Shown here piece after piece: positions 1 to 64,000 of a stretch of DNA of 64,000 bases. The DNA comes from Candidatus Tectomicrobia bacterium. Its GTDB lineage: Bacteria > UBA8248. The notes below the pieces were generated by a model that searched no databases, was not told the DNA's origin, and saw only the letters and a program-made list of their open reading frames with translations. The number at the start of each line of letters is the position of its first letter. Within the stretch, counting starts at the first letter, position 1. The DNA lies in contig JACPUR010000013.1 in NCBI GenBank assembly GCA_016192135.1, positions 124,001-188,000 of the forward strand, read 5' to 3'. The position numbers were made by a program, and so were the translations under genes.

Positions 1-206
1 AGCTCGCGTTCCGCCTTCGGGTAGGGGCAATGGCGGCATGCGCAATCGCAGCAGTACCCGCGTTCGATATGATGGGCCGCGGTGAAAACAGATTCGCCCG
101 TGACCGGATCCGTGTATGCCGCGGCGCCTTGGCTCATGGCCTCCTGATGCGCCCTCCGGATGAGCTCTCTCTGCTCCGGAGACAGCAGCCTCCGCCGCCC
201 GCGCAT
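1..206 (-). CDS. DUF5522-like small protein, partial (3' end outside window)
   Basis: The reading frame opens at ATG 204-206 on the minus strand behind a GGAGGAAC ribosome binding site at about 211-218 and runs off the left edge after 68 codons. The protein begins MRGRRRLLSPEQRELI and continues through a TDPVTGESVFTAAHH segment to a cysteine cluster, YCCDCACRHCPY. The combination of YTDP-x-TG-x-x-VFTA with RGYCC..CRHCPY is what I recall of the short DUF5522 family, whose function is unknown; the clustered Cys and His residues suggest metal binding. Only the N-terminal part is visible, so its full length and downstream partners cannot be judged. Confidence 0.7.
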   Translation of the reverse strand, partial: MRGRRRLLSPEQRELIRRAHQEAMSQGAAAYTDPVTGESVFTAAHHIERGYCCDCACRHCPYPKAERE

Positions 207-612
207 GCCTGTTCCTCCCGAATCGATCCTCGTCTCAACCGCCCCTGGCGCTTTGCCAGATGGGGCAAATGCAGCGTCGAGGTGCAACCCGGATGCCGGA
301 GAAGAGCAGAGCGTGAGAAATAGGGGTAAACGGCTCTGAAATGACCGAATTTGTCATTCTTTTTGTAAATTGCCCAGCCGCAGGATGCCTTTTCCGATAA
401 CCGGCCACCAATTTGCGGCAGGGAAAACTGACTCAGTGTCTCCCGCCAGATTCGCATTTTTGTCACTATTTCAGATATGTCCATCCTTTGACTGATAATT
501 TTCCTGCGGCCTTGTCCGCCTTTTTGGGATGGCCTTATTTTGTGGATTGGAGCACCATCGGGCGCCCTTGCCCGCTCGTTGCATCAGGTGGTCCCCGGCG
601 GAGGAGATCGAG
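207..612. other. intergenic region between divergent genes
   Basis: Neither strand carries a convincing gene here; the open frames have no family features. The stretch is noticeably more A/T-rich at 310-370 and 465-530 than its surroundings, as expected for promoters of the two divergent genes. A GATAAT at 494-499 resembles a -10 element for the plus-strand flavoprotein gene, but I find no good -35 partner at 16-18 bp. Confidence 0.4.
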
Positions 613-1872
613 GTGCCAGGGCTTGATCATCAGCCATTCGATATCGCCATCGTGGGGGGCGGCCCGGCCGGGAGCGCCGCGGCGGCCGCACTGGCACGGC
701 GAGGCTGGAACGTTCTCCTGCTGGAGAAATCTCCTGCTCCCGCGCCCAAGATTTGCGGCGAGTTCGTCTGCCCGCGGGCCCTGGAGATCATCGAGGAGAT
801 TGGCGCCCTTTCCGAAATCGAGGCGGAACCCCACCGCCAAGTGGCCGGCATGCTCCTGTCCACGCCGAGAGGCCTTCACATCGAGACAAGCTTCCCCGCC
901 TATGGGGGGGCCCTCTCCGTCCGGCGGCTTGGCTTGTCCATGCCCCGCAACCGCTTCGACGGAATCCTGCTGGAGAACGCGCGGCGCCAGGGCGCCGATA
1001 TCCGCCTCGGTACCCGGCTCTCTGGCATCCGCATGGAGCGCGGCGGAGCTGTGCTAACCCTCGCCGCAAGCCATGGAAGGACCGCCTTCCAGGCGCGGGC
1101 ACGGCTGGTCATCGGGGCGGACGGGCGCGCCTCCTCCGTTTCCCGGCTGATGGGGCTCTCTCTCCCCCCGCGCGGCCGGGTGCGCGCGGTGGCGCACACC
1201 TACTTCGAGGGAGTCCGGGGGATGGGGGAACGCGGAGAGATGCATATCCTTCCGGGCGGCGCCTATTGCGCTCTCGACCAAACCCCGGCGGGACTCTGCA
1301 ACGTCTCCTACGTGGACGATCTGGAAGCCCTTCGGCCGTGGCGGCGGGAGGAGGCGCTCCTGCGGGAGGCGTTCGGCCGGAATCCCCTCCTGCGAGAGAG
1401 ATTTTCGAGCGCGAAACGCGCACGGCCGATCCGCGTGCTGGCCCCGCTCCAGGTCAGGTCGAAGCGCCCCGTTGCGGACCGGGTGATGCTCGTCGGCGAT
1501 GCCGCCGGATTCTACGACCCCTTCACGGGGGAAGGCATCTATGCCGCCCTCCGGACGGCCATGATGGCAGCCGAAGTGGCGGACGAAGCCCTGGCCGGCG
1601 ACCGGCTCTCCGTCCGGACTTTGGCGCGGTACGAATCGATGCGGGCGAAATGGATGGGGCCCAAGCTGCTCGTCTGGCGGTTCTTCCAGTCTCTCATTCG
1701 GCGCGATCGGCTGGTCGAACGCTTCGGGCGGGAGTTGGCCCGCCACCCCGAAATCGGGGATCTCCTGGTGGGGCTGACGGGGAATTACGTGCCCCCGCGC
1801 GCCCTGCTCCAGCCTTCGGTGCTGGCCCGGCTCGTGGCCGGGCTGGTGCCGTTCGCTTCTTTTTTCCCGTAG
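613..1872 (+). CDS. geranylgeranyl reductase-family FAD-dependent oxidoreductase
   Basis: A 420-residue flavoprotein of the geranylgeranyl reductase / digeranylgeranylglycerophospholipid reductase-like family. These enzymes reduce isoprenoid double bonds or act on related lipids and quinone precursors. The dinucleotide-binding GGGPAGS motif lies at residues 15-21 and the second FAD motif GDAAGFYDPFTGEGI near residues 296-310, both typical of the family. The frame is open from ATG 529, but I prefer GTG 613: it has GGAGGAG just upstream and places the Rossmann motif at the usual distance from the N terminus. The next gene, a YceI-type lipid-binding protein, follows after 43 bp on the same strand, and that pairing fits polyisoprenoid metabolism. 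Exact substrate unknown. Confidence 0.85.
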   Translation: MPGLDHQPFDIAIVGGGPAGSAAAAALARRGWNVLLLEKSPAPAPKICGEFVCPRALEIIEEIGALSEIEAEPHRQVAGMLLSTPRGLHIETSFPAYGGALSVRRLGLSMPRNRFDGILLENARRQGADIRLGTRLSGIRMERGGAVLTLAASHGRTAFQARARLVIGADGRASSVSRLMGLSLPPRGRVRAVAHTYFEGVRGMGERGEMHILPGGAYCALDQTPAGLCNVSYVDDLEALRPWRREEALLREAFGRNPLLRERFSSAKRARPIRVLAPLQVRSKRPVADRVMLVGDAAGFYDPFTGEGIYAALRTAMMAAEVADEALAGDRLSVRTLARYESMRAKWMGPKLLVWRFFQSLIRRDRLVERFGRELARHPEIGDLLVGLTGNYVPPRALLQPSVLARLVAGLVPFASFFP

Positions 1873-1915
1873 CGGCCCGGCATATCCCGCTGGGCGCTCG
1901 CCTGAAAGGAAAGCC

Positions 1916-2536
1916 ATGCAGACGATGCGGAAGCGGAGCGCGTGGCGGTGCGCCGTGTTTTTCGCTTTCGCCCTCCTCGCAGCCTCCTCCGCCTCGGCGG
2001 CCTCATCCACCCCGTTGCCGCGGGGGACATTCGCCGTCATCCCCGCCCGGAGCGACGTGCGGGCCCGGGTCAGTTCCACTCTTCATGACTTCGATGTCGA
2101 AGCGAAGGTATACCGGGGCGAGGCGGTGATTTCCCGCGATTCGGGCAATCCCGTTCAGCTTTTCGTCGAATTTCGCGTCAAGGAGATGGTTTCGGGGAAC
2201 TTTATGCGGGACCAAGTGATGCGGAGCGATGTCTTCGAAGACGCAAGATACCCCCTCGTCCGATTCCGATCCGAAAAGATTTCTTTGGCGGGGACCGGCC
2301 CCGAGGGCTCTCTCCGCTTCCAGGCGGAGGGAACGCTCAACATGCATGGCGTGGAGAAGAACCAGATAATTTCCATCTTCGTTTCTCCGGGCGGGGACCG
2401 TATCCTCGCCCGGGCGGAGTTCCCGCTCCGCATCTCGGACTATGGGATGAAAGTTCCCTCTCCCCTCCCCTTCCTCCACACGGAGGACGTGGTGAAGGTC
2501 ACGGTCCGGATCGTCCTCCATCCCGGCGGGGATTGA
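1916..2536 (+). CDS. YceI family periplasmic protein
   Basis: A 206-residue secreted protein. Residues 1-29 form a signal peptide (basic start, AVFFAFALLAASS core, ASA cleavage region). The remainder matches the YceI lipocalin-like beta-barrel, including a TLHDF segment (canonically x-HxxF) early on and a GTLNMHGVEK segment late. YceI proteins bind polyisoprenoid lipids in a hydrophobic barrel; the physiological role is generally unclear. AAAGGAAAG precedes the ATG at a good distance. It lies 43 bp downstream of the geranylgeranyl-reductase-like gene, probably co-transcribed, and is followed at once by a hairpin terminator. The isoprenoid context makes a lipid-carrier role plausible but unproven. 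Confidence 0.88.
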   Translation: MQTMRKRSAWRCAVFFAFALLAASSASAASSTPLPRGTFAVIPARSDVRARVSSTLHDFDVEAKVYRGEAVISRDSGNPVQLFVEFRVKEMVSGNFMRDQVMRSDVFEDARYPLVRFRSEKISLAGTGPEGSLRFQAEGTLNMHGVEKNQIISIFVSPGGDRILARAEFPLRISDYGMKVPSPLPFLHTEDVVKVTVRIVLHPGGD

Positions 2537-2538
2537 GC

Positions 2539-2560
2539 CCGGCGCTTCGGCCCGGTTTTT
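2539..2560 (+). terminator. intrinsic terminator with UUCG tetraloop
   Basis: A six-pair GC-rich stem with one bulged C (2539-2545 with 2550-2555) closes a TTCG tetraloop and is followed by five T residues at 2556-2560. It begins three bases after the YceI stop codon, ending the two-gene plus-strand unit before the convergent VOC gene. Confidence 0.75.
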
Positions 2561-2591
2561 CCGGTTTCCGCGCCCCTGGCGCCGGGGCCCG

Positions 2592-2990
2592 CTAAATATC
2601 CTCGACCAGCTCCCACAGCGTCCCCATGGTGCTCTTCGGCTGGATGAACGCGACCAGATGGCCGCCGAAGCCGGGCCTGGACTTCTCGTCGATCATCTGG
2701 AAGCCCTGCGCCTTCATCTGGGCGATGACTCCCTCGATGTTTTTCACGTCGTAAGCCACATGGTGAAGCCCCTCGCCGCGTTCCCGGATGAACCTGGCAA
2801 GGCTGGTGTCGTCCCGGAGGGGGGAGATGGGTTCGATGAGGTCCCCTCCCAGATCCATCATGGCGAGGTCCGCGCCGCCGTCCCGGCTCTTTTCCCGCGC
2901 GAGCAGCTTGGCCCCCATCTTCTGGTAGAGCGCGATGGCGGCATCCATGTCTTTCACAGCGATACCGATGTGGTGGATCTTGTTGAACAT
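2592..2990 (-). CDS. VOC family protein, methylmalonyl-CoA epimerase-like
   Basis: A 132-residue vicinal-oxygen-chelate protein. The two beta-alpha-beta-beta-beta modules start with HHIGIAVKDM at residues 6-15 and GLHHVAYDVKN near residues 74-84, and a C-terminal GTLWELVE supplies the last acidic ligand. These His, His and Glu positions are the divalent metal ligands of methylmalonyl-CoA epimerase (the fourth ligand is usually a Gln), and length and layout match that family. An AGGAGA ribosome site precedes the ATG. No methylmalonyl-CoA mutase or propionyl-CoA carboxylase gene is nearby, so epimerase activity is a family-level guess; other VOC activities such as glyoxalase-like reactions remain possible. 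The SDR gene lies 87 bp upstream on the same strand. Confidence 0.78.
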   Translation of the reverse strand: MFNKIHHIGIAVKDMDAAIALYQKMGAKLLAREKSRDGGADLAMMDLGGDLIEPISPLRDDTSLARFIRERGEGLHHVAYDVKNIEGVIAQMKAQGFQMIDEKSRPGFGGHLVAFIQPKSTMGTLWELVEDI

Positions 2991-3077
2991 TGCGGTCTCC
3001 TGAGAGAGGCGGGCGGCCGGTCCGGCGTCATTCTGCCGCCGGCGGCCCAGGCGCGGCCGGATCGCTGTGGGAGAAGA

Positions 3078-3839
3078 CTATCCCGTCATCGTCGCCCCAT
3101 CGACCGAAATGATGGAACCACTCATGAAATCGTTCTCCGGGGACATAAGGAATACGACCGTAGCGGCTATGTGCTCGGGGTCGCCGAAGCGGCCGAGGGA
3201 GATCCCCCTCAGGCGCGTCTCCCTGTAATCCGGCTCCTCCGCCAGTTTCGCCTTCACGCGGCCGCTCGCCACGAGGCCGGGGGCGATGCAATTCACCTGT
3301 ATCCCATAGGGGCCCAGCTCCATGGCCAGGCTCCGGGTGAAGAGCTCGAGCGCCGCCTTGGTGCCGCAGTAGAGGGTTCGCGCGGGCCGGGCATGATGGC
3401 CCGAGACCGAGCCCATCATGAGGATGTGGCCGCTCCGCTGGGGGATCATTCGCTTGGCCGCCTCTCGGCCGGCGAAGTAGAAGGATTTCGTGTTCACCTC
3501 GAACATGACGTCGATTTCCTCGTCCGTGACCTCGACGAGTGGCTTGAAGTTTCGTGTGCCCACGCAGTTGACGAGGATGTCGAGGCCGCCCAGGAAGGCG
3601 GCGCCCTCCGCGACAGCCGTTCCTCCTTGCCGCGAATCGCTGAAGTCATACCCCTTTCCATCCGCGCGAACGCCATGCGCCCGGCATCGCGCGGCTATCT
3701 CCTCGCGGGCTTGGGCGTTGGCTCCGCCCACCACCCAGACGTCCGCCCCTTCGGCCGCGAGCCGAAGGGCGATGGCGGCGCCCATGCCGGAGGAGGCACC
3801 CGTCACGACAGCCCGCTTCCCTTCCACTTTTCTTGGCAT
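3078..3839 (-). CDS. SDR family NAD(P)-dependent oxidoreductase
   Basis: A 253-residue classical short-chain dehydrogenase/reductase. The cofactor motif TGASSGMG is at residues 13-20, the structural NNAG equivalent reads NCVG at 91-94, catalytic Ser is S144, and Tyr/Lys form Y157-x-x-x-K161 (YCGTK). The acidic and basic residues needed to predict NADH versus NADPH are not clear to me. The frame stays open upstream to 4136, but MPRKVEGKRAVVTG at 3839 is the natural family start; its ribosome site is weak. Upstream of it sits a hairpin at 4021-4060, which also argues against the longer form. Substrate unknown. Confidence 0.85.
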   Translation of the reverse strand: MPRKVEGKRAVVTGASSGMGAAIALRLAAEGADVWVVGGANAQAREEIAARCRAHGVRADGKGYDFSDSRQGGTAVAEGAAFLGGLDILVNCVGTRNFKPLVEVTDEEIDVMFEVNTKSFYFAGREAAKRMIPQRSGHILMMGSVSGHHARPARTLYCGTKAALELFTRSLAMELGPYGIQVNCIAPGLVASGRVKAKLAEEPDYRETRLRGISLGRFGDPEHIAATVVFLMSPENDFMSGSIISVDGATMTG

Positions 3840-4020
3840 CGGCGAGGATTCCCCATTGAGGTTATGAATAGGCCCGACGGCCTTCCCTGTGGGAGGGAAC
3901 TCTAGCAGAAAAACGCGGCGCGTCCGACATCCCGGCCCCATTTCTCGCGTGGCCCGCTCCGGCCCCCCGTTCCAGCCGCCGCCGGCGAAAGCACTCCAAA
4001 ATGAATGTCTCTCCTGCATG

Positions 4021-4060
4021 AAAAAACGACCCGCCTCGTTCAGGGAGGCGGCGGTTTTTT
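4021..4060. terminator. bidirectional terminator-like hairpin
   Basis: Six A residues (4021-4026), stem CCGCCTC (4031-4037), loop GTTCAGG, stem GAGGCGG (4045-4051), then six T residues (4055-4060). Two or three unpaired bases separate stem and T run, and it lies between two divergently transcribed genes where no transcript is expected to end, so its role as a terminator is uncertain. Confidence 0.4.
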
Positions 4061-4322
4061 CCCCGCGAGAACTAGGGATTAAAAACCTGAACTTCAGGAG
4101 AGTCCGCAAGCGCGCGCGCACTGCAACAAGCCACATTTCCTTCGGGGCCGCGCGGTCCCCGCCAGACGAGCCGTCATAACGCTGATGCTCTCGAATTTTC
4201 AGAATCGAGCCCGCCGCCTAGGACCACGGGCCCACCTTCCGCCATATTGGAAACAGGCGCGGCCGAGCGGCCAGCTTCGTAGAAGAGTTCGCCCCACGGA
4301 TTCCGGCGGACACACAGCCCCG

Positions 4323-4358
4323 ATTCCAAAGCACTTCCTGATTTCAAAGCACTTCCTG
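4323..4358 (+). repeat. 18-bp tandem direct repeat in the 5' leader
   Basis: Two adjacent copies of ATTYCAAAGCACTTCCTG, differing at one position (C or T), occupy 4323-4340 and 4341-4358. The second copy abuts the AGGAGGA ribosome site of the following gene. The arrangement could be an operator, a translational control element or a recent slip duplication. Confidence 0.85.
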
Positions 4359-4372
4359 AGGAGGACCCCCAA

Positions 4373-5974
4373 ATGCCAACGACAGCAGACCTGACAGTGG
4401 CGGGAATGCCCTTCACATTCTTCTTCGCCTCTGTCCTTGCCGGCATCGCCTTGGCCATCGGATTCCAGCTGCTGTTTACCCACTTGATGGCCGCCATCGG
4501 CCTCTCCGCGGCCAGCGCCGCCACCGATCCGGATGGAGCGCCGTTTTCACGAAACGGTGAAAATACGTATTACGAGAATCTGCGCAGGATTAACGCGATG
4601 TTCGGATTCTGGACATTGGTGACCGCCAGCATCTCCCTGTTCGGCGCCGTCTGGCTCGCCGTGGCGATGAATCCCTTTTTCTCGTGGATTCACGGAGTGG
4701 TCATCGGCTTGGTCGTATGGTCCGTGTCCTATCTCATCAGCGTCGGCATTGAGTGGAAGGTCGGCACTTCCATGCTCAGCATGATCGCGGGTGTCGCCCG
4801 GAGCAGCTTCCAGGCGCTCGCCGGGCTGACCAGCAGCGTTTTCGGGAGAAGCGAGGCCCGCAAGACGGCACGGACGGCGGACGCCATCGCCGCCTCGGTG
4901 CGGCAGGAGCTTTTCGGCAAGATGGACGTGCGACGCGAGTTGTACAGGTTCATTCGCGAGCTCCGGCCCGACATGCGCGATTTTCGCAAGGAGCTGGAGA
5001 GGCTGCTGGACGGGGTGGAGATCATCACAGTAATCCCGGAGGACGATAGATCCCGGATGGTCGCCACCGTCCGGACGGGGCCCCTGACCAGGGAAAAGGC
5101 GCGGACAGTGGCCTCGAGCCTCAAGAATCTCATCGGCGTCGCCAGGCAAGAAGCGGGCAGCGACAAGGCGCGGCACGAGAAAGTGGCCGACAGCCTGATG
5201 CGCGCGGCCGGCTTGTCTCCCAGAGAGGCCGAGGAAGCGCGGCACCGGCTGGAGGAATATCTCCGCCAGACGGGCAAGGAAGAGTTGAACCCCGAGGCCA
5301 TCAAGCACGACCTCGAGAGAATGTTCCAGGACCCCAGGCGCGGCACCGAGATCCTGCGGGCGCGGCTGTCGCAGATCGATCGGAACACCGCCACTGCGGT
5401 GGTCGCCCAGCGGATGGACATGACCGAGGAGGAGGCGCGGAGAAAAGTCGACGCCTTCATGTCCACCATCGACAGCCTGCTGGGACGCTCGCGGGACGGC
5501 GGGAGCGGCCAGAACGGCTATACCGCGGCGAAGAGGCGCGCGCTGGATCAGATCGAGTCGTTCCTGGCCTCGCTGGACCAGCCGTCGGAACATCTCGACC
5601 CCGAGGCCGTGCGGGCGGAATTTGAGCTCCTCCTGTCGCAGCCGCTAGAGGGAGCGAAGGCCCTCTACCACCGGGCAAGGCAACTGGACGACGAGGAGCT
5701 TAAGACGCTGCTCTCGAGCAATCCCTACATCGCCCGGGAGGATATGGACCGGCTGCACAAGAAGTTCATCGAGACGCGGGACCAGATGGCGGCCAAGTTC
5801 GAGCAGATGCAGAAGGAGGTCGAGAAACGTACCGAGCAGCTCCGGCAGGAGACCCTCTACCACACGGATCAGATCCGCAAGACATTCTCGTCCGCCACGT
5901 GGTGGCTGTTCGGCACGGCGGTGGCGAGCGGGGTCGCGGCCGTCTTCGCGGGATACCTCGCGGCCACGATGTAA
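4373..5974 (+). CDS. membrane-anchored helical repeat protein, function unknown
   Basis: A 533-residue protein I cannot assign to a characterised family. Three or four hydrophobic segments lie in the first 130 residues (for example TFFFASVLAGIALAIGF near 14-30), followed by a long charged helical region and a last hydrophobic segment at about 510-530. The middle holds at least two related blocks of about 100 residues: one with ELNPEAIKHDLERMFQDP, the next with HLDPEAVRAEFELLLSQP, each followed by R-x-x-QxD and an EExxR helix. From memory the layout resembles large cyanobacterial membrane proteins often mislabelled MFS transporters; that is recall, not a search. Strong AGGAGGA site before ATG. 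Single gene with its own terminator. Confidence 0.75.
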   Translation: MPTTADLTVAGMPFTFFFASVLAGIALAIGFQLLFTHLMAAIGLSAASAATDPDGAPFSRNGENTYYENLRRINAMFGFWTLVTASISLFGAVWLAVAMNPFFSWIHGVVIGLVVWSVSYLISVGIEWKVGTSMLSMIAGVARSSFQALAGLTSSVFGRSEARKTARTADAIAASVRQELFGKMDVRRELYRFIRELRPDMRDFRKELERLLDGVEIITVIPEDDRSRMVATVRTGPLTREKARTVASSLKNLIGVARQEAGSDKARHEKVADSLMRAAGLSPREAEEARHRLEEYLRQTGKEELNPEAIKHDLERMFQDPRRGTEILRARLSQIDRNTATAVVAQRMDMTEEEARRKVDAFMSTIDSLLGRSRDGGSGQNGYTAAKRRALDQIESFLASLDQPSEHLDPEAVRAEFELLLSQPLEGAKALYHRARQLDDEELKTLLSSNPYIAREDMDRLHKKFIETRDQMAAKFEQMQKEVEKRTEQLRQETLYHTDQIRKTFSSATWWLFGTAVASGVAAVFAGYLAATM

Positions 5975-6003
5975 GCCGCCCAAAGCGGGCCGCACGCAGA
6001 ACG

Positions 6004-6036
6004 ACAAGCCCCCCTTCGCCGGGGGGCTTGTTTTTT
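6004..6036 (+). terminator. strong intrinsic terminator
   Basis: An 11-bp perfect stem ACAAGCCCCCC / GGGGGGCTTGT (6004-6014 with 6021-6031), loop TTCGCC, and a T6 run at 6031-6036. It ends the preceding membrane protein gene, 30 bp after the stop, and separates it from the convergent RidA gene. Confidence 0.9.
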
Positions 6037-6057
6037 GGGAATGCACCGGCCGCCGCC

Positions 6058-6453
6058 TCAGGGCAGGGGCACCACCGCTTCGATTTCGACCAGGAAGTCC
6101 GGATCGGCCAGAGCCGAGACAACCAGGAGGGTGTTCGCGGGGCGGTCCTCCTTGAAGAACTCCTGGCGCACCCGGCCCACCTCGTCGCGGTACTTGATGT
6201 CCGTGATGAAGACGGTGGTCTTAGCCACATCCTCCATCCGGCCGCCAGCGCCCTCGATCACCTGCTTCATGTTTTCGAGAATTTGCCGGGTCTGCCCCGC
6301 CGCGTCGCCTCTGCAAACGATGTTTCCCTCCTTGTCACGGGAGGTCTGCCCCGCCACGTAGAGGGTGCGGCCCGCCTCGGCGATGACGCCGTGGGAGTAG
6401 GTCTTCCCGCGCGGAACGAAGACGTCGGGCGGCTGATATGCGATTCGTCGCAT
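6058..6453 (-). CDS. RidA family protein (RutC-like)
   Basis: A 131-residue RidA/YjgF/UK114 family protein. Family features are the early FxPRGKTYSHGV segment, TLYVAGQTSRD, DAAGQTRQILENM and the C-terminal VEIEAVVPLP. Archetypal RidA uses an Arg in an R-x-x-V/L-x-V segment to hydrolyse enamine/imine intermediates; here the region reads RPANTLLVVSAL, so the Arg near the RPA position is retained. The ATG at 6453 has GGAGGACCC upstream; the longer open frame to 6543 lacks support. It is the last gene of a minus-strand unit with an isochorismatase-type hydrolase and an alpha/beta hydrolase, a grouping that recalls rutB, rutC and rutD. Role inferred: deaminating or accelerating breakdown of a reactive intermediate. 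Confidence 0.88.
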   Translation of the reverse strand: MRRIAYQPPDVFVPRGKTYSHGVIAEAGRTLYVAGQTSRDKEGNIVCRGDAAGQTRQILENMKQVIEGAGGRMEDVAKTTVFITDIKYRDEVGRVRQEFFKEDRPANTLLVVSALADPDFLVEIEAVVPLP

Positions 6454-6555
6454 CGGGTCCTCCACGTCATGGGAAAAGTATCGTTTGCGTCGAGAGTGGC
6501 TAGTTCCGGCCTCATCCTTCAACTCCTGCCGGCAATGCGCCAAAGCTGGGGATTT

Positions 6556-7233
6556 TTAACCCCGGCTCCTCCCCCTCAGCCTCTTCAGCACCTCCTCCGT
6601 CGTGAGGACATGGCAGAAGACCTGGTCCATCACGGCCAGGGCCATGTCGTGGAAATCCTGCCGAAGCGATGCGCACGCGTCCGAGGCAAGGATTACCCCG
6701 TAACCCCGGTCGTAGGCGTCACGGACGGTGGTCTCTACGCAATAGTTCGTGTGAACGCCGCAGCAAATCAGGCTCCGGATGCCCATGTAGCGGAGCATCT
6801 GGTCGATCTGGGTCGAAGTGAACGCACTGGTCGAGCTTTTGGTGAGGACGATTTCGTCCGGCCGGCGGGCAAGCTCCTCGAGAATTTCGATGTCGCGGGA
6901 ATCCGGCGGCGCGTGGAAGCCCTTCTCCCGGTAGCTGGGGCTCAGGTCCCGGCCGTCCCGCGTCAGAGAGCCGATGCGGGTGTAGATGATTTCGAGCCCT
7001 TCGGCTCGGCAAGCGTCGAGGAGTTTCCGGGCGTTCGTGACGACGCCCGGGAGCTGACTCACGAAATACGCGCAGACATCCCCCTTCCCCTCGCGGCGCA
7101 TCCGCCCGTAGATGCCGTGGTCGGGGCTGGCGTCGAGATACTGGAGATCGATGAGCAAAAGGGCGGTTTCGGCGGGATCGAGCCTGACCTCGCTCATCGG
7201 AGGAAAGCGGTTTTTGGATTCCCGAAAGTCCAT
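6556..7233 (-). CDS. isochorismatase-family cysteine hydrolase (RutB-like)
   Basis: A 225-residue cysteine hydrolase. The catalytic triad expected of the family is complete: D29 in LLLIDLQ, K132 in VLTKSS and C165 in HTNYCVE, with the usual cis-peptide region GVHTN before the Cys. Members include ureidoacrylate amidohydrolase RutB, N-carbamoylsarcosine amidase and nicotinamidase. The ATG at 7233 sits behind GGAG; the open frame upstream is not supported. It lies between an alpha/beta hydrolase gene (47 bp upstream) and the RidA gene (102 bp downstream) on the same strand. The trio suggests stepwise amide or carbamoyl hydrolysis; the substrate is not shown by sequence. Confidence 0.87.
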   Translation of the reverse strand: MDFRESKNRFPPMSEVRLDPAETALLLIDLQYLDASPDHGIYGRMRREGKGDVCAYFVSQLPGVVTNARKLLDACRAEGLEIIYTRIGSLTRDGRDLSPSYREKGFHAPPDSRDIEILEELARRPDEIVLTKSSTSAFTSTQIDQMLRYMGIRSLICCGVHTNYCVETTVRDAYDRGYGVILASDACASLRQDFHDMALAVMDQVFCHVLTTEEVLKRLRGRSRG

Positions 7234-7280
7234 GGGATGAGCTCCTTCAAGCGGAAAGCGCGATGGGGTGGAGGCCGCCG

Positions 7281-8093
7281 TCATTTCGGGGCGTCTCCGG
7301 CCCGGTCCGCCAGCTCCTCCAGAGCGGCAACGACCCGGTCGGGTGTCTCCACTGGCAGCATGTGCCCGGCCCCCTGGATCATCTCCAGCGCCGAATTCCG
7401 CAACTTCCCGTGCAGGGCGGCCATCGCGTCGGGGGCGACCAGCTTGTCCTCCGTCCCCCCGATGACCGTGCAGGGGCACTCGATTTCGCCCAGCCAAGGC
7501 GTCATGTCCTCGCGCCGCCGCATGGCGTCGTTGAGCAGGGCGACGCTGGCCGGGTCCTGGGAGGCGAAGTTCTGGAACGTTTCTTCGACGATGCGAGGGT
7601 TCGCCGCCGCGAAGCCGGGAGAGAACAGCCGCTTGACGTAATCCCGTGCCATGGGCGAGGTCCCCTCCTTGAGGACCAGGCGGTTCTGCTCCAGCCGCTC
7701 GGCTTGCTTCTCCGGGCTGTCGGCCGAGGCCCGCGTCCCGACGAAGCCGGCGGCGCTCACCTTACCAGGATGCCGGCGCAGCAGTTGAAGGAGTACGTAT
7801 CCGCCCATCGAGAAGCCGGCCGCGGCCGCCGCCCGGACGCCCAGTGCATCGAGGAGAGCGGCGGCGTCATCCGCCAGCTGCGCCATTGTGATGGGGGAGC
7901 CGGGATCGGGATGCCTCGACCCGCCCATCCCCCTCAGATCGGGGATGAGCAGCCGGTATCTCTCCTTCAGACTCTCCGCCGGGGGCCGCCAGACCGTGTG
8001 ATCGCGGGCGAAGCCGTGCAGCAGGAGCAGGGGCGGCCCGCTCCCCTGCTCCTCGAAGGCGATGTCCATTCCATTGGCGCGCACCGTTCTCAA
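7281..8093 (-). CDS. alpha/beta hydrolase (RutD-like)
   Basis: A 270-residue alpha/beta hydrolase. Oxyanion-hole HGF at residues 26-28, nucleophile S95 in GFSMGG, acid D216 in GGTEDKLV and H244 in GAGHMLPVE make a full catalytic triad. I place the start at TTG 8093, behind GGAGG with an 8-base spacer, which gives the usual short N-terminal strand; the frame is open further to 8288 without a ribosome site. First gene of the minus-strand trio ending in RidA and divergent from the HyuA/HyuB pair. Possible roles: ester, lactone or carbamate hydrolysis, as for RutD, or 3-oxoadipate enol-lactonase-like; the family is too broad to decide. Confidence 0.85.
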   Translation of the reverse strand: MRTVRANGMDIAFEEQGSGPPLLLLHGFARDHTVWRPPAESLKERYRLLIPDLRGMGGSRHPDPGSPITMAQLADDAAALLDALGVRAAAAAGFSMGGYVLLQLLRRHPGKVSAAGFVGTRASADSPEKQAERLEQNRLVLKEGTSPMARDYVKRLFSPGFAAANPRIVEETFQNFASQDPASVALLNDAMRRREDMTPWLGEIECPCTVIGGTEDKLVAPDAMAALHGKLRNSALEMIQGAGHMLPVETPDRVVAALEELADRAGDAPK

Positions 8094-8281
8094 CCGAGCA
8101 TCCTCCCGGCCGGAATTGCGCTCCGGCTCCACTCCATGGCGGCGCTTCACCGCCCGCGGGAAAAAGAGGCCGCCTCGCACAGATCGGGCCTTCCTCTCCC
8201 CAGACGCGATCCCAAGCGTGCGGGGGCGGATATTACCCTCAAACTCGCGAAATATCACTCGCTCCAGGCCCTCCGGTAGCC

Positions 8282-8310
8282 GAGACATCGCCCGCCGATC
8301 GCGTTATGCT
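8282..8310 (+). promoter_or_regulatory. candidate sigma70 promoter for the hyuA-like gene
   Basis: GAGACA (8282-8287) and TATGCT (8305-8310) with a 17-bp spacer. Transcription would start near 8317, leaving a leader of about 28 nt before ATG 8345. Hexamers match consensus at about four of six positions each; by-eye call. Confidence 0.4.
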
Positions 8311-8344
8311 GGCGTCATCATCCGCGTTCCACAGGAGAACCCGC

Positions 8345-10423
8345 ATGTTCAACGTCGGGGTGGACATCGGCGGCACCTTCACCGATGTGGCCGTGGTCCG
8401 GGAGGGCGAGCGAACCATACTCGGGAAGGCACCAACCACGCCGGAAGATTTCCTCGTGGGCGTGATAGACGCGCTCGAGGATGCGGCCCGCCAGATGGGC
8501 CTCTCCCTGGGCGCCTTGTTGAGCGAGGCCCGGCTCCTCGCCCACGGCACCACCATCACCTCGAACGTGCTCTGGACCCGCTCGGGGCCGCCCGTGGGTC
8601 TCCTCGCCACGCGGGGATTCGCGGACCAGCTCCTCATCATGCGCGGCATCGGGCGGGTGGCGGGGCTTTCCCTCGCCGAGCGGCGGCACTACCGCGCCAC
8701 GGACAAGCCCGAGCCCCTCGTCCCGCGCAAGCGCATCCGCGAGCTGGCCGAGCGGGTGGATTCCACGGGGGCGGCGCTCGTGCCCCTGGACGAGGCCGAG
8801 GCGCGCGAGCGGATCCGGGACCTCGTCGAGCGGGAGGGCGTCGAGGCGCTCGCCGTGGGCCTCCTGTGGTCCTTCCGCAATCCCGCGCACGAGCGCCGAG
8901 TGGCGGCTCTAGCGGAACGGGAGTTCCCGGGCTTGCGGGTGAGCCTCTCCTCTGAAGTGTCGGGCCGGCTGGGGGAATACGAGCGCACGGCCACGGCGGT
9001 GCTCAACGCCTACGTGGGCGGGGCCATGGAAGGCTATCTCGAACGCCTCACCGGACGTCTGAGAGAGGAGGGCCTCCGGCAGCTTCCCCTCGTCGTCCAA
9101 TCGAACGGAGGCCTCACTCCGGCGGGGGAGGTAATCCCCGTCCGCACCATCGAGAGCGGACCCGCCGCGGGGGTGGTAGGGGCGGCGCGCTTGGCGGAGG
9201 AGCTGGGCCGCCCCAACCTCATCGCCACCGATGTGGGCGGCACCACTTTCAAGGTCGCCCTCATCCAGGAGGGCCGCTGGGAGCTCGCAGCCGAGACTGT
9301 GCTCACCCAGTACCACGTGCACGTCCCGATGGTGGATCTGGTGTCGATCGGGGCGGGCGGGGGCTCCATCGCCTGGGAGGACGAGGGACGCCTGCGCGTG
9401 GGTCCGCGCTCGGCGGGGGCGGTGCCGGGTCCCGCCTGCTACGGGACGGGAGGCTTGGAGCCCACCGTGACGGACGCCGATCTCCTGCTCGGGACGCTCA
9501 ATCCGCGGAATTTCCTGGGCGGCCGAATCAAGCTCGACCCCGAGGCCGCGCGCGCGGCTTTCGCCCGGGGTGTGGCCCCCCGCTTCTTCGACGGAGACTC
9601 CATTCAGGCGGCGGCGGGGGTACGCGCGATCATCGACGCCCAAATGGCCGATCTCATCCGCCGGGAGACGCTCGAACGCGGCCGCGATCCGGGGGATTTC
9701 GCCCTGATCGCTTATGGCGGGGCGGGCCCTGTACACGCCCACGCCTACGCAGCCGAGGCGGGCATCTTCGAGATCATCGTGCCCTACCAGGCCACAGTGC
9801 TGAGCGCCTATGGCGCGGCGGCGGGCGGGATGCGCTACACGGTGGAGCGGTCCCTCACGGTGCGCCTTCCGGGCGGGGCCGGGGCCGCCGCGGAGGTCTT
9901 CGCCGACCTCGAGGCCGAGGGGTCGCGCCGCCTCGCCCGCGCTGGGGTGGGCGAGGGGAGCGGGCGCTTTGAGCGGTGGGCGGCGATGCGGTGGCGGCGC
10001 CAAGTGCACAGCCTGGCGGTGCCCTTCCCGCCCGGCCCCGTGACCGAGGAATCCCTGGCCAGGGCGCGGGCGGATTTCGCCGCCGAGTACGCCTCCCGCT
10101 ACGGAGAGGGCTCCGCCTACACCGAGGCGGGGGTGGAGATCGCCCGCTTCTGGATCAACGCGCTGGGACCCGCCATGCCCGCCGCCCCGGCCTCCCCGCC
10201 CGCCCCGAAGAAGGCCGCCGTCCCGGCCGGAAGGCGCCCGGTCCACTGGGGCGGGGGCTTTGTCGAGACGGCCATCTATGATGGCCCCCGCTTGCCGGAG
10301 GGGGCCATCATAGATGGCCCCGCCGTGATCGAGCATCCGGGAACGGCCATTGCCCTTCCCCTCGGCGCCCGCGCGGTCGTGGACTCGGCGGGGCACACTC
10401 ACATCCGGCTGGAGGCGCGATGA
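8345..10423 (+). CDS. hydantoinase/oxoprolinase family protein, A-type (ATPase) subunit
   Basis: A 692-residue HyuA-type subunit. The N-terminal ASKHA phosphate-binding motif GVDIGGTFTDVAV starts at residue 4; GTTITSN near residue 77 and a second glycine-rich TDVGGTTFK near residue 297 complete the nucleotide site. Family members (5-oxoprolinase, N-methylhydantoinase A, acetone and acetophenone carboxylase subunits) use ATP to activate a substrate carbonyl. ACAGGAGAAC precedes the ATG. It overlaps the HyuB-type gene by four bases (ATGA), so the two are translationally coupled and surely act as one enzyme. Because the partner has a carboxylase-like zinc ribbon, I favour an ATP-dependent carboxylase over a hydantoinase, as inference. 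Confidence 0.92.
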   Translation: MFNVGVDIGGTFTDVAVVREGERTILGKAPTTPEDFLVGVIDALEDAARQMGLSLGALLSEARLLAHGTTITSNVLWTRSGPPVGLLATRGFADQLLIMRGIGRVAGLSLAERRHYRATDKPEPLVPRKRIRELAERVDSTGAALVPLDEAEARERIRDLVEREGVEALAVGLLWSFRNPAHERRVAALAEREFPGLRVSLSSEVSGRLGEYERTATAVLNAYVGGAMEGYLERLTGRLREEGLRQLPLVVQSNGGLTPAGEVIPVRTIESGPAAGVVGAARLAEELGRPNLIATDVGGTTFKVALIQEGRWELAAETVLTQYHVHVPMVDLVSIGAGGGSIAWEDEGRLRVGPRSAGAVPGPACYGTGGLEPTVTDADLLLGTLNPRNFLGGRIKLDPEAARAAFARGVAPRFFDGDSIQAAAGVRAIIDAQMADLIRRETLERGRDPGDFALIAYGGAGPVHAHAYAAEAGIFEIIVPYQATVLSAYGAAAGGMRYTVERSLTVRLPGGAGAAAEVFADLEAEGSRRLARAGVGEGSGRFERWAAMRWRRQVHSLAVPFPPGPVTEESLARARADFAAEYASRYGEGSAYTEAGVEIARFWINALGPAMPAAPASPPAPKKAAVPAGRRPVHWGGGFVETAIYDGPRLPEGAIIDGPAVIEHPGTAIALPLGARAVVDSAGHTHIRLEAR

Positions 10424-12573
10424 ACCCCGTCCAGTTCGAGGTCATCTGGCACCGCATCCTTCAGCTCGCCGACGAGATGGGCATTCACTACCTGCGCTGC
10501 TCGGGCAGCCAGACGGTGGTGACCGGGAACGACGGCGCGACGGCGGTCATGCTCCCCGACACGAGCCTGGTGGCCATCGGCCCTTATATCGCCACCCAGT
10601 CGAACGTCCTCCCCCTCATCGTGCAGAGCGTCCAGCGGATGTGCGCGGAGAACCCGGGCATCGGCGAGGGCGACGTCTTCATCTGCAACGACCCCTACTG
10701 CGGGGCGATCCACCATGCTGACGTGGCGGTGGTGGCCCCGGTCTTCGCCGAGGGGAAGTTAATCGCCTGGCTGGGCGTGAGCGGCCACCAGCTCGACATC
10801 GGCGGCATGGAGGCGGGAGGCTTCGCCATCCACGCGGTGGACACGCACCAGGAGGGCCTCCGCATCCCGCCCGTCAAGATCGTCGAGCGGGGGAGGCTTC
10901 GCGAGGACATCTTCCGCTGGGTAATCAACCAGGTGCGCGACCCCCTGGTGGGTCTCGACGTGAAGGCCCAGCTCGCGGCCATCGCGGTGGGGGAGCGGGG
11001 GCTCAAGGCGCTGGCGCGGCGCTACGGGGAGGCGGTCGGGGAGGTGATGCGCGGCAGCATCGACTACGTGGAGCGGCGCTTCCGCGAGCGGCTCAGGAGC
11101 CTGCCTGACGGGGAGTGGAAGGAAGTCCAGTTCATCGATCACGACGGCCACGCGCCCGATATCTACCGCATCGAGCTCAAGCTGACCAAGAAAGGGGACC
11201 GGCTCATCTTCGACTACACCGGCACCAGCCGGAACGCCCGGGGGCTCATCAACAGCGCCTATTCGGGGCTCCTGGCCGGGGTGCTGTGCGGCACCTACAT
11301 CCAGCTCGCTTACGACCTCCCCTGGAACAAGGGGATCCACAACTGCATCGAGATCGTCACGGAGAGCGGGACGGTGAACAACTGCGCCTATCCCGCGCCC
11401 TGCTCGATGGCCACCATCTCGGCGGTCATCGTCACCATCGATACGGTCTTCGGCGCCATCGGGCGGATGCTCCTTGCCAGTGAAGAGCTGCGCGGGGAGG
11501 CCATGGCGATGTGGACGGGCTCCTCGATGGGCCCCATCGTGGCCGGCACCTCCCAGCACGGCCATCCCTTCGTCTACACCGAGATGAGCCACTTCGCCGG
11601 AGGCGGCGGGGCGCGCACCGGCAGGGACGGGGTGGACACCGGCGGGATTGTCTTCAACACCACCCCCAACGTCTCGAACGTGGAGGAGATCGAGAACGAT
11701 TTTCCCCTGCTCTACCTCTTCCGCCGCCACCTCTCGGATTCGGGCGGGCCGGGCAAGTTCCGGGGCGGCATGTCGGCCGAGCTCGCCTACGTGGCCTGGC
11801 GGGCGCCCGAGGGCCGGCTCGAGGGAAGCTTCGCGGGGACGGGGGGCGAGATGCCCAACGCCATTGGCCTCTCGGGGGGCCTCCCCGGCGCGGCCATCCG
11901 TCTCATCGGAATTTCCGAAAGCGGGGTGCACGACGCCCTGGAGCGGGGGGAGATGCCGCCCTCGCGCCTGGAGGACATCCCGGGCCGCCGGAAGGCTCTC
12001 CCGGTCAAGCACCCCCGGCGCGCCTTCGGGCGCAACGAGGTCTGGTACCACAACTGGCAAGGCGCGGCGGGCTACGGCGACCCCATCGAACGCTCCCCGG
12101 AGGCGGTGCGCCGCGACCTGGAGGGCGGGGCCGTCTCCCCCGCCTGCGCCCGGGACGTCTACGGCATCGTCCTCACCCCGGACGGGAGGGTGGACAAGGC
12201 CGGCACGCGGGCCCAGCGGGAGGAGCTGCGGCGCCTTCGGCTGGGCGGCCGCGCTCCGCGCCCGATGGGCTTCGAGCCTCCCGTCGGGGCGCGCCGCATC
12301 GGCGAGGCGCTCTGGCTGGCCGGGGGCCGGACGCTCTGCGGGCGCTGCGGGGAGGCGCTCGGGACGGCGGCCGAGCCCCTCAAGGCGGCGCGGGTGATTT
12401 CCGGACCGACCGAAGAGGCGGGCCCGGTGCGGGGGGAGATGTACCAGGCGCTCTACGGGCGGCGGCTTTTCTCGCTGCGGCGCGAAGTGTGCCCGGGCTG
12501 CGGGGTCCAGCACGAGGCCCGGGTGATAATGGAGGGGGCCCCGCTGCCTTACGTCAGGCTCGAGGAGGATTAA
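10420..12573 (+). CDS. hydantoinase B/oxoprolinase family protein with C-terminal acetone-carboxylase-gamma-like zinc ribbon
   Basis: A 717-residue HyuB-type subunit. The first ~600 residues follow the family (FEVIWHRILQLADEMG near the start, RDPLVGLDVKAQLAA, GNKGIHN-like region, GPGKFRGGMSAEL near residue 450). The last ~85 residues add something standard HyuB lacks: two CxxC pairs, C640/C643 and C691/C694, in an arrangement (CGRCGEALG ... CPGCG) that resembles the small gamma subunit of acetone carboxylase and its relatives. In acetone or acetophenone carboxylases that subunit is separate and binds zinc. Starts within the HyuA stop (ATGA overlap). Its 3' end overlaps the convergent ABC ATPase gene by 20 bp. 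Confidence 0.9.
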   Translation: MNPVQFEVIWHRILQLADEMGIHYLRCSGSQTVVTGNDGATAVMLPDTSLVAIGPYIATQSNVLPLIVQSVQRMCAENPGIGEGDVFICNDPYCGAIHHADVAVVAPVFAEGKLIAWLGVSGHQLDIGGMEAGGFAIHAVDTHQEGLRIPPVKIVERGRLREDIFRWVINQVRDPLVGLDVKAQLAAIAVGERGLKALARRYGEAVGEVMRGSIDYVERRFRERLRSLPDGEWKEVQFIDHDGHAPDIYRIELKLTKKGDRLIFDYTGTSRNARGLINSAYSGLLAGVLCGTYIQLAYDLPWNKGIHNCIEIVTESGTVNNCAYPAPCSMATISAVIVTIDTVFGAIGRMLLASEELRGEAMAMWTGSSMGPIVAGTSQHGHPFVYTEMSHFAGGGGARTGRDGVDTGGIVFNTTPNVSNVEEIENDFPLLYLFRRHLSDSGGPGKFRGGMSAELAYVAWRAPEGRLEGSFAGTGGEMPNAIGLSGGLPGAAIRLIGISESGVHDALERGEMPPSRLEDIPGRRKALPVKHPRRAFGRNEVWYHNWQGAAGYGDPIERSPEAVRRDLEGGAVSPACARDVYGIVLTPDGRVDKAGTRAQREELRRLRLGGRAPRPMGFEPPVGARRIGEALWLAGGRTLCGRCGEALGTAAEPLKAARVISGPTEEAGPVRGEMYQALYGRRLFSLRREVCPGCGVQHEARVIMEGAPLPYVRLEED

Positions 12574-13696
12574 GAGGAGCCGCTTCCCCGCCTTGCCCGT
12601 TTCCGGCCGCGAAGTATCTGATTTTGTCCGGGTCGAGCCGCACGAAGACGGCCGCCCCGATCTCGTAGGGAGCGTCCTTCGGCGCCTGCGCCCGGAGCAT
12701 CGTACCGCCCACCTGGATGCGGTAGTCGAGGAAGGAACCGAGGAACGACCGGTCCCTCACCACCCCAGGCAGCGTGTTGGGCGCCTCGCCCTCCCTCCCA
12801 TGCAGGAGCTGGATGTCCTCGGGCCGGATGTTGAGGGTGACCTCCGCCCCGGCGGCAGGGCGCCCCGAGGCGCCGCCCGCGGGCGCGACCTCGACCCGCC
12901 CCATTCCTTCCACCTCCACGGCGGCGCCCGCGCCCGTGCAGGGCCCGGCCAGGCGTCCGCGCAGGAAATTGGTCAGCCCCACGAAGCCTGCGACGAAGGG
13001 GGTCGCGGAGCGGATGTAGATGTCATCAGGGGGGCCGATCTGCTCGATGAGGCCGTGGTTCATCACCACGATGCGGTCCGCGATGACCATGGCCTCGCTC
13101 TGGTCATGGGTGACGTAGAGCATGGTGATGCCCAGCCGGCGCTGGATTGCCTTCAGCTCGAAACGCATCTCCTCGCGGAGGGTGGCGTCGAGGTTGCTGA
13201 GGGGCTCGTCCAGCAGGAGGATAGAGGGGGAGATGACCAGCGAGCGCGCCAGCGAGACCCGCTGCTGCTGGCCGCCGCTCAGCTCCCCGGGGTAGCGGCT
13301 CCCCAGGCCCGAGAGCTGCACCACCGCGAGCATCTCGTTCACTCGGGTTTCGATCTCCCGCTTGGGAACGCGGCGGAGCTTCAGGCCGTAGGCCACGTTC
13401 TCGAACACCGTCCGGTGGGGCCAGACGGCGTAGCTCTGGAACACCAGGGCGACGCCCCGCTGGTGGGGCGGCAACGAGCTCACCGTGCTGGCGACCGGCT
13501 TCCCATCGATGAGGATGCGCCCGCCGTCCGGCCGCAGGAAGCCCGCCACCATCCGCAGCGTAGTGGTCTTGCCGCAGCCGCTCGGGCCGAGCAGGACCAC
13601 ACACTCTCCTCCCGCCACCGCGAAGGACACCCCCCGCACCGCGGCGAAGTCGCCATAAGATTTCCTCACCTCATCGAGGATGAGTTTCCCGGCCAT
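12554..13696 (-). CDS. ABC transporter ATP-binding protein (iron/putrescine-type, with TOBE domain)
   Basis: A 380-residue ATPase of the PotA/FbpC type. Walker A GPSGCGKT at residues 37-44, a Q-loop near FQSYAVWPH, signature LSGGQQQRVSLA, Walker B ILLLDEPLSNLD and the switch His in VTHDQSEA are all present. The ~140 residues after the ATPase core form a TOBE-type regulatory/substrate domain. Only one base separates it from the permease stop upstream, so it is the last gene of the SDR - binding protein - permease - ATPase unit. It powers import by the fused two-domain permease. Substrate by family: ferric iron, polyamine, sulfate/thiosulfate or phosphonate; the sequence does not decide. Confidence 0.92.
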   Translation of the reverse strand: MAGKLILDEVRKSYGDFAAVRGVSFAVAGGECVVLLGPSGCGKTTTLRMVAGFLRPDGGRILIDGKPVASTVSSLPPHQRGVALVFQSYAVWPHRTVFENVAYGLKLRRVPKREIETRVNEMLAVVQLSGLGSRYPGELSGGQQQRVSLARSLVISPSILLLDEPLSNLDATLREEMRFELKAIQRRLGITMLYVTHDQSEAMVIADRIVVMNHGLIEQIGPPDDIYIRSATPFVAGFVGLTNFLRGRLAGPCTGAGAAVEVEGMGRVEVAPAGGASGRPAAGAEVTLNIRPEDIQLLHGREGEAPNTLPGVVRDRSFLGSFLDYRIQVGGTMLRAQAPKDAPYEIGAAVFVRLDPDKIRYFAAGNGQGGEAAPLNPPRA

Positions 13697-13697
13697 T

Positions 13698-15413
13698 CTA
13701 GCGGCTCCTCAGACCGGCCCGCGAAAGCATCCGCTGGGAGGCGGTGGTGAGCGCTAAGCCACCCGCGATTACGAGGGTCGAGAGGGCGGCCATGGGGGGG
13801 AAGAGGTTCTCCTCCGAGAGCTCGTAGATGGACACCGCGATCACCTCGTTCCCCCCCGAGTAGAGCAAGATCGAAGAGCTGAGCTCGCGAACCATGATCA
13901 CGAAGACGGTGATTGCCCCCGCCACCAGGCCAGCGCGGAGGAGGGGGAGGTCCACGTCGAACAGCGCCCGGACGGAGGAGGCGCCGACCGTCATGGCCGC
14001 TTCGGAGAGATCCTTCCCGATCTGACGGAAGGCCCCGCGCGCCAGCATGAAGACGAGGGGCGTCCCCTTCACCGTGTAGGCGATGAGGAGAATCCAGACG
14101 GTCCCGTAGAGATGCGCCGGGGCACCGCCAAACGCGAAGATGAGCCCGGCCGCGAGGGCGATCCCCGGGAAGCTGAACGAGAGGAGCACCAGGAGGGTCA
14201 GGAATTCCCGCCCGGGAAGGTCCGTCCTCGCCACGATCCAGGCCAGGACGAGCGCCACCACGGCCGAGAGCATGGCGGCAGCGGCGGCGAGGAAGAAGCT
14301 GTTCTTAAGCCCCGCCCGGGTGAGATCGGAGTCGAACAGGACGAACCAGAAGTTCTGGAGGCTCAGGTTCGCGGCCGTCAGGGGCATGCCGAATACCTTG
14401 ACGAGCGAGATGGCGAGCAGGGTGACGAAGGGAAGGACGATGGTCACGCCGAGCACGAGCAGAGCGTAGCCCCCCAGGAGGTAGCGCCACCTCCCCAGAT
14501 CCAGCCGGTTCGGATGGGAGGCCGCCCCGGCGATGGTCACGAACTGCCGGCGCCGAAGCATGCGGCGCTGGAGGCCCAGAACGGCGATGGTCACCAGGAT
14601 CATGGGCACCGCGACGGCGGCGGCGAGCTCGAACTTGGGCGGGGCGGAGAAGAGGGTGTAGATGCGGGTGGCCATCGTATAGAAGTGGAAGGGCATCCCG
14701 ATCATGGCCGGCGCTCCGAAGATCGCGATGGAATCCAGGAAGATGAGAATGCACCCGGCGAGTATCCCCGGCAGCACCAGGGGCAGCGTGGTGGAGAGGA
14801 CGGTGCGCAGCTTGGAGGCCCCTAGCATGTCCGAGGCCTCCTCCAGCGCCGGATCCATGTTCTCGAGGGCCGTCACCGTGCTGAAGTAGACGAAGGGATA
14901 GAGGTGGGCCGAGAGCACGAAAACGAGCCCTTGGATGGAAAAGATGTTCATGGGGCTCGACTCGAGCCCGAGGAGGTCCCGGAGAAATACATTGATGTAC
15001 CCCGCGCGGGGCCCGAGAAGGATGATCCAGGCCACCGCGCTCAGGAAGGAGGGGGTGGTGAAGGAAACCACCACCATGAGTGGAACGAATCGACGGAAGG
15101 GCATGTTCGTCCGCGCCACGCCCCAGGCCAGCGGCACCCCCATCACCAGGGAGATGCCGACGCAGCCGGCTCCCACCCAGACCGAGTTCACCAGGGAGCT
15201 CAGGATCTCCCGGTCGGTGAACACCTGGATATGGTTGGCGAGAGTGAAACTTCCGCCCGGCGACTGGAAGCTCCGGGCGAAGAGGATGCCCAAGGGGTAC
15301 ACGACGAGCGCGGCGAGCACAGCCGCCGCGGCGAGAAAGAGTGCAAGCCGCCCCTTCTCCCCGCGAAGGGCCCCAAGCCATGAATGCCGTGCAGCCATGC
15401 CTTCGCCGGACAT
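13698..15413 (-). CDS. iron-type ABC transporter permease, two fused membrane domains
   Basis: A 571-residue inner-membrane permease with about twelve hydrophobic segments, formed by two BPD_transp_1 domains in one chain as in FbpB/SfuB. Each half carries the cytoplasmic EAA loop that contacts the ATPase: EASDMLGASKLRTVL in the first half and EAAMTVGASSVRALF in the second. ATG 15413 and an internal ATG 15398 are both possible starts. It begins 16 bp after the binding protein stop and is followed one base later by the ATPase. The fused layout is typical for ferric iron importers but also occurs in 2-aminoethylphosphonate and thiamine systems. Confidence 0.92.
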   Translation of the reverse strand: MSGEGMAARHSWLGALRGEKGRLALFLAAAAVLAALVVYPLGILFARSFQSPGGSFTLANHIQVFTDREILSSLVNSVWVGAGCVGISLVMGVPLAWGVARTNMPFRRFVPLMVVVSFTTPSFLSAVAWIILLGPRAGYINVFLRDLLGLESSPMNIFSIQGLVFVLSAHLYPFVYFSTVTALENMDPALEEASDMLGASKLRTVLSTTLPLVLPGILAGCILIFLDSIAIFGAPAMIGMPFHFYTMATRIYTLFSAPPKFELAAAVAVPMILVTIAVLGLQRRMLRRRQFVTIAGAASHPNRLDLGRWRYLLGGYALLVLGVTIVLPFVTLLAISLVKVFGMPLTAANLSLQNFWFVLFDSDLTRAGLKNSFFLAAAAAMLSAVVALVLAWIVARTDLPGREFLTLLVLLSFSFPGIALAAGLIFAFGGAPAHLYGTVWILLIAYTVKGTPLVFMLARGAFRQIGKDLSEAAMTVGASSVRALFDVDLPLLRAGLVAGAITVFVIMVRELSSSILLYSGGNEVIAVSIYELSEENLFPPMAALSTLVIAGGLALTTASQRMLSRAGLRSR

Positions 15414-15429
15414 CCCGGGCCCGCCGCCG

Positions 15430-16473
15430 CTACTGGGTCATGATCTTCTTGAAATTCTCGGTGATGCTCTTCTTCTCTTTCTCCCATTTCCCGAAATCGA
15501 TGGGCATGAAATTCAGATCGGTCAGGGCGGGGTTGCCCTTCGGAGACTTAACGTCCGTCCGGGCCGAATAGAAGGCCTCGGGAATCTGGGTCAGGAACTC
15601 CTGGTTCTCCACGGAGGTGTAGTAGCTCAAGAAAAGCTTGCCCGCGTTGGGGTTGGGGGCTCCCTTCGTCAGCCCGGCGTAATGGACGTAGAGGATGGGC
15701 CCCTCCTTCGGGAAAACGATCTCGAAGGGCTGGCCCTGGTTCACCTGCGCATGCAGGTAGAAGGACAAGGCGAGGGCCGCGACTGGAGCCTCCTTGGTGG
15801 ACATCATCTTGGGCGTGGCCCCAATGCTCTGGGTCATAAGGGGCTTGTTGGCGGCGAGCTTCTTATAGTAGTCCCAACCGAACTTGTCCTTGAGGACCAT
15901 GATCGTCATGCCAGTCGAGCCCGAATAGGCGGGGTCGGAGTGGCCGAGCATGCCCTTCCACTTGGGATCCGTGAGGTCCTGCCACGATTTGGGGCCCTGG
16001 TCGGACGGCACCACCGCCTTGTTGAAGCCGAACACGATCATGAGAGGGAACAGCGGCAAGAGCACGCCCTTGGGATCCCGGAAGCGCTTGTCGAACTTGT
16101 CCTCCCACGGCACGTTGAAGTCCGCGAACCGGCCCTCGTCGCGCCACTTGAAGAGGATGGCCGGGTCGGAGAACGAGATAGCGTCCGACCGCTGGATGCC
16201 CGCCTGCTTCTCCGCCTCGACCATCTGAATGATCTGGTTCGTCCCCTTCCGGACGAGCGTGACCGGGATGCCGAACTTTTGCGTGAAATTCTTGGTGATC
16301 TTGAGAGACACCTCGCGTGACATCGAGGTGTAGTAGACGACCTTCCCCTCCTTCTTCGCCGCGGCGACCAGCTTGGGATCGTACTGCTCGGCCGCGCACG
16401 CGCTCGGCGAAAAAGCCGGGAGCGCCGCCGCGGCCCAAATAACAGCGAGGAGGACGGCGATTCGGTGCCTCAT
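15430..16473 (-). CDS. extracellular solute-binding protein of the iron-type ABC importer
   Basis: A 347-residue periplasmic binding protein of family 1/8 (FbpA/AfuA-like). The N terminus MRHRIAVLLAVIWAAAALP followed by SACAAEQ is a clear Sec signal peptide. The mature start YDPKLVAAAKKEGKVVYYTS matches the family. ATG 16473 is preceded by AAGGAG at about 7 bases; an ATG two codons earlier lies too close to that site. In FbpA-type iron binders two adjacent tyrosines coordinate Fe(III); a SYYTSVEN segment late in the protein supplies such a YY pair, making an iron ligand role plausible. It lies 37 bp downstream of an SDR gene on the same strand. Confidence 0.9.
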   Translation of the reverse strand: MRHRIAVLLAVIWAAAALPAFSPSACAAEQYDPKLVAAAKKEGKVVYYTSMSREVSLKITKNFTQKFGIPVTLVRKGTNQIIQMVEAEKQAGIQRSDAISFSDPAILFKWRDEGRFADFNVPWEDKFDKRFRDPKGVLLPLFPLMIVFGFNKAVVPSDQGPKSWQDLTDPKWKGMLGHSDPAYSGSTGMTIMVLKDKFGWDYYKKLAANKPLMTQSIGATPKMMSTKEAPVAALALSFYLHAQVNQGQPFEIVFPKEGPILYVHYAGLTKGAPNPNAGKLFLSYYTSVENQEFLTQIPEAFYSARTDVKSPKGNPALTDLNFMPIDFGKWEKEKKSITENFKKIMTQ

Positions 16474-16510
16474 GAACATTCTCCTTCTTCTCGGGTGACT
16501 CTCTTTTCGG

Positions 16511-17302
16511 TCAGATGTAGTGCGACGCGCCGCCGTCCACTTCCACCGTGACGCCGGTGACGAAGCTGGCGCGCCCGGAGGCGAGGAAGACCACCACATT
16601 GGCCACTTCCTCCGGGGTGCCCAGGCGGCCCAGCACCGAAACGCGCTCCCGGTTGCGCTTCGCCTCCTCGACGGAGATGCCGAGACGCTCCGCGATCCAG
16701 CCGATGCGCTCCGGCATCCCCTCGGTGAAGATCGGTCCGGGGCATACGTTGTTCACGAGGACGCCGTGCTTCCCTCCCTCGTGCGCGAGCGTCTTGGTGA
16801 AGCTGTTCAGGGCCGCCTTCGTCAAGGAGGTGGCCATGTCGCCCGGTAGGTGGACCTGCTTTCCGGCCAGGCCGGTGATGTTGATGACGCGCCCCCCGCC
16901 GTTCCGGGTGAGGTAGGGCCAGGCGGCCCGCGAGCCGCGGATGGCGCTCATCACGTTGCGGTCGATCTCCTTTTGCCAGTCCGCGTCCGATATCTCGGCG
17001 ATCCCGGCCAGCTTGATTTGCCCCACGTTGTTCACCAAGATGTCGAGGCCGCCCATGGCCTCGGCCGCCTGCTTCACGACGCGTTCGCAATCCTCGCTCC
17101 GGCTCATGTCCGCGCCGAAACTGAAGACCTGCGCTCCCGTTTCTTTTTGGATTTTCTCGGCCGCCTGCCGGAGCGGTCCAGGACGCCGGGCGCAGATGGC
17201 CACCTGGGCGCCCTCCGCCGCCAGCCCCAGCGCGCAGGCGCGCCCGATGCCCTCGCTGCTCCCCGTGACAAGGGCGCGCTTGCCCCTCAAGCCCAGATCC
17301 AT
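16511..17302 (-). CDS. SDR family oxidoreductase lacking the canonical catalytic Tyr
   Basis: A 263-residue SDR with a normal cofactor half: TGSSEGIG at residues 13-20 and NNVG at 91-94. The active-site half is unusual. Where classical SDRs have Ser, then Tyr-x-x-x-Lys, this protein reads NITGLAG at 141-147 and MATSLTKAAL at 156-165, so Lys is K162 but the Tyr position is T158 and no Ser aligns. The rest (FTKTLAHEGGKHGVLVN, then GRLGTPEEVANVVVFLAS) is typical. The ATG at 17302 has GGAGGGGAC upstream. It heads the iron-type ABC unit. Either a non-standard catalytic mechanism or a binding/regulatory protein; it may belong to a divergent SDR subfamily with this signature. Confidence 0.85.
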   Translation of the reverse strand: MDLGLRGKRALVTGSSEGIGRACALGLAAEGAQVAICARRPGPLRQAAEKIQKETGAQVFSFGADMSRSEDCERVVKQAAEAMGGLDILVNNVGQIKLAGIAEISDADWQKEIDRNVMSAIRGSRAAWPYLTRNGGGRVINITGLAGKQVHLPGDMATSLTKAALNSFTKTLAHEGGKHGVLVNNVCPGPIFTEGMPERIGWIAERLGISVEEAKRNRERVSVLGRLGTPEEVANVVVFLASGRASFVTGVTVEVDGGASHYI

Positions 17303-17528
17303 GCCGTCCCCTCCGGTCGACCGGCCTCGCCCGATTTCATTTTGGATGGGCCCACCATAGCACAAACCATGGGACGCCGGAATCGGAGCTCCCGAGATTA
17401 GGCGCCGCCCGCCTTTTTTCGGATTCGCAAGAATAAAGGACCCATGCTCCCTCCTCCCCCGCCACTTGGAGGCACGGGGGGAGAACGGAAGTTCCATGAA
17501 CTGGATCGCCGAAGCCTAAGCGGATGCG

Positions 17529-18596
17529 TCAGGCGAGGTGGGGTGCCGTCCGTTTCGGGTCGGCCGCATTAAACCCCTGCTGGACGGCCGCCGAAATCAA
17601 ATCGACCACTGCCAGGCTCGTCTCCATCGGGAGGCCATCCACGCTCGTCCCCACCCAGCCCTCGATACCGTCCACCAGTCCGGCCGAGGCCGCCGCCTCC
17701 AGGAGACGGCGTTCCCGCGCAGAGGTATGCAAGAGGGCGCCGTTGCCCGTCAGCATCGCGAGGCATCCGGCCAGGGCGGCGGCGCCCCAATTGGAGACGT
17801 CCGCAATCAGGGCCACCTCCGCCGCCGTGCGAGGCGCCGTCCCGCCCCCGCAGGGGCAGCGGCACTGCTTCCCGAAGGGGAGGTTCTCCCGGATCACTTC
17901 CGCGAAAGCGCCCAGGCCCGACTCGTTCCCCGCATCCCCGATGGCGACGGTGAGAACCCCCCGCCGTTTGGCTTCCTCGATCAGGAAGTCCGCCTTCGCC
18001 ATGGGCGCGGTGATGTCCTCGCCGCGAAGGCTGTGGATCACCCCTTTATCGTTCATCCCCCCCTTCTCGATTACCACGACGGCGGCCGGCCGGTACTCGT
18101 CCAGGAGCTCAGCCGCCCGGGCCTTCGCCGCTTCCATCCCGGAAGGAAAACCCATGACCCCCGCGACGTGGACCGACCCGAGGGATCTTATGCCTCTCTG
18201 AGCGGCGGCCCCGTCCAGGGCCCTGAGGCCCGAGGCCTCCACCACAATCCGCATCGAGGGCAGGAGCGGCTCCTCGAAAAGCAGGAGCGGCACCGCCCGG
18301 AAGCCCTCGTGCAAGGCTCGGGCGATGACGGCGGCGCCCGGGGGGCCGTCCGTCTCGGCGATGCCGGAGTCGACCATGGGCCGGTTCGGCCAGCCCGAGC
18401 ACACCACCGCCACCCGGCCCGGCTCGCCGAAGGCCCGGGCCAGCCGCTCGGCCGCCAGCAAGGTCGGCGAGCCTCCGTAGAGGTCGCGGGCGGCGCGGTA
18501 CAGCAGAGGCACGCGCCGCTTGTCCGGAAGATCGGAGGTGACTAGCTGATCGATCCGCTCCGCGGTGCGCGCCAGGATTCCCCTCTCGATGGCCAA
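17529..18596 (-). CDS. DUF4392 (D-glutamate cyclase-like) domain protein
   Basis: A 355-residue protein matching the DUF4392 family, whose characterised member is the C-terminal part of mammalian D-glutamate cyclase. Recognisable features are an SGWPNRPMVDSGIAETDGPPG segment near residue 68, an EKGGMNDKGV segment near 170, AIGDAGNESGLG near 213 and a CPCGGGTAP segment near 238. I start it at TTG 18596, seven bases after GGAGG; the open frame upstream merely runs antisense to the PrpD-like gene. Divergent from that gene with an 81-bp gap. Enzymatic role in bacteria is not established; lyase/cyclase chemistry on a small acid is the family hint. Confidence 0.8.
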   Translation of the reverse strand: MAIERGILARTAERIDQLVTSDLPDKRRVPLLYRAARDLYGGSPTLLAAERLARAFGEPGRVAVVCSGWPNRPMVDSGIAETDGPPGAAVIARALHEGFRAVPLLLFEEPLLPSMRIVVEASGLRALDGAAAQRGIRSLGSVHVAGVMGFPSGMEAAKARAAELLDEYRPAAVVVIEKGGMNDKGVIHSLRGEDITAPMAKADFLIEEAKRRGVLTVAIGDAGNESGLGAFAEVIRENLPFGKQCRCPCGGGTAPRTAAEVALIADVSNWGAAALAGCLAMLTGNGALLHTSARERRLLEAAASAGLVDGIEGWVGTSVDGLPMETSLAVVDLISAAVQQGFNAADPKRTAPHLA

Positions 18597-18637
18597 GGTG
18601 ACACCTCCGCCCGAAACGCCGAAAAAAACCGATTTTC

Positions 18638-18666
18638 TTGCCGACAGCCGGGTCCTATCATAGACT
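18638..18666 (+). promoter_or_regulatory. candidate promoter for the MmgE/PrpD gene
   Basis: TTGCCG (18638-18643) and TAGACT (18661-18666), 17-bp spacer. The start point would be near 18673, only a few bases before GTG 18678, so either the mRNA is almost leaderless or translation begins at the in-frame GTG 18720. Confidence 0.35.
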
Positions 18667-18677
18667 ACGCTAGAGAC

Positions 18678-20072
18678 GTGTTGGAACCTTGCGCCGAAAC
18701 TTTCCCCGCCGAGGCCGACGTGAGCCCTTTCACCCTCCAGCTGGCCGAACGGGTGGCCTCCCTCCGGCTGGAAGGCGTGCCGCGCCCCGTCCTCACCCAT
18801 GCCCGGCTGTGCGTCCTGGACGCCTTGGGGTGCGCCCTCCGAGGCAGCCGCGAGCCGGCCGCTCGCTTGGTCCGGGCGCTCGCGGAGCGGGAGGGCGGGA
18901 GCCCCGCCGCCTCCGTCTGGGGATGTCCGCTCAGGACTGGCAGCCTGCAAGCCTCCCTTCTCAACGCGGTCTCGGCACATGCCCTCGATTTCGACGACAC
19001 CCACCAAGGCGTCCCCGTCCATGCGACCGCGGCCGTGCTGCCCGCGGCCTTCGCGGCGGCGGAGCTGGCCCGGGGGACAATCGGGGACCTGCTGACGGGA
19101 TATGTGGCAGGGGCGGAAACCGCCATCCGCGCGGGGCTGGCGCTCGGGCGCTCCCACGTCGCCGGGGGCTGGCATCCGACCGGCACGGTGGGGACCCTGG
19201 GGGCCGCGGCCGGCGCCGCGCGCGTCCTGGGCCTGCCGCCCGAAAAGGCCGCCCAGGCGCTGGGGCTCGCCGCGACCCAGGCGGCTGGCTTCATGAAGGC
19301 GGTCACGGGCACGATGGCCAAGCCGCTCAACGCAGGAAAGGCCGCGATGAACGGCCTCATGGCCGCTCTCCTCGCCCAGGGCGGATTCACCGGCCCCGCC
19401 GACATCCTGGCGGCCGGCTCGGACTTCGCCACGGCCTTCAGTGAGGGCTACGACCCAGCCAGGCTTCCCTTCGGCGGAGCCCATGGCTGGGAAGTTTCGA
19501 ACATCGCCATCAAGCTCTTCGCGTGCTGCTCCCTGGCACAGGCGGCGCTCGAGGCCGGGCGGGCCATCCGGCGAGAACACCGCCTGGACAAGAATCTCAT
19601 CTCGGAAGCCGAACTCCGGGCGAACCCCCGGCAGATGGAGGTGGCGGGTATTCCCCGCCCCCGCACCGGCTCCGAGTCCAAGTTCAGCCTCGCCTACTGC
19701 GCGGCGGTGGGCCTGGGAGGCGGAACGGGCGGGCCCGGCGACTTCGAGGACGAGTCGCTTCTGTCGCCGGCGGTCATGGCGCTGATGGAGAGGATGAGTG
19801 TGCGGAGCGACCCGGCCCTCTCGGAAGTGTCGGCGCGAATCCGGGTGAGGACGGCGGGGGGGGAGACGCTCGAGAAATTCGTCGAGGTCGCCCGTGGAAA
19901 TTCCGGCAACCCCGCGTCGGCGGAGGAAGTGCAGGAGAAATTTCGGTCCCTGGCGGAACCCGTGGCGGGCGAGGCGGCGGAGCGGATTATTACGCTGGTC
20001 CTAGAGGATGATTCCCTGCGGTTTCCCGTGAAAGTGCTGGCGGAGGCGCTGGCCGCACCCACGCGGGGATGA
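18678..20072 (+). CDS. MmgE/PrpD family protein
   Basis: A 464-residue MmgE/PrpD family protein. Typical features are an early DALGCALRG helix, the LDFDDTH segment near residue 108 that contributes to the active site, HPTGTVGTLGAAAGAARVLGL near residue 165, KPLNAGKAAMNG near 215 and a K-L-F-A-C-C segment near 278. Named members are 2-methylcitrate dehydratase (PrpD), aconitate-type and iminodisuccinate epimerase; the rest of the 2-methylcitrate pathway is absent here, so PrpD function is not supported. Start is uncertain: GTG 18678 has no ribosome site, and GTG 18720 is an alternative 14 codons later. Convergent with the threonine-synthase-like gene, whose stop lies 5 bp beyond. Confidence 0.88.
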   Translation: MLEPCAETFPAEADVSPFTLQLAERVASLRLEGVPRPVLTHARLCVLDALGCALRGSREPAARLVRALAEREGGSPAASVWGCPLRTGSLQASLLNAVSAHALDFDDTHQGVPVHATAAVLPAAFAAAELARGTIGDLLTGYVAGAETAIRAGLALGRSHVAGGWHPTGTVGTLGAAAGAARVLGLPPEKAAQALGLAATQAAGFMKAVTGTMAKPLNAGKAAMNGLMAALLAQGGFTGPADILAAGSDFATAFSEGYDPARLPFGGAHGWEVSNIAIKLFACCSLAQAALEAGRAIRREHRLDKNLISEAELRANPRQMEVAGIPRPRTGSESKFSLAYCAAVGLGGGTGGPGDFEDESLLSPAVMALMERMSVRSDPALSEVSARIRVRTAGGETLEKFVEVARGNSGNPASAEEVQEKFRSLAEPVAGEAAERIITLVLEDDSLRFPVKVLAEALAAPTRG

Positions 20073-20077
20073 GCAAT

Positions 20078-21217
20078 CTAGCCTTCCTTCACCACCAGCT
20101 TCTCCAGCTTGTCCGCCGCCTTGAGGCCGTGTCCGGTGACGGGGATGGCCACCGTCTCTCCGGCGCCGATCTTCTTCTCTTTCACCAGGATCTCGAGCCC
20201 GGCGAAGGGCACCGCGCTCGTCGGCTCCATCAGCACGCCTCGGCGGGCGAAGTGCCGGAGGACGGGCGGGAGCGCCTCGTCCTCCACCACCAGCACCTCG
20301 CCCCCCGTCTCGCGCACCGCCGCCGCCATCTGCCTCCAGCGGACGGGCCTGGTGATGCTGATCCCCTCCGCCAGGGTGGGCCGGGCCTCGATCGCCGGGA
20401 TGGCCTTCAGGTCCCCGCGCCATATCTCGCGCAGGGGGGCGCACCGCGCGGCCTGGGCCGCATAGATGCGGGGCATCCGGTCGATGTAGCCGGCGGCGAA
20501 GAGCTCACCGAAGCCCTTGTGCGCGCCGATGAGCATGGAGCCGTGCCCGGCGGGGACGACCACGGTGTCCGGCGCCCGCCCCCCGAGCTGCTCCCACACC
20601 TCGAAGGCCCAGGTCTTGGTCCCGTGGTTGAACCAGCAGTTCCAGAAATGGCTGGCGTAGAAGCGGGACTCCGCGGCCCGCATGGCCGCGTCCGTGGTCG
20701 CTTGGCGGGGGCCGGGAATCTTGACCAGCCTAGCCCCGTAGGCCGCGATCTGGGCGCACTTGGCGGGGGAGGTATCCTCGGGGACGTACATGTCGCAGGC
20801 GATCCCCGCGCGTCCCGTGTAGGCGGCGATGGCGGCGGCCGCGTTGCCCGAGGAATCCCCCAGGACCTCCCGGACGCCCCACTCGCGCACCTTGCTGATC
20901 AGCAGCGTCGCCCCACGGTCCTTAAAAGAGCCGGTTGGAAAAAGAAAGTCGAGCTTGCAGAGCACCTCGCGCCCGGCGAAGGGGAGGGCCACCAGGGGCG
21001 TCATCCCCTCATCCAGGCTGACGATGCTCCGGTCATCCTCGATGGGGAGCGCTTCGCGGTACCGCCAGAGGCCGGCCCTCCGGCGGCTCAGCCCTTCGCG
21101 GGGGAAGATCCCCTTCACGTCCACGTCGAGGGGCGCGCCGCACTCGCACCGCCAGCGAGGCGTGTCCGCGGGGAATTCTTGGGTGCAATCGATGCAGCGG
21201 AGGATGAACAAGGACAT
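20078..21217 (-). CDS. threonine synthase-like PLP-dependent enzyme
   Basis: A 379-residue fold-type II PLP enzyme. An N-terminal zinc-ribbon-like element (C8, C11, C24, C26) precedes the core; the PLP lysine is K99 in PTGSFKDRG, with substrate-site SLDEGMTPL at 67-75 and a phosphate-binding GNAAAAIAAY-type loop. This layout is that of threonine synthase of the short class, also found in threonine dehydratase-like and diaminopropionate-type enzymes. The start at ATG 21217 lies 8 bp after the maleate-isomerase-like stop, with no good ribosome site, suggesting translational coupling. No homoserine kinase or dehydrogenase is nearby. As last gene of a peptide-import operon with a peptidase, an amino acid lyase/dehydratase role is possible. 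Confidence 0.85.
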   Translation of the reverse strand: MSLFILRCIDCTQEFPADTPRWRCECGAPLDVDVKGIFPREGLSRRRAGLWRYREALPIEDDRSIVSLDEGMTPLVALPFAGREVLCKLDFLFPTGSFKDRGATLLISKVREWGVREVLGDSSGNAAAAIAAYTGRAGIACDMYVPEDTSPAKCAQIAAYGARLVKIPGPRQATTDAAMRAAESRFYASHFWNCWFNHGTKTWAFEVWEQLGGRAPDTVVVPAGHGSMLIGAHKGFGELFAAGYIDRMPRIYAAQAARCAPLREIWRGDLKAIPAIEARPTLAEGISITRPVRWRQMAAAVRETGGEVLVVEDEALPPVLRHFARRGVLMEPTSAVPFAGLEILVKEKKIGAGETVAIPVTGHGLKAADKLEKLVVKEG

Positions 21218-21225
21218 GAGGGCGC

Positions 21226-22008
21226 TCAGGCCCCCGCGGGGGCTTTCGCGTTCTTGCGCCACCGCGCCGCCGAGCCGTCCGGCAGCTCCTCGACCTCGAA
21301 CAGCCGGCCGAAGCCCTGGACGCGGTCCCTCAGGCCGATGCGCCGCAGGGCCGCCCAGAAGGAAGCCTGGTTCGCGGTCACGACCGGGACCCCCAGGTCG
21401 CGCTCGAGCTGGCCGGCCACGTCGATGGCGCGCATCTGGGTGCAGGAGATGAACAGCCCGTTCGCCTTCCCGGTATAGGCCTTGCGGGCCAGCCGGTAGA
21501 TGGACTCCGGCGAGTTGTCGGCGTGGGCCCACACGCTCGGCTGGTCGAAGGTCTCCAGCGAGACGACCTCGATGCCGTTCCCCTCGAAGAAGGCGCGCAG
21601 GCGCTCGTTCACCACGTCCGGGTAGGGGGTGGCCACCGCCATCCGCTCGAATCCCAGCACCTGCATCGCTTCGAGGCAGGCGGTCGTGGTGGTCAGCGCG
21701 GGGACCCCCGCCAGCTTCTCGATGCGGCGGATGATCTCCACGTCGTGCCCCACCCCCTCGACGAAGCTCCCGCTCGTGCACCCGTAGACCATGACGCCCA
21801 CCCGCGCGTGGGCGAGGGGCACGACGGCCGCCTCCAGGTGCTTCAGCGCTTCGTGGAGCACCTCCACCGAGGATTCGAGCTTCTCTCCCCAATAGACGCG
21901 GCTCGCGTGGACCGCGACGCCGCTGGGGGCCATCCGGAAGAAATCGGGCTCGTTGGTGTTGTTCCCCGAGGGCACCAAGAGGCCGATGCGCCCGCGCCAT
22001 CCGTACAT
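21226..22008 (-). CDS. maleate cis-trans isomerase / Asp-Glu racemase superfamily protein
   Basis: A 260-residue protein of the aspartate/glutamate racemase superfamily, closest by pattern to maleate isomerase and arylmalonate decarboxylase. The opening IGLLVPSGNNTNEPDF matches the PSSNTxxE-type substrate loop; two catalytic cysteines are in place, C77 in YGCTSGSF and C189 in ISCTQMRA. Maleate isomerase uses such a Cys pair to convert maleate to fumarate without cofactor. ATG 22008 follows GGAGGTGATC; a GTG two codons earlier is less well spaced. The gene sits between an M28 peptidase and a threonine-synthase-like gene in one minus-strand operon. Substrate unknown; a dicarboxylate or amino acid derivative fits the context. 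Confidence 0.82.
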   Translation of the reverse strand: MYGWRGRIGLLVPSGNNTNEPDFFRMAPSGVAVHASRVYWGEKLESSVEVLHEALKHLEAAVVPLAHARVGVMVYGCTSGSFVEGVGHDVEIIRRIEKLAGVPALTTTTACLEAMQVLGFERMAVATPYPDVVNERLRAFFEGNGIEVVSLETFDQPSVWAHADNSPESIYRLARKAYTGKANGLFISCTQMRAIDVAGQLERDLGVPVVTANQASFWAALRRIGLRDRVQGFGRLFEVEELPDGSAARWRKNAKAPAGA

Positions 22009-22083
22009 GATCACCTCCGCTCGAAGTTCATGCCGATTCTATCCGCGGCGCGCGGGAACGGCAAGACGCGAAGCCCTGGACGC

Positions 22084-23424
22084 CTAATCCGCCGGCGGGG
22101 GCACGAACCCGTAGTGCGCCATCAGGCGCCCGGCCTCTTCCCGGGTGCGGGCGCGGGCCAGGGGAGCCTCGCTCGCCAGGGCCTTGAGCAGCACCCGCGC
22201 CGCGGCGCCCGTCGCCGCCGTCAAATCCTCCCGGCCCACCTTGTCGGCCGTATCCGCCGGGGAGAGGTGGAAGCCGCAGTTCGAGTCCTTCTCGTTCAAC
22301 CCCGCTAGGAGGCGCACGGCGGGGACGCCCCTCGCCACGTAGTTCGCATGGTCGGAGTTGTTCGCCACCCAATCGCTCACCTCGCATCGCGCCGGCTCGT
22401 CCCGCAGCGCCTCGCGCGCCCAGTCGGCCAGGTCGGAGAAGCCGTTGCACAGGAAGGTGAGCTTCGAGCTCCCCGCCACCACGTCCAGGTTGAGGTTGAG
22501 CGCGATGCGGGCAATCTCCTCCTCCCGAAGGCCGCCCACGTACGCCCGCGAGCCCTGGAGCCCCCATTCCTCCACGGTGTAGAAGTGAACCTCCAGATCG
22601 TTGGCGAAGCGGCCCCGATGGGGGACGAGGAGCCGGGCGAGCTCGAGCGCGGCGGCGCAGCCCGTCGCGTTGTCGAGGGCCGACTCCCCGCAGTTGTGGC
22701 CGTCGTAGTGGGCGCTGAGGATGACCTTCCGTCCCCCGCCCCGGCCCGGGAGCGAGGCGACGAGGTTGGCCGCCCGGGCGGGGGACGTCTCCACTTGGAC
22801 GTCAAGATGAACCTTGCCTCCGAGGCGGCGCAGGAGCATGCCGTCCTCCCGCGACACGCCAATCGCCGGGATGGGCGAGCCCGCGGGGGTGGTGGAGCCC
22901 GTCACCGGGAAGCAACCCGGGCGCGAATTGACGAGGATGAAGGCCGCCGCCCCTCGCTCCACGGCGGGGAGGAACTTGCGCCTGCGGTGAAGGGAGGTCA
23001 CCGAAAAAGAGTACTCGGCGTCCGCCAGCACGGCCCGCCCGCGCACCGAGCCCCCCGCGCGGCGGTAGCCCTCGTCGTCCCCCCGTCCCAGGTCCACGAT
23101 CTCGAGCTCCACCCCGCCGGGTGGGGTGGGGGCGCTGTGGACCAGCGGCAGGGGCCGGAAGGCCCGTCCCGGCGGAGCCGCCGGATGCGAGAGCTCGCAC
23201 CGGAGGCACTGCCAGCCGGTATAGCCGAATTCCCAATACCGGACATCCTCGAGGCTCGCCTCCCGGAGGCGCCGCTCCAGGAAATCCGCCGCCGCGGCCT
23301 CGGAGGGCGTGCCGCAGAAGCGGGGGCCCAAATCGCAAATCTCATGGAAGGCGCGCCACAGGCCAGGGCCCGTCCGGATCCGGCCGGCGATTTCCGTCAG
23401 GATCTGATCAATCGAGGTGGACAC
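22084..23424 (-). CDS. M28 family zinc aminopeptidase
   Basis: A 446-residue M28 peptidase with the full set of two-zinc ligands: H239 (SAHYDGH), D251 (ALDNATG, bridging), E285/E286 (TVEEWG: general base and ligand), D314 (NLDVVAG) and H359 (NSDHANY). Between the N-terminal helical part and the catalytic domain lies a PA-like insertion with AAAFILVNSRPG. No signal peptide is visible, so it probably acts in the cytoplasm. It starts 10 bp after the OppC-like permease stop, so imported peptides or acyl-amino acids are the likely substrates. M28 members also include carboxypeptidases and glutaminyl cyclases; the intact ligand set argues for hydrolysis. Confidence 0.9.
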   Translation of the reverse strand: MSTSIDQILTEIAGRIRTGPGLWRAFHEICDLGPRFCGTPSEAAAADFLERRLREASLEDVRYWEFGYTGWQCLRCELSHPAAPPGRAFRPLPLVHSAPTPPGGVELEIVDLGRGDDEGYRRAGGSVRGRAVLADAEYSFSVTSLHRRRKFLPAVERGAAAFILVNSRPGCFPVTGSTTPAGSPIPAIGVSREDGMLLRRLGGKVHLDVQVETSPARAANLVASLPGRGGGRKVILSAHYDGHNCGESALDNATGCAAALELARLLVPHRGRFANDLEVHFYTVEEWGLQGSRAYVGGLREEEIARIALNLNLDVVAGSSKLTFLCNGFSDLADWAREALRDEPARCEVSDWVANNSDHANYVARGVPAVRLLAGLNEKDSNCGFHLSPADTADKVGREDLTAATGAAARVLLKALASEAPLARARTREEAGRLMAHYGFVPPPAD

Positions 23425-23434
23425 AAGTCCCTCC

Positions 23435-24268
23435 CTATCCCGCGCGCTCCCGCAGACGAGGGTTCAGCGCCTCATTGATTCCGTCCCCCATCAGGTTGAA
23501 AGCGAGGACGGTCAGGAAGATGGCCGTGCCGGGAAAGACGGACAGCCACCATCCCTGATGAAGATAACCCTGCGCCCCGTACAGCATGGAGCCCCAGCTG
23601 ATGAGGTTCGGATCCCCGAGGCCGAAGAAGCTCAAGGACGCCTCGAGGAGGATGGCCTGGGCGACGTCGAGCGATCCGGCCACCACGGCGGGGGCCAGGG
23701 CGTTGGGGAGGATCTGCTGGAAGCACAATCCCAAGTCCCCCATGCCGGTGGCCCGCGCCGCCTCGATGAACTCACGCTGCTTGAGGGAGAGGAACTCCGC
23801 CCGGATGAGCCGGGCCGTCGGGGGCCAGCTCAGCACCCCGATGACGAAGATGACTTTCCCCAGGCCCGCGCCGAAGAGGGAGATGATGATGAGGGCGAGG
23901 AAGAAGCGGGGCATGATCTGGAACAGTTCGGTCATGCGCATCAGGAAGGCGTCCGCCCGCCCGCCGTAGAAGCCCGCCGCCGCGCCTACGGTGATGCCGA
24001 TGGAACTCGAAGTGACCGCGGCCAGGAAACCGACCGTCAGGGAGACGCGCGTCCCATGCAGGATTCCACTCCAGATGTCGCGCCCCTGGTTGTCCGTCCC
24101 GAACCAGTAGTCCCGCCCGGGCGGGGCGAAGGCGTCCCCTCCCACCCGCAGGGGGTCTCCCACGGCCAGCCAGGGAGCGAGGAGCCCGATCAAAATCAGC
24201 CCCAGCACCCATAGGCCCCCCGCGGCCGCGGCGCGGTTGCGGAGGAACCTCCGGACGAAGCCCTGCAC
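23435..24268 (-). CDS. peptide-type ABC transporter permease (OppC/DppC family)
   Basis: A 277-residue inner-membrane permease. An N-terminal transmembrane helix (GLWVLGLILIGLLAP) is followed by the OppC-type periplasmic segment containing GRDYWFGTDNQGRDIWSGIL, then the BPD_transp_1 domain with the EAA loop EAARATGMGDLGLCF. Start is GTG 24268, seven bases after GGGAGAAGG, and the upstream open frame is antisense shadow of the partner gene. It lies 11 bp downstream of the OppB-type gene and forms a heterodimer with it. No DppD/DppF-type ATPase gene is found in this operon or elsewhere in the window, so the ATPases must be encoded elsewhere. Confidence 0.9.
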   Translation of the reverse strand: MQGFVRRFLRNRAAAAGGLWVLGLILIGLLAPWLAVGDPLRVGGDAFAPPGRDYWFGTDNQGRDIWSGILHGTRVSLTVGFLAAVTSSSIGITVGAAAGFYGGRADAFLMRMTELFQIMPRFFLALIIISLFGAGLGKVIFVIGVLSWPPTARLIRAEFLSLKQREFIEAARATGMGDLGLCFQQILPNALAPAVVAGSLDVAQAILLEASLSFFGLGDPNLISWGSMLYGAQGYLHQGWWLSVFPGTAIFLTVLAFNLMGDGINEALNPRLRERAG

Positions 24269-24279
24269 GGCCTTCTCCC

Positions 24280-25263
24280 TCAGAGCCTCACGCGAGGATC
24301 CAGATAAGCGTAGGCGATGTCGGTCAATAGATTGACGACGACGATGCCCGCGCAAACGACCAGGAAGATGCCCATGATCACGGGATAGTCCCGCGAGGTG
24401 ATCGAGTCGTAGAGGAGCCGCCCGATGCCCGGCCACGCGAAGACAGTCTCGACCAGCGCTGAACCCGCCAGCAGGAAACCGAAGTTGAAGCCGATGGCGG
24501 TGACGATGGGGATCAGGCTGTTCCGGAGGGCGTGGAGGTAGACGATCCGCCTCTCCGAGACGCCCTTGGCGCGGGCGGTGACGATGTACTCGCGCCGGAG
24601 GACCTCGAGCATGCTGGCCCGCGCGATGCGGCTGTTCAGGGCCAGGAACCGCGCGCCGAGGGCGAGGGCCGGGAGAATCAGGTGGACCGCGACGCTCAGC
24701 GCCCGGCCCCATCCGCCCGGTTCCGCCCGCAGGGAGACCATTCCCTGGGCCGGGAGCCAGCGCAGCTCCAGGGCGAAGCCGAGGATGAGGAGCTGCCCCA
24801 GCCAGAAGACCGGCATGGAGAAACCGGCCAGCGAAATCACACTGGTGAGGTTGTCGAGCCAGGAATACGGCCGCCGCGAGGCGAGGACTCCCAGGGCGAC
24901 CCCCAGGATGGCCGCGAGGACGAGCGCCGTGCCCGACAGGAGGAGGGTGGCGGGCAGGCGCTCCAAAATCAGCCCCAGCACCGGCTGGCGGTTGGCGAAC
25001 GAGAAGCCGAGGTCGCCCCGGAAGAGGCGGCCCATATAGATGAAGAGCTGTTCCCAGAGGGGGCGGTCGAGCCCGAAGTCGACCTTGAGGCGGGCGACGT
25101 ACTCCGGCGGGGCGGGAAAGTCCCCCACCAGGACGTTGATCGGGTCGCCGGGGGCGAGGTGGATGATGGTGAAGTTCACCACCACGACCGCGAACAGCAA
25201 GGGGACGGCGTGGAGCGCACGCCGGAGGATGAACTGGGGAAGCGTGGCCGAGGCTCTATCCAT
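24280..25263 (-). CDS. peptide-type ABC transporter permease (OppB/DppB family)
   Basis: A 327-residue permease with the OppB pattern: first helix VPLLFAVVVVNFTIIHLAPGDP, a GLDRPLWEQ periplasmic stretch, GDLGFSFANRQPV, and a C-terminal BPD_transp_1 domain whose EAA-type loop reads VTARAKGVSERRIVY. Ends YLDPRVRL, as most of the family do (DPRVR). Starts 36 bp after the solute-binding protein stop and is followed after 11 bp by the OppC-type gene. Transports di/oligopeptides, nickel or other small solutes in different organisms; the downstream peptidase points to peptides here. Confidence 0.92.
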   Translation of the reverse strand: MDRASATLPQFILRRALHAVPLLFAVVVVNFTIIHLAPGDPINVLVGDFPAPPEYVARLKVDFGLDRPLWEQLFIYMGRLFRGDLGFSFANRQPVLGLILERLPATLLLSGTALVLAAILGVALGVLASRRPYSWLDNLTSVISLAGFSMPVFWLGQLLILGFALELRWLPAQGMVSLRAEPGGWGRALSVAVHLILPALALGARFLALNSRIARASMLEVLRREYIVTARAKGVSERRIVYLHALRNSLIPIVTAIGFNFGFLLAGSALVETVFAWPGIGRLLYDSITSRDYPVIMGIFLVVCAGIVVVNLLTDIAYAYLDPRVRL

Positions 25264-25299
25264 ATCGGGGCGCCGCTCCTCGATTCCGGAGGCCGCGCC

Positions 25300-26913
25300 C
25301 TAGGGCTTCTCCCGCCCCCCCGTCATCCACGCTTCCTCCCATCCCTCGTAGGGAGTCCGGGCCCGCCAGAGTCCCCTGAACTTGGCGCCGGCCACGTCCA
25401 CCTCGCTCCGCTCGAATAGGATGGCGGAGGGGATGTCCTGGATGAGAATCTTGGACGCCTCCTGGTAGAACTCTCCCCTATTCTTCAGGCTGGCCGCGGT
25501 CGCGCCCTTGCCGAAGAGCTCGTCCACCCGTGGATTGCCGTACCAGGTCGGATTCACGAAGACCGACCGGCTCTGGTTCGTGGCGTAGATCCGGACGAGG
25601 CCGACGGGGTCGCCCGCCGAGGTGTAGGTCTGGAGCGTCACGTCGTAGTCCCGCTTGCCGAAGGCCAGGTCCTGCATGACGGCCCGCTCGACCCCCACCA
25701 GGTTCACTTTCACGCCGACGTCGGCCCAGTTGCTCCGCAGGATCTGCGAGGTGGGCGGGAGCAGCGGGTGGCTCGACATGTAGACCACGGTCAGGGCGAA
25801 GCGGGTGCCGTCCCCCTTCCTCGGATGACCCGCCTCGTCGAGCAGCCGATTCGCCTTGGCCGGGTCGTAGGGATAGGCCTTGCGGTAGTCCGCCTCGGGA
25901 GTGACGAGCCACGGGAAGCGGGAGTCGAAGGGGGTGCTCGCCTCGTTGCCCAGGCCGAAGTCGGCGCGTTCGACCATGAGCTTGCGGTTCAGGGCCATGT
26001 ACAGGGCGCGCCGCACGCGCACGTCGTCCAGGGGCTTTCGCTGCAAGTTGAAATGGATGGTCGCGTTGCCCGGCGTGTCGGTGTCCTTCCGGAACCGGAA
26101 CTCCTTCCGCTTCGAGAGGCGCTGGAACTGCTGCTTGGGGAAAAAATAGCTCGCAATGAAGTCCACCTCCCCCGCCTCGAGCGCCAGAACGCGGGCCGGG
26201 GTATCCGGGATGACCTTGAGGATGACGCGGTCGAGATAGGGCTTCCCCTTCTTGAAGTAGTTCGGGTTGCGCGCCAGGGCGATGTGGCTCCCCGAGACGG
26301 ACTCCTGGAACATGAAGGGCCCCGTCCCCACCGGCTTGAGCCTCTGGGGGCTCTTCAGCACGTCCTGCCCTTCCCAGAGATGCTTCGGGAGGATGCCGGA
26401 CTCCGGGCAGGTCATCGACGTCAGGAAGGGCCCGAAGGGCCGCTTGAGCTTGATTACGACGGTGTGGGGGCCGGGCGTGTCGACGGATCCCACATTGGCC
26501 ATGACGAGCCGGGCGCGGGGATGGAACTTCGCCACCACCTGCTCCAGGGTGAACTTCACATCGGCTGACGTAAAAGGCTTGCCGTCGTGGAAGCGCACGT
26601 TCCGCTCGAGATGGAAGGTGTAGGTCAGGCCGTCCGGGCTGGCTTCCCAGGACTTGGCGAGGTCGGGCCCGAAGCTCCCGTCCCTCCGGGACGCCAAGAG
26701 ACCGCTGTACACCTTGCAGCCGACGCTGTGGATGTGGACACCGGTGGTGAGGATGGGGACGAAGTGATCCGGGCTGGGCGCGATGGCCTGGATGAGCGTG
26801 CCGCCGTACCGCGGCTTCTCCTGGGCCGAGGATGCGCCGGCCGCCGCGTGGGACACCGCTCCGCCGAGAAGGGCGGTAATGAGAAAAGGCATCAACCGTC
26901 GAAGGATCGCCAT
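25300..26913 (-). CDS. peptide-type ABC transporter solute-binding protein
   Basis: A 537-residue family 5 solute-binding protein. Signal peptide at residues 1-~30 (LRRLMPFLITALLGGAVSHAAAGA), then the family start KPRYGGTLIQAIAPSPDHF and the characteristic LAKSWEASPDGLTYTFHLERNVRFHDG block. ATG 26913 has GGAG at 7 bases; an in-frame ATG two codons upstream is less well placed. First gene of the minus-strand operon with OppB, OppC, M28 peptidase, maleate-isomerase-like and threonine-synthase-like genes; a good promoter candidate precedes it. Delivers substrate to the permease pair in the periplasm. A second family 5 binding protein is encoded at 28.5 kb. Confidence 0.92.
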   Translation of the reverse strand: MAILRRLMPFLITALLGGAVSHAAAGASSAQEKPRYGGTLIQAIAPSPDHFVPILTTGVHIHSVGCKVYSGLLASRRDGSFGPDLAKSWEASPDGLTYTFHLERNVRFHDGKPFTSADVKFTLEQVVAKFHPRARLVMANVGSVDTPGPHTVVIKLKRPFGPFLTSMTCPESGILPKHLWEGQDVLKSPQRLKPVGTGPFMFQESVSGSHIALARNPNYFKKGKPYLDRVILKVIPDTPARVLALEAGEVDFIASYFFPKQQFQRLSKRKEFRFRKDTDTPGNATIHFNLQRKPLDDVRVRRALYMALNRKLMVERADFGLGNEASTPFDSRFPWLVTPEADYRKAYPYDPAKANRLLDEAGHPRKGDGTRFALTVVYMSSHPLLPPTSQILRSNWADVGVKVNLVGVERAVMQDLAFGKRDYDVTLQTYTSAGDPVGLVRIYATNQSRSVFVNPTWYGNPRVDELFGKGATAASLKNRGEFYQEASKILIQDIPSAILFERSEVDVAGAKFRGLWRARTPYEGWEEAWMTGGREKP

Positions 26914-26974
26914 GGGCATTCTCCGCGCGGGGAGGAAGGCATCGTCGATGTCGGAGGAAATGGAAACCGCATGA

Positions 26975-27004
26975 AATGTATCACCCTTCTTCGGCGGGGG
27001 TCAA
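26975..27004 (-). promoter_or_regulatory. candidate sigma70 promoter for the peptide-type ABC operon
   Basis: On the minus strand TTGACC (26999-27004) and TACATT (26975-26980) with an 18-bp spacer, about 60 bp upstream of ATG 26913. Five of six -35 positions match consensus. Confidence 0.5.
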
Positions 27005-27020
27005 CGTTCGGCGGATCGCC

Positions 27021-27049
27021 TTGTGGGCCCAAACCCAAGTCGATACTGT
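27021..27049 (+). promoter_or_regulatory. candidate promoter for the M24 gene
   Basis: TTGTGG (27021-27026) and TACTGT (27044-27049), 17-bp spacer, ending 53 bp before ATG 27103. Weaker than its divergent neighbour. Confidence 0.3.
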
Positions 27050-27102
27050 GAAAAACGAGGGCGGCGAGCCGCCCGCACCCATCCCGTGCGAGGAGAGCCA
27101 TC

Positions 27103-28236
27103 ATGTCTGACGGAAAGCGCCCGATCATCGCCAACGTCGATCGGCTGAACCAGCTCATGGATCGCGACGGCTATGACGCCCTCGTCCTCCGCTCCGGTAA
27201 GAACTTCACCTATCTCGCCGGTTTATCCTACCCCGGCACTCTCGGGAGGCACCTGGATTTCCCGGACTCCCCGAGGGGGGTGCTCGTCGTCTGGCCGCGG
27301 AGGGGGGAACCCGTGATGGTGCTGAACCCGACCGCCGCCCCGCTCGCGGAGCGCGACTCCTGGCTCTCCCGCATCGAGATCTACGGCTCCTACGCGGAGT
27401 CTCCCTTCGCCAAGGCGGCCGGGATCCTCAAGGAGATGGGCGCCGCGGACGGGAAGATAGGCTTCGAGAAGACCTACATCAGCGCGGCGGACTGGGAGGA
27501 GATCCCCAAGCTCCTGCCCCGCGCCGCGCTCTCCGACTGCACGGCGATGATGGACGAGGTCCGGTGGATCAAGACGCCGGGCGAGGTCACCCTCATCCGG
27601 GAGGCCGCGGACATCCTGGACGAAGCCTACCTCGAGGCCTTCGCCTCCCTCCGCCCGGGAGAAACCGAGCGCGAGGTCCACAGCCGCATCGTGGCGGGCT
27701 GCATCCGGCGCGGGGCCCAGTGGGCCCATGGGATGCTGAACCCCCTCCGGAACACCGTCATCTACGGGGGCGAGGGCGATTTCCCGTTCGAGAGGGGAGA
27801 CATCATCCGCAATGACTACGTCTCCTACTACCTGGGCTACCCGGGCCATCAGTCGCGCGTCGCCGTCCTGGGCCCGCCGTCCGGCGAGCAAAAGCGCATC
27901 TACAAGATTGTCCTGGATATCTACCGGGCGGTAATCGTCCGGTGCCGGCCGGGAGCGAAATCGAGCGACCTGTATGCGTATGCATCAGAGCGGTTCCGGG
28001 ACAAGGGCTACAAGCAGCGCCTCAACATCGTGGGCCACAGCGTCGGGGCATGGTGGCATCAGCAGGAGCCGCATATGGTTCCGGGCTGCCACACGCCCCT
28101 CGAATCGGGGATGGTCGTCGCCCTCGAGCCCCACGCCGACTTCTGGCACATCCAGGACATGCTGCTCATCACCGAGGACGAGCCGGAGCTCCTCACGGCC
28201 CGCATCCCGACCGACGAGATGCTCGTGGCGGGGTAG
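27103..28236 (+). CDS. M24 (pita-bread) family protein with altered metal site, creatinase-like
   Basis: A 377-residue protein with the M24 layout: an N-terminal creatinase_N-like domain (residues 10-150, YLAGLSYPGT and so on), then the pita-bread domain. Of the five metal ligands of Xaa-Pro/methionine aminopeptidases, D238 (RNDYVS), H312 (VGHSVG) and E342 (ALEPH) are kept, but the second Asp is H249 (GYPGHQSR in place of GYxxDxxR) and the last Glu is Q351 (HIQDMLL in place of xIEDxxL). Creatinase, a metal-free member, shows similar losses, so hydrolysis of a small guanidino or amidine compound is more likely than peptide cleavage. GAGGAGAGCC precedes the ATG. Followed by an orphan solute-binding protein gene. 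Confidence 0.85.
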   Translation: MSDGKRPIIANVDRLNQLMDRDGYDALVLRSGKNFTYLAGLSYPGTLGRHLDFPDSPRGVLVVWPRRGEPVMVLNPTAAPLAERDSWLSRIEIYGSYAESPFAKAAGILKEMGAADGKIGFEKTYISAADWEEIPKLLPRAALSDCTAMMDEVRWIKTPGEVTLIREAADILDEAYLEAFASLRPGETEREVHSRIVAGCIRRGAQWAHGMLNPLRNTVIYGGEGDFPFERGDIIRNDYVSYYLGYPGHQSRVAVLGPPSGEQKRIYKIVLDIYRAVIVRCRPGAKSSDLYAYASERFRDKGYKQRLNIVGHSVGAWWHQQEPHMVPGCHTPLESGMVVALEPHADFWHIQDMLLITEDEPELLTARIPTDEMLVAG

Positions 28237-28359
28237 ACCGGCCAAGGCTCACCTCTTCAGCTCCAGCAAAAATGCCGATATGTTTACAAAATAAGTCATT
28301 TAAATTCAATTTATTACATGCAGAATGGGCGGCGTCTACCACTTGCGAGGCAGGAGGGA

Positions 28360-28388
28360 TTGTCCAATAATTCAGACAGTCCTATCCT
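28360..28388 (+). promoter_or_regulatory. candidate promoter for the orphan solute-binding protein
   Basis: TTGTCC (28360-28365) and TATCCT (28383-28388), 17-bp spacer, 74 bp before ATG 28462. It lies in an A/T-rich 225-bp gap; a 13-mer at 28270-28282 recurs in the nitrilase promoter region at 33240-33252. Confidence 0.4.
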
Positions 28389-28461
28389 ATTTAGAAGGCC
28401 GGGCACGAGCCTGCGCTGGATACGAAGCCCGCTTCTTTTTTTCGAGGAGGGACCTCCCCAA

Positions 28462-30036
28462 ATGTTTCCTCTGCTGACTGCATTTTTCGCCGCACTGGCC
28501 ATCCTGCTCACCCCTCCGGCGGGCCATGCCGCGAAAAAGGGCGGCACCCTCAAGATCGGCATCGAAGGCGAGGCTCCCGACCTGGACATGATCGGGCCCA
28601 ACTTCATCCGCAAGATCTACCGCGAGACGATCGGAAACGGGCTCGTGAAGCTGGATGAGAACTTCAACATCGTGGGCGACGCGGCGAAGAGCTGGGAGGT
28701 CTCCGGGGACGGCCGCGTCATCACCTTCAAGCTACACCCCGGCGGGACCTACCACGACGGCACCCCCTTGGATGCAGAGTCGGTCAAGTGGAACCTCGAC
28801 ATCATCAACGGCAAGGCCTTCCCAAAGTGGGTCCAGGAGCGCCGGAAGAAGGAGCCGAAGTACAAGTACCGCAACCACTGGATCAGCTACCTTTTCCACA
28901 TTGAAAAGGTGGTGGTGGTGGACAAGTACACCCTCCGGGTCCATCAGAAGGACGTCGGAAAGGCCCAGACGCTCGACGCCATGGCCAGCGCCTTCGACCG
29001 CTTCGTCCTCGTCTCCCCAAAGGCCTACGACGACGTCGAGCAGTTCCGACGGAAGCCGGTCATGAGCGGCCCCTTCAAGTTCGTCGAGTGGAAGCGCAAC
29101 CAGCACTTCTTCGCGGAGCGCCACAAGGGCTACTTCGACAAGGATCTCCCGCACGTCGACCGGCTCGAGTTCTACTACATGCCGGACGCGAACCAGCGGA
29201 TGAATGCCCTCGCCGCCGGCCAGATCGACATCATCAACAATCTCCCCCTTCCGCTCTACGAGACGGCGAAGAAGACGACGGGAGTGGCCGTGCATTCCGG
29301 CCCCGCCACCACCAACTACGCCTTCCCCTTCAACGTTCAGATGGACCCCTGGAAGGACGTCCGCGTCCGCAAGGCCATCTCCTGCTTCGGCGTGGACCGC
29401 GCCCAGATCGTCAATACCGCCCTGCGCGGCCTCGGCAAGCCGTGGGTAGGCTACACACCCGCAGGCGCCAAAGACGCGCTCGACCTGAACGCCGAGTGCC
29501 CCTACGACCCGGAGCGGTCCAGGAAGCTCCTGGCCGAAGCGGGCTACGGGCCGGGCAAACCGCTGAAGTTCGCCATGGTCACGAACAACTCCGATCCGGC
29601 CCACCTCGAGGTGGCCCAGTCGCTCAAGTCCCAGTTCGCCAAGATCGGCGCCGACATGGACATCCAGATCGTGGACTACGCCACCTGGAACCGCGCTTTC
29701 GTGGTGCAGCGCAGAACCCAAATCACGCTTCAGAACACCCTTTCGGGCCGCAGCGTCAACACCCAGTCCCACACCATCCATACGAAGTCGGGGATCGACT
29801 ACTACAACCTTAAGGACCCGAAGGTGGACGAGCTGCTCGATGCCTGGCGGTCCACCATCGACCCGAGGAAGCAGCTCGAGATCAGCCATCGGATTCAGCG
29901 CTACATGGTGGAGCAGGCCTACTACCCCAATCTCGCCAGCTTCCCGTTCATCCAGGCTGCCCGCTCGGACGTGAAGGGCTTCAAGAATCTGGGCAAGCTG
30001 ATCCTTGATTACAGCGGAGTCTGGCTGGACCGCTAG
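28462..30036 (+). CDS. family 5 ABC solute-binding protein, orphan
   Basis: A 524-residue peptide/nickel-type solute-binding protein. Signal peptide LLTAFFAALAILLTPPAGHA, then AKKGGTLKIGIEGEAPDLD and the AKSWEVSGDGRVITFKL block of the family. The ATG at 28462 follows GAGGAGGG; the frame is open upstream to 28318 but reads through the promoter region. No permease or ATPase gene adjoins it: upstream is the M24 gene (same strand, 225 bp away) and downstream a convergent radical SAM gene. It may serve the OppBC-type permease on the other side of the M24 gene, giving that transporter a second specificity, or a transporter elsewhere. Confidence 0.9.
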   Translation: MFPLLTAFFAALAILLTPPAGHAAKKGGTLKIGIEGEAPDLDMIGPNFIRKIYRETIGNGLVKLDENFNIVGDAAKSWEVSGDGRVITFKLHPGGTYHDGTPLDAESVKWNLDIINGKAFPKWVQERRKKEPKYKYRNHWISYLFHIEKVVVVDKYTLRVHQKDVGKAQTLDAMASAFDRFVLVSPKAYDDVEQFRRKPVMSGPFKFVEWKRNQHFFAERHKGYFDKDLPHVDRLEFYYMPDANQRMNALAAGQIDIINNLPLPLYETAKKTTGVAVHSGPATTNYAFPFNVQMDPWKDVRVRKAISCFGVDRAQIVNTALRGLGKPWVGYTPAGAKDALDLNAECPYDPERSRKLLAEAGYGPGKPLKFAMVTNNSDPAHLEVAQSLKSQFAKIGADMDIQIVDYATWNRAFVVQRRTQITLQNTLSGRSVNTQSHTIHTKSGIDYYNLKDPKVDELLDAWRSTIDPRKQLEISHRIQRYMVEQAYYPNLASFPFIQAARSDVKGFKNLGKLILDYSGVWLDR

Positions 30037-30063
30037 GCGGCAGGCAATAATGAAATAAAGGCA

Positions 30064-30104
30064 CCCAGGCGCCCGCCTCCTTTCCTGGGGGGCTGGCGCC
30101 TGGG
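30064..30104. repeat. 10-bp perfect inverted repeat between convergent genes
   Basis: CCCAGGCGCC (30064-30073) and GGCGCCTGGG (30095-30104) flank a 21-base loop. It sits in the gap between the ends of two convergent genes, 28 bp after the binding protein stop, so a shared terminator is possible, but neither side has a T run. Confidence 0.6.
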
Positions 30105-30226
30105 CCGTCGACACGGCTGCAATGCTTCTTCGAATCCCCTTCCCGCCCGGGCACATCCCAAGGGCGCTCCGGGGTGCTTCTGGGAGCGAAACCTGGGCCC
30201 CCCGGCTTGTGGGCGGCCCGCCGGCT

Positions 30227-32074
30227 TCACCGGCTGGCGGCGAGTTTCTTTTGCGTCTCCTCAAGGGCGGCCCGGAACGCGCGGCTCACCTTGCCGATGC
30301 GCCGGGTGAACACCATGCCCACGCGGGCGAAGGCGGGGTAGACGGGCGCGCCGGCCTCATCCAGAGGCAGCCGCAACAGGCCCATGGCCCGATCCCCGGC
30401 CAGCTCGATGAGGGACTCACCCGCCATCGACAGCTTCCAGGGGCGGAGAGAGGGGAGGATCAGGAGGTCCACCCTCTGCCTGAGTCTCGCCAGCGCCTCG
30501 CCCGCCCGCTCGGCCATCTCCTCCACCGATTCGCGGGCCTCGAGACGCAGGGAGATCACCTTCACCCCCAGGCGGCCGAAGAACGCGCGGACGAATCGCT
30601 CGGCCTCCCGGGGCAGCAAGCCCTCGGGCAGAGCGACACGGCGGGTCCGCCGCCCGAGGCCGGCCTCGGCCAGGAAGCGGGCCTCCCGGAAGAGTTCCTC
30701 CTTGAGGCGCCGGAGGAAGCCGCGGTTGCGGCGGCTCCACTCGCGGACGTAGCGCCGGCCCTCCAGCCGCAGAAGCGTGACCCACTTGTCCCCGTGGAGG
30801 GCGCTGGCCGCGACCCGGCCCAGCGAATAGAACTTGCGGAAGGCACGCAAGGTCTCCCGCTGGAGCTCGTAGGGGGTGAGCAGCCGGGGCTCGAAGGTGA
30901 CGTAGTGGCCGTCGAAGAGGCCCCAATTCTCGGTGCGGATCCGCGCCTCGGCCTGAAGCCCCTCGGTCAGCACCGTGCCCGGGATGGGAGTGAGGATCAT
31001 GAACTGGATGGTGTCGATGTCGAACCGCTTGGCGAGGCGCACGGTGGTCCGAACGCTCTCGGCGTCGTCGGCGTCCGAGCCCACAACGAACATGCCGTGC
31101 ACCTTGATGCCGTGGCGGTGGAAGACCTCCATGCTCCGCTGGATGCGCTCCACCTCCATCCGCTTGTTGTAGAGGGCCAGGGTGCGCGGATTGAAGCTCT
31201 CGAAGCCGACGTAGACGTTGAAGCAGAGGCTCTCGCGCATGAGATCGAGGAGATCCAGGTCGTCCGTCACCTCGGAGCGGACCTGGGCCGACCAGCGCAT
31301 GTCGAGGCCCTCCTCGATCTTCCGGCGGAGAATTTCCTTGGTGCGCCTGCGGTTCACCGCGAAGTTGTCGTCGCAGAAGAAGACGTAGTCACGGTCCCGG
31401 TAGAGGCTCAATTCCTCGATGACGCGGCCGACGCTCGTGTAGCGGTAGCCTCGGCCCAGCATGGCGGTGACGGAGCAGAAGGTGCAGTCGTAGGGGCAGC
31501 CGCGGCTCGTCATGATGGAGGCGACGCAGCCCTCCCCCCAGCCGTGGACGAGGCGGAAATCGGGAATCGGAAGAGCGTCGAGGTCGCCAACGAAGGCTCG
31601 GTTGGGATTGTGGACATGGCTCCCCCGCCCCGAGCGGCCCCCCGTCCAGAACGAGAGGTTCGGAATGCCCAACGGGGAGCGCCCGCCCTTGAGGGCGTCG
31701 AGGAGATCGAGTAGGGGCCCCTCCCCCTCCCCCTTCACCACGAAATCGGCGTGGCCGAGCGCCTCGCCGGGCCGGAAGCTGGCGTGGGTGCCGCCCATCA
31801 CGACGGGGATGCCAGCCGCCCGGCAGCGGTCCGCCCAGTCGTAGCCGCGGGGGGAGGTGTTGGTCAGGCTGGAAATTCCCACCACGTCGGCCGTGGCGAG
31901 ATCGCGCTCGTCCACCGGGGCCACGTCCTCGCAGTAGACCTTGGCCTCGTAGCCCGCCCGCTGGAGAAGCGTGGCGAGGAGAACCGCCCCCGTGCGGGGA
32001 ATATGCACCCGGCTGTAGACGTTCGGGCTTTCGCTCTTGGGCTCGATGAAGATGATCTTGCGGATTGGCCGCAT
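30227..32074 (-). CDS. B12-binding-type radical SAM protein
   Basis: A 615-residue radical SAM protein of the class with an N-terminal cobalamin-binding-type Rossmann domain (residues 1-~130: RVHIPRTGAVLLATLLQRAG, then DVVGISSLT and VVMGGTHASF). The radical SAM cluster motif CxxxCxxC is C193-C197-C200 in TSRGCPYDCTFCS. The segment MFVVGSDADDAESVR is typical of the TIM-barrel end. A C-terminal ~170 residues follow, Arg-rich and without a family I recognise. Such enzymes methylate unactivated carbons or rearrange rings. ATG 32074 follows GGAGAGG. It lies 93 bp downstream of the nitrilase gene on the same strand and may be co-transcribed with it; no other cofactor or natural-product genes are adjacent. 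Confidence 0.88.
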   Translation of the reverse strand: MRPIRKIIFIEPKSESPNVYSRVHIPRTGAVLLATLLQRAGYEAKVYCEDVAPVDERDLATADVVGISSLTNTSPRGYDWADRCRAAGIPVVMGGTHASFRPGEALGHADFVVKGEGEGPLLDLLDALKGGRSPLGIPNLSFWTGGRSGRGSHVHNPNRAFVGDLDALPIPDFRLVHGWGEGCVASIMTSRGCPYDCTFCSVTAMLGRGYRYTSVGRVIEELSLYRDRDYVFFCDDNFAVNRRRTKEILRRKIEEGLDMRWSAQVRSEVTDDLDLLDLMRESLCFNVYVGFESFNPRTLALYNKRMEVERIQRSMEVFHRHGIKVHGMFVVGSDADDAESVRTTVRLAKRFDIDTIQFMILTPIPGTVLTEGLQAEARIRTENWGLFDGHYVTFEPRLLTPYELQRETLRAFRKFYSLGRVAASALHGDKWVTLLRLEGRRYVREWSRRNRGFLRRLKEELFREARFLAEAGLGRRTRRVALPEGLLPREAERFVRAFFGRLGVKVISLRLEARESVEEMAERAGEALARLRQRVDLLILPSLRPWKLSMAGESLIELAGDRAMGLLRLPLDEAGAPVYPAFARVGMVFTRRIGKVSRAFRAALEETQKKLAASR

Positions 32075-32167
32075 GACGCCTCTCCTGACCGCTGGACGCA
32101 AACCGAGCCCGGACCCCCGAGGATCCCCCGCCGAAGCGTTCCGGCTTATTCAAACGAGATCCGGCGC

Positions 32168-33220
32168 TCAACGCTCCTTAAATTGGAAGGGGCCGCCGTA
32201 TTTTTTCAGGATACGCTGGTAGTCGCCCTGATAGATGCGGTCGTATTCGGGAATCCAGGCGTCGAGGTCCCCCTCCCGCCAGTACTCGTAGTCGTAGGCA
32301 TACTCGCTGGGCTCGGCCAGCTCCTTATAGAGGGCCGGGTAGCGCTCATAGATCTGGCCGGGGCGGCAGCCGATGGGCCGCCAGTTGGGGTCGTCGGGCT
32401 TGGAGAGGTTCTCCTCGTCGAAATTGCGCGTGCGCAGGTAGCGCAGACGCTCCATGTCGAGGTCGCAGATGAGGACGCCAGGCTCGGACATCGAGGCCTC
32501 CATGCGCTCGGGCCCCGCCACCACCGCCCCCGCCGACATCTGCGTCTTGTAGTTAAAGCCGTGCCCCACGTAGAGGTTCTGGCTGGAGAGGACGTAGAAG
32601 AGGTTCTCCGCCGCGCGGGCCCGGGCAACGCATTTCCAGGTGTCGGTGAAGCCGAACCCGGTCTGGCTGTGCCGGCCGTGAACGGGCGAGACGATGATCT
32701 CGGCTCCCCGCAGCATGAGCAGGCGCGGGAGCTCCGGCACCCAGAGCTCGCTGCAGATCTGGAGGCCGATCCGCCCCAGGTCGGTCTCGACGCAGCAGGG
32801 CCCCTTGCCGGGCAGAAGGTGGCCCTTGCCGCCGTAGAGGTAGGCGTTCAGGGGCGGAGTGTCGGGCTGCTGGCGCAGGTAGCAGGCGATCTCCTCCCCT
32901 TCGGGGCTGAGCAGGCGGAGCGTCAGCAGATGGGCGCCCGGAATTTTGCTCTCGGTCACGTTGCCCGCGATGACATACATTGCATGCTGCTTGGCCTTTT
33001 TTTTGAGCTCCTCGACGGGGTTGAAAGGGAACTTGGGGTTGTCGAGCGGCCCCGTCATCGGGCCCGGGTAACCTTCCGGGTAGAGCAGGAGCTGGGCCCC
33101 CTTGGCTGCCGCTTCGTCGGCATAGCGGATGGCGGCCTCCGCGTTCCTCCATTCTTCTTCACCGAAGTGGGACTCCGGCAGGACGATTCCCACACGGACA
33201 TTCGCAGGTCTGGCCAACAC
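32168..33220 (-). CDS. nitrilase/carbon-nitrogen hydrolase family protein
   Basis: A 350-residue member of the nitrilase superfamily, longer than most, with an extended Tyr-rich C terminus (YAYDYEYW). The catalytic Glu is E49 (LLLYPEGYPG) and the nucleophile C156 (LQICSELW). The Lys normally found two residues after Tyr in the YxK motif appears as R116 (CYLRQQ), a notable change. The layout with conserved GFGFTDTWKCVARARAAEN is closest to aliphatic amidase/formamidase-like branches. GGGAGGGAG precedes the ATG and a strong promoter candidate lies just upstream. Substrate unknown: an amide, nitrile or N-carbamoyl compound. If the Lys substitution is real, activity is uncertain. Confidence 0.85.
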   Translation of the reverse strand: MLARPANVRVGIVLPESHFGEEEWRNAEAAIRYADEAAAKGAQLLLYPEGYPGPMTGPLDNPKFPFNPVEELKKKAKQHAMYVIAGNVTESKIPGAHLLTLRLLSPEGEEIACYLRQQPDTPPLNAYLYGGKGHLLPGKGPCCVETDLGRIGLQICSELWVPELPRLLMLRGAEIIVSPVHGRHSQTGFGFTDTWKCVARARAAENLFYVLSSQNLYVGHGFNYKTQMSAGAVVAGPERMEASMSEPGVLICDLDMERLRYLRTRNFDEENLSKPDDPNWRPIGCRPGQIYERYPALYKELAEPSEYAYDYEYWREGDLDAWIPEYDRIYQGDYQRILKKYGGPFQFKER

Positions 33221-33255
33221 GCTCCCTCCCCAAAAATAGAAATGCCGATATGGAT

Positions 33256-33284
33256 ATCCTATTATTCGACGTTTTACCTGTCAA
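33256..33284 (-). promoter_or_regulatory. sigma70 promoter for the nitrilase gene
   Basis: On the minus strand a perfect TTGACA (33279-33284) and TAGGAT (33256-33261) with a 17-bp spacer, 35 bp before ATG 33220. A GGATATCC sequence overlaps the -10, and the 13-mer shared with 28270-28282 follows at 33240-33252, near the start point; both could be operator sites. Confidence 0.6.
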
Positions 33285-33467
33285 TTTGGAAGGTCCGTTA
33301 CCTGTCACTTAAAAAGGAGATTTTGAGCGGGGCCGGGAACTTCGAAGGGAAAAGAGAAACTAAGTGCCACTTTTTGAAACTAGGCCTTATACCTTTTTCC
33401 CGGGTATTTCTTGATTTTTCCGGCTGTAATCCGACCTTTTCCGGCCAGAAATGGGAAAGTCCGCCGA

Positions 33468-34454
33468 TCAGCCGATGCCCAGGAGCCGGCAAGCGGTGCC
33501 GCCCCGGATTGCCGCCCGCTCCTCCTCCGTGAGGCCCGGCACCGAAGCGACAAACCCCACGGGGTCGCTCTCCTTCACGGCGAAGGGATAGTCGGTCCCC
33601 ATGAGCAGGCGGTCCGCCCCCACCGCGTCGGCGATATAGCGCACGGCCTCGGGCCGGTGGGTGATCGTGTCGAAAAACATCCCCTTCAGGTACTCGCTCG
33701 GAGGCCGATGGATGACACCCTGGCACTGGTGCAAGACGCGGAACCCATGGTCGAAGCGGCCCTGGATCCAGACGGCCATCCCCCCCGCGTGGGCGAGGCA
33801 GATGCGCAGGCCCGGGAAGCGGTCCAGCACCCCGGCGAAGATGAGCCGCCCGGCCGCCACGGTGGTGTCCACAAGAAAACCGATGAGGTTGAAGAGATAG
33901 TATTCCTTCATCCGCTCCCGACCCGGCGGGCTGACCGGATGGATGCAGACCAGCATCCCCAGCCTCTCCGCCGCCGCCCAGAAAGGGGCGAGAGAAGGAT
34001 GATCCAGATCGCGCTCCCCCGCCCGGGCGCCGATCTCGACTGATCGCATGCCCAGCCCGTGGACGCGCTCGAGCTCGGCCGCCGCCGCCTCGGGATCTTG
34101 CAGGGGGACCGTGGCCATCGCCACGAAGCGGTCCGGGTGGCGCCGCTGGAGGGCCGCCGCCTCGTCGTTCAGCAGGCGGGAGGACTCGGCCCCTACCTGA
34201 GCCGGCAGGTCGTAATGGAAGAGGAACGGCGGCGGGGAAACCACCTGCCGGTCCAGGCCCTGCTTCCGGATATCGGCCAGCTTCACCTCCACGTCATGGA
34301 AGCCATCGAGCAGCGGGATGAGCCGGTTGTCCGCCGCGAGGGCGGGCCTGCCGGAGGGGAGCTTGTCCAGGCGGACGCCCAGGGGATTGTTCTTCTTCCC
34401 CACCCATTCGAGGTAGGCGGGGGGGATGTAATGGGTATGGAGGTCGACAATCAT
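33468..34454 (-). CDS. amidohydrolase family protein (ACMSD-like branch)
   Basis: A 328-residue TIM-barrel amidohydrolase of the Amidohydro_2 type. The metal-binding HxH is H6/H8 in IVDLHTHYIP; the third His lies in VCIHPVSPPG, another in CLAHAGG, and the late Asp in MGTDYPF, together the mononuclear zinc site of 2-amino-3-carboxymuconate semialdehyde decarboxylase and related decarboxylases or hydrolases. It is the last gene of the SsuABC-like operon, 21 bp after the ATPase start region. A second paralogue occurs at 40.7-41.7 kb. In this branch decarboxylation of an aromatic or dienoic acid is common, but the substrate cannot be told. Confidence 0.88.
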   Translation of the reverse strand: MIVDLHTHYIPPAYLEWVGKKNNPLGVRLDKLPSGRPALAADNRLIPLLDGFHDVEVKLADIRKQGLDRQVVSPPPFLFHYDLPAQVGAESSRLLNDEAAALQRRHPDRFVAMATVPLQDPEAAAAELERVHGLGMRSVEIGARAGERDLDHPSLAPFWAAAERLGMLVCIHPVSPPGRERMKEYYLFNLIGFLVDTTVAAGRLIFAGVLDRFPGLRICLAHAGGMAVWIQGRFDHGFRVLHQCQGVIHRPPSEYLKGMFFDTITHRPEAVRYIADAVGADRLLMGTDYPFAVKESDPVGFVASVPGLTEEERAAIRGGTACRLLGIG

Positions 34455-34475
34455 CCTTCCGCCTTTCCGCCGCCG

Positions 34476-35285
34476 CTAGTCCCGAGGGGGAGCCGCCATG
34501 GTGACTTGTTCCTGCCGCAGCTTCTTCCAGATGTGGGAGCGCAACTCCGCGAAGCGCGGCGTTCCGCGCACGTCGTACTCCCAGCGCGGGCGCGGGAGGT
34601 CGATCGCCAGGATCTCCTCGATGCGGCCCGGCCGCGCCGACATGACCACCACCCGGTCGGCCAGGTACACCGCCTCGTCGATGCTGTGGGTGATGAAGAC
34701 GACGGTCTTCTTCGTCCGGCTCCAGATGCGGAGCAGCTCCTCCTGCATGAACTCGCGCGTCTGGGCGTCCAGCGCGCCGAAGGGCTCGTCCATCAGGATG
34801 ACCGCCGGGTCGATGGCGAGCACCCGGGCGATGCCCACCCGCTGCTGCATTCCACCCGAGAGCTCGTGCGGGTAGTGCCGCTCGAAGCCCTTCAGGCCGA
34901 CCATCTCGATCCACCGATCCACGATGAGCCGCTGCCTCTCGGCCGGTATCCCCGCGATCTCCAGGCCAATGGCCACGTTGCCGTACACCGAGCGCCAAGG
35001 AAGGAGCCCGAAGCTCTGGAATACCATCCCTCGGTCCTGCCCCGGCCCGGCGACCGAGCGGCCATCGATTCGGATCTCCCCCCGGTCGAAGGGGATGAGC
35101 CCGTCGATGATCCGGAGGAAGGTCGTCTTCCCGCAGCCGCTCGGGCCGACAATGCAGAGGAACTCCTGGTCCGCTACCTCGAGGCCGATGTCCTTCAGCA
35201 CCTCGACGCGCGTCTGCTCGTCCGCGGCCTCCCGCTTGACGAACGCCTTGGAGAGGCCGCGGATGGAAATCTTGGCCTGCGGCAA
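34476..35285 (-). CDS. ABC transporter ATP-binding protein (SsuB/TauB family)
   Basis: A 269-residue ATPase of the nitrate/sulfonate/taurine class. Walker A GPSGCGKT near residues 43-50, Q-loop FQSFGLLPW, signature LSGGMQQRVGIA, Walker B VILMDEPFGALD and switch His in ITHSIDEAV are all present. It ends EQVTMAAPPRD without an extra domain, as expected for the family. It lies 11 bp downstream of the binding protein and 21 bp upstream of an amidohydrolase gene. Energises the SsuC-type permease encoded two genes upstream. Confidence 0.92.
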   Translation of the reverse strand: MPQAKISIRGLSKAFVKREAADEQTRVEVLKDIGLEVADQEFLCIVGPSGCGKTTFLRIIDGLIPFDRGEIRIDGRSVAGPGQDRGMVFQSFGLLPWRSVYGNVAIGLEIAGIPAERQRLIVDRWIEMVGLKGFERHYPHELSGGMQQRVGIARVLAIDPAVILMDEPFGALDAQTREFMQEELLRIWSRTKKTVVFITHSIDEAVYLADRVVVMSARPGRIEEILAIDLPRPRWEYDVRGTPRFAELRSHIWKKLRQEQVTMAAPPRD

Positions 35286-35296
35286 CGGACGCCTCC

Positions 35297-36319
35297 CTAC
35301 TTCCGGCCGAGCTCCTTCAGAGCGTTCTGCAGGAATGTGTCATTGGTCTGCTTGTCGGTGAACTTGAATCCGGGCTTGAGGCCCATCTTCTTGGCGTCCT
35401 CGGGGGAATTCGCGATGAGCCAGTCGGCGCTCTTCTGAAGGGTCGCGCGCAGCGGGGCGCCGCCGTTCACCGGCCAGAGTTTGTACTTCACCAGGTCCTT
35501 GTAGCCCTTCTGGAACATGGCGTCGTCATTGTAGGGGGCCACCTTCTTCGCCTCCGCCGCGAATTTCTTGGGGTCGTCGTAGGCGAGGCGGATGCCCCGG
35601 AGGCCCGCCGTCACGAGCTTCTGGACCACGGCCGGGTTTTCCTTGATGAACTTGGACGTAGAGACCAGCATCGGCCCCACGAGATCGGGGGCGTCCTCGG
35701 AAAAGACCGAGACGACGTGGAACTTGCCCGTGTCCGTGGCCTCGTAGACGTCATTCAGGCCGACGACGGTGGCGTCGATGCGCCCGGCGACCAGGGCGGC
35801 GATGCGATTCTCCCCGCCCCGGATGTAGAGCATCTCGAAGTCGCTGCGCTTCATGCCCAGCTTGTTCGCATAGAAGTCGATGATCGAGGCGCTCAGCCCG
35901 GAGGTGTCGTGGGCGGCGACCTTCTTGCCCTTCAGCTCCTTGATGCTCTTGATGTCTTTCTTCGCGATGACCGCCCACACCATCCGCTGCTCCGCGACCG
36001 CCAGGGCGACCATGTCCCCGCCCTTGGCCACCGTCTGCGCGAAGAAGGAGAACACCTGATACCCGACGTTCTCCTTCCCCGACAGGAGGGCGCGCGCCAC
36101 GTTCCCCTGCCCGCGAAGGACGACGGGTTCCACCTTGATGTCGTCCAGGTAGAGGTTCCAGCCCACGAGCATGGCCGCCTTCTCCATGTCGAGACCGGCG
36201 GGATACAGCACCCGCACCGTCCGCTTCGCCGCCTCCGCCAAGCCCGCGGGGACGGCGAGAACGCCGGCGAGAAAAAGGACCACCGCCATCTTGAGGAAGT
36301 GCCGGTTGACCGCTCTCAT
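35297..36319 (-). CDS. SsuA/NMT1-like ABC solute-binding protein
   Basis: A 340-residue periplasmic binding protein of the SsuA/THI5/NMT1 superfamily. Signal peptide FLKMAVVLFLAGVLAVPAGLAEA, then KRTVRVLYPAGLDMEKAAMLVGWN and LSGKENVGYQVFSFF. The central ELKGKKVAAHDTSGLS block is the usual hinge region. ATG 36319 follows AGGAGGG. Family substrates include sulfonates, taurine, nitrate, pyrimidine precursors and aromatic acids. Middle gene of a permease - binding protein - ATPase - amidohydrolase operon, so the imported compound is probably the amidohydrolase substrate or its precursor. Confidence 0.88.
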   Translation of the reverse strand: MRAVNRHFLKMAVVLFLAGVLAVPAGLAEAAKRTVRVLYPAGLDMEKAAMLVGWNLYLDDIKVEPVVLRGQGNVARALLSGKENVGYQVFSFFAQTVAKGGDMVALAVAEQRMVWAVIAKKDIKSIKELKGKKVAAHDTSGLSASIIDFYANKLGMKRSDFEMLYIRGGENRIAALVAGRIDATVVGLNDVYEATDTGKFHVVSVFSEDAPDLVGPMLVSTSKFIKENPAVVQKLVTAGLRGIRLAYDDPKKFAAEAKKVAPYNDDAMFQKGYKDLVKYKLWPVNGGAPLRATLQKSADWLIANSPEDAKKMGLKPGFKFTDKQTNDTFLQNALKELGRK

Positions 36320-36371
36320 TTTTCCCTCCTGTGCGGAAGCCGGGCCGCCGGCCCGGCGCCGCCCGCGCGGG

Positions 36372-37283
36372 CTATCCCTCCGCCCCCGCGGGCGCCTTCG
36401 CCTCCATCCCGCTCCGGATGGTGCTGGACTCCTTCCATGGGAAGAGCCAGGTCTCGATCGCCTTGACAAGGCGGACCGAGCCCAGCCCGTAAATCACGAT
36501 GACGATGACCACGGCGAACACCACATCGGTGCGAAACACCCCGCTGTAGGAGACGATCATGCCGCCCAGGCCCGTGGTGGCCAGGAGCAGCTCGGCGATG
36601 ATCATCCCGCGGATGGCGCGGCCCAGCCCCAGCCGGATACCGGTCAGGATGAACGGCGCGGCCGCGGGGAGCACCACCTTCTGGAAGATCTGGCGCTGGC
36701 TCGCGCCCAGGGAGCGCACCGGTTCGATCAGGTCGTAGCGGACGTCGCGGACGCCCGAGAAGGTATTGATGACGACATCGAAGAAGCAGAACGAGAAGAC
36801 CACGATCACGCGCGCCTCGATTCCGATCCCGAACCAGATGATGATGACCGGGATGAGAGCCGAGACGGGAGTCACGAAAAAGGCCGAGATATAGGGCTCG
36901 AAGAACCGCTCCACCGACTCAAACCGGCCCATGAACATGCCGAGCGGGATGCCGACGAGCACGGCGGCCGCGAAGCCCACCGCGAGCGCCTGCGCGCTCA
37001 CCAAGGTGGCGAGGACGAGTTCCCCGGTCAACGTCACTTCGGCGAGCGCGGCGGCCACCTCAGTGGGCGGGGCCAGGAAAAGCTTCCCCAGTATCCGCCC
37101 CGCGATTTCCCAGAATGCCAGCGCGACGGCATAGGAAGCCGTCCGCACGAGGCGGGCGCGATTCCAGTAGCCCGGCGTGAGCGGAAGCCCTACCGTGCCC
37201 CGGCTGAGGGTAGTCAAAGAGAACCTCGCGGCGGCCCCTCCGGGGGCGCTTTCCCCGGCGGCCGGATGTGCGATCCATTGCAT
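36372..37283 (-). CDS. SsuC-like ABC transporter permease
   Basis: A 303-residue permease (from ATG 37283) with six hydrophobic segments, the family FWEIAGR helix early and the EAA-type loop VRSLGASQRQIFQKV. Its start is uncertain: ATG 37283 has no ribosome site and lies only about 7 bases from the predicted transcription start, so it would be essentially leaderless. TTG 37217, preceded by GCGAGG, would give a 281-residue protein that still begins before the first membrane segment. First gene of the operon with the binding protein (52 bp on), ATPase and amidohydrolase; divergent from the cyclase pair. Confidence 0.88.
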   Translation of the reverse strand: MQWIAHPAAGESAPGGAAARFSLTTLSRGTVGLPLTPGYWNRARLVRTASYAVALAFWEIAGRILGKLFLAPPTEVAAALAEVTLTGELVLATLVSAQALAVGFAAAVLVGIPLGMFMGRFESVERFFEPYISAFFVTPVSALIPVIIIWFGIGIEARVIVVFSFCFFDVVINTFSGVRDVRYDLIEPVRSLGASQRQIFQKVVLPAAAPFILTGIRLGLGRAIRGMIIAELLLATTGLGGMIVSYSGVFRTDVVFAVVIVIVIYGLGSVRLVKAIETWLFPWKESSTIRSGMEAKAPAGAEG

Positions 37284-37296
37284 GGATATTGCGTTT

Positions 37297-37325
37297 ATAC
37301 TAAAGGCTCACGCGTCGAGCGTCAA
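37297..37325 (-). promoter_or_regulatory. candidate sigma70 promoter for the SsuCAB-like operon
   Basis: On the minus strand TTGACG (37320-37325) and TAGTAT (37297-37302) with a 17-bp spacer. The start would be near 37290. On the opposite strand the same bases give TATACT (37296-37301), a possible -10 for the divergent cyclase genes but without a good -35. Confidence 0.5.
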
Positions 37326-37352
37326 GTTTTTCCCGGCGGAGGAAGCCCAGCG

Positions 37353-38102
37353 ATGGCGCGGATCGTCGATCTCTCTCATCCCATCTTCACCGGGATGCCC
37401 GCGTGGGTGGAGATGGGGGGCACCTTCGGCTTGGCCAAGACCGTCGTTTCCGCCTGGGACGACTATGAGACGAGTGCCTACCTGCGCACCCACGGGCGGG
37501 AGCGCGAGCTCTTCAAGACCTGCTTCATCGTGATGAGCGACAACGGCGGCACGCATGTGGACGCGACCTATCACTTCGACCCCCTCGGCGAGAAGATCTC
37601 CGATGTGCCCCTCGGGCGCTTCTACGGCGATGCCGTCCTGCTGGACCTCACCCACCTGCGGCCCATCCGTTATGACCCTTACGAGCGCAAGGTGCTGGAG
37701 ACGGAATGGATCACTCCGGAGGAGCTCGACCGCGGCCTCGCCAGGGCCGGCACCGAGATCCGCCCGGACGACATCGTGCTCCTGCGCACCGGGGCGGAGC
37801 GCCTCTGGCCCCGGAAGGAGTATCACCACTCGTTCGTGCCCATGCGCCTGGAGGCCTTGGACTGGCTCATCGACCGGGGCGTCAAGCTCTTCGGGATGGA
37901 TCAGATCACCATCGACATCATCCCCGGCTATGACCTCCCCCACATGCACATGCGGAAGCGCTACTCGATGCACATGGAGAACTTGCGGAACCTGGGCGCG
38001 ATCGGGCGCCCGCGCTTCCGTTTCGCGGGCTTCCCGATCAAGTGGGCGGGCGGGCCCTGCTCCCCCATCCGGGCGGTGGCCATCGTGGAGGATGAAGCGT
38101 GA
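37353..38102 (+). CDS. cyclase family protein (kynurenine formamidase-like), variant metal site
   Basis: A 249-residue member of the cyclase/KynB superfamily of metal-dependent hydrolases. The signature region reads SDNGGTHVDATYHF (residues 62-75). In kynurenine formamidase the pattern is HxGTHxDxPxH: here H68, D70 and H74 are kept, but the first His is N64 and the Pro is T72. CGGAGGAAG precedes the ATG. It overlaps the next cyclase gene by four bases (GTGA), so two paralogues are made together. Likely amide or lactone hydrolysis of a cyclic or formylated compound; the changed ligand might alter metal choice or make it a partner subunit. Divergent from the SsuC-like operon. Confidence 0.87.
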   Translation: MARIVDLSHPIFTGMPAWVEMGGTFGLAKTVVSAWDDYETSAYLRTHGRERELFKTCFIVMSDNGGTHVDATYHFDPLGEKISDVPLGRFYGDAVLLDLTHLRPIRYDPYERKVLETEWITPEELDRGLARAGTEIRPDDIVLLRTGAERLWPRKEYHHSFVPMRLEALDWLIDRGVKLFGMDQITIDIIPGYDLPHMHMRKRYSMHMENLRNLGAIGRPRFRFAGFPIKWAGGPCSPIRAVAIVEDEA

Positions 38103-38761
38103 GCCGCCTCTTCGACCTCTCCCACGAGGTGCCCCACGAGCCAACGTGGGCCGCCAGCCACACCTTCGGCCGCGGCGCGGTGCTGGCCTACAGCGCCCTC
38201 GCCGAAACCAAGCTCGCCCAGACCTCGCTCCTGGCCTTCAGCGACCACGTCTCCACCCACATCGACGCGCCCGCCCATTTCCACCCGGAAGGGAAAACCA
38301 TCGACCGGATGCCTCCCGAGCTCTTCGTGGAGGCTCCGGCCGTCTGGCTGGATTGCTCGGGCGGCGGGGCGGGAAAACCAGTCGGGCCGGACGAGCTGGC
38401 GCGCGCCGCCGAGGAGCATTTCAAGCGGGGGGATGCCGTCCTCATCTACACGGGGTGCTCGCGCGAATGGGGGAAGCCCGGCTACCGCGCTTCGCTGCGG
38501 CCCTTGGAGCCCGCGGCGGCCGAGTGGCTGCTCGAAAGAGGCGTGAGACTCTTCGGGGTGGACGGGCCGGAGATCGACGACGACCCCATTCGCTGGCCCG
38601 CGCACATGCTCATGCGGCGGCACGAGTTCTACGTGATCGAGAACCTCGCCCTCTGGCCGGCCGTGGCGGAACTGCCCCGGCGCTTCCGGCTCATCGCCAT
38701 GCCGCTGACCATCCAGGGAGGGACGGCCGCCCCAGCGCGGGTGGTGGCTGTGGCGGATTGA
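38099..38761 (+). CDS. cyclase family protein (kynurenine formamidase-like)
   Basis: A 220-residue paralogue of the preceding cyclase. Here the metal motif is canonical: SDHVSTHIDAPAHF at residues 48-61 supplies H50, H54, D56 and H60. Starts with GTG inside the stop of the first gene (GTGA overlap), so translation is coupled. The family includes arylformamidase, isatin hydrolase and other manganese or zinc enzymes. Together the pair may form a heteromer; homologues commonly are homodimers or homotetramers. The substrate is perhaps linked to the importer divergently encoded next door. Confidence 0.87.
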   Translation: MSRLFDLSHEVPHEPTWAASHTFGRGAVLAYSALAETKLAQTSLLAFSDHVSTHIDAPAHFHPEGKTIDRMPPELFVEAPAVWLDCSGGGAGKPVGPDELARAAEEHFKRGDAVLIYTGCSREWGKPGYRASLRPLEPAAAEWLLERGVRLFGVDGPEIDDDPIRWPAHMLMRRHEFYVIENLALWPAVAELPRRFRLIAMPLTIQGGTAAPARVVAVAD

Positions 38762-38920
38762 GCGCCGTCTGGCGACAAGGAGCGAATCCCCGCAGGGAGA
38801 ACCTTGTAGGGGCGTTCCACCCGCCGTCGCGCCTTCGTGCGCCGTAGCGCTTCGGCGCGCAGCCCGCTTCGTCTCGGAGATGGGGCGGGGAGCTGGAGTC
38901 CCCCGGGCATCCCTTTTGGC

Positions 38921-39005
38921 CGAAAACGCCCAGTTTTTTGATCAAAAATCCCCCTTTTTTGATCGAAAACCGCCTTTTTTGGCAAGAAAATTTTCGCAAA
39001 AAAAC
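38921..39005. repeat. degenerate 21-22 bp tandem repeat of alternating A and T tracts
   Basis: About three and a half units of the pattern CRAAAAxxSCCxxTTTTTTGAT: units begin near 38921, 38943 and 38964, with a decayed fourth from 38985. Unit junctions form palindromes (TTTTTGATCAAAAA at about 38935-38948, GAAAATTTTC at about 38986-38995). The A and T tracts recur once per two helical turns, so intrinsic bending or a multi-hairpin terminator are both conceivable. Confidence 0.7.
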
Positions 39006-39400
39006 GCCCTGAGCATGAAAGTGCGCGAAATTGCGGTAACTGGCCCCGGCCCGGGCGGAGGTATCTTAACCGAGGGGCGCTCCACGTCCGCGGGGGCGAC
39101 CGGCCGGCCGCCCCTGCGGAACGGGCGCTCCGGATGCCCGTCGCGGGAAAGCCGCGCGAATTGAGGGAAAAAGCCCATGGTTTTGGCCGGGAGGAAAAAG
39201 GGGCGCAATCAAGTAACGGGTAATAACGCTTAGTAAGGGATAAAGAGGGGATAAAGCCCGCGCGGTGCGGTGCGGCCAGCCCCGCGGCCCGCGGCTCCCC
39301 GCCGAAGGGACGGCTAGTGCCGCTTAATGACGGATAAAGCACCCATAGAGGCCCCTCCGGCGGGGTTGACTGTCCCGCCCCCCTGCCCTTTCCGGCGGCT

Positions 39401-39432
39401 TCCGGGAAATTCCGGGGAATTCCGGGGAATTC
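39401..39432. repeat. 10-bp tandem repeat, three copies
   Basis: TCCGGGAAAT, TCCGGGGAAT and TCCGGGGAAT in direct succession, followed by a partial TC; the copies also create overlapping GAATTCC-type near-palindromes. Confidence 0.8.
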
Positions 39433-39442
39433 AGAAGTTTCC

Positions 39443-39466
39443 AGCCCCAAAGCCTGTTTGGGGGCT
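39443..39466 (-). terminator. hairpin downstream of the LVIVD gene
   Basis: AGCCCCAAA (39443-39451) pairs with TTTGGGGGCT (39457-39466) across a 5-base loop, about 53 bp beyond the stop codon of the minus-strand LVIVD gene. No T run follows, so termination strength is doubtful. Confidence 0.4.
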
Positions 39467-39518
39467 CCAAGACCCTTCCGCGGCGGAGGCGGGGGCGGCA
39501 CCGGTTTTGGGATAATTG

Positions 39519-40670
39519 CTAGGTCCCCGCCCACTCCAGGATCTCGAACCCGCCGAGGCGGTCCACCAGGTAGTAGAGCCCGTCCCTGTCCTGGAAGACA
39601 TCGTTGCTCTGGGCCACCTCGTGGCCCTTGCCGGGAAGGGGGATGTAGTAGCCCAGCTCCTCGACCCGCCAGGGGTTGGAGATGTCGATCATCCGCAGGC
39701 CGCCGCCGAACCAAGTGACGGCGAACCGGGTCTGCTCCCCGTAAATCTGCTCCTGGGGCTGATGACACCCGTACCAGCACTTGGGATCGTAGGGCTGGTC
39801 GTCCTTGCGCGCCCGGTAGGTGGCGATGGGGACCGGCTTCGTCTCCTCCGTGGCGTCCACCACCCAGAAGAAGGCGTTGGGGACGGGCGCGAGGCGGTCG
39901 GATACCTCCTCATCGTTCACCAGGAGGATCTTCCGGCCCTTGATGGTGTAGGGGAGAGGCATGGCCGTGTGGGTGGGGCAGACGAAGGGCGGGCTCCAGT
40001 CCACGTGCACGATGGGCTTGGGCTTCGAGAGATCCGTGATGTCATGGATGTACCAGCCGTGGTGCCACCAGCCGCTGTAGAGCCGGTTTCCCAGCCGCAT
40101 GGGATGGTGGCAGCGCACCCGCCTTCCCTCGGGCAGGGGCGCCTCCCCTCCCCCGACCCACTGCCCGGGCACCCACCAGAGAGCCGCATACTCGGGCTTC
40201 TCGGGATCCTTGAGATCGAGGACCCCCATGATGTTCCCCACGTAGCCCTCGGGCTCGGGGGAGCCGTAGCAGTAGCGCCCGTCGTAGGTGAAGCGGTGGT
40301 AGCCCCACTCCCCCGCCTCGACGAAGGCGATCTCGCGCGGGTTCCGCCGGTCCGAGATGTCGAAGATTTTCAGTCCCCCGCGCGGCTTGCCGGGGCCCTC
40401 GTAGAAGCGGAACTTCTCGTAGTTGACCAGCATCAGGTCCCCGTCCACCCGCACCTTGTGGGAGTGAATGTTGGGCGGCACCTCGAGCTGGCACACCACC
40501 TTGGGATTCTTCCGGTCGGAGATGTCCACGACGGTGGTGCCCGCCGGGGGGCGCATGTGGGCGAGGTAGGCGTAGTTCCCCTCCACCACCACCTGGCCCG
40601 CCCCCGGAAGCTCCATCCGGGCAATCGGGCGGAATCCCCTGTTCACTCCGAACGGGCCGTAGTCAGGCAT
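39519..40670 (-). CDS. LVIVD-repeat beta-propeller protein
   Basis: A 383-residue protein built from LVIVD-type repeats, for example TTVVDISDRKNPKVV near residue 37, LKIFDISDRRNPREIAF near 90 and LRMIDISNPWRVEELG near 325, as expected for a beta-propeller. No signal peptide or membrane segment is visible. Several Cys and Trp-His-rich stretches (WWHHGWYIHDI, CWYGCHQPQEQ) lie between repeats and could bind metal. The ATG at 40670 follows AAGGAGG. It overlaps the upstream amidohydrolase gene by 8 bp and is the last of the three-gene MBL - amidohydrolase - LVIVD unit. Related proteins are sometimes described as selenium-binding-protein-like; a catalytic or binding role is open. Confidence 0.82.
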   Translation of the reverse strand: MPDYGPFGVNRGFRPIARMELPGAGQVVVEGNYAYLAHMRPPAGTTVVDISDRKNPKVVCQLEVPPNIHSHKVRVDGDLMLVNYEKFRFYEGPGKPRGGLKIFDISDRRNPREIAFVEAGEWGYHRFTYDGRYCYGSPEPEGYVGNIMGVLDLKDPEKPEYAALWWVPGQWVGGGEAPLPEGRRVRCHHPMRLGNRLYSGWWHHGWYIHDITDLSKPKPIVHVDWSPPFVCPTHTAMPLPYTIKGRKILLVNDEEVSDRLAPVPNAFFWVVDATEETKPVPIATYRARKDDQPYDPKCWYGCHQPQEQIYGEQTRFAVTWFGGGLRMIDISNPWRVEELGYYIPLPGKGHEVAQSNDVFQDRDGLYYLVDRLGGFEILEWAGT

Positions 40671-41703
40671 CGGGCCTCCTTGAGGATGACGGCGCTCCGG
40701 CCCGGGCCTCCAGCCGGAAGAGCCGGGCGGCGTTTCCACCGAAGATCATGCGCTTGGCCGCCGCGTCCAGCTCCGTGCAGCGCTCGATCGTCTCCGCGGC
40801 CTGGCGCATGTTCTCCGCGCCGAAGAAGGGATCGTCGCTCCCGTAGAGGATGCGCTCCGCCCCCACCAAGCGAGCCACGTAGGCCAGCGGCTCGGGCCTG
40901 TAGCAGATCGCGTCGAGGTACATCCGGGCGAAATGATCGGCCGGGTCGCCCCACTCCCACTCCCCCGCGAACATCTTGAAGCCCCCACTGAGCCTCCCCC
41001 AGAGGAATGGGACGGTGCCCCCCAGGTGAGAGAGCATGACCTCGAGCCCGGGCAGCCGGGGCAGGATGCCGCTCTGAACCAGGCGGGCGGCCGCCAGCGT
41101 GGTGTCCATCACGAAGCCCACGGTGACGTCCAGCCGGTAGTCCCGCAGGCGCAGCCCCTCGGGGCCGGGACGCGGGATGGGGTGCAGGAAGATCGGGAGG
41201 CCAAGGTCGCAGACGGCCTCGTAGAAGGAAAAGAGGCGCGGAGAATCCACATCCTCGCTTCCAATCACCGAGGGCAGCATCACTCCCCGCGCACCGTCTT
41301 CGCGGACGGCCCGCTTCAGTTCCTCGACGGCCGCTTCCGTGTCCTGAAGGGGCACGGCCGCCAGGGCGGCGAATTTGCCCGGGTGGCGGCGCACGATCGT
41401 CGCGACCTCGTCGTTGTAGAGCTGGCAGAGTTCGCGGGCGAGCTCCGGTTCGGCCCAGTAGACCATGGGCGGGGCGAGCGAGAGCACCTGGGCGTCCACC
41501 CCCGACTCCGCCATCTGCCCGAGGCGGACGTCCACATCGTAGAAATCGGGCGTGTAGGTGTAGAACTCCCGGCCCCCGGCGTAGAAGACGCGGTCCGCCC
41601 CGGGCCTGGGACGCCGGATCTGGACGGGGTACTTATCCCCCAGCGCTTCGATCCGCCGGAGAAAGCGCTCCGGGAAAAGGTGCGCGTGGGCGTCGATGCG
41701 CAT
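40663..41703 (-). CDS. amidohydrolase family protein (ACMSD-like branch)
   Basis: A 346-residue Amidohydro_2 protein. HxH is H6/H8 (RIDAHAHLF), with further ligands in IFLHPIPRPG, LSHLGG and the late Asp region YGSDDPFFG. An insertion near residues 30-60 (YAGGREFYTYTPDFYD) is typical of the ACMSD-like branch. The ATG at 41703 follows GGGAGGC. It starts 11 bp after the MBL-fold gene and overlaps the LVIVD gene. It is a distant paralogue of the amidohydrolase at 33.5-34.5 kb. Decarboxylation or hydrolysis of a ring-cleavage product is the family theme. Confidence 0.88.
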   Translation of the reverse strand: MRIDAHAHLFPERFLRRIEALGDKYPVQIRRPRPGADRVFYAGGREFYTYTPDFYDVDVRLGQMAESGVDAQVLSLAPPMVYWAEPELARELCQLYNDEVATIVRRHPGKFAALAAVPLQDTEAAVEELKRAVREDGARGVMLPSVIGSEDVDSPRLFSFYEAVCDLGLPIFLHPIPRPGPEGLRLRDYRLDVTVGFVMDTTLAAARLVQSGILPRLPGLEVMLSHLGGTVPFLWGRLSGGFKMFAGEWEWGDPADHFARMYLDAICYRPEPLAYVARLVGAERILYGSDDPFFGAENMRQAAETIERCTELDAAAKRMIFGGNAARLFRLEARAGAPSSSRRPDA

Positions 41704-41714
41704 GGTGCCTCCCG

Positions 41715-42644
41715 TCAGCCCGCAGCCAGCATCCGGTACACGTTGCGCACGTTCCAAGGCATCCATTCCCGGTAGCGGGGCAACGACTCGTAGTCCCGCA
41801 GCGAGACGTTCCTCGCGGCCTCCTCCTCGCTCATCCCCTTCTTCCGCGCATCGGCCACGCCCCCCCGGAGCGCAGCGAGCATGTCACGTAAGTTATTGAT
41901 TTCATTCATGGTGGCAGGTTTGCCGTGGCCCGGAACGACCGTGCGGGCGTCGAGGCGGGCCACCCTCTCCAGGCAATCGATCCAGCCGCCGATGTCGCCG
42001 TCCCCCAGCCAGGGGAAACGGCCCACGAACAGGAGATCTCCCACGAAGACGATGCCATCGTCGGGGAGATGGACGACGATGTCGCCGTCGCAGTGGGCCG
42101 GCCCCCAGTACTGGAGGACCACCCGGCGCTTCGGGAAATGGAACGTGAACTGGTCAGCGAAAGTGTGCCTCGGAGGGATGGGAACCACCGCGTCGTACTC
42201 GGGCGCGGCGATGCGCCCCTTGAACCAGTCCCAGGCGGGGTCGCCCGGGGGGATTAATTCGCTGATGTTGGGGCCGAACAGGTGGGCGATGCGCTTGCCG
42301 AAATCGGTGACGGTTTCTCCCGCCCCGCCGTCCGGCCCGAAGAGCTCGCGGAACTTGGCGAGGGTGATCTCGTGCGCCAGGACGGGCGTGTCCCCGGCGA
42401 AGACGATTCCCCCGCCGGTGTGGTCCAGATGGTAGTGGGTCAGGATGAGCCAGGGAAAGGGCTTGCGCGAAAGGGCCTCCAGCTCCGAGCGGAACCGCCG
42501 CGCGAGGGGGACGCTCTGCTGGGCGTCGATGACGAGGTAACCCTCCGGCGTCTCGACGGCTCCCGCGTTCGAGTCGCCTCCCGCCCCCACGAAGGCGTGC
42601 ACGTCCTCGGCGAGGGTCACCAAGCGCGCTTTTTCAGGGCTCAT
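41715..42644 (-). CDS. MBL-fold metallo-hydrolase
   Basis: A 309-residue metallo-beta-lactamase-fold protein. The HxHxDH motif is THYHLDHTGG (H70, H72, D74, H75); later ligands lie in WGPAHCDGDIVVHLP and PGHGKPAT. It resembles the quorum-quenching/SoxH-like subgroup that acts on thioesters, lactones or sulfonates. ATG 42644 follows AGAGGAAAA. First gene of the MBL - amidohydrolase - LVIVD unit and 235 bp downstream of the molybdoenzyme-desulfurase fusion gene on the same strand. Its specific reaction cannot be read from sequence. Confidence 0.88.
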   Translation of the reverse strand: MSPEKARLVTLAEDVHAFVGAGGDSNAGAVETPEGYLVIDAQQSVPLARRFRSELEALSRKPFPWLILTHYHLDHTGGGIVFAGDTPVLAHEITLAKFRELFGPDGGAGETVTDFGKRIAHLFGPNISELIPPGDPAWDWFKGRIAAPEYDAVVPIPPRHTFADQFTFHFPKRRVVLQYWGPAHCDGDIVVHLPDDGIVFVGDLLFVGRFPWLGDGDIGGWIDCLERVARLDARTVVPGHGKPATMNEINNLRDMLAALRGGVADARKKGMSEEEAARNVSLRDYESLPRYREWMPWNVRNVYRMLAAG

Positions 42645-42879
42645 TTTTCCTCTGCCTGGTGTCCGGAAAACGCGGAAGGCCGGAGATGGATCATCCTCCC
42701 GGCCGCTTTCATGACGGCGATACGTTGAATATTCCACCGAACGGACGCGATGGCAAACCTCCCCGCCCGCTTCATGCCGCTCCGGGAGACGGCCAAGCCT
42801 GCGGCCGCCGCCGCAGCGCAACCTTCTCGATCAGGGGTGTCAGGGAACGGCAGGCGCGAGGCCGGGGTTGTCGAGCCGG

Positions 42880-45800
42880 TTATTTGCAGGGGAGGAAGCG
42901 AACCACGGTTTCCATTTCTTCCAAGACTTGAGCCAGCTTGGCGAGAGCTTCATCCACGTCCGCTTCGGAGGTGAACGGGGAGAGGCTGAGGCGGACCGCG
43001 CAGTGGGCTTCCTCCTCGGAACGTCCCATGGCGAGGAGAACATGCGTGGGCTCGGGAGAGCCGGACTTGCAGGCCGAGCCCGAGGAAATGGCCACGCCGC
43101 GCTGGTCGAGGGCGATGACGAGCGACTCACCCCGCAGCCCGGGCAGCGTCATGTTGAGGGTGTTCGGGAGCCGGTCCACGGGATGGCCGTTCCGCCGGGC
43201 GCCGGGGACGATCCGGCGGATGCCCGCCTCGAGCCTGTCCCTGAGGCGGCGAATCTCCTCCGCCCGGCCGAGCCGGTCCGGGGCCAGCTCGGCCGCCTTC
43301 CCCATTCCCGCGATCTGGGGCACGTTCTCCGTCCCCGCCCGCAGTCCGCTCTCCTGCTGCCCCCCGTGGATGAGAGGCTCGATCTCCACCTCCTTGCGGA
43401 CATACAGGACGCCCGCCCCCTTGGGGCCGTGGAACTTGTGGGCGGCGAGGCTCAGCAGATCCACCCCCAGCGCCTCGACATCCACCGGAATCTTGCCCGC
43501 GGCCTGCACCGCGTCCGTGTGGAAGAGCGCCCCGCGCTCGTGCGCGGCGGCGCACAACTCCCGGATGGGGAGGATCGTGCCCACCTCGTTGTTGGCCATC
43601 ATCACGGATACGAGGGTCGTCCCCTCCCGGAGGGCGCTCCGCAGCCGATCCGAATCCAGGCTCCCGGTCCCGTCCACATCGAGATAGGTGACCTCGAAAC
43701 CCATCCGTTCCAGAAAGCGGAAGGCCCCCAGGACGGAAGGATGCTCGATGGCGGTGGTGACGACATGGCGCCCCTGGTGCCAGCGGGAGAAGGCGGCCCC
43801 CTTGATGGCCAGGTTGTTCGACTCCGAGCCTCCCCCCGTGAAGATGATCCGCCGGGGATTCGCCCCGATAAGCGCGCCGACCTGGCGCCGGGCATGGGCG
43901 ATCGCCTCGCGCGCCTGGCGCCCCGCGAGATGCAGGCTCGACGGGTTGCCGCAGCCGTCTCCCAGGTAGGGGAGCATAGTCTCTTTCACGGCATCATCCA
44001 CTCGCGTGGTGGCGTTGTTGTCCAGGTAGATACGGCGGGCGGGGGCGGCCGGGACGGCAGCCGGCGTCATCGCGGAGGCATGATCGGCCTTCCCGTTCCG
44101 GCTCCCGCGCACGGCCTTCCCCCGCGCCTTGACGACCTCGCACAGGAGGGCCTTGTAGACCGGAAACCCGGATATTGCGTCATGGCGGGCGAGCGAGGTG
44201 AGCTCGTTCACGTTGGACGCCCGCCAGGCCTTGGGGCCGACCGGGCCGCCGCCCCCGAAGTTGCACTCGACCGCCCCCCGCGCGATGTCCTCGGTCACCC
44301 GCGCCCGGAAGCGCACCGCGCCCCTGCAGGTCCTCACCTCGACGGGGTCTCCCGTGCGGATGCCGCGCGGAGCGGCATCCTCGGGATGAATCTCGACCAC
44401 CGGGCGCGGGCTCTCCCGCACCAGGCCGGGGACGCCGTGGTGCTGGGAGCGGAAGTCCGTCTGGAGGCGGGCGCCCGAATTGAAAATGAGGGGAAATTTC
44501 CCGGCCAGGGCCGGATCTCCGATGGGTCCCTCGGCGGGTTCGGTGTACTTGGGCAGGGGCTCGTGGCCGTGCTCTTCCAGGATCGTGGAATGGATCTCGA
44601 ATTTACCGGTCGGCGTGTCGAACCCCGGCCGGCCGTCGGGGCGGAGGCCCCCCTTGCGCCACTTCTGGTATTCCAGCATCGGCGACGGGATGCGCACGGT
44701 GCCTCCCGCCTCGCGCACCTGCTCCAGGGTGAAGCCCGAGCCCTGAAGGACGAAGCGCAGGAGCGCCTCTTCGCTCTGGGGGTATTGGCCGCCATAGCCA
44801 AGGCGCCGGGCCAGCTCGGCCATGATGAGGTAGTCGTTCCGCGCCTCTCCCACGGGCTCGATGAGACGCTCCCGGAGCCGGAAGATGGGCCCGTAGACCA
44901 TGTACGAATCGATCTCGAACATGGTGGTGGCGGGGAGGACGATGTCGGCGTAGGCGGCGTCGGCGGTGAGCTGGCGGTCGACGGTGACGAGAAAGTCCAG
45001 CCGGGAGAGGGTCTCCCGCCAAAGGCGGGTCTCGGGCCATGAGGTGAGGAGAGAGGCTCCATGCACGATGAGCGCCCGGATGCGGTAGGGATCGCCTTTC
45101 AGGACCGAATCCACCAGAGCGCCCGCGTGGAATTCCCCCCGGTAGCGCGTGTAGACGGGGAAGCGGTGCCGGTCTGCCGCGCGGGCGGGCGCAGGGTTCT
45201 CGACGTTGCAGGAGCGGTTGACGGGGAAATGGCTGTCCTGCATGGCGAGGACCAGCCCCCCCGGCACGTCGAGCTGCCCGGCCAAGGCCCACGCCGTGAG
45301 GACGGCCCGGATGGCCTGGACGCCGCTGTCCGAGTACTCGAGGCCAGTGTACATGACGGGGGCACACCCGTTGGCGCCGCATATTCTCCGGGCGAGCCGG
45401 CGGATGGTTTCGGCGGGCACCCCGGTGACCGGCTCCACGGCTTCGGGCTTGAAGTGCCACACGTACTCCCGCAACTCCGGGAACCCATGCGTCCAGTCGC
45501 GGGCGAAACCTTCGTCGTGAATCTCCTCCTCGATCATCACCTGGATGAGGCTCAGCGCCAGCGCCCCGTCCGTGCCCGGGCGGATCGGGATCCAGCGGGC
45601 CCCCGTGCTGACGGCGGTCTCGCTGCGGCGGGGGTCGATGACGACGACCTCGGCGCCCCGCTTGGCCGCGGCGAGAATGCGGTGCATGTCCAGGGGCGGC
45701 GAATCGGTGGCCGGATTGGCCCCCCAGACGACCACCATCTCCGCGTGCTCGATATCGGTGAACATGTTGATGAGCATCCGGCCCATTGTGACGTGGGGGG

Positions 45801-46260
45801 CGATGACGGCGAAGGAAACGTAGCACAGCGCCCCCACTCCCATGGTGTTGGGCGAGCCGTAGCGGAACAACACGCTGGAGGCGGAAGAGACGGCGACGCC
45901 CTTCGGCTGGAAAAGATCGCAGAGCGAAAGTTCGAAGGCGCCCCGGCCGGTATAGATGGCCGCGGCTTCGGGGCCGGACTCCTCCCGGATCCGAAGGAGC
46001 CGCTCCACGATCTCCTCGTAGGCTTCATCCCAGGAAATCCGCTCGAAGCGGTTCGTGCCTTTGGAGCCGATCCGCCTCATGGGATGCCGGAGGCGGTGTC
46101 GCGAGTGGACGATCGCGGGGGCATGCCTGCCGCGGAGGCAGAGCATTCCGAGGGGATGGGTGGCGTCCGGGCGGATATCCGCCAGCTTGCCTCCCCGTAC
46201 CCCCGCTTCCACCCAGCAACCGGCCGGGCAGATCCCGCAAATCCCCCGCTTCCACTTCAT
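42880..46260 (-). CDS. molybdopterin oxidoreductase fused to cysteine desulfurase
   Basis: An 1126-residue two-part enzyme in one uninterrupted frame. Residues 1-~705 are a DMSO-reductase-family catalytic subunit: [4Fe-4S] ligands C8, C11, C15 and C41 (CGICPAGC ... LCLRG), likely Mo-ligand C146 (GALCY), the WGANPATD, DPRRSE and DIVLPATTMFE segments, and a C-terminal beta-barrel with ARVTEDIARGAV. A ~35-residue Ala/Pro/Lys-rich linker leads to residues 744-1126, a full-length group I cysteine desulfurase (IscS/NifS): IYLDNNATT start, PLP lysine K942 (AAHKFHGPKG) and catalytic C1064 (SGSACKSG). GGAC-type ribosome site before ATG 46260; GTG 46308 is an alternative. An internal ATG at 44070 lacks a ribosome site. 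The domain order suggests direct sulfur supply to the Mo cofactor or Fe-S cluster (inference). No electron-transfer subunit or FdhD adjoins it. Confidence 0.9.
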   Translation of the reverse strand: MKWKRGICGICPAGCWVEAGVRGGKLADIRPDATHPLGMLCLRGRHAPAIVHSRHRLRHPMRRIGSKGTNRFERISWDEAYEEIVERLLRIREESGPEAAAIYTGRGAFELSLCDLFQPKGVAVSSASSVLFRYGSPNTMGVGALCYVSFAVIAPHVTMGRMLINMFTDIEHAEMVVVWGANPATDSPPLDMHRILAAAKRGAEVVVIDPRRSETAVSTGARWIPIRPGTDGALALSLIQVMIEEEIHDEGFARDWTHGFPELREYVWHFKPEAVEPVTGVPAETIRRLARRICGANGCAPVMYTGLEYSDSGVQAIRAVLTAWALAGQLDVPGGLVLAMQDSHFPVNRSCNVENPAPARAADRHRFPVYTRYRGEFHAGALVDSVLKGDPYRIRALIVHGASLLTSWPETRLWRETLSRLDFLVTVDRQLTADAAYADIVLPATTMFEIDSYMVYGPIFRLRERLIEPVGEARNDYLIMAELARRLGYGGQYPQSEEALLRFVLQGSGFTLEQVREAGGTVRIPSPMLEYQKWRKGGLRPDGRPGFDTPTGKFEIHSTILEEHGHEPLPKYTEPAEGPIGDPALAGKFPLIFNSGARLQTDFRSQHHGVPGLVRESPRPVVEIHPEDAAPRGIRTGDPVEVRTCRGAVRFRARVTEDIARGAVECNFGGGGPVGPKAWRASNVNELTSLARHDAISGFPVYKALLCEVVKARGKAVRGSRNGKADHASAMTPAAVPAAPARRIYLDNNATTRVDDAVKETMLPYLGDGCGNPSSLHLAGRQAREAIAHARRQVGALIGANPRRIIFTGGGSESNNLAIKGAAFSRWHQGRHVVTTAIEHPSVLGAFRFLERMGFEVTYLDVDGTGSLDSDRLRSALREGTTLVSVMMANNEVGTILPIRELCAAAHERGALFHTDAVQAAGKIPVDVEALGVDLLSLAAHKFHGPKGAGVLYVRKEVEIEPLIHGGQQESGLRAGTENVPQIAGMGKAAELAPDRLGRAEEIRRLRDRLEAGIRRIVPGARRNGHPVDRLPNTLNMTLPGLRGESLVIALDQRGVAISSGSACKSGSPEPTHVLLAMGRSEEEAHCAVRLSLSPFTSEADVDEALAKLAQVLEEMETVVRFLPCK

Positions 46261-46348
46261 CCCGCGTGTCCTGTCATACCGTAAGGTCCCAAGTCCCGCA
46301 GGTTTCACCCCGAAGAATCACGGGCACACAGATCGCAGGGAAAGCTGG

Positions 46349-46376
46349 AAGGCCGCGGGTAGAACCCCGCGGCCTT
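46349..46376 (-). terminator. terminator-like hairpin after the CocE gene
   Basis: Perfect 11-bp stem AAGGCCGCGGG (46349-46359) / CCCGCGGCCTT (46366-46376) with a six-base loop, 48 bp beyond the CocE stop on the minus strand. The trailing bases contain only a weak T run. Confidence 0.65.
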
Positions 46377-46423
46377 CCTCCGCGCAACCTCCTGATTCCC
46401 GTCCTTGTCCGATCGTCCGGCGC

Positions 46424-48169
46424 CTACTTCGCCGGGATAATCGGCAGCAGAAGATGCGCCGGCCGCCCCGGCCCCGTATGAAGCGTCACCTTCCGCCCGA
46501 ACACCCGCAGCGGGCGATCCTGCGGATGGATGTGCCGGAACGGCCCCACGCCGTAGTAGACGCGCTCGCTCGCCTGCTTGGGCGGATTCTCGAAGCCGGG
46601 ATAGACGTAATCCCGCCCCCGGACGCTCAGTCCCACCCGGTGGCCCTTCGGCACCGCGATTGAGGTCGGCCAGATTTCCACGTCGAGCTCGTATACCTCG
46701 CCCGCCTTGAGCGGCTGCTTCTCGTCGTGCGTATGATAGGGCCTGTAAGGCAGGGATTTCCTCGGATCCAGCTTTCGGTGCGAAGCCCTCAGCCAGCCGT
46801 GCCCCACGGGCGTGTGCGGGTCGTTCGAGCCCTGGAATGTGATCTCCCGCATCTCGGGGTCGAACACACGCAGCACGAGGAAGAGGTCCGCGTCCTCCGT
46901 TTCCGACGAGATGAACAGCTTGGCCGCGGCGGGCCCGGTGATCTCCGTCTCCTTCTCGAAAGGCGCCGTCAGGAAAGTGAGACCCTTCCCCACGGCCTCG
47001 TATTCCGCCGCTCTCTCCTTCTCATGAGGCTCCGTGGAGAGAGTGGCGTTCCCGGGATGGAGATAGAATTTCGTCCACCGCGTCCGGGCGAGGGGCCACT
47101 CGCTTTCGGCGCGCTCGACGAACTTTTCGCCCGGATGGCGGACGTGAAGAGCAATCTTGGGCTGGGTGGTCCAGCAAGTATCCTCACCCTTGAGGAAGTG
47201 GCCGAAGAAGCGCTTCTGCAGGGCGAGGCCGTAGTCGGTGTAGAAGTGGGTGAAATGGTCGAGCCCGTGCATCTCGAGCCACTTCTGCTCCGATGCGGCG
47301 TGCATGAATCCCTCGATGTTTCCCCGCGGGTGCAGTCCCACGCCTCCCCAGTTTCCGGCCGAGAGCAAGGGCACGTTGATCTTGGAGAAGTCCGGCATCC
47401 GGGCCTTCCAGTATTCGTCGATCAGCGGGTGATCGAGGAGGTCCTGCCCGTAATCGCAGCGGTTGGCGTTGAGTTCCTCGTCCGAGAGGGTCTCGGGCCC
47501 CGAGCTCCACTCGCCGTTGATCCGGCTGCGGAAATCGCGCTCCCCCCGCCCGTGCTGGCGGCGCACGACGGTGTCCTTGTACCAAGTGTCGGCGAAGATG
47601 CAATAAATCCCGCCGTGGTGGCTGAGGTCGCGGTACCAGTCCGCGGCACCCTCCCAGACGCACATGGCCGCGAGGTGGGGGGGCTGGAGAGAGGCGACGC
47701 ACCACTGGTTCATGGCATAGTAGGAAATACCGTTCAGCCCCACCTTTCCGCTGCACCAGGGCTGCCCGGCCGCCCACTCGATGCAATCGTAGAAGTCCTT
47801 CATCTCCCGGGGGGAAAACACTTCCATGAAGCCTGGGGAACGGCCCGCGCCGCGCGAATCTACCCGGACGCAGGCATACCCGTCGGGCACCCACTTCTCC
47901 GGGTCCGCCACCTCCCAGTTCGCGTACTTGCCCGAAGAACCCGCCAGCGACTCGGGATACTTCTCGGTCAACACCTTCCACTGGGCGGGATAACCGTCCA
48001 TGAGGTGCAGCCACTTGGCATAGGGCCCATAGGTCATGATGGCGGGGTACTTGCCCTCGGCGACGGGGCGGTAGACGTCGCACCGCAGGACGACGCCGTC
48101 ATCCATCTCGATCGGGACGTCCCAGTCGATTCGCATCCCATTTCGCACTTCACTCTTGAAAGCCTCCAT
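46424..48169 (-). CDS. CocE/NonD family hydrolase
   Basis: A 581-residue hydrolase of the CocE/NonD and Xaa-Pro dipeptidyl-peptidase class. The nucleophile is S149 (NGISYY, the GxSxx elbow); the alpha/beta core precedes a jelly-roll C-terminal domain (VYELDVEIWPTSIAVPKGHRVGL). Early RVDSRGAGRSPG is a family signature. Members hydrolyse esters (cocaine esterase), glutaryl-7-ACA or Pro-peptides. No signal peptide. ATG 48169 follows GGGAGGGAG. It lies 132 bp downstream of the TRAP permease on the same strand and is followed by a hairpin terminator, so it may be co-transcribed with the TRAP genes and act on the imported compound. Confidence 0.9.
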   Translation of the reverse strand: MEAFKSEVRNGMRIDWDVPIEMDDGVVLRCDVYRPVAEGKYPAIMTYGPYAKWLHLMDGYPAQWKVLTEKYPESLAGSSGKYANWEVADPEKWVPDGYACVRVDSRGAGRSPGFMEVFSPREMKDFYDCIEWAAGQPWCSGKVGLNGISYYAMNQWCVASLQPPHLAAMCVWEGAADWYRDLSHHGGIYCIFADTWYKDTVVRRQHGRGERDFRSRINGEWSSGPETLSDEELNANRCDYGQDLLDHPLIDEYWKARMPDFSKINVPLLSAGNWGGVGLHPRGNIEGFMHAASEQKWLEMHGLDHFTHFYTDYGLALQKRFFGHFLKGEDTCWTTQPKIALHVRHPGEKFVERAESEWPLARTRWTKFYLHPGNATLSTEPHEKERAAEYEAVGKGLTFLTAPFEKETEITGPAAAKLFISSETEDADLFLVLRVFDPEMREITFQGSNDPHTPVGHGWLRASHRKLDPRKSLPYRPYHTHDEKQPLKAGEVYELDVEIWPTSIAVPKGHRVGLSVRGRDYVYPGFENPPKQASERVYYGVGPFRHIHPQDRPLRVFGRKVTLHTGPGRPAHLLLPIIPAK

Positions 48170-48301
48170 GCTCCCTCCCGTCTGGCGCTTCGTGCCATTC
48201 GTTGCGCACCACAAATCCCGCTCGGGGAAATAAGCGTGCTTTCGCGTGCAACTGCATCAAGCTTTTCTCACAGCCCCCCGCGTCGGCGCCTTGCTTCGGC
48301 C

Positions 48302-50941
48302 TCAGGCCGGCGGCGAAGCGGGGGCTGAGGAGGATTCAGCGGGGATTGGCAGGGGGCCCCCGGCCTCCGCCTGCCCCCGCGCGCGGACGTTCTGAACCAC
48401 GATTCCGGCGATCATCAAGAGCGTTCCCAATGAGAACGTCCACCACACATCGGAGAAAAGAAGGAACGCGGCCAGCAGGAAGTTCGCGCGCTCCAAGACC
48501 TTAAGCCTGCACCGCAGGAATCCCTCGAATCCCGCTGCGGTGCAATAGAAGCCCATGAAGGTGGTCACCCATACCACCAGGATGTGCGGCCAGGAGGCAT
48601 CCTTGTTCATGAGAATCGGGGTGTACGCCATGAGGAAGGGCACGATGTAGAGCGCCCAAGCCAGGCGCACCGATGCGAACCCCGTCCGCATGGGGTCCGC
48701 CCCGGCGATGCCCGCCGCGATGAAGGCACCCAGCGCGAAGGGGGGTGTGAGCGGAGCGGTAACGGTGAACCACAGGGTCAGGAGATGCGCGTTGAGGAGC
48801 GGCACCCCCAACTTGAGCAGCGCGGGCACGGCCAGGACGGAGAGGAGGATGTAGGCGGCCGAGGCCGTCATGCCCATCCCCATCACGTAGGCGGCCGCCC
48901 CGCACAGGAGGATGACCATCGGCAGCTCGGTCCACTGCCAGCCGAACAGATCGACGAAGGTCTGGGCATATCCCAGGACGATCGAGGGAAACTTGAGGCC
49001 CAGGCCGGGAAGCGAGATGCCGGCCAGCATGACCCCCACCACCCCCGCCGTTACCCCGATGATGAGCGAGTTCAGGGCGCCTTTTTCCAGGCCATCCAGC
49101 ACCCGGGGGGAGGAAAGAACCAGGATCGCCGTGACGCCCCAGAAAAGGGATTGGCCGGCCTCGGCGCCCGCCAGCAGGAGGACGGCGGGCACGGCGGTGC
49201 CCGCCGCCAGCATCCAGTTCTCCCGCCAGAAAGTTCCGCGGGGGGCCGCCACCGCCTCGGCGACGATGCGCTGGTATTCCGCCTCTATCTTTTCAGCGGA
49301 ATGGTGGTCCCGGAGCATGGCCGCCTTTACCTCCTCGGCCCTGACCCGGGCCCAGTCCACGCCGGTGCCCCATGGGGGCACGCCCAGGGCGCGCGCGACG
49401 AGAGGAGGAAGGCCGATGATGCGTGTATCCTCCCGGAAGAAGCCGAGGAAGATGGAGAGCATGATGGCCCAAAGGGCCGCATCGAAGGGGGAGCGCCCGA
49501 TGACGAGGCGGATGACAAGCACCAAGACGGGGAGGAGGAGATAGCCCTCCTTCCGCATCACTTCGCCGAGGCGGGGCAGCTCTTCCTTCGGAATGCCGTG
49601 GATGCCCCATAGGCCGGCGCGGTGATGGACCGACATGTAGCACTGGTAGTAGTACATCACGGCGGGCATGAACGCGACGAGGGCGATGTAGTTGTAGTCG
49701 ATCTCGGTGAAGGCGGCCATGAGGAAGGCCGCCGAGCCCATGACCGGGGGCATCAGGATTCCCCCGGTCGAGGCGACCGCCTCCACCGCGGCCGCGAAGT
49801 GTGGCATGAAGCCGGATCGCTTCATCATCGGGATGGTGAAGGTGCCCGTGATCACGATGTTGGGCGCTCCGCTCCCGCAGATCATCCCCACGAGCCCGCT
49901 CGATACGACGGCCGCCTTGGCCGGGCCGCCGCGCAGATGGCCCACCAGGGCGAACGAGAGCTTCACGAAGACATCCCCCACCTTCGTCATCTCCAGGAAC
50001 ACCCCGAAGATGATGAAGAGGAAGACGTAGCTCGCATAGACCCCCGCGACCACGCCGAAGATACCCTCCGAGCCGAAGAGGAAATAGGAGAGCTCATTCC
50101 AGGTGAAGCCGGCGTGATGCAGGCGGCCGGAAATCGCGTTGCCGTGGACCGCGTAAACACAGAACAGAATACCGAGGGCGGGCAGGACCCAGCCGAGGAG
50201 CCGACGGCACATCTCGATGGAGATGGCGGCCGCGAGGAAGCCCATGATCACGTCGTGCCAGACGATGATTCCCGCCCGCTCGCCCCGGTCCGCGAAGTTC
50301 ACGATGTAGTTGAGGACGATGCCCAAGGTGATGACGAACAGCAGGACGTCCACCACCGAGGGTCGGTGCTTCGGGGACCGCTCCCTCGCGGGATAGTAGA
50401 AGAAGGTCAGTATCGCCGTGAAGAAGATGTACAGCGTGAGGTAATACTGGAATGCGTAGAGCTGCAGGGTGGGAAACTGGAAGGTTCCCCATATCCAGGA
50501 GAGATTCTTGGAGAGCCCGGTCGGAAGGACCGGGCCGAGGAAATAGACCAGCGGCTCGCCGAAGCCGAGCAGGAGATCCACCCGGGCGCTGTTGGCCGCG
50601 CCGTAGAGGAAATACCCGCTGAAAACGACCGCCGAGAGCCAAATCGCCACGCGGGGGAAAAGGCATACCCCCGTCGTGTAGAAGAAGAGGACCCCCGAGA
50701 CCGACAAGCTCAGCAGGGGCAGCCGGATCTCCTGCCAAGCCCATTCGTAGTCAATGGGCATGAACAGGGTGAACGTCCTCCCTCCGATGAACAGTTGATA
50801 AATGACAAAAAGAACGGTCAGGACCGCCCAGAGGGGGAATAGTTCCTTCTGAAGGCCTGGCGCCATGATCCGGCGGGGTTTCATTTCTGGGGATATGAGG
50901 AATTTCAAGCAGCTGAGCAGGTTTCTGATGCCCGGGCTCAT
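48302..50941 (-). CDS. TRAP transporter fused permease subunit (DctQM-type, TAXI class)
   Basis: An 879-residue integral membrane protein with about 18-20 hydrophobic segments. The N-terminal ~190 residues correspond to the small DctQ-type subunit and the rest to the large DctM-type subunit, fused as is usual for TAXI-type TRAP systems. The GxGAPNIVITG and GILMPPVMGSAAF segments are typical of the M domain. Na+- or H+-coupled uptake of organic acids is the known family role. ATG 50941 or GTG 50947 both fit the GAGGAAGG site. It lies 88 bp after the binding protein stop, with a hairpin plus T run in between that may lower its expression relative to the binding protein. Confidence 0.92.
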   Translation of the reverse strand: MSPGIRNLLSCLKFLISPEMKPRRIMAPGLQKELFPLWAVLTVLFVIYQLFIGGRTFTLFMPIDYEWAWQEIRLPLLSLSVSGVLFFYTTGVCLFPRVAIWLSAVVFSGYFLYGAANSARVDLLLGFGEPLVYFLGPVLPTGLSKNLSWIWGTFQFPTLQLYAFQYYLTLYIFFTAILTFFYYPARERSPKHRPSVVDVLLFVITLGIVLNYIVNFADRGERAGIIVWHDVIMGFLAAAISIEMCRRLLGWVLPALGILFCVYAVHGNAISGRLHHAGFTWNELSYFLFGSEGIFGVVAGVYASYVFLFIIFGVFLEMTKVGDVFVKLSFALVGHLRGGPAKAAVVSSGLVGMICGSGAPNIVITGTFTIPMMKRSGFMPHFAAAVEAVASTGGILMPPVMGSAAFLMAAFTEIDYNYIALVAFMPAVMYYYQCYMSVHHRAGLWGIHGIPKEELPRLGEVMRKEGYLLLPVLVLVIRLVIGRSPFDAALWAIMLSIFLGFFREDTRIIGLPPLVARALGVPPWGTGVDWARVRAEEVKAAMLRDHHSAEKIEAEYQRIVAEAVAAPRGTFWRENWMLAAGTAVPAVLLLAGAEAGQSLFWGVTAILVLSSPRVLDGLEKGALNSLIIGVTAGVVGVMLAGISLPGLGLKFPSIVLGYAQTFVDLFGWQWTELPMVILLCGAAAYVMGMGMTASAAYILLSVLAVPALLKLGVPLLNAHLLTLWFTVTAPLTPPFALGAFIAAGIAGADPMRTGFASVRLAWALYIVPFLMAYTPILMNKDASWPHILVVWVTTFMGFYCTAAGFEGFLRCRLKVLERANFLLAAFLLFSDVWWTFSLGTLLMIAGIVVQNVRARGQAEAGGPLPIPAESSSAPASPPA

Positions 50942-50981
50942 CGCCACCGCGAGCCTTCCTCTTTAGCAAGAACCGGAAGAG

Positions 50982-51017
50982 AAAAATCCCCGGACGGGAT
51001 GCGCCCCCGCCCGGGGA
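50982..51017 (-). terminator. intra-operon terminator/attenuator-like hairpin
   Basis: On the minus strand TCCCCGG (51011-51017) pairs with CCGGGGA (50987-50993) across a 17-base loop and is followed by TTTTTC (50982-50986 as A run on the plus strand). It lies 12 bp after the TAXI binding protein stop and before the permease start, a common place for partial terminators. Confidence 0.65.
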
Positions 51018-51029
51018 AGGTTCGCTGCC

Positions 51030-52037
51030 CTAATCCACCTTGAAGCCCTTTTCCTTCCAGTACCGCGCCGCTCCGGGATGGGTCTTCATGCCGGTCATCT
51101 GCATGATCTGGAGGAATTCCGGGTCCTTGGCCTGCTCCAAGCCGCTCTTCCATCCGACGGCGATGTTCACCATCAGATCGGCGTTCTTCGGGTCGTAGGT
51201 GTGCCGCGTCACCTCGTAGACGACGTCGTTGGGCACCTGCGTGTTCGATACGAGCATGGACATGTAGACCACCGTGGTGAACGGCTCGTCTTCCATGCCC
51301 TTGTAGAGGTTCGTCTTATACGTCTTCTTGTAGTATCCCTTGCTGTAATCGATGAACGCCTGGATAACGTCGTCGGGCAGGGTCAGGATCCGGATCGGCG
51401 CCGAGTAGGAGGCCTGCAGGATGGCAGGCGCCCCGAGCGGGTTCGGAATGCCGAAGGCATCGAGCTTGCGGTCCACCATGTAGGTCGCCGCGTCGTTCCA
51501 GTTCATGCTGTCCTTGCGGACGCCCTCCCACAGGCCCGCCTTCTTCAAGGCGTACTCGATCATCCAGGCCGAGTTGCTGCCCTTGGGCCCCAGGCTGACG
51601 CGCTTGCCCTTGAGGTCCGCGAAGGTCTTGAGCCCGCCGTCCTTGAGTACCGCCAGCTGCAGGATGGCGTCCCCGGAGGGGCCGATGCCGCGCAGGGTGT
51701 CCCGCGCGCCCGTATCGCGCTCGAAGGGATTGAGCTTGCGCTGCCAAAAGTCCACGAAGGGGCCGCTCGACATGGCGATCTGCACCCGGTTGCGCGCGAC
51801 CAGACGGGTGCCCTCGACGAAGCCGCCCGACTCCCGGTTCGTCGCCTGAAGCATCTTGCTGTTCCGGTTCACCACCTCGGCCACCGCGGCCAGAGCCCGG
51901 TAGGCGTTCGCCCCCTTCCCCGCGCCCGTGACGGTGATGCTGGTGGGCGCGGCTTCCGCCGCCATCGGGACGGCCAGACCGCTGGCGAGGCCAAAGGCCG
52001 CCAGCCAAAGAAGGGAATTCTTGGGCAGCCATTTCAT
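51030..52037 (-). CDS. TAXI family TRAP transporter solute-binding protein
   Basis: A 335-residue periplasmic binding protein. Signal peptide LLWLAAFGLASGLAVPMAAEA, then SITVTGAGKGANAYRALAAVAEVVNRN and the LKGKRVSLGPKGSNSAWM block, the equivalent of the GPxGSG loop in TAXI proteins. GGAGGG precedes the ATG. First gene of the TRAP unit (fused permease next, CocE hydrolase after). TAXI proteins bind glutamate or other carboxylates in the few cases known; the solute here is unknown. Expressed from a perfect TTGACA promoter that shares its -35 region with a divergent alpha/beta hydrolase gene. Confidence 0.9.
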   Translation of the reverse strand: MKWLPKNSLLWLAAFGLASGLAVPMAAEAAPTSITVTGAGKGANAYRALAAVAEVVNRNSKMLQATNRESGGFVEGTRLVARNRVQIAMSSGPFVDFWQRKLNPFERDTGARDTLRGIGPSGDAILQLAVLKDGGLKTFADLKGKRVSLGPKGSNSAWMIEYALKKAGLWEGVRKDSMNWNDAATYMVDRKLDAFGIPNPLGAPAILQASYSAPIRILTLPDDVIQAFIDYSKGYYKKTYKTNLYKGMEDEPFTTVVYMSMLVSNTQVPNDVVYEVTRHTYDPKNADLMVNIAVGWKSGLEQAKDPEFLQIMQMTGMKTHPGAARYWKEKGFKVD

Positions 52038-52092
52038 TTCTCAGCCCTCCTTGAAATGAAAATAATGGCACGAGGATATCTAGGACTTTAAA

Positions 52093-52121
52093 ATCGTAAA
52101 ATGCACAATCGAGGTTGTCAA
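52093..52121 (-). promoter_or_regulatory. sigma70 promoter for the TAXI TRAP operon
   Basis: On the minus strand a perfect TTGACA (52116-52121) and TACGAT (52093-52098), 17-bp spacer, 55 bp before ATG 52037. Confidence 0.6.
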
Positions 52122-52143
52122 CTCAATTCAGACTCATTAATCT
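52115..52143 (+). promoter_or_regulatory. candidate promoter for the alpha/beta hydrolase gene
   Basis: TTGTCA (52115-52120) and TAATCT (52138-52143), 17-bp spacer. Its -35 overlaps the divergent TTGACA on the other strand inside the near-palindrome GTTGTCAAC, so only one polymerase could bind at a time. Confidence 0.45.
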
Positions 52144-52265
52144 GCTTAACAGGTGCCAGGATATCTCACTCACCCGGAAGAGGGAAAAATCCTTCAAAAA
52201 GAGTGTCTTATTTGGCGAGAAAACAGAAAAAACATGCGCCTTCGGAAAGGAGCCAAGAGATTTCC

Positions 52266-53255
52266 ATGAACACGCCAGCCATTGAGTCGGAGGACTTCTT
52301 CATCGGCGCCCTGGATCCCGGCATCCGCCTGCATCTGCGGGAGAAACGCCTAAGAGGGATGAACCGCTTCGAATCCGTTTCCACCCTCCTGATGGTGCCG
52401 GGCCGGGGAGCGCCGGGGCCGGTCTCCTTCGACATCTCCGTCCCCGGATATTCCTGGATGGATTGGATGGCCTCCCGGGGGTGGGACGTTTGGACCCTGT
52501 CCTTCCGCGGGTTCGGCCGCTCGACCAAGCCCCCGGAGATGCTCGACGACCCGGCGGGCCAGCCCCCGGCCCTCCGGGGCCGGACCATGGTGCGCGACGT
52601 CGCCGCGGCGGTGGCGTTCATCCGCGAGAGGCGGGGGGTGGACCGGGTGAATCTCCTCGGCTGGTCGTGGGGCACCACCATCAGCCCCGCTTACACCGCC
52701 GACAACAACGACTCCGTGGGCCGCCTCGCGCTCTATGCCCCCTACTACGCCTATGACAATCCCGCCCGCGCCGCGCGGTTCGAAGATCCGGCCCGGCCGG
52801 GGGAATGGGACGCGAGGCGGGGCGCCTGGAGCTGGGAAACCGAGGAGGACGTGCGCCGAAGGTGGTGGGGGCACATTCCCGGCGAGGCGCACCATGCGTG
52901 GCGGGACGAACGGCTGGCCCGTGCTTATATGGACGAATGGTTCGACCTGGACCCGGAGGGAAGGCACCGCCATCCGCCTGCCATGCGCTCGCCGAACGGC
53001 TCCCTGCTCGACGCCTACGAGCGGTCGAAGAATACTCCCATTTATGACGCGGCGAAGGTGCGGCGGCCGGTCCTTCTTATCTATGGCGACCAGGATGGGG
53101 CATCCAACGAGGTGGAGGCCTGGGGGCTCTACCAGAAGCTCGCCTCTAGCCCGGAAAAGCGCTACATCGTCATCAGCGGCGCCACGCACTTCTTCCAATA
53201 CGAGTTCCGGAGGGAGGTCTTGTTCAAGGAGGTGCAGCTCTTCCTAGAGGGTTGA
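52266..53255 (+). CDS. alpha/beta hydrolase
   Basis: A 329-residue alpha/beta hydrolase. The nucleophile elbow GWSWGTT lies near residue 138, the strand-6 acid in IYGDQDGASNE near 279 and the His in SGATHFFQYE near 305. The N terminus lacks a signal peptide and carries an extra strand region before VPGRGAPGP. ATG 52266 has AAAGGAG at a somewhat long distance; the frame open to 52101 covers the promoter. Single gene, divergent from the TAXI TRAP operon and sharing regulatory DNA with it, so it may hydrolyse the ester or thioester form of the TRAP solute. Convergent with the RACo-like gene. Confidence 0.87.
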   Translation: MNTPAIESEDFFIGALDPGIRLHLREKRLRGMNRFESVSTLLMVPGRGAPGPVSFDISVPGYSWMDWMASRGWDVWTLSFRGFGRSTKPPEMLDDPAGQPPALRGRTMVRDVAAAVAFIRERRGVDRVNLLGWSWGTTISPAYTADNNDSVGRLALYAPYYAYDNPARAARFEDPARPGEWDARRGAWSWETEEDVRRRWWGHIPGEAHHAWRDERLARAYMDEWFDLDPEGRHRHPPAMRSPNGSLLDAYERSKNTPIYDAAKVRRPVLLIYGDQDGASNEVEAWGLYQKLASSPEKRYIVISGATHFFQYEFRREVLFKEVQLFLEG

Positions 53256-53269
53256 CGCGGGAAGAGAGC

Positions 53270-55039
53270 CTATCCCGGGAACGCCAGCTCCTCGATGAAC
53301 GAGTCTTGAAAATCCTTCCGCCCTGCCAGTTCCACATACCGCGCCTTGCTCTTGAGCGATGAGGCGCGCGCCAGCTCCGCCCGGGAGAGGAGGGCGAGGC
53401 GCGCTCCGCTCGCGGCGGCGTTGTTCACGACGCGGACGCGACCGGCGGACTCCCTGGGCAGGAGGCCGATCCTGCACGCCCGTTCCGGGCGCAGATGGGC
53501 GCCGAAGGCCCCGGCGAGACAAACTTCGTCCACCTGCCCCCACCGGAGGCCCGCTTCCTGGAGGAGAAGCTCCGCGCCCGCGCGCACCGCCGCCTTCGCC
53601 GCCTGGAGCTTGCGGACATCTCCCTGGGTCAGGACGACCGCTCCTCCCTTTCCGCCACCGCCCAGGAGAACCCCCCGCCCCCCCTCCTCCTCGATGATGC
53701 GCCGGCGCAGGGGCCCCTCCTTGAGCGCGGCTGCCGCGCGTATCTTCCCCGATGGGTCAACGACGCCCAGGTCGAGAAGGCCCGCAGCCGCCTCGATGAG
53801 TCCCGTCCCGCAGATCCCGGAGGCGGATAGTCCCCCGACCGTGCGGAGGGTGAAGTCCCCTTCGCCTGGTTCCATCGCGCAGATGGCACCCGGGCCCACA
53901 CCCATCCCGCAGCGGATCTCGCCCCCCTCAAATGCCGGGCCGGCCGGGGTCGAGGCGCACCAGATCCCTCCCCCCGGCGTCCCCAACAGGATTTCCACGT
54001 TCGTCCCCAGGTCCAGGGCCAGGCAGACGGACTTCCGCTCCGGCCGGCCGAGCCCCAGGGCGAGCGCCACCCCCACCGCATCCGCGCCGACGAAGCCGGC
54101 GAGCAGAGGGAGGAAATGCGCCTCCGCCGAGGCCGGCAGGCGGAGACCCGCTTCCCGGGGGCGGAAAGGAACACCTCCATCCGCCAGGGGCGCGTAGGGC
54201 GCCGTGCCGAAGGATTCCACCGGCATCCCCAGGAACAGGTGGTGCATCACGCTGTTTCCCGCGAAGACCAGCCCGGCGACCTGGCTCCGGCGCGCCCGGA
54301 TGGAGCGGAGCAGGTCCGTGAGAAGGAAATCGACGTCGTGGCGGACGGCGCGGGTGAGTTCCTCCCCGGCGCCCCCTCCGCCCGTCTCCCGGGGGCTGGC
54401 CGCCAGCACCCGCGTCATCAGGTCGGCGCCCCAGGTGCGCTGGCTGTTCGGCCTCGAAGCCTCGGCCAGCAGGGCGCCCGTTTCCAGGTCGATGAGATAG
54501 CCGCACAAATTGGTGGTGCCGATGTCCACCACCGCGCCGTACGCCTTCGCCTGCGATGAAATTCCATTCCCGCAGCACCAGGGATCAATGCGCAGCGGAA
54601 GCGAGGTGTCCATCGTCTTGGGGACGGGGCTCTCCCCGGGCGGCGGGGCGAGGACGGCGAGCCTCCCCTCCACCCGGACCTGACAGGCCAGGCGCCATCC
54701 CGCCCGCAACTCTTCCCGGGAGAGCTGGAGAGCCTCGGCGGGATTGGGAGGTCCAAGCCAGGCGGGCGGCCCCTGGTTCGGGTCCGCGCTCCCCAGAGGA
54801 ATGACCCGGCAGCGGGTGCATTTGCCGAAGCCGCCGCAGTCGGTCGCGATGGGAAAGCCGGCGGTCCGGGCGCCCTCGAGAATGGTGGCGCCTTCGGCGA
54901 GCCAGCCGCGGCGGGCGGGCTCACCGGAGAGAGGAGAGGCGCCCTCGGAACTCTCCGGGGAGAGACGGTAGAAAAGGACCTCGAAGCGATTTTCCCCGTC
55001 CTCCTCCCCAGGGGCGGAGGCTCTCTCAGTAGCGGCCAT
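53270..55039 (-). CDS. RACo-like ATP-dependent corrinoid reactivation protein (ASKHA, 2Fe-2S)
   Basis: A 589-residue protein of the RamA/RACo-type (DUF4445) family that re-reduces inactive Co(II) corrinoid in methyltransferase systems. An N-terminal [2Fe-2S] domain has C68, C74, C77 (CGGFGKCTRC) and C119; a linker follows, then the ASKHA ATPase domain from about residue 165 (GAVVDIGTTNLCGYLID), with LDLGTNVEILLG near 330 and a late VCLAGAFGAHL. It overlaps the UroD-type gene by 14 bp and has a weak ribosome site, so translation is probably coupled. In the same operon are a corrinoid protein and two methyltransferases, which fixes its likely role: keeping that corrinoid protein in the active Co(I) state. 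Confidence 0.9.
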   Translation of the reverse strand: MAATERASAPGEEDGENRFEVLFYRLSPESSEGASPLSGEPARRGWLAEGATILEGARTAGFPIATDCGGFGKCTRCRVIPLGSADPNQGPPAWLGPPNPAEALQLSREELRAGWRLACQVRVEGRLAVLAPPPGESPVPKTMDTSLPLRIDPWCCGNGISSQAKAYGAVVDIGTTNLCGYLIDLETGALLAEASRPNSQRTWGADLMTRVLAASPRETGGGGAGEELTRAVRHDVDFLLTDLLRSIRARRSQVAGLVFAGNSVMHHLFLGMPVESFGTAPYAPLADGGVPFRPREAGLRLPASAEAHFLPLLAGFVGADAVGVALALGLGRPERKSVCLALDLGTNVEILLGTPGGGIWCASTPAGPAFEGGEIRCGMGVGPGAICAMEPGEGDFTLRTVGGLSASGICGTGLIEAAAGLLDLGVVDPSGKIRAAAALKEGPLRRRIIEEEGGRGVLLGGGGKGGAVVLTQGDVRKLQAAKAAVRAGAELLLQEAGLRWGQVDEVCLAGAFGAHLRPERACRIGLLPRESAGRVRVVNNAAASGARLALLSRAELARASSLKSKARYVELAGRKDFQDSFIEELAFPG

Positions 55040-56186
55040 ATTCCATCGCGGCTTCGAACATGGCGCAGACGTTCTCGGGAGGGACCTCGTCCTGGATGTT
55101 GTGGACGAAGTTCAGGACATAGCCGCCGCCGGGGGCGAGATCCCCGATGCGCCGCTTCACCTCTTCAAAGATCTCGGCGCGGGTGCCGAACGGGATCACG
55201 CGCCCGGTGTCGATGCCCCCCCAGAAGAACAGGTCCTTGCCGAACTCCCGCTTGAGCCGGGCGGTGTCCCCCATATTCTTGGCGGAAACCTGCACAGGGT
55301 TCAGGCCGTCCACCCCCACCTCGATCAGGTGGGGGAGGAACATGTCGATGCAGCCGTCGCAATGGTAGAGGAGCTTTCCTTCGGGCGCCGCCCGTTTCAT
55401 CGCGTCGAAAAGGATTTTCTGGCGAGGCTTCACGAATTCCTTGTACATCTGCATCGAGATCATGGGGCCGTTCTGCGTTCCCAGGTCATCTCCCAGCAGG
55501 AAAACATCCACGTAGCCCCTCGTCTCCTCCAAGGCGCGCCCGATCATCTCCAGCTTGATCTCGACAACCTTGTCGAGAAGCGCGTGGATGAACTTCTTGT
55601 TCGTCACGAGGTCGGAGTAGAACTCGCCGAAGCCTCGCAGCCATTCGGCTTCCGCCCAGAATCCGCCGCGCGGGTAGAAGACCACCGCGTAATCCGTCTC
55701 CTCATGGAGCTTCCTCGCTCTCTCCCTCAGGCCGCGGTAGAGGCCCGGGTCCTTCGGATCGGGCCACGGGAAGCGCCGGAGCGCTTCGAGGGTTCCGTTC
55801 CCGTCTCCCTCGAATGGCCCCTTCAGGAGAAAATAGGAGTTCGATTCCTCGGTCTTTTCCCACTGGACGCCCCATTCGTCCTGATAAGTGCGCGGGCCGA
55901 TTTGGATGTCCCGCCAGTCCTCCGAGGGGCCGAGGAGCAGGGGGCGCGTGTCCACGTGGAAGCGCCCGAGGATCTCCTCATCCACGAAGGCGACCTGCCC
56001 CTGCTTGGTCATGATGCGCGTCTCGGCTTCGACCCCCATGAAGCGCTTCAGCTTCTCGTAGGCCAGCGCCGAGATGCTGCTGACCGAGGTCGAGCCGAAG
56101 TCGATCGGGACCCGGTCCGCCTCCTGGTGGCTGATCGCCCGCCGGACCCGCTCCCTCGGGGTCGGCGCCCCGTTTCGGGAAGTCAT
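55026..56186 (-). CDS. UroD-family (MtaA/MtbA-like) methyltransferase
   Basis: A 386-residue protein of the uroporphyrinogen decarboxylase superfamily in the branch used as corrinoid methyltransferases rather than haem enzymes. The RxxxxHxEADRVPIDFG opening and a late YHCDGCIDM segment, with His and two Cys suitable for zinc, fit MtaA/MtbA-like or methoxyl/N-methyl demethylases. ATG 56186 follows GGGAGA; GTG-led extension to 56237 overlaps the corrinoid gene. It lies 20 bp after the corrinoid protein and overlaps RACo by 14 bp. It most likely transfers a methyl group between a substrate and the corrinoid protein. Confidence 0.88.
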   Translation of the reverse strand: MTSRNGAPTPRERVRRAISHQEADRVPIDFGSTSVSSISALAYEKLKRFMGVEAETRIMTKQGQVAFVDEEILGRFHVDTRPLLLGPSEDWRDIQIGPRTYQDEWGVQWEKTEESNSYFLLKGPFEGDGNGTLEALRRFPWPDPKDPGLYRGLRERARKLHEETDYAVVFYPRGGFWAEAEWLRGFGEFYSDLVTNKKFIHALLDKVVEIKLEMIGRALEETRGYVDVFLLGDDLGTQNGPMISMQMYKEFVKPRQKILFDAMKRAAPEGKLLYHCDGCIDMFLPHLIEVGVDGLNPVQVSAKNMGDTARLKREFGKDLFFWGGIDTGRVIPFGTRAEIFEEVKRRIGDLAPGGGYVLNFVHNIQDEVPPENVCAMFEAAMEYGRY

Positions 56187-56206
56187 CTTAGGTATCTCCC
56201 ATGGGC

Positions 56207-56860
56207 TCAGAGCGCCCGGACGTGGGCCGGCGCGCACAGCGCCTTGAAGCGGTCCACGGCGACGGCTGCGTCCTTGGCGTAGCCGTCCGCCCCAATCTTC
56301 CTGGAGTAGGCTTCGTCGAGGGGGGCGCCGCCGACCACGATCCGGACCTCCGGCCCGAACGGAGCCCGGCGGATCTCCTGAATGATGCCACTCATGCGGT
56401 TCATGGTGGTGGTGAGGAGGGCCGACATGCCCAGCAGGCGCGCCCCCGTCCGCTCAATCGCTTGGATGAATTTCTCGGCGCCCGCGTTCACGCCCAGGTC
56501 GGTCACCTCGAATCCGGCGCCCCGGAGCATCATGGCCACCAGGTTCTTTCCGATATCGTGCATGTCGCCCTTCACCGTTCCGATGACCACCTTGCCGAGC
56601 GGCTTCACGCCCGTGGCCTCCAGCAGGGGGCGGAGCAGCTCCATGGCGGCCGTCATGACCTTCGCGGCCGCCATGAGCTCGGGAATGAACGCCTCTCCTC
56701 GGCCGAACTGGTCGCCGAGGATGTTGATCCCGGGGATCAATCCCTCGTTGAGGATCGCCACCGCGCCCCGGCCCGCATCCAGCTCGGCCCGGATCAGCCT
56801 GAGCACGGCTTCCTTGTCGCCCGATACGACTCCCTGCGTCAGCTCTGTATCGTGTGGCAT
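56207..56860 (-). CDS. corrinoid (B12-binding) methyltransferase protein
   Basis: A 217-residue corrinoid protein of the MtaC/MtbC/MttC type: an N-terminal helical cap (residues 1-~85, LNEGLIPGINILGDQF and FIPELMAAAKVM) and a Rossmann B12 domain. The base-off ligand motif DxHxxG is D99-M-H101-D-I-G104 in KGDMHDIGKNLV; GLGVN-equivalent DLGVNA and VGGAPL follow. It carries the methyl group between the two methyltransferases of the operon. Lies 42 bp after the homocysteine methyltransferase gene and 20 bp before the UroD-type gene. Confidence 0.93.
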   Translation of the reverse strand: MPHDTELTQGVVSGDKEAVLRLIRAELDAGRGAVAILNEGLIPGINILGDQFGRGEAFIPELMAAAKVMTAAMELLRPLLEATGVKPLGKVVIGTVKGDMHDIGKNLVAMMLRGAGFEVTDLGVNAGAEKFIQAIERTGARLLGMSALLTTTMNRMSGIIQEIRRAPFGPEVRIVVGGAPLDEAYSRKIGADGYAKDAAVAVDRFKALCAPAHVRAL

Positions 56861-56902
56861 GGCTCTCCTCTTTGCGACGCGGGTTTCCTCGTCCGCCCCG
56901 GT

Positions 56903-57790
56903 TCAATTGCCCCGCCGCAGCGCCTCGCTCATGGCGCGGATGTGGGCGGGCGTCGTCCCGCAACACCCTCCGATGTACCGGGCTCCCCCCTCGCGGCATC
57001 GGACCGCGTGGGCGGCCATCTCCCGGGCGCCCGCCTCGTAGCGGACCTCCCCCTCCCTCGCCCGAGGGATCCCCGCGTTGGACTGGACGATGAGGGGGAG
57101 GCCGGGATTCGCCAGGCTCATCTCATTGAGAATCTTCTCCATCTCGGAGGGGCCGTTGCCGCAGTTGGATCCGATCGCCCGGATGCCGGCCCCCGCCATC
57201 TCCAGGGCGGCCCGTCTCGGGGAAACCCCCATCATGGTGCGGCCGTGCGTATCGAAGGTCATGGTGCAGAAGACGGGCAGTCCGCAGGCCACGCGAGCCC
57301 CCTCCGCCCCGGCGCGAACTTCCTCCAGGTCGCTCATCGTCTCGAGCAAGATGAAATCCGCCCCGCCCTCGGCGAGCCCCCGGCACTGTTCGGCGAAGAT
57401 GTCCCGGGCGTCCTCGAAGGAGAGCTCCCCCACCGGCTGGAGAAGCGCGCCCGTCGGCCCCGCCGATCCCGCCACCAGCACCCGCCGCCCCGAGCCGTCC
57501 GCCGCTTCCCGGGCAATTCCGGCGCCCGCCTGGTTCAGCTCCCTCGTGCATCCATTCAGGCCGTGAAGGGAGAGACGGAAACGGTTTCCGCCAAAGGTAT
57601 TTGTGGTCACGACATCGGCCCCGGCGGCGATGTAGGCCTCATGGATGGAGCGGACGACCTTGGGACTCGCCGTATTCAGCCGCTCCGGGGCGTCGCCCGG
57701 CTCCAGGCCGGCGGCCTGGAGCATGGTGCCCATCGCGCCGTCTCCGATGAGAAGGCCGCTTCCCGCAAGCCATTCGTCCAGAAGGCTCAT
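56903..57790 (-). CDS. homocysteine S-methyltransferase family protein
   Basis: A 295-residue BhmT/MetH-N-terminal-type methyltransferase. The zinc ligands that bind the homocysteine thiolate are all present: C210 (SNCGNGP), C276 and C277 (GGCCGTTP). GDGAMGTMLQ near residue 17 and TNTFGGNR near 63 match the family. ATG 57790 has GGAAGTTCC upstream; the frame is open to 57838 without support. It is the first gene of the corrinoid operon. In MetH this domain receives methyl from corrinoid; here the corrinoid protein is a separate gene right behind, so a split methionine synthase function is likely. Thiol substrates other than homocysteine are possible. Confidence 0.9.
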   Translation of the reverse strand: MSLLDEWLAGSGLLIGDGAMGTMLQAAGLEPGDAPERLNTASPKVVRSIHEAYIAAGADVVTTNTFGGNRFRLSLHGLNGCTRELNQAGAGIAREAADGSGRRVLVAGSAGPTGALLQPVGELSFEDARDIFAEQCRGLAEGGADFILLETMSDLEEVRAGAEGARVACGLPVFCTMTFDTHGRTMMGVSPRRAALEMAGAGIRAIGSNCGNGPSEMEKILNEMSLANPGLPLIVQSNAGIPRAREGEVRYEAGAREMAAHAVRCREGGARYIGGCCGTTPAHIRAMSEALRRGN

Positions 57791-58129
57791 CTCTGGAACT
57801 TCCCCGGCAATGCTTCCCTCAACAGCCCCGGCGACCATCAGTATTTAAGAGTAACATATCCTGTATAGGCCCAAAAACTTCCTCTTGCCCCGGGATGTAA
57901 CCGCCTGGTTTCCCCCAGCCTGCATTCGGCGCAGGTTCCGGCCATGCATAAACCGATGGCGCCTTAAAAGGGGGCCAAAAATCGCACAGATCAGGCAGCG
58001 GCCGGGCCACGCCAGGGCCGGCCGGTTCCCGTGCGGGCGGCCTGATAGGCCCGGGGAACAGGGGATTGGACTGGAAAAACCGGGGGCCTCCCGCTTTATC
58101 GCGGGACGGCCCCCGGTGGATCGGATGCT
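57791..58129 (-). other. leader region of the corrinoid operon with possible RNA structure
   Basis: No gene. On the minus strand two adjacent hairpins occur at 57905-57935: CCTGC/GCAGG and CTGG/CCAG. AACC/GGTT (57899-57902 with 57934-57937) could form an outer helix that competes with the first. I see no B12 box (the conserved GCCACTG-type motif) and no SAM-I riboswitch core. The A/T-rich stretch 57838-57880 may hold the promoter. The sugar-operon terminator lies at 58076-58117. Confidence 0.4.
58076..58117 (-). terminator. intrinsic terminator of the sugar ABC operon
   Basis: On the minus strand an ACCGGGGGCC / GGCCCCCGGT outer stem (58079-58088 with 58108-58117) and CCCGC/GCGGG inner stem (58090-58094 with 58101-58105), loop TTTATC, followed by GTTTTTCC. 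Twelve bases after the binding protein stop. Confidence 0.85.
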
Positions 58130-59161
58130 TTAGTTGAGTTTGGCCTTCCAGCCTTCCGGCGGGTTGTTGCCGTCGAAGTCGTAGCTGTCCACGTTCTTGG
58201 GCGTGACGATGACGGTCCGGTTCCACGTCATCCCAGGCACCTTCTGCCCCAGGGCCATCTTCACGGCCAAGCGCATGGCATCCCTCGCCATGTTCACGGG
58301 CGTGTTGGGCACCAGGACCTGTACATAACCCTCCCGTAGGGCTTGCTCCTGATGCTTGGCGATGTCCTGACAGGAGACCATCACGTCGCCCGGCTTCTTG
58401 CCGCGGGCCTTGAGGGCCTGCACGACCCCCTGCTGAATCAGGCCGCCGAAGCAGTACACCCCCTTCAGGTCGGGATGGGCTTGGAGGATATCCTCCATGT
58501 TCTTGAGGCCCTCGGCCGGATCGCTGGCGGACCACTTGGTGACCACGACCTTGATGCCCTTGAAGCGCCGGAGATATTCGAGCGCGCCGTCGTAGCGCCA
58601 CTTGGCCGCGTCGGCCCCCGGAGGGCCAGGGAGCATGGCCACCTTGCCCTTGCCTCCGATGGCTTCCGCCAGCCCTGCCCCGTTCAGCATCCCGATTTCG
58701 TAGTCCGACTTCATCACCTGCACCGCGACCGGCGTGCGGAGAGCGATGTTGTCCACGACCACGGGAATCTTGGCCGTGACCGCCTTTTTGTACGTCGGCA
58801 CCATGCCCGTGCTGCTGACTGCGTTGAGGATGATGGCATCCGGTTTCGTCTGGATCGCATCCTCGAACTGCTGGATCTGCTTGCTCAGGAAGGCATAGCC
58901 GCCCGCGTCGAAAATCTGGAAGGTCACGCCCAGCCGCTTCGCCTCGTCCTCGTATCCGTACCACTTCGACTGGAAGTAGGGGTCCGGCCCGTTGGGGATG
59001 AAGACCACCACCCGGATCTTCTTGCCGGCCGGGACCTTGGGGGCGGCCACCGCCGCCGCGTAGTGATCCTCCGCCGCCCATAGTTCGGGGACCGGGCCCA
59101 GGAGCAGCATCGCCAGGGGCACTGCCAGCAGGGCCAGCCACAGCATCTTTCGTCGTGTCAT
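58130..59161 (-). CDS. sugar-type ABC solute-binding protein (RbsB-like)
   Basis: A 343-residue periplasmic binding protein of the peripl_BP_4 (RbsB/LacI-fold) class. Signal peptide MLWLALLAVPLAMLLLGPV ending near AEDHY, then KIRVVVFIPNGPDPYFQSKWYG, the usual first lobe. IDAIILNAVSS-type hinge (PDAIILNAVSSTGM) and a second lobe with GVYCFGGLIQQGVVQ follow. GGAGGAAG precedes the ATG. It is the last gene of the ATPase - permease - permease - binding protein operon, an uncommon order, and is followed directly by a strong terminator. The ligand is unknown: the family binds pentoses, autoinducer-2, polyols and purines. Confidence 0.88.
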   Translation of the reverse strand: MTRRKMLWLALLAVPLAMLLLGPVPELWAAEDHYAAAVAAPKVPAGKKIRVVVFIPNGPDPYFQSKWYGYEDEAKRLGVTFQIFDAGGYAFLSKQIQQFEDAIQTKPDAIILNAVSSTGMVPTYKKAVTAKIPVVVDNIALRTPVAVQVMKSDYEIGMLNGAGLAEAIGGKGKVAMLPGPPGADAAKWRYDGALEYLRRFKGIKVVVTKWSASDPAEGLKNMEDILQAHPDLKGVYCFGGLIQQGVVQALKARGKKPGDVMVSCQDIAKHQEQALREGYVQVLVPNTPVNMARDAMRLAVKMALGQKVPGMTWNRTVIVTPKNVDSYDFDGNNPPEGWKAKLN

Positions 59162-59222
59162 AGCGTCTTCCTCCCGATTCGACTCGACCGCCACGGAACC
59201 TGCAACTCCCTTTTCTCTCCCG

Positions 59223-60263
59223 CTACGCGACCCGCCGCCGCGCCACCGAGAGCCAGAAAGCGGCGATGATGATGCCCCCAATGATCATCTGCTGGACGAA
59301 GGTGGACACCCCCAGGATGTTCAGGCCGTTCCCCAGGAAGGCGATGATGAGGACGCCCATGGCCGTCCGGTAAATGCCGCCCTCGCCGCCCATGAAGTTT
59401 GTCCCTCCGATGGCCACGGAGGCGATGCCGTCCATCAGAAGGGGGAAGCCTCCCAGGTGGGGATGTCCCGAGGCCGAGCGGGACGAGAGGAGATAGGCGG
59501 CGACGGCCACGCAGAGGCCGCTCACCATGTAGATGACCATCTTCACCCGCTGCACCGGCACCCCCGACATGGCGGCGGCCTCCTCGTTCCCGCCGATGGC
59601 GTACACGTACCGGCCGAAAGGCGTCCGGCTCATCAGGAGGTACAGGAGGCCCGCCACCCCCAGGGCCACGAGGAGAGGGACCGGGACGGGGCCGATGTGC
59701 CCCTGCCCCAGCCAGAAGAAGACGGGCGCTTGCACGCTCTTCCCGGTCACGTCCATGAAAAAGAGGGTCCGGCCGGAGGTATAGACCAAGGCCAGCCCGC
59801 CCGCGATGTAGAGCATCCCGACCGTCGCCAGGAACGGCTGGATCCGGACGTAGGCCACCATCAGCCCGGTGAAGAGCCCGGCCGCCGCGCCCGCGAGCAG
59901 TCCGATGGAGGTTCCGGCCGCGAAGCCGAAGTGGATGATGGCGTCCACGGCGACGACGCTCACCAGGCTCGCCACCATCCCCTGCGAGAGATCGATACCC
60001 GCGCTGAGGATGGTGATGGTCTGGCCCGCGGCGATGATGTAGAGGATGGCCGCGTGGCGGATCACGTTGCCCAGGTTCTCGCCCGTCAGGAAGTGCGGGC
60101 TGCGGAGCGAGAAGAAGACCCCCATGCCCACCAGCGCCGCCGCCAGCAGGACCACCTGCCAGTCCACTTCGGCAGGGAGCTGAGGCCGCGCCACCGCCGT
60201 GCGAATCCGCGCTGCGGCACCGGCCGCGTCCAAGGCTTGCGTTCTCTCGGGTGCCGTTTCCAT
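59223..60263 (-). CDS. sugar-type ABC transporter permease (RbsC-like), second subunit
   Basis: A 346-residue BPD_transp_2 permease. Features: ILYIIAAGQTITILSAGIDLSQG near residue 75, the periplasmic/cytoplasmic R-T-P-F-G-R-Y-V-Y-A-I-G-G-N-E-E-A-A segment, GGTNFMGGEGG and NGLNILGVSTF near the end. ATG 60263 follows GAGGGAAG. The overlapping frames are antisense or shifted shadows. It lies 20 bp after the first permease and 61 bp before the binding protein. The two permeases are different from each other, so a heterodimeric channel is likely. Confidence 0.9.
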   Translation of the reverse strand: METAPERTQALDAAGAAARIRTAVARPQLPAEVDWQVVLLAAALVGMGVFFSLRSPHFLTGENLGNVIRHAAILYIIAAGQTITILSAGIDLSQGMVASLVSVVAVDAIIHFGFAAGTSIGLLAGAAAGLFTGLMVAYVRIQPFLATVGMLYIAGGLALVYTSGRTLFFMDVTGKSVQAPVFFWLGQGHIGPVPVPLLVALGVAGLLYLLMSRTPFGRYVYAIGGNEEAAAMSGVPVQRVKMVIYMVSGLCVAVAAYLLSSRSASGHPHLGGFPLLMDGIASVAIGGTNFMGGEGGIYRTAMGVLIIAFLGNGLNILGVSTFVQQMIIGGIIIAAFWLSVARRRVA

Positions 60264-60283
60264 CGGTCTTCCCTCGGCCATCC

Positions 60284-61273
60284 TCAGCGCCGCTGCACGC
60301 CCCGCATGGCCGTGGCGGCCACGGAGGCCAGAATAATTCCGCCAATGACCACCTGCTGAATGAAGGTGGACATCCCCAGCAGGTTCAGGCCGTTCACCAT
60401 GAGGCTGATCACCAGCATCCCGAGGAAGGTCTTGAGGACGCCCCCCCGGCCGCCGAAGAGGGAGGTTCCCCCGATGACCACCGATCCCAGGGACTGGAGG
60501 AGAAGATCGCCGCCGCCCAGGAGCGGCTCGCCCGAGATCGCTCGGGCCGTGAGGATGTATCCCCCGATGCCGCTCAGTATCCCGCTCAGGGTGTAGACCC
60601 CGACCAGCACCCAGGGCACCCGGATTCCCGAGGTAAGCGCCGCCTCGGGGTGCCCGCCCACTGCGTAGATGTGGCGGCCCAGCCGCGTCCGCTGGAGAAA
60701 GAAGTGAAGGAAGACGAGCCCGATGCCCATGAACACGGCCGGGACGGGCACCGGGCCCAGGCTTCCCTGCCCCACCCACGCGAAGTAGGGCAGGATGTCC
60801 TCTGGGATGCCGGCGATGGGCTCCCCCCCCGTATATTGCAGGGCGAGGCCGGCGGCCACGAACGATGTGCCCACGGTCACGATGATGGGGCTGAGGCGGA
60901 CGATTCCCACCAGGACGCCGTTGATGAGCCCCACCACGAGCCCCACCAGAAGCCCGGCGCCGGTGCCCGCCGCCAGGCCGAACTGCATCATCACTCCAAT
61001 GGTGATCACGCTGGTCAGGCTCACGATTGAGCCCTGAGAGAGGTCGATGCCGCCCGCCAGCAGACAGAGGGTCTGGCCCATCGCCAGGAAAAAGAGGGGG
61101 CTGGCCTGGCGCAGGATATTGGAGAAGTTCTCCACCCGGAGGAAGTGGGGCGAGAGACTCGTATAGACGACGCCCATGCCGGCCAGCACGGCCAGGAGAG
61201 CCACATCGCTCCAGGCGATGTTCCAGCCCTTCCGTCCCGGCAGATGACCCGCGGCCGCCTCGACCGTCGCCAT
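60284..61273 (-). CDS. sugar-type ABC transporter permease (RbsC-like), first subunit
   Basis: A 329-residue BPD_transp_2 permease, paralogous to the next gene. FLAMGQTLCLLAGGIDLSQ, the TRLGRHIYAVGGHPEAA segment, GGTSLFGGRGG and NGLNLLGMSTFIQQ match the family. It starts 10 bp after the ATPase stop. Having two permease genes per operon occurs in several CUT2 systems and points to a heterodimer. ATG 61273 lies behind GGGAGGAACC. Confidence 0.9.
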   Translation of the reverse strand: MATVEAAAGHLPGRKGWNIAWSDVALLAVLAGMGVVYTSLSPHFLRVENFSNILRQASPLFFLAMGQTLCLLAGGIDLSQGSIVSLTSVITIGVMMQFGLAAGTGAGLLVGLVVGLINGVLVGIVRLSPIIVTVGTSFVAAGLALQYTGGEPIAGIPEDILPYFAWVGQGSLGPVPVPAVFMGIGLVFLHFFLQRTRLGRHIYAVGGHPEAALTSGIRVPWVLVGVYTLSGILSGIGGYILTARAISGEPLLGGGDLLLQSLGSVVIGGTSLFGGRGGVLKTFLGMLVISLMVNGLNLLGMSTFIQQVVIGGIILASVAATAMRGVQRR

Positions 61274-61283
61274 GGTTCCTCCC

Positions 61284-62792
61284 TCAGACCGCCGCCGGCG
61301 CGGCGGGCGGGGCTTCGTCCAGCATGGCGGCGCGGAGGATCTTCTCCTGGGTGGCTTCCGCCCGCGAGAACTCGCCCGTGAGGCGGCCCTCCCGCATCAC
61401 CAGAATCCGATCGCTCATGCCCAGGATCTCCGGCATCTCCGAGGAAATCATCAAGACGCCGGCGCCGCCCCGGGCCAGCTCCACCATGAGCCGGTGCACC
61501 TCGTACTTGGCCCCCACGTCGATGCCGCGCGTCGGCTCATCGAAGATGAGCACATCCGCCCCCGAGCAGAGCCACTTGGCCAGGACCACCTTCTGCTGAT
61601 TGCCACCGCTCAGGAACCGCACCTGGCGGTCCAGCCTCGGCGTGGCGATGTTCAGCCTCCCGGCGTACTCACGGGGCAGGACTGCCTCGCGCTTGCGGTC
61701 GAGGAACAGCCACCGGACAAGGCGCCCCAGGGCGACCAGGGTGATGTTGGCGGCCACGGAGAGAAGGAGGATGACACCTTGGTTCTTGCGATCCTCGGGG
61801 ATGAGCCCCAGGCCCCGGCGGATGGTATCGCGCGGGGTACGGGGGCGGAGGCGCTCACCTCTCAGCACGATGTTTCCCTGGTCGGCGCGATCCACCCCGA
61901 GGATAGCCCGGGCCATCTCCGTGCGGCCTGCGCCCACCAGCCCCGCCAGACCCAGGATTTCCCCTCGGCGGAGCGAAAAGCTGATGTCCCGGAAGGCGTT
62001 CCCTTCCCCCAGGCCCTCCACCCGGAGCACCTCCTCGCCAGCCTCCCGGGGCTCCCAGGGGAACTTCTCCGCCAGCTCCCGGCCCACCATGAGGCGGATG
62101 GTGTCTTCCGGCGAGAGCTCCTGTACCGGACCCGTGTGCACGTGACGTCCGTCCCGCAGGATGGACACCCGGTCCCCGATTTCCGCCACCTCCTCGAGCC
62201 TGTGGGAGATGTAGATAATCCCGACCCCCTGTTCCCGCAGGCGCCGGACGACAGCGAAGAGAGCCTTCACTTCCTCCTGGTCCAGCGATGAAGTGGGCTC
62301 GTCCATCACCATGATGCGGCAGCGGGCGCGGATGGCCTTGGCGATCTCCACCATCTGGCGGTCGGCCACGCTCAGCTCTTCCACAGGGATGCGCGGATCC
62401 AGCGAGCGGCCGAGGCTCCGAAGGAAATCGGCCGAGACGGAATTCATGGTGGCCCGGTCGATGAGACGGGCAGGGCCGACCGGCTCCTCGCCCAGGAAGA
62501 TGTTTTCCGCGACCGAGAGCTGAGGGATCAGGTTCAGCTCTTGATAAATCGTGCGTATCCCGAGCTCCCGGGCGCGGCGCGGCGAGTCTATTTCCACCTC
62601 CTTCCCCTCCAGAAGGATGCGGCCTTCGTCCTTCTGGTAGAGCCCGGCGAGAATCTTGATGAGGGTGGACTTTCCGGCGCCGTTCTCGCCCAGCAGGACG
62701 TGTACCTCCCCGGCGCGCAGGTCGAAATTCACGGCGTCCAGGGCGCGGACCCCGGGGAACTCCTTGGCGATTCCTTCCATGCGGAGCACCAT
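61284..62792 (-). CDS. sugar ABC transporter ATP-binding protein (RbsA/MglA-like, duplicated)
   Basis: A 502-residue CUT2-type ATPase with two ABC domains. The first has Walker A GENGAGKS near residues 35-42, signature LSVADRQMVEIA and Walker B CRIMVMDEPTSSLD; the second has the usual degenerate P-loop GLVGAGRTE and signature LSGGNQQKVVLA with LIFDEPTRGID. ATG 62792 follows AAGGACG; the frame open to 62933 covers the leader. First gene of the operon, behind a perfect TTGACA promoter. It energises the RbsC-like permease pair. Confidence 0.93.
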   Translation of the reverse strand: MVLRMEGIAKEFPGVRALDAVNFDLRAGEVHVLLGENGAGKSTLIKILAGLYQKDEGRILLEGKEVEIDSPRRARELGIRTIYQELNLIPQLSVAENIFLGEEPVGPARLIDRATMNSVSADFLRSLGRSLDPRIPVEELSVADRQMVEIAKAIRARCRIMVMDEPTSSLDQEEVKALFAVVRRLREQGVGIIYISHRLEEVAEIGDRVSILRDGRHVHTGPVQELSPEDTIRLMVGRELAEKFPWEPREAGEEVLRVEGLGEGNAFRDISFSLRRGEILGLAGLVGAGRTEMARAILGVDRADQGNIVLRGERLRPRTPRDTIRRGLGLIPEDRKNQGVILLLSVAANITLVALGRLVRWLFLDRKREAVLPREYAGRLNIATPRLDRQVRFLSGGNQQKVVLAKWLCSGADVLIFDEPTRGIDVGAKYEVHRLMVELARGGAGVLMISSEMPEILGMSDRILVMREGRLTGEFSRAEATQEKILRAAMLDEAPPAAPAAV

Positions 62793-63208
62793 CGAAAGCG
62801 TCCTTCCCGAGCTCGCGCCGCATCTCACGCCCGCCGCTGGAACCGCCCGGCAAGATCGAGGAGATGCCCGGCGTGAGCGCCAGACTGGAGGGGCCATGCC
62901 GGATAACAGGGTGCCCAACCGCTGGGGAAACAAGAGAAATATAGTTTCTACTCCGATTTTATGTCAACCTCCCTATCTCATTTTTACCGCTTATTAGCTG
63001 GCCGCAGATGATCCCCGTAATTTTTAAGGGCCCAAATGGGACCAAAGACATCCAATTCAAAGACTTGTCCGACGGCTCGCCCGGACGGCCCGAGCCCGCC
63101 GGGAGGCTCCCACCCCCGTCTTGCCGCATCGTGTTCCGGAGATCTGGGGACCCCCCCTGAATGCGCTTTACCTCGGCATCAAGCCGACGAGCGTCTCTCG
63201 CCCGGATG
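62793..63208. other. intergenic region with promoter of the sugar ABC operon
   Basis: No supportable gene on either strand. It holds the promoter at 62938-62967, the sugar operon leader (about 140 nt) and the 3' flank of the amidase gene, in which I see no terminator hairpin. Confidence 0.5.
62938..62967 (-). promoter_or_regulatory. sigma70 promoter for the sugar ABC operon
   Basis: On the minus strand a perfect TTGACA (62962-62967) and TATATT (62938-62943), 18-bp spacer, within a short A/T-rich island. The leader to ATG 62792 would be about 140 nt. Confidence 0.6.
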
Positions 63209-64000
63209 TCAGGCCGGATTGGCGATCTCGCTTCGCCAGCCCAGTTCCTCCTCGCACCAGCGGGCGGCCGCCAGGAGATCGGATTCGCCGAAGCGTCTCC
63301 CTCCCAGTTGAAGCCCCATCGGCAGGCCCTCCTTTCCCCTTCCGGCCGGAAGCGTGATGCAAGGCAAGCCCGAATGGCTGAACGCCTCCGTGGCCAGCCG
63401 GTTCACCTGGGAGGGCTTCCCCCCCGGAGCAGCTCCCCAGGGAGGCGGGAAGCTCGCCATGGAAGGGAGGAGTAAAAGCTCGTGGCGCCTCAAGAGCGTT
63501 TCCAGCTCTCGGGCGAGCCGGGCCCGGAAGCGCAAAGCCCGCAGATAATGGACGGCGGGAATCATGAAGCCCGAGAGCACGGTTTGCCGGATGGTCGGGG
63601 CGTAGTCTTCCGGGCAGGCACGGAAGAGCGCCTCGTGGTAGCTCGCCGCCTCGGCCCGCATGATGATCCGGTGGGTGGCATGCATGAGGTCGAAGTCGAA
63701 GGGCAGATCCCCCTCTTCCACAGCGACCCCCGCCTCCCGCAGGCGCGCGGCCTCGCGCAGGGCGGCATCCGCGACCTCCGGATGGGCCCGGGAAAGAAGC
63801 CCTTTCAAGAAGAGCACGCTCCCGGGCCGGCGGGGGAGCGACTCCGCCGGGTAGTCGGGGACGGGCGCGTCGGCGGCGGTGTCGTCCGCGGGATGGGCCC
63901 CCGCGATGTGGGCGAGCAGAAGGGCGGCGTCCTCCGCGGTCCGCGAGAGGACCCCCAGGTGGTCCAAGGTCCAGGAAAGCGAGAACACGCCCGCCAGGGG
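63209..64000 (-). CDS. amidase signature family protein, partial (5' end outside window)
   Basis: The last 263 codons of an amidase, truncated by the window edge. The visible part opens with GVFSLSWTLDHLGVLSRTAEDAALL, the segment just after the catalytic Ser loop in amidase-signature enzymes, and ends with GLPCITLPAGRGKEGLPMGLQLGGRRFGE, the classic C-terminal block of GatA/AtzF-like amidases. The catalytic Ser-cisSer-Lys lies beyond 64000. Relation to GatA is unlikely because no GatB or GatC gene is near; an amide-catabolising enzyme is more probable, in keeping with the surrounding hydrolases. Confidence 0.88.
   Translation of the reverse strand, partial: PLAGVFSLSWTLDHLGVLSRTAEDAALLLAHIAGAHPADDTAADAPVPDYPAESLPRRPGSVLFLKGLLSRAHPEVADAALREAARLREAGVAVEEGDLPFDFDLMHATHRIIMRAEAASYHEALFRACPEDYAPTIRQTVLSGFMIPAVHYLRALRFRARLARELETLLRRHELLLLPSMASFPPPWGAAPGGKPSQVNRLATEAFSHSGLPCITLPAGRGKEGLPMGLQLGGRRFGESDLLAAARWCEEELGWRSEIANPA

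Follow-up and report, generated by a model that had tools for sequence, protein, structure and literature searches.

The closest described system to the gene studied here is the metallopterin-dependent ergothioneine synthase (MES), in which a metallopterin module is fused to a cysteine desulfurase and whose product, formed from cysteine and trimethylhistidine without oxygen, is the antioxidant ergothioneine (Beliaeva & Seebeck 2022; PMC9516567). The enzyme of Caldithrix abyssi (CaMES) as well as AbMES, EaMES and hvMES are examples of it; MES of four organisms yielded ergothioneine in E. coli, and among Mo/W enzymes its discoverers called it the first known to catalyse C-S bond formation (PMC9516567). 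The metallopterin module of CaMES is related to acetylene hydratase, and C153 is its likely metal ligand, the C153S change abolishing activity. In the other half K952 binds PLP, the relay cysteines C1074 and C1135 are indispensable, and C1097 is not essential, having a two-fold effect (PMC9516567). When K952A and C153S variants were co-produced in one cell no complementation was obtained and, since the desulfurase-dead and the metal-site-dead variants fail to complement, the sulfur must stay within one chain (PMC9516567). Desulfurase activity of the C-terminal half, the residue requirements and obligatory intramolecular transfer have been shown for CaMES, as has the ability of its metal site to exchange sulfur reversibly, and it has been proposed that the imidazole attacks the sulfur of Mo(VI)=S and that a protein persulfide re-sulfurates the centre (PMC9516567).

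The window analysed in this work is a stretch of 64,000 nucleotides from a Candidatus Tectomicrobia bacterium. It contains at 42880..46260, on the minus strand, a gene that starts with an ATG at 46260 and runs for 1126 codons before its stop codon (42882-42880); a GTG upstream of this ATG would add 16 residues if used as start. All features of this gene given below lie on the same minus strand. The protein begins with a 4Fe-4S domain (residues 1-52, 46105..46260; Pfam Molybdop_Fe4S4, PF04879) bearing C8, C11, C15 and C41, followed by a molybdopterin domain (residues 56-485, 44806..46095; PF00384) and by a molybdopterin dinucleotide binding domain (residues 598-704, 44149..44469; Molydop_binding, PF01568). 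After a flexible linker (residues 715-740, 44041..44118), a NifS/IscS-type cysteine desulfurase domain occupies residues 741-1116 (42913..44040), in which the Aminotran_5 (PF00266) match extends from 744 to 1103 and TIGR03402 gives 483 bits, under its equivalog cut-off of 530.75. The last ten residues (1117-1126, ETVVRFLPCK, 42883..42912) form a tail that is common to the fused homologues.

Alignment of 46 fusions indicated which residues are kept. The predicted metal ligand C146, in the motif GVGALCYVSF (45823..45825), and the PLP lysine K942 (43435..43437) are invariant in 46 of 46, and the four Fe-S cysteines and the catalytic persulfide cysteine C1064 (43069..43071) are kept wherever a sequence reaches their positions. 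C1087 (43000..43002) is also a conserved cysteine, and the relay cysteine C1125 (42886-42888) was found in all 43 fusions reaching that position. A previous sequence-only reading of this DNA, which did not state the strand, had given the right coordinates and frame, and the landmarks that it listed (C8, C11, C15, C41, C146, K942 and C1064) are all where it placed them.

The fusion of a Mo/W enzyme and a desulfurase is real and is due neither to an assembly error, nor to chance, nor to a missing stop codon. At least 55 fused homologues from many phyla, full-length or nearly so, have the same domain order and a continuous frame on independent contigs, chromosome-level ones included, and because of this the probability that two genes were joined through an assembly error or a frameshift is negligible; nothing was found in favour of that explanation. 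Three MES homologues (L075, L076 and L078) display a broken or shifted frame, probably because their MAGs were misassembled there. When GTDB genomes were scanned for the same two-domain order, a search suggested by the sequence-only reading, about 57 loci were obtained, most of which cover query residues 1-1126 at 62-85% identity; the best homologues, from unrelated assemblies, cover the full query at 59-85% identity. The scan placed the fusion in Tectomicrobia, Gemmatimonadota, KSB1, Latescibacterota, Calditrichota, Neomarinimicrobiota and Acidobacteria, and it was also found in Actinomycetota, Planctomycetota, Chloroflexi, Gammaproteobacteria, cable bacteria, Bdellovibrionales and one archaeal MAG. 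As had been read from the window, where no stop interrupts it, the linker is a single open frame in nearly all fusion loci according to ORF checks. Its sequence and length differ among the 46 aligned fusions, it is predicted to be disordered in the window protein (AlphaFold2 pLDDT below 50 at residues 715-740), and its internal ATG (M732) is not kept even in the two congeneric proteins.

In a tree of desulfurase domains, 57 fused rows were split from 28 stand-alone rows with an SH-aLRT of 100. This topology is compatible with a single origin of the fusion followed by spread across phyla, within a limited sampling of stand-alone enzymes. In addition, the fusions carry the RFLPCK tail, which holds the relay cysteine, and the 24 stand-alone desulfurases compared lack it; in one of these 24 the tail position is taken by an unrelated cysteine. 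The main texts of two papers, on MopB evolution and on archaeal fusions, do not mention this two-module architecture. The claim of the sequence-only reading that no enzyme of this architecture had been characterised was mistaken: it had been, as MES, in 2022 (PMC9516567), and the window protein is a further example of the architecture.

The comparison with CaMES indicates that the window gene very probably encodes a MES, with a probability of about 0.92. A homologue of 1136 residues whose numbering is identical with that of CaMES (L140, G070:C86:96437-99817) was used in the alignments as a close stand-in for CaMES and not taken as CaMES itself; it has 60% identity and 77% similarity to the window protein over the full length. 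Through it, window C146, K942, C1064, C1087 and C1125 correspond to CaMES C153, K952, C1074, C1097 and C1135, and C8, C11, C15 and C41 align with C14, C17, C21 and C48. The window protein therefore resembles CaMES in its domain order, with the metallopterin module at the N-terminus and the desulfurase in frame at the C-terminus, in its length (1126 against 1136 residues), in its Fe-S cysteines, metal ligand, PLP lysine and relay cysteines, and in the presence of EgtD in the genome. It differs in its Tectomicrobia-like host, which has two COX1-family genes and an EgtD-SenA-SenB operon.

The AlphaFold2 model of the window protein (mean pLDDT 75, pTM 0.55) is poor between the modules and around the metal site, where pLDDT is about 45-60. 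No solved MES structure was found in the PDB. In structure comparison acetylene hydratase (PDB 2E7Z) is a top match of the N-terminal part of the model (TM-score 0.75 by target length); by sequence (230 bits) it is likewise the nearest solved relative of this part. It also has a single cysteine ligand and one 4Fe-4S cluster, but lacks a desulfurase domain, hydrates acetylene and shares 24% identity in the structural alignment. The C-terminal part is nearest to NifS/IscS/Nfs1. The group I desulfurases H. pylori NifS (5WT2), with about 44% identity to the window domain, and A. fulgidus IscS (4EB5) have the same fold, PLP lysine and mobile cysteine loop; however, they are separate Fe-S assembly proteins without the RFLPCK relay tail and outside the fused clade. 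Both this separate clade and the TIGR03402 score under cut-off set the window domain apart from stand-alone NifS/IscS.

These comparisons bear on the frame of formate dehydrogenase and FdhD in which the gene had been read earlier, and which gave way to acetylene hydratase as nearest solved N-terminal relative by both sequence and fold. In its strict form, considered here as a rival, the protein would be a self-maturing Mo/W oxidoreductase similar to formate dehydrogenase, whose desulfurase would install the sulfido ligand once, replacing IscS/FdhD. Desulfurase delivery of sulfur to Mo is established for other enzymes, the window protein has a cysteine ligand at the metal, and formate dehydrogenases are among its relatives. 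However, the score of 268.5 bits against the formate dehydrogenase alpha family TIGR01591 is far under the cut-off of 666.25, and in about 57 loci the fusion lacks a conserved electron-transfer subunit or comparable partner gene beside it; electron-transfer subunits, an FdhD-like chaperone and sulfur carriers do not recur around these loci. Furthermore, in CaMES sulfur exchange persists in the K952A variant, and turnover itself, beyond mere activation, depends on the desulfurase (PMC9516567). For these reasons a self-maturing oxidoreductase is considered highly improbable.

As a MES, the window protein would probably act as CaMES does, judging from homology and conservation. The C-terminal PLP desulfurase would take sulfur from L-cysteine to form a persulfide on C1064, from which it would be handed to C1125, in the flexible tail, and then to the Mo/W centre, a bis-MGD cofactor bound through C146 of the N-terminal module, to end on trimethylhistidine, so that sulfur would be consumed in each catalytic cycle. 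Both this order of steps and the use of the same substrate are predictions from sequence for the window protein. The proposal that persulfide is channelled to the enzyme's own partner module thus stood in outline, as supported by the CaMES genetics (PMC9516567), and failed as cofactor maturation, the sulfur ending in a small molecule; of the two guesses made from sequence, sulfur-substrate chemistry came closer than sulfuration of the cofactor.

Genomic context pointed in the same direction. EgtD makes trimethylhistidine, the substrate of MES. Gene clustering across about 57 fusion loci showed EgtD as the sole recurrent neighbour, adjacent to or near the fusion in 13 of them, and it was this recurrence that led to the identification as MES. 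The window genome (G000, 97% complete) contains one EgtD over the NCBIfam cut-off (TIGR03438, 387 against 290.9 bits) at 47592-48491 of its contig C4, and this gene is unlinked to the MES gene, which is on contig C13. EgtD-family matches are present in both congeners, and EgtD is over cut-off in 37 of 40 other genomes with MES, the remaining three being draft assemblies or MAGs. Within the class, MES was found in three of three genomes of the window genus and in none of 15 other genomes, seven of which have EgtD over cut-off, usually with an EgtB/SenA-type gene near it on the same contig. EgtD alone is no proof of serving MES, as SenA/SenB can use the same trimethylhistidine.

In the window genome EgtD forms a tight operon with SenA and SenB, identified by NCBIfam matches (contig C4:47529-50937, equal to L131:5530-8938, outside the window), in which SenA scores 535 bits against a cut-off of 420 and SenB 380 against 300. 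A second SenA (484 bits) is located at the end of contig C24. When SelD/SenC was sought in this genome, no SelD scored over its cut-off; a candidate of 83 bits was discarded because its ORF was read by eye from the sequence as ThiL-like. The operon is therefore best described as a predicted selenoneine pathway in which the selenium-activating step is missing. Profile searches detected no EgtB over cut-off either, and the two best sub-cut-off matches corresponded to SenA equivalogs. MES would then be the sole candidate for forming ergothioneine found in this genome, in a search that, besides MES, covered EgtB. The EanB and EgtB routes to ergothioneine, as well as SenA, also add sulfur or selenium to carbon 2 of trimethylhistidine, with folds unrelated to MES: EanB is a rhodanese, and EgtB and SenA are FGE-like iron enzymes needing O2.

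The same data were considered with respect to a MES-like sulfurase that would use the same chemistry, from desulfurase to Mo-sulfide to C-H sulfuration, on another heterocycle in this lineage. The identity of only about 60% to the homologue with CaMES numbering, the lack of linkage between the MES gene and EgtD, the separate use that SenA/SenB give to trimethylhistidine in the window genome, and the three of 40 MES genomes without EgtD over cut-off, although drafts or MAGs, would agree with this. Against it, EgtD occurs in all three MES-bearing genomes of the genus and in 37 of 40 others, the alignment of fusions shows 338 near-invariant positions across the family, and four diverse MES all make ergothioneine (PMC9516567). 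Another substrate is thus unlikely, and ergothioneine remains the expected product of the window enzyme.

The genes around the window gene say nothing about ergothioneine. On the same strand it is flanked by genes encoding an MBL-fold hydrolase, an amidohydrolase, an LVIVD protein, a CocE/S15-type hydrolase and a TAXI-type TRAP transporter, none of which was assigned to the ergothioneine pathway because they are not shared with the congeners, where the DNA upstream of MES does not match the window; the upstream gene in L022 resembles an aconitase on inspection by eye. Visual inspection also showed, in the interval from the CocE-like gene to MES, a G+C-rich inverted repeat (ggccgcggg...cccgcggcc, window 46330-46385), on which the terminator scan was silent. 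Elsewhere in the window, two overlapping tandem ORFs on the plus strand (37308-38761) resemble cyclase-family proteins, with a HxDxxxHF-type motif recognised by eye.

Although MES has been described as encoded exclusively in anaerobes (PMC9516567), the window genome does not fit this description by gene content, as it carries two COX1-family genes (466-502 bits). COX1-family matches of at least 300 bits, a bar chosen because PF00115 also takes in nitric oxide reductases, were found in 27 of 40 other MES genomes. In G029, G038 and G057 the oxidase gene is on contig C1 and the MES-bearing records are chromosome-level (CP070677, CP070666 and CP070787), which argues against mis-binning, yet these are MAGs. 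Gene content is no proof of aerobic growth, and the anaerobic status is a statement about the hosts that does not define MES. The discovery criterion of MES, genomes without another trimethylhistidine-sulfurising enzyme, was not a biochemical one (PMC9516567). EgtB over cut-off is present in five of 40 MES genomes, and the congener G001 carries a true EgtB. In a Deltaproteobacteria MAG (L058, JAJDAO010000021.1), EgtD (6895-7908), MES (7911-11432), with EgtD 3 bp upstream, and EgtB (13996-15399) lie on the same strand, and therefore oxygen-dependent and oxygen-independent sulfurisation enzymes can share one gene cluster. The function of this pairing of EgtB with MES may be oxygen-dependent switching. 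More generally, we slightly favour the view that MES is not confined to anaerobes and that in oxygen-respiring lineages it works on one trimethylhistidine pool beside O2-dependent enzymes, such as SenA/SenB for selenoneine in the window genome and EgtB for ergothioneine in others like L058, either as an oxygen-independent back-up or in a division between sulfur and selenium.

The presence of MES in a bacterium with oxygen-respiration genes and with a selenium version of the pathway is a mild surprise and, beyond what was known of MES, modestly extends its host range and the set of its pathway partners. Its assignment as a probable MES removes one candidate 'unknown' enzyme. The described host range is widened to about a dozen bacterial phyla and an archaeal MAG; many of these hosts carry oxygen-respiration genes, and in some MES lies beside an O2-dependent route, a distribution that bears on the anaerobic-niche argument for ergothioneine (PMC9516567).

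Follow-up and report, generated by a model that had tools for sequence, protein, structure and literature searches.

The closest described relatives of the locus examined here are the split methionine synthase/glycine-betaine demethylase systems of Phaeobacter, Ruegeria and Sinorhizobium (MtgBCDE plus RamA). This synthase, whose homocysteine subunit is Bmt/MtgE, was established by mutant fitness in Phaeobacter (PMC5764234), and in Ruegeria it has been described together with a glycine-betaine demethylase (PMC12478193). These systems have in common with our operon a separate homocysteine methyltransferase of the same clade, a stand-alone corrinoid protein and a RamA/RACo-type activator, and their way of letting a methyl donor enzyme plug into the same corrinoid protein is a further likeness. 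However, their front end is the MttB-type MtgB—that of the operon is of the UroD type—and they possess a pterin subunit, MtgD, which the operon lacks; moreover, all parts of the operon are gathered in one small unit, in a genome that retains a full MetH.

Other systems resemble the operon in part. UroD-type O-demethylase and haloalkane systems (MtvABC, OdmABD and CdmBCA) likewise combine a UroD-superfamily methyltransferase I with a corrinoid protein and an activating enzyme; yet their methyltransferase II acts on tetrahydrofolate, whereas that of the operon is predicted to be a homocysteine enzyme, and the UroD subfamily of the operon appears distinct from theirs (CdmB gives a weak sequence match). 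Type 1 mlp clusters match the operon in encoding UroD-superfamily proteins, a corrinoid protein and Ram in the absence of a tetrahydrofolate methyltransferase, but they carry at least two MtaA-like His-Cys-Cys proteins, in contrast to the single UroD protein of the operon (two in some sisters), whose metal site aligns as His-Asp-His and which is not SCMT-like; the operon also carries a BhmT gene. Folate-free synthesis of methionine from a methyl-corrinoid protein is an idea shared with MesA-D (specifically MesA-C), although the Mes proteins are MetE homologues and the operon enzyme is of the BhmT/MetH type. A MetE-like core synthase was accordingly rejected, the homocysteine enzyme of the operon being PF02574. 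As for canonical MetH, its homocysteine and B12 domains have counterparts in the operon on separate chains (PF02574 and PF02607/PF02310), while its pterin-binding (PF00809) and activation (PF02965) domains go unmatched.

Every component of the operon belongs to a known family, and the modular idea has already been published for MttB-type donors; in the literature searched, we found no description of an operon pairing a UroD-type front end with a homocysteine methyltransferase. On balance, we lean slightly towards reading the locus as a self-contained, folate-independent methyl relay from an O-methyl donor through a corrinoid to homocysteine, operating beside an ordinary MetH. The UroD-type enzyme would transfer a methyl group from its donor—most likely an oxygen-bound one, such as a methyl ether or similar compound—to the corrinoid protein in its Co(I) state. 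From the methylated corrinoid protein, the group would next be carried by the Bmt-type enzyme to homocysteine bound at zinc, so that methionine is formed, and the RACo protein would restore by reduction any corrinoid lost to the Co(II) state.

Operon structure and conservation

The operon lies on the minus strand of the window (the whole stretch of 64,000 nucleotides of Candidatus Tectomicrobia DNA that was analysed), from 57790 to 53270, in the order BhmT-Cor-UroD-RACo, as established by translation and Pfam domains, with start codons read from the sequence (Table 1). Pfam returned S-methyl_trans (5e-76) for BhmT, B12-binding (3e-29) and B12-binding_2 (2e-19) for the corrinoid protein, URO-D (5e-22) for the UroD-like protein, and RACo_C_ter (1.8e-64), Raco_middle (8e-39) and Fer2 (1.4e-5) for the RACo-like protein—the sole match to RACo_C_ter in the genome. 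The best NCBIfam matches of the corrinoid protein were pyl_corrinoid, MtbC and MtgC, every score falling under the family cut-off. Translation coordinates, domains and a gene order conserved in sister genomes bear out the four-gene corrinoid operon of the original prediction, and the residues named there (the three BhmT cysteines and the DxHxxG motif) are present in the translations, as are four cysteines in the 2Fe-2S region of the reactivase. The prediction also spoke of a tight order with overlaps: the order holds, but overlap is confined to the UroD/RACo junction (14 bases), the two other junctions being gaps (42 and 20 bases). The sequence 5' of BhmT shows no consensus promoter or terminator, and neither the window nor the sister loci yielded an Rfam element (cobalamin or SAM riboswitch).

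Table 1. Genes of the corrinoid operon and the adjoining transporter, in window coordinates
Feature	Position	Strand	Details
BhmT-like, Bmt/MtgE-type homocysteine S-methyltransferase (BhmT)	56903..57790	(-)	295 aa; putative Zn ligands C210, C276, C277
Stand-alone corrinoid (B12-binding) protein (Cor)	56207..56860	(-)	217 aa; DMHDIG at 99-104
UroD-superfamily methyltransferase (UroD)	55026..56186	(-)	386 aa; candidate metal site H275, D277, H362
RACo/RamA-type corrinoid reductive activator (RACo)	53270..55039	(-)	589 aa; N-terminal 2Fe-2S domain, C68, C74, C77, C119
RbsABC-like sugar-type ABC transporter	58130..62780	(-)	SBP, two permeases, ATPase; Pfam, NCBIfam

Within the phylum, the UroD gene of the operon is present in 6 of 18 genomes. 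The conserved-neighbourhood check proposed with the prediction showed either BhmT-Cor-UroD-RACo or BhmT-Cor-UroD-UroD-RACo in sister genomes, on every contig long enough to read (some copies are incomplete at contig ends), with UroD identities of 74-77%. The recurrence of this gene order argues that the operon is more than a chance association. Phylogenetic reconstruction attributes the tandem UroD copies to duplication within this lineage. The genes flanking the operon vary between genomes, and the four-gene unit therefore stands alone. The adjoining RbsABC-like transporter is a possible partner of the operon; considered as a conserved clue to the substrate, it was set aside, as no sugar-type ABC transporter lies beside the sister operons. 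Similar transporters adjoin distant UroD homologues at four loci (L026, L042, L083 and L089).

Methionine synthesis elsewhere in the genome and the methyl acceptor

The same genome encodes, away from the operon, MetF and a complete MetH comprising homocysteine, pterin-binding, two B12 and activation domains. The activation domain, PF02965, has no match in the operon, where a RACo-type protein takes its place; it sits in the separate MetH, and it was found in 18 of 18 genomes of the phylum. A search of the whole genome placed PF00809 in MetH and at one other position only, which we take to be FolP. Neither this search nor the operon neighbourhoods revealed a separate, MtgD-like pterin-binding subunit, and no pterin-binding methyltransferase occurs in or near any copy of the operon, sister loci included. 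The original prediction was therefore right that the operon lacks a pterin-binding domain (Pfam), and for the homologous operons on which it also turned, the orthologous copies have no pterin partner, while a distant cluster (G075) does have a pterin-binding gene. The check for metH and a methyl-THF pathway, by contrast, yielded both MetH and MetF and lent no support to a split methionine synthase that takes over from MetH; loss of MetH was likewise rejected, given the complete protein and the universal activation domain set against a UroD gene in a third of the genomes. The operon is therefore an accessory beside MetH, with no dedicated folate partner, rather than its replacement. Since the relay would run beside an ordinary MetH, its role is probably to salvage methyl groups, or to bring them in through catabolism, and not that of a housekeeping methionine synthase. 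If the relay operates as proposed, methyl groups from environmental compounds could enter the methionine/SAM cycle while bypassing folate, in uncultured bacteria of the Tectomicrobia/Nitrospinota type and apparently in other lineages too.

The identity of the acceptor was approached through BhmT. Its best solved relatives in the PDB are the homocysteine domains of MetH (T. maritima MetH, 3.4e-48), followed by human BHMT, and a maximum-likelihood tree places it with Bmt of Sinorhizobium (S. meliloti) and Terrarubrum with a support of 95/89; the NCBIfam model PRK07534 scored 308 bits, under its cut-off of 338. Together with the Pfam S-methyl_trans domain, this placement upholds the assignment to the homocysteine methyltransferase family, and the grouping with non-homocysteine enzymes that would have spoken against the prediction was not seen. 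In Terrarubrum, the bmt gene adjoins a gene for an MttB-family methyltransferase. We infer from these relationships that homocysteine is the acceptor. The same relay might nonetheless serve another thiol or selenol—or homocysteine as one of several acceptors—and yield a product other than methionine; methionine is already supplied by MetH and MetF, and UroD/corrinoid/Ram clusters of anaerobes have been proposed to act in methyl-selenide and methyl-sulfur metabolism (PMC10418091), but we consider this unlikely for an enzyme that groups with Bmt/MtgE and the MetH homocysteine domains and keeps all three zinc cysteines.

The operon could also house two functions, with Cor, UroD and RACo forming a demethylase that discharges its methyl group elsewhere, and BhmT working alone on betaine, DMSP or similar compounds. 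In vitro, Bmt of P. inhibens needs no corrinoid and can accept methyl straight from DMSP or betaine (PMC12366255), so BhmT may indeed have another donor, and Cor-UroD pairs that lack an adjoining BhmT gene occur in other genomes. However, the genome holds no separate pterin acceptor subunit to receive the methyl group, and a BhmT gene next to a corrinoid gene is a frequent arrangement that recurs in many of the genomes sampled (best 30 loci per search), which makes such a division of labour rather improbable.

UroD fold, candidate metal site and likely donor

On the donor side, the AlphaFold2 model of UroD (pLDDT 92.5) had the coenzyme M methyltransferase MtaA (4ay7) as its top Foldseek match, and VIA-align gave a Z of about 27 to UroD and to MtaA alike. 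The predicted MtaA/UroD fold and the URO-D domain support the original claim of a UroD-type enzyme on this side of the relay. We know of no characterised member of its subfamily. Uroporphyrinogen decarboxylase (HemE) carries the N-terminal motif R-x-P-x-W-x-M-R-Q-A-G-R, in place of which the operon protein reads DRVPIDFGSTSVS; with this motif absent and a separate HemE-like gene elsewhere in the genome (URO-D 3e-126), a role as a heme enzyme was rejected.

Profile alignment set the His-x-Cys of MtaA on H275 and D277, and the later MtaA cysteine on H362. Among the aligned sequences carrying the motif, 34 have His-Cys-His and 8 have His-Asp-His, 7 of the latter belonging to the operon clade; all full-length operon copies tested (7/7) have His-Asp-His. 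A published rule holds that S-methyl enzymes of the UroD superfamily can be told by their His-Cys-Cys, and O-methyl enzymes by a carboxylate or by missing ligands (PMC10418091). By this rule, the His-Asp-His site makes an oxygen-bound methyl group, not a thioether, the likeliest donor, and a metal site devoid of the Cys-Cys pair of S-methyl enzymes is, as far as the alignment goes, shared with the UroD-type O-demethylases. H362 need not bind metal, because it aligns with a histidine also found in true UroD, and certain UroD-type enzymes require no zinc (PMC13222342). Reverse flow, in which the BhmT-like enzyme demethylates a compound such as S-methylmethionine or DMSP and UroD passes the corrinoid methyl group to an acceptor, much as MtaA does to coenzyme M, appears quite improbable: characterised MtaA-type enzymes do run in the acceptor direction and MtaA is the closest solved methyltransferase, but neither of the two cysteines that serve thiol acceptors is present in the UroD site, and homocysteine is the acceptor in the BhmT family.

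Occurrence of related clusters in other lineages

An exact-peptide-word scan of genome contigs returned 15 loci, the distant matches (<=44% identity) having neither a BhmT nor a corrinoid neighbour, and first suggested an arrangement confined to this phylum—a notion overturned by domain-wide searches. A UroD scan of viral contigs gave no match. The domain-wide sample comprised 368 genomes outside the phylum, of which 45 had a match to the UroD subfamily (E <= 1e-40) and 67 had a stand-alone corrinoid protein (E <= 1e-65). The corrinoid protein was present in 39 of the 45 genomes with the UroD subfamily against 28 of the other 323 (Fisher p = 4e-28, the strength of which is overstated by kinship), and 29 of 34 families with a UroD subfamily gene also had the corrinoid gene. 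This co-occurrence could be due in part to lifestyle or shared ancestry, and the UroD subfamily genes are mostly not adjacent to the corrinoid gene.

Cluster composition was surveyed in the 30 top-ranking loci of each search and in 20 selected clusters, a selection that does not convey overall frequencies. BhmT, Cor and UroD genes occur together in six genomes from five other families (G160, G297, G293, G361, G112 and G370), with a RACo-like gene also present in the clusters of G160, G293 and G112. In G160 and G297, members of one family, the clusters additionally contain DUF1638, a partner in the split methionine synthase systems that is absent from the four operon genes, and a second UroD bearing an MtaA-like site. 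Donor enzymes of the MttB type appear as well: G154 has the order MttB-Cor-BhmT, its MttB confirmed by Pfam, and in G075 the pterin-binding gene lies beside MttB, Cor and BhmT, the others being read from sequence likeness. The BhmT tree separates the operon BhmT from the BhmT genes of the UroD clusters listed above, which belong to another clade, and it requires three changes of the UroD-context label; the combination of BhmT, Cor and UroD therefore seems to have come together on more than one occasion. Our opinion is evenly balanced on the broader proposal that an uncharacterised UroD subfamily delivers methyl groups, probably from a methyl ether, through a corrinoid straight to homocysteine, bypassing folate, and that comparable clusters, some fronted by UroD and others by MttB, seemingly arose more than once in different lineages. 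If this proposal is correct, the tie to corrinoid proteins would provide a first functional handle on this large, uncharacterised group, and the operon offers a small, clonable four-gene system in which to test it. The UroD-like subfamily is indeed large, with several copies in many genomes.

Transporters and hydrolases around the operon

An RbsABC-like sugar-type ABC transporter lies immediately upstream of BhmT-Cor-UroD-RACo, and similar transporters also adjoin distant UroD homologues in four other loci (L026, L042, L083 and L089). This might hint that the methyl source is a sugar-like methyl ether. Close to the operon in L020, we also found a pair related to the proteins of the window's TRAP transporter (33% and 22% identical). 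The surroundings of the operon are peptide/amide-catabolic, with an S15 X-Pro dipeptidyl-peptidase, an amidohydrolase and an amidase.

Features in the window and in related loci
Feature	Location	Strand	Remarks
Amidohydrolase	window 40663-41766	-	operon surroundings
S15 X-Pro dipeptidyl-peptidase	window 46424-48214	-	operon surroundings
TAXI-type TRAP transporter	window 48302-52037	-	DctM-containing 881-aa membrane protein; NMT1-like binding protein
RbsABC-like ABC transporter	window 58130-62780	-	two permeases
Amidase	window 63209-63988	-	operon surroundings
Tandem UroD genes, sister operons	L019 7306-9655; L022 292-2640; L021 5920-7801		two genes each
X, G112 cluster	L175 4994-5674		226 aa; between BhmT and UroD
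Second, solitary BhmT, sister genome G010	L177 1848-2732 (G010 C172)		

Tandem UroD genes and an additional protein

The tandem UroD pair of the sister operons arose by duplication within the lineage, with His-Asp-His, the candidate metal site, kept in the tested copies; the two products could form a heterodimer or serve two substrates. In G112, a genome outside the phylum, the order is BhmT-X-UroD-Cor-RACo, where X, which has no Pfam match, is possibly a new corrinoid-system subunit.

BhmT genes outside the full operon

The solitary BhmT of G010 falls inside the operon BhmT clade, and its neighbourhood contains neither UroD nor a corrinoid gene. In one family (G188, G041 and G326; L162, L163 and L164), UroD is followed by BhmT without an adjoining corrinoid gene. 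Between the two, G188 encodes a small protein that matches Met_synt_B12 weakly, and G041 carries a similar ORF at the same place.
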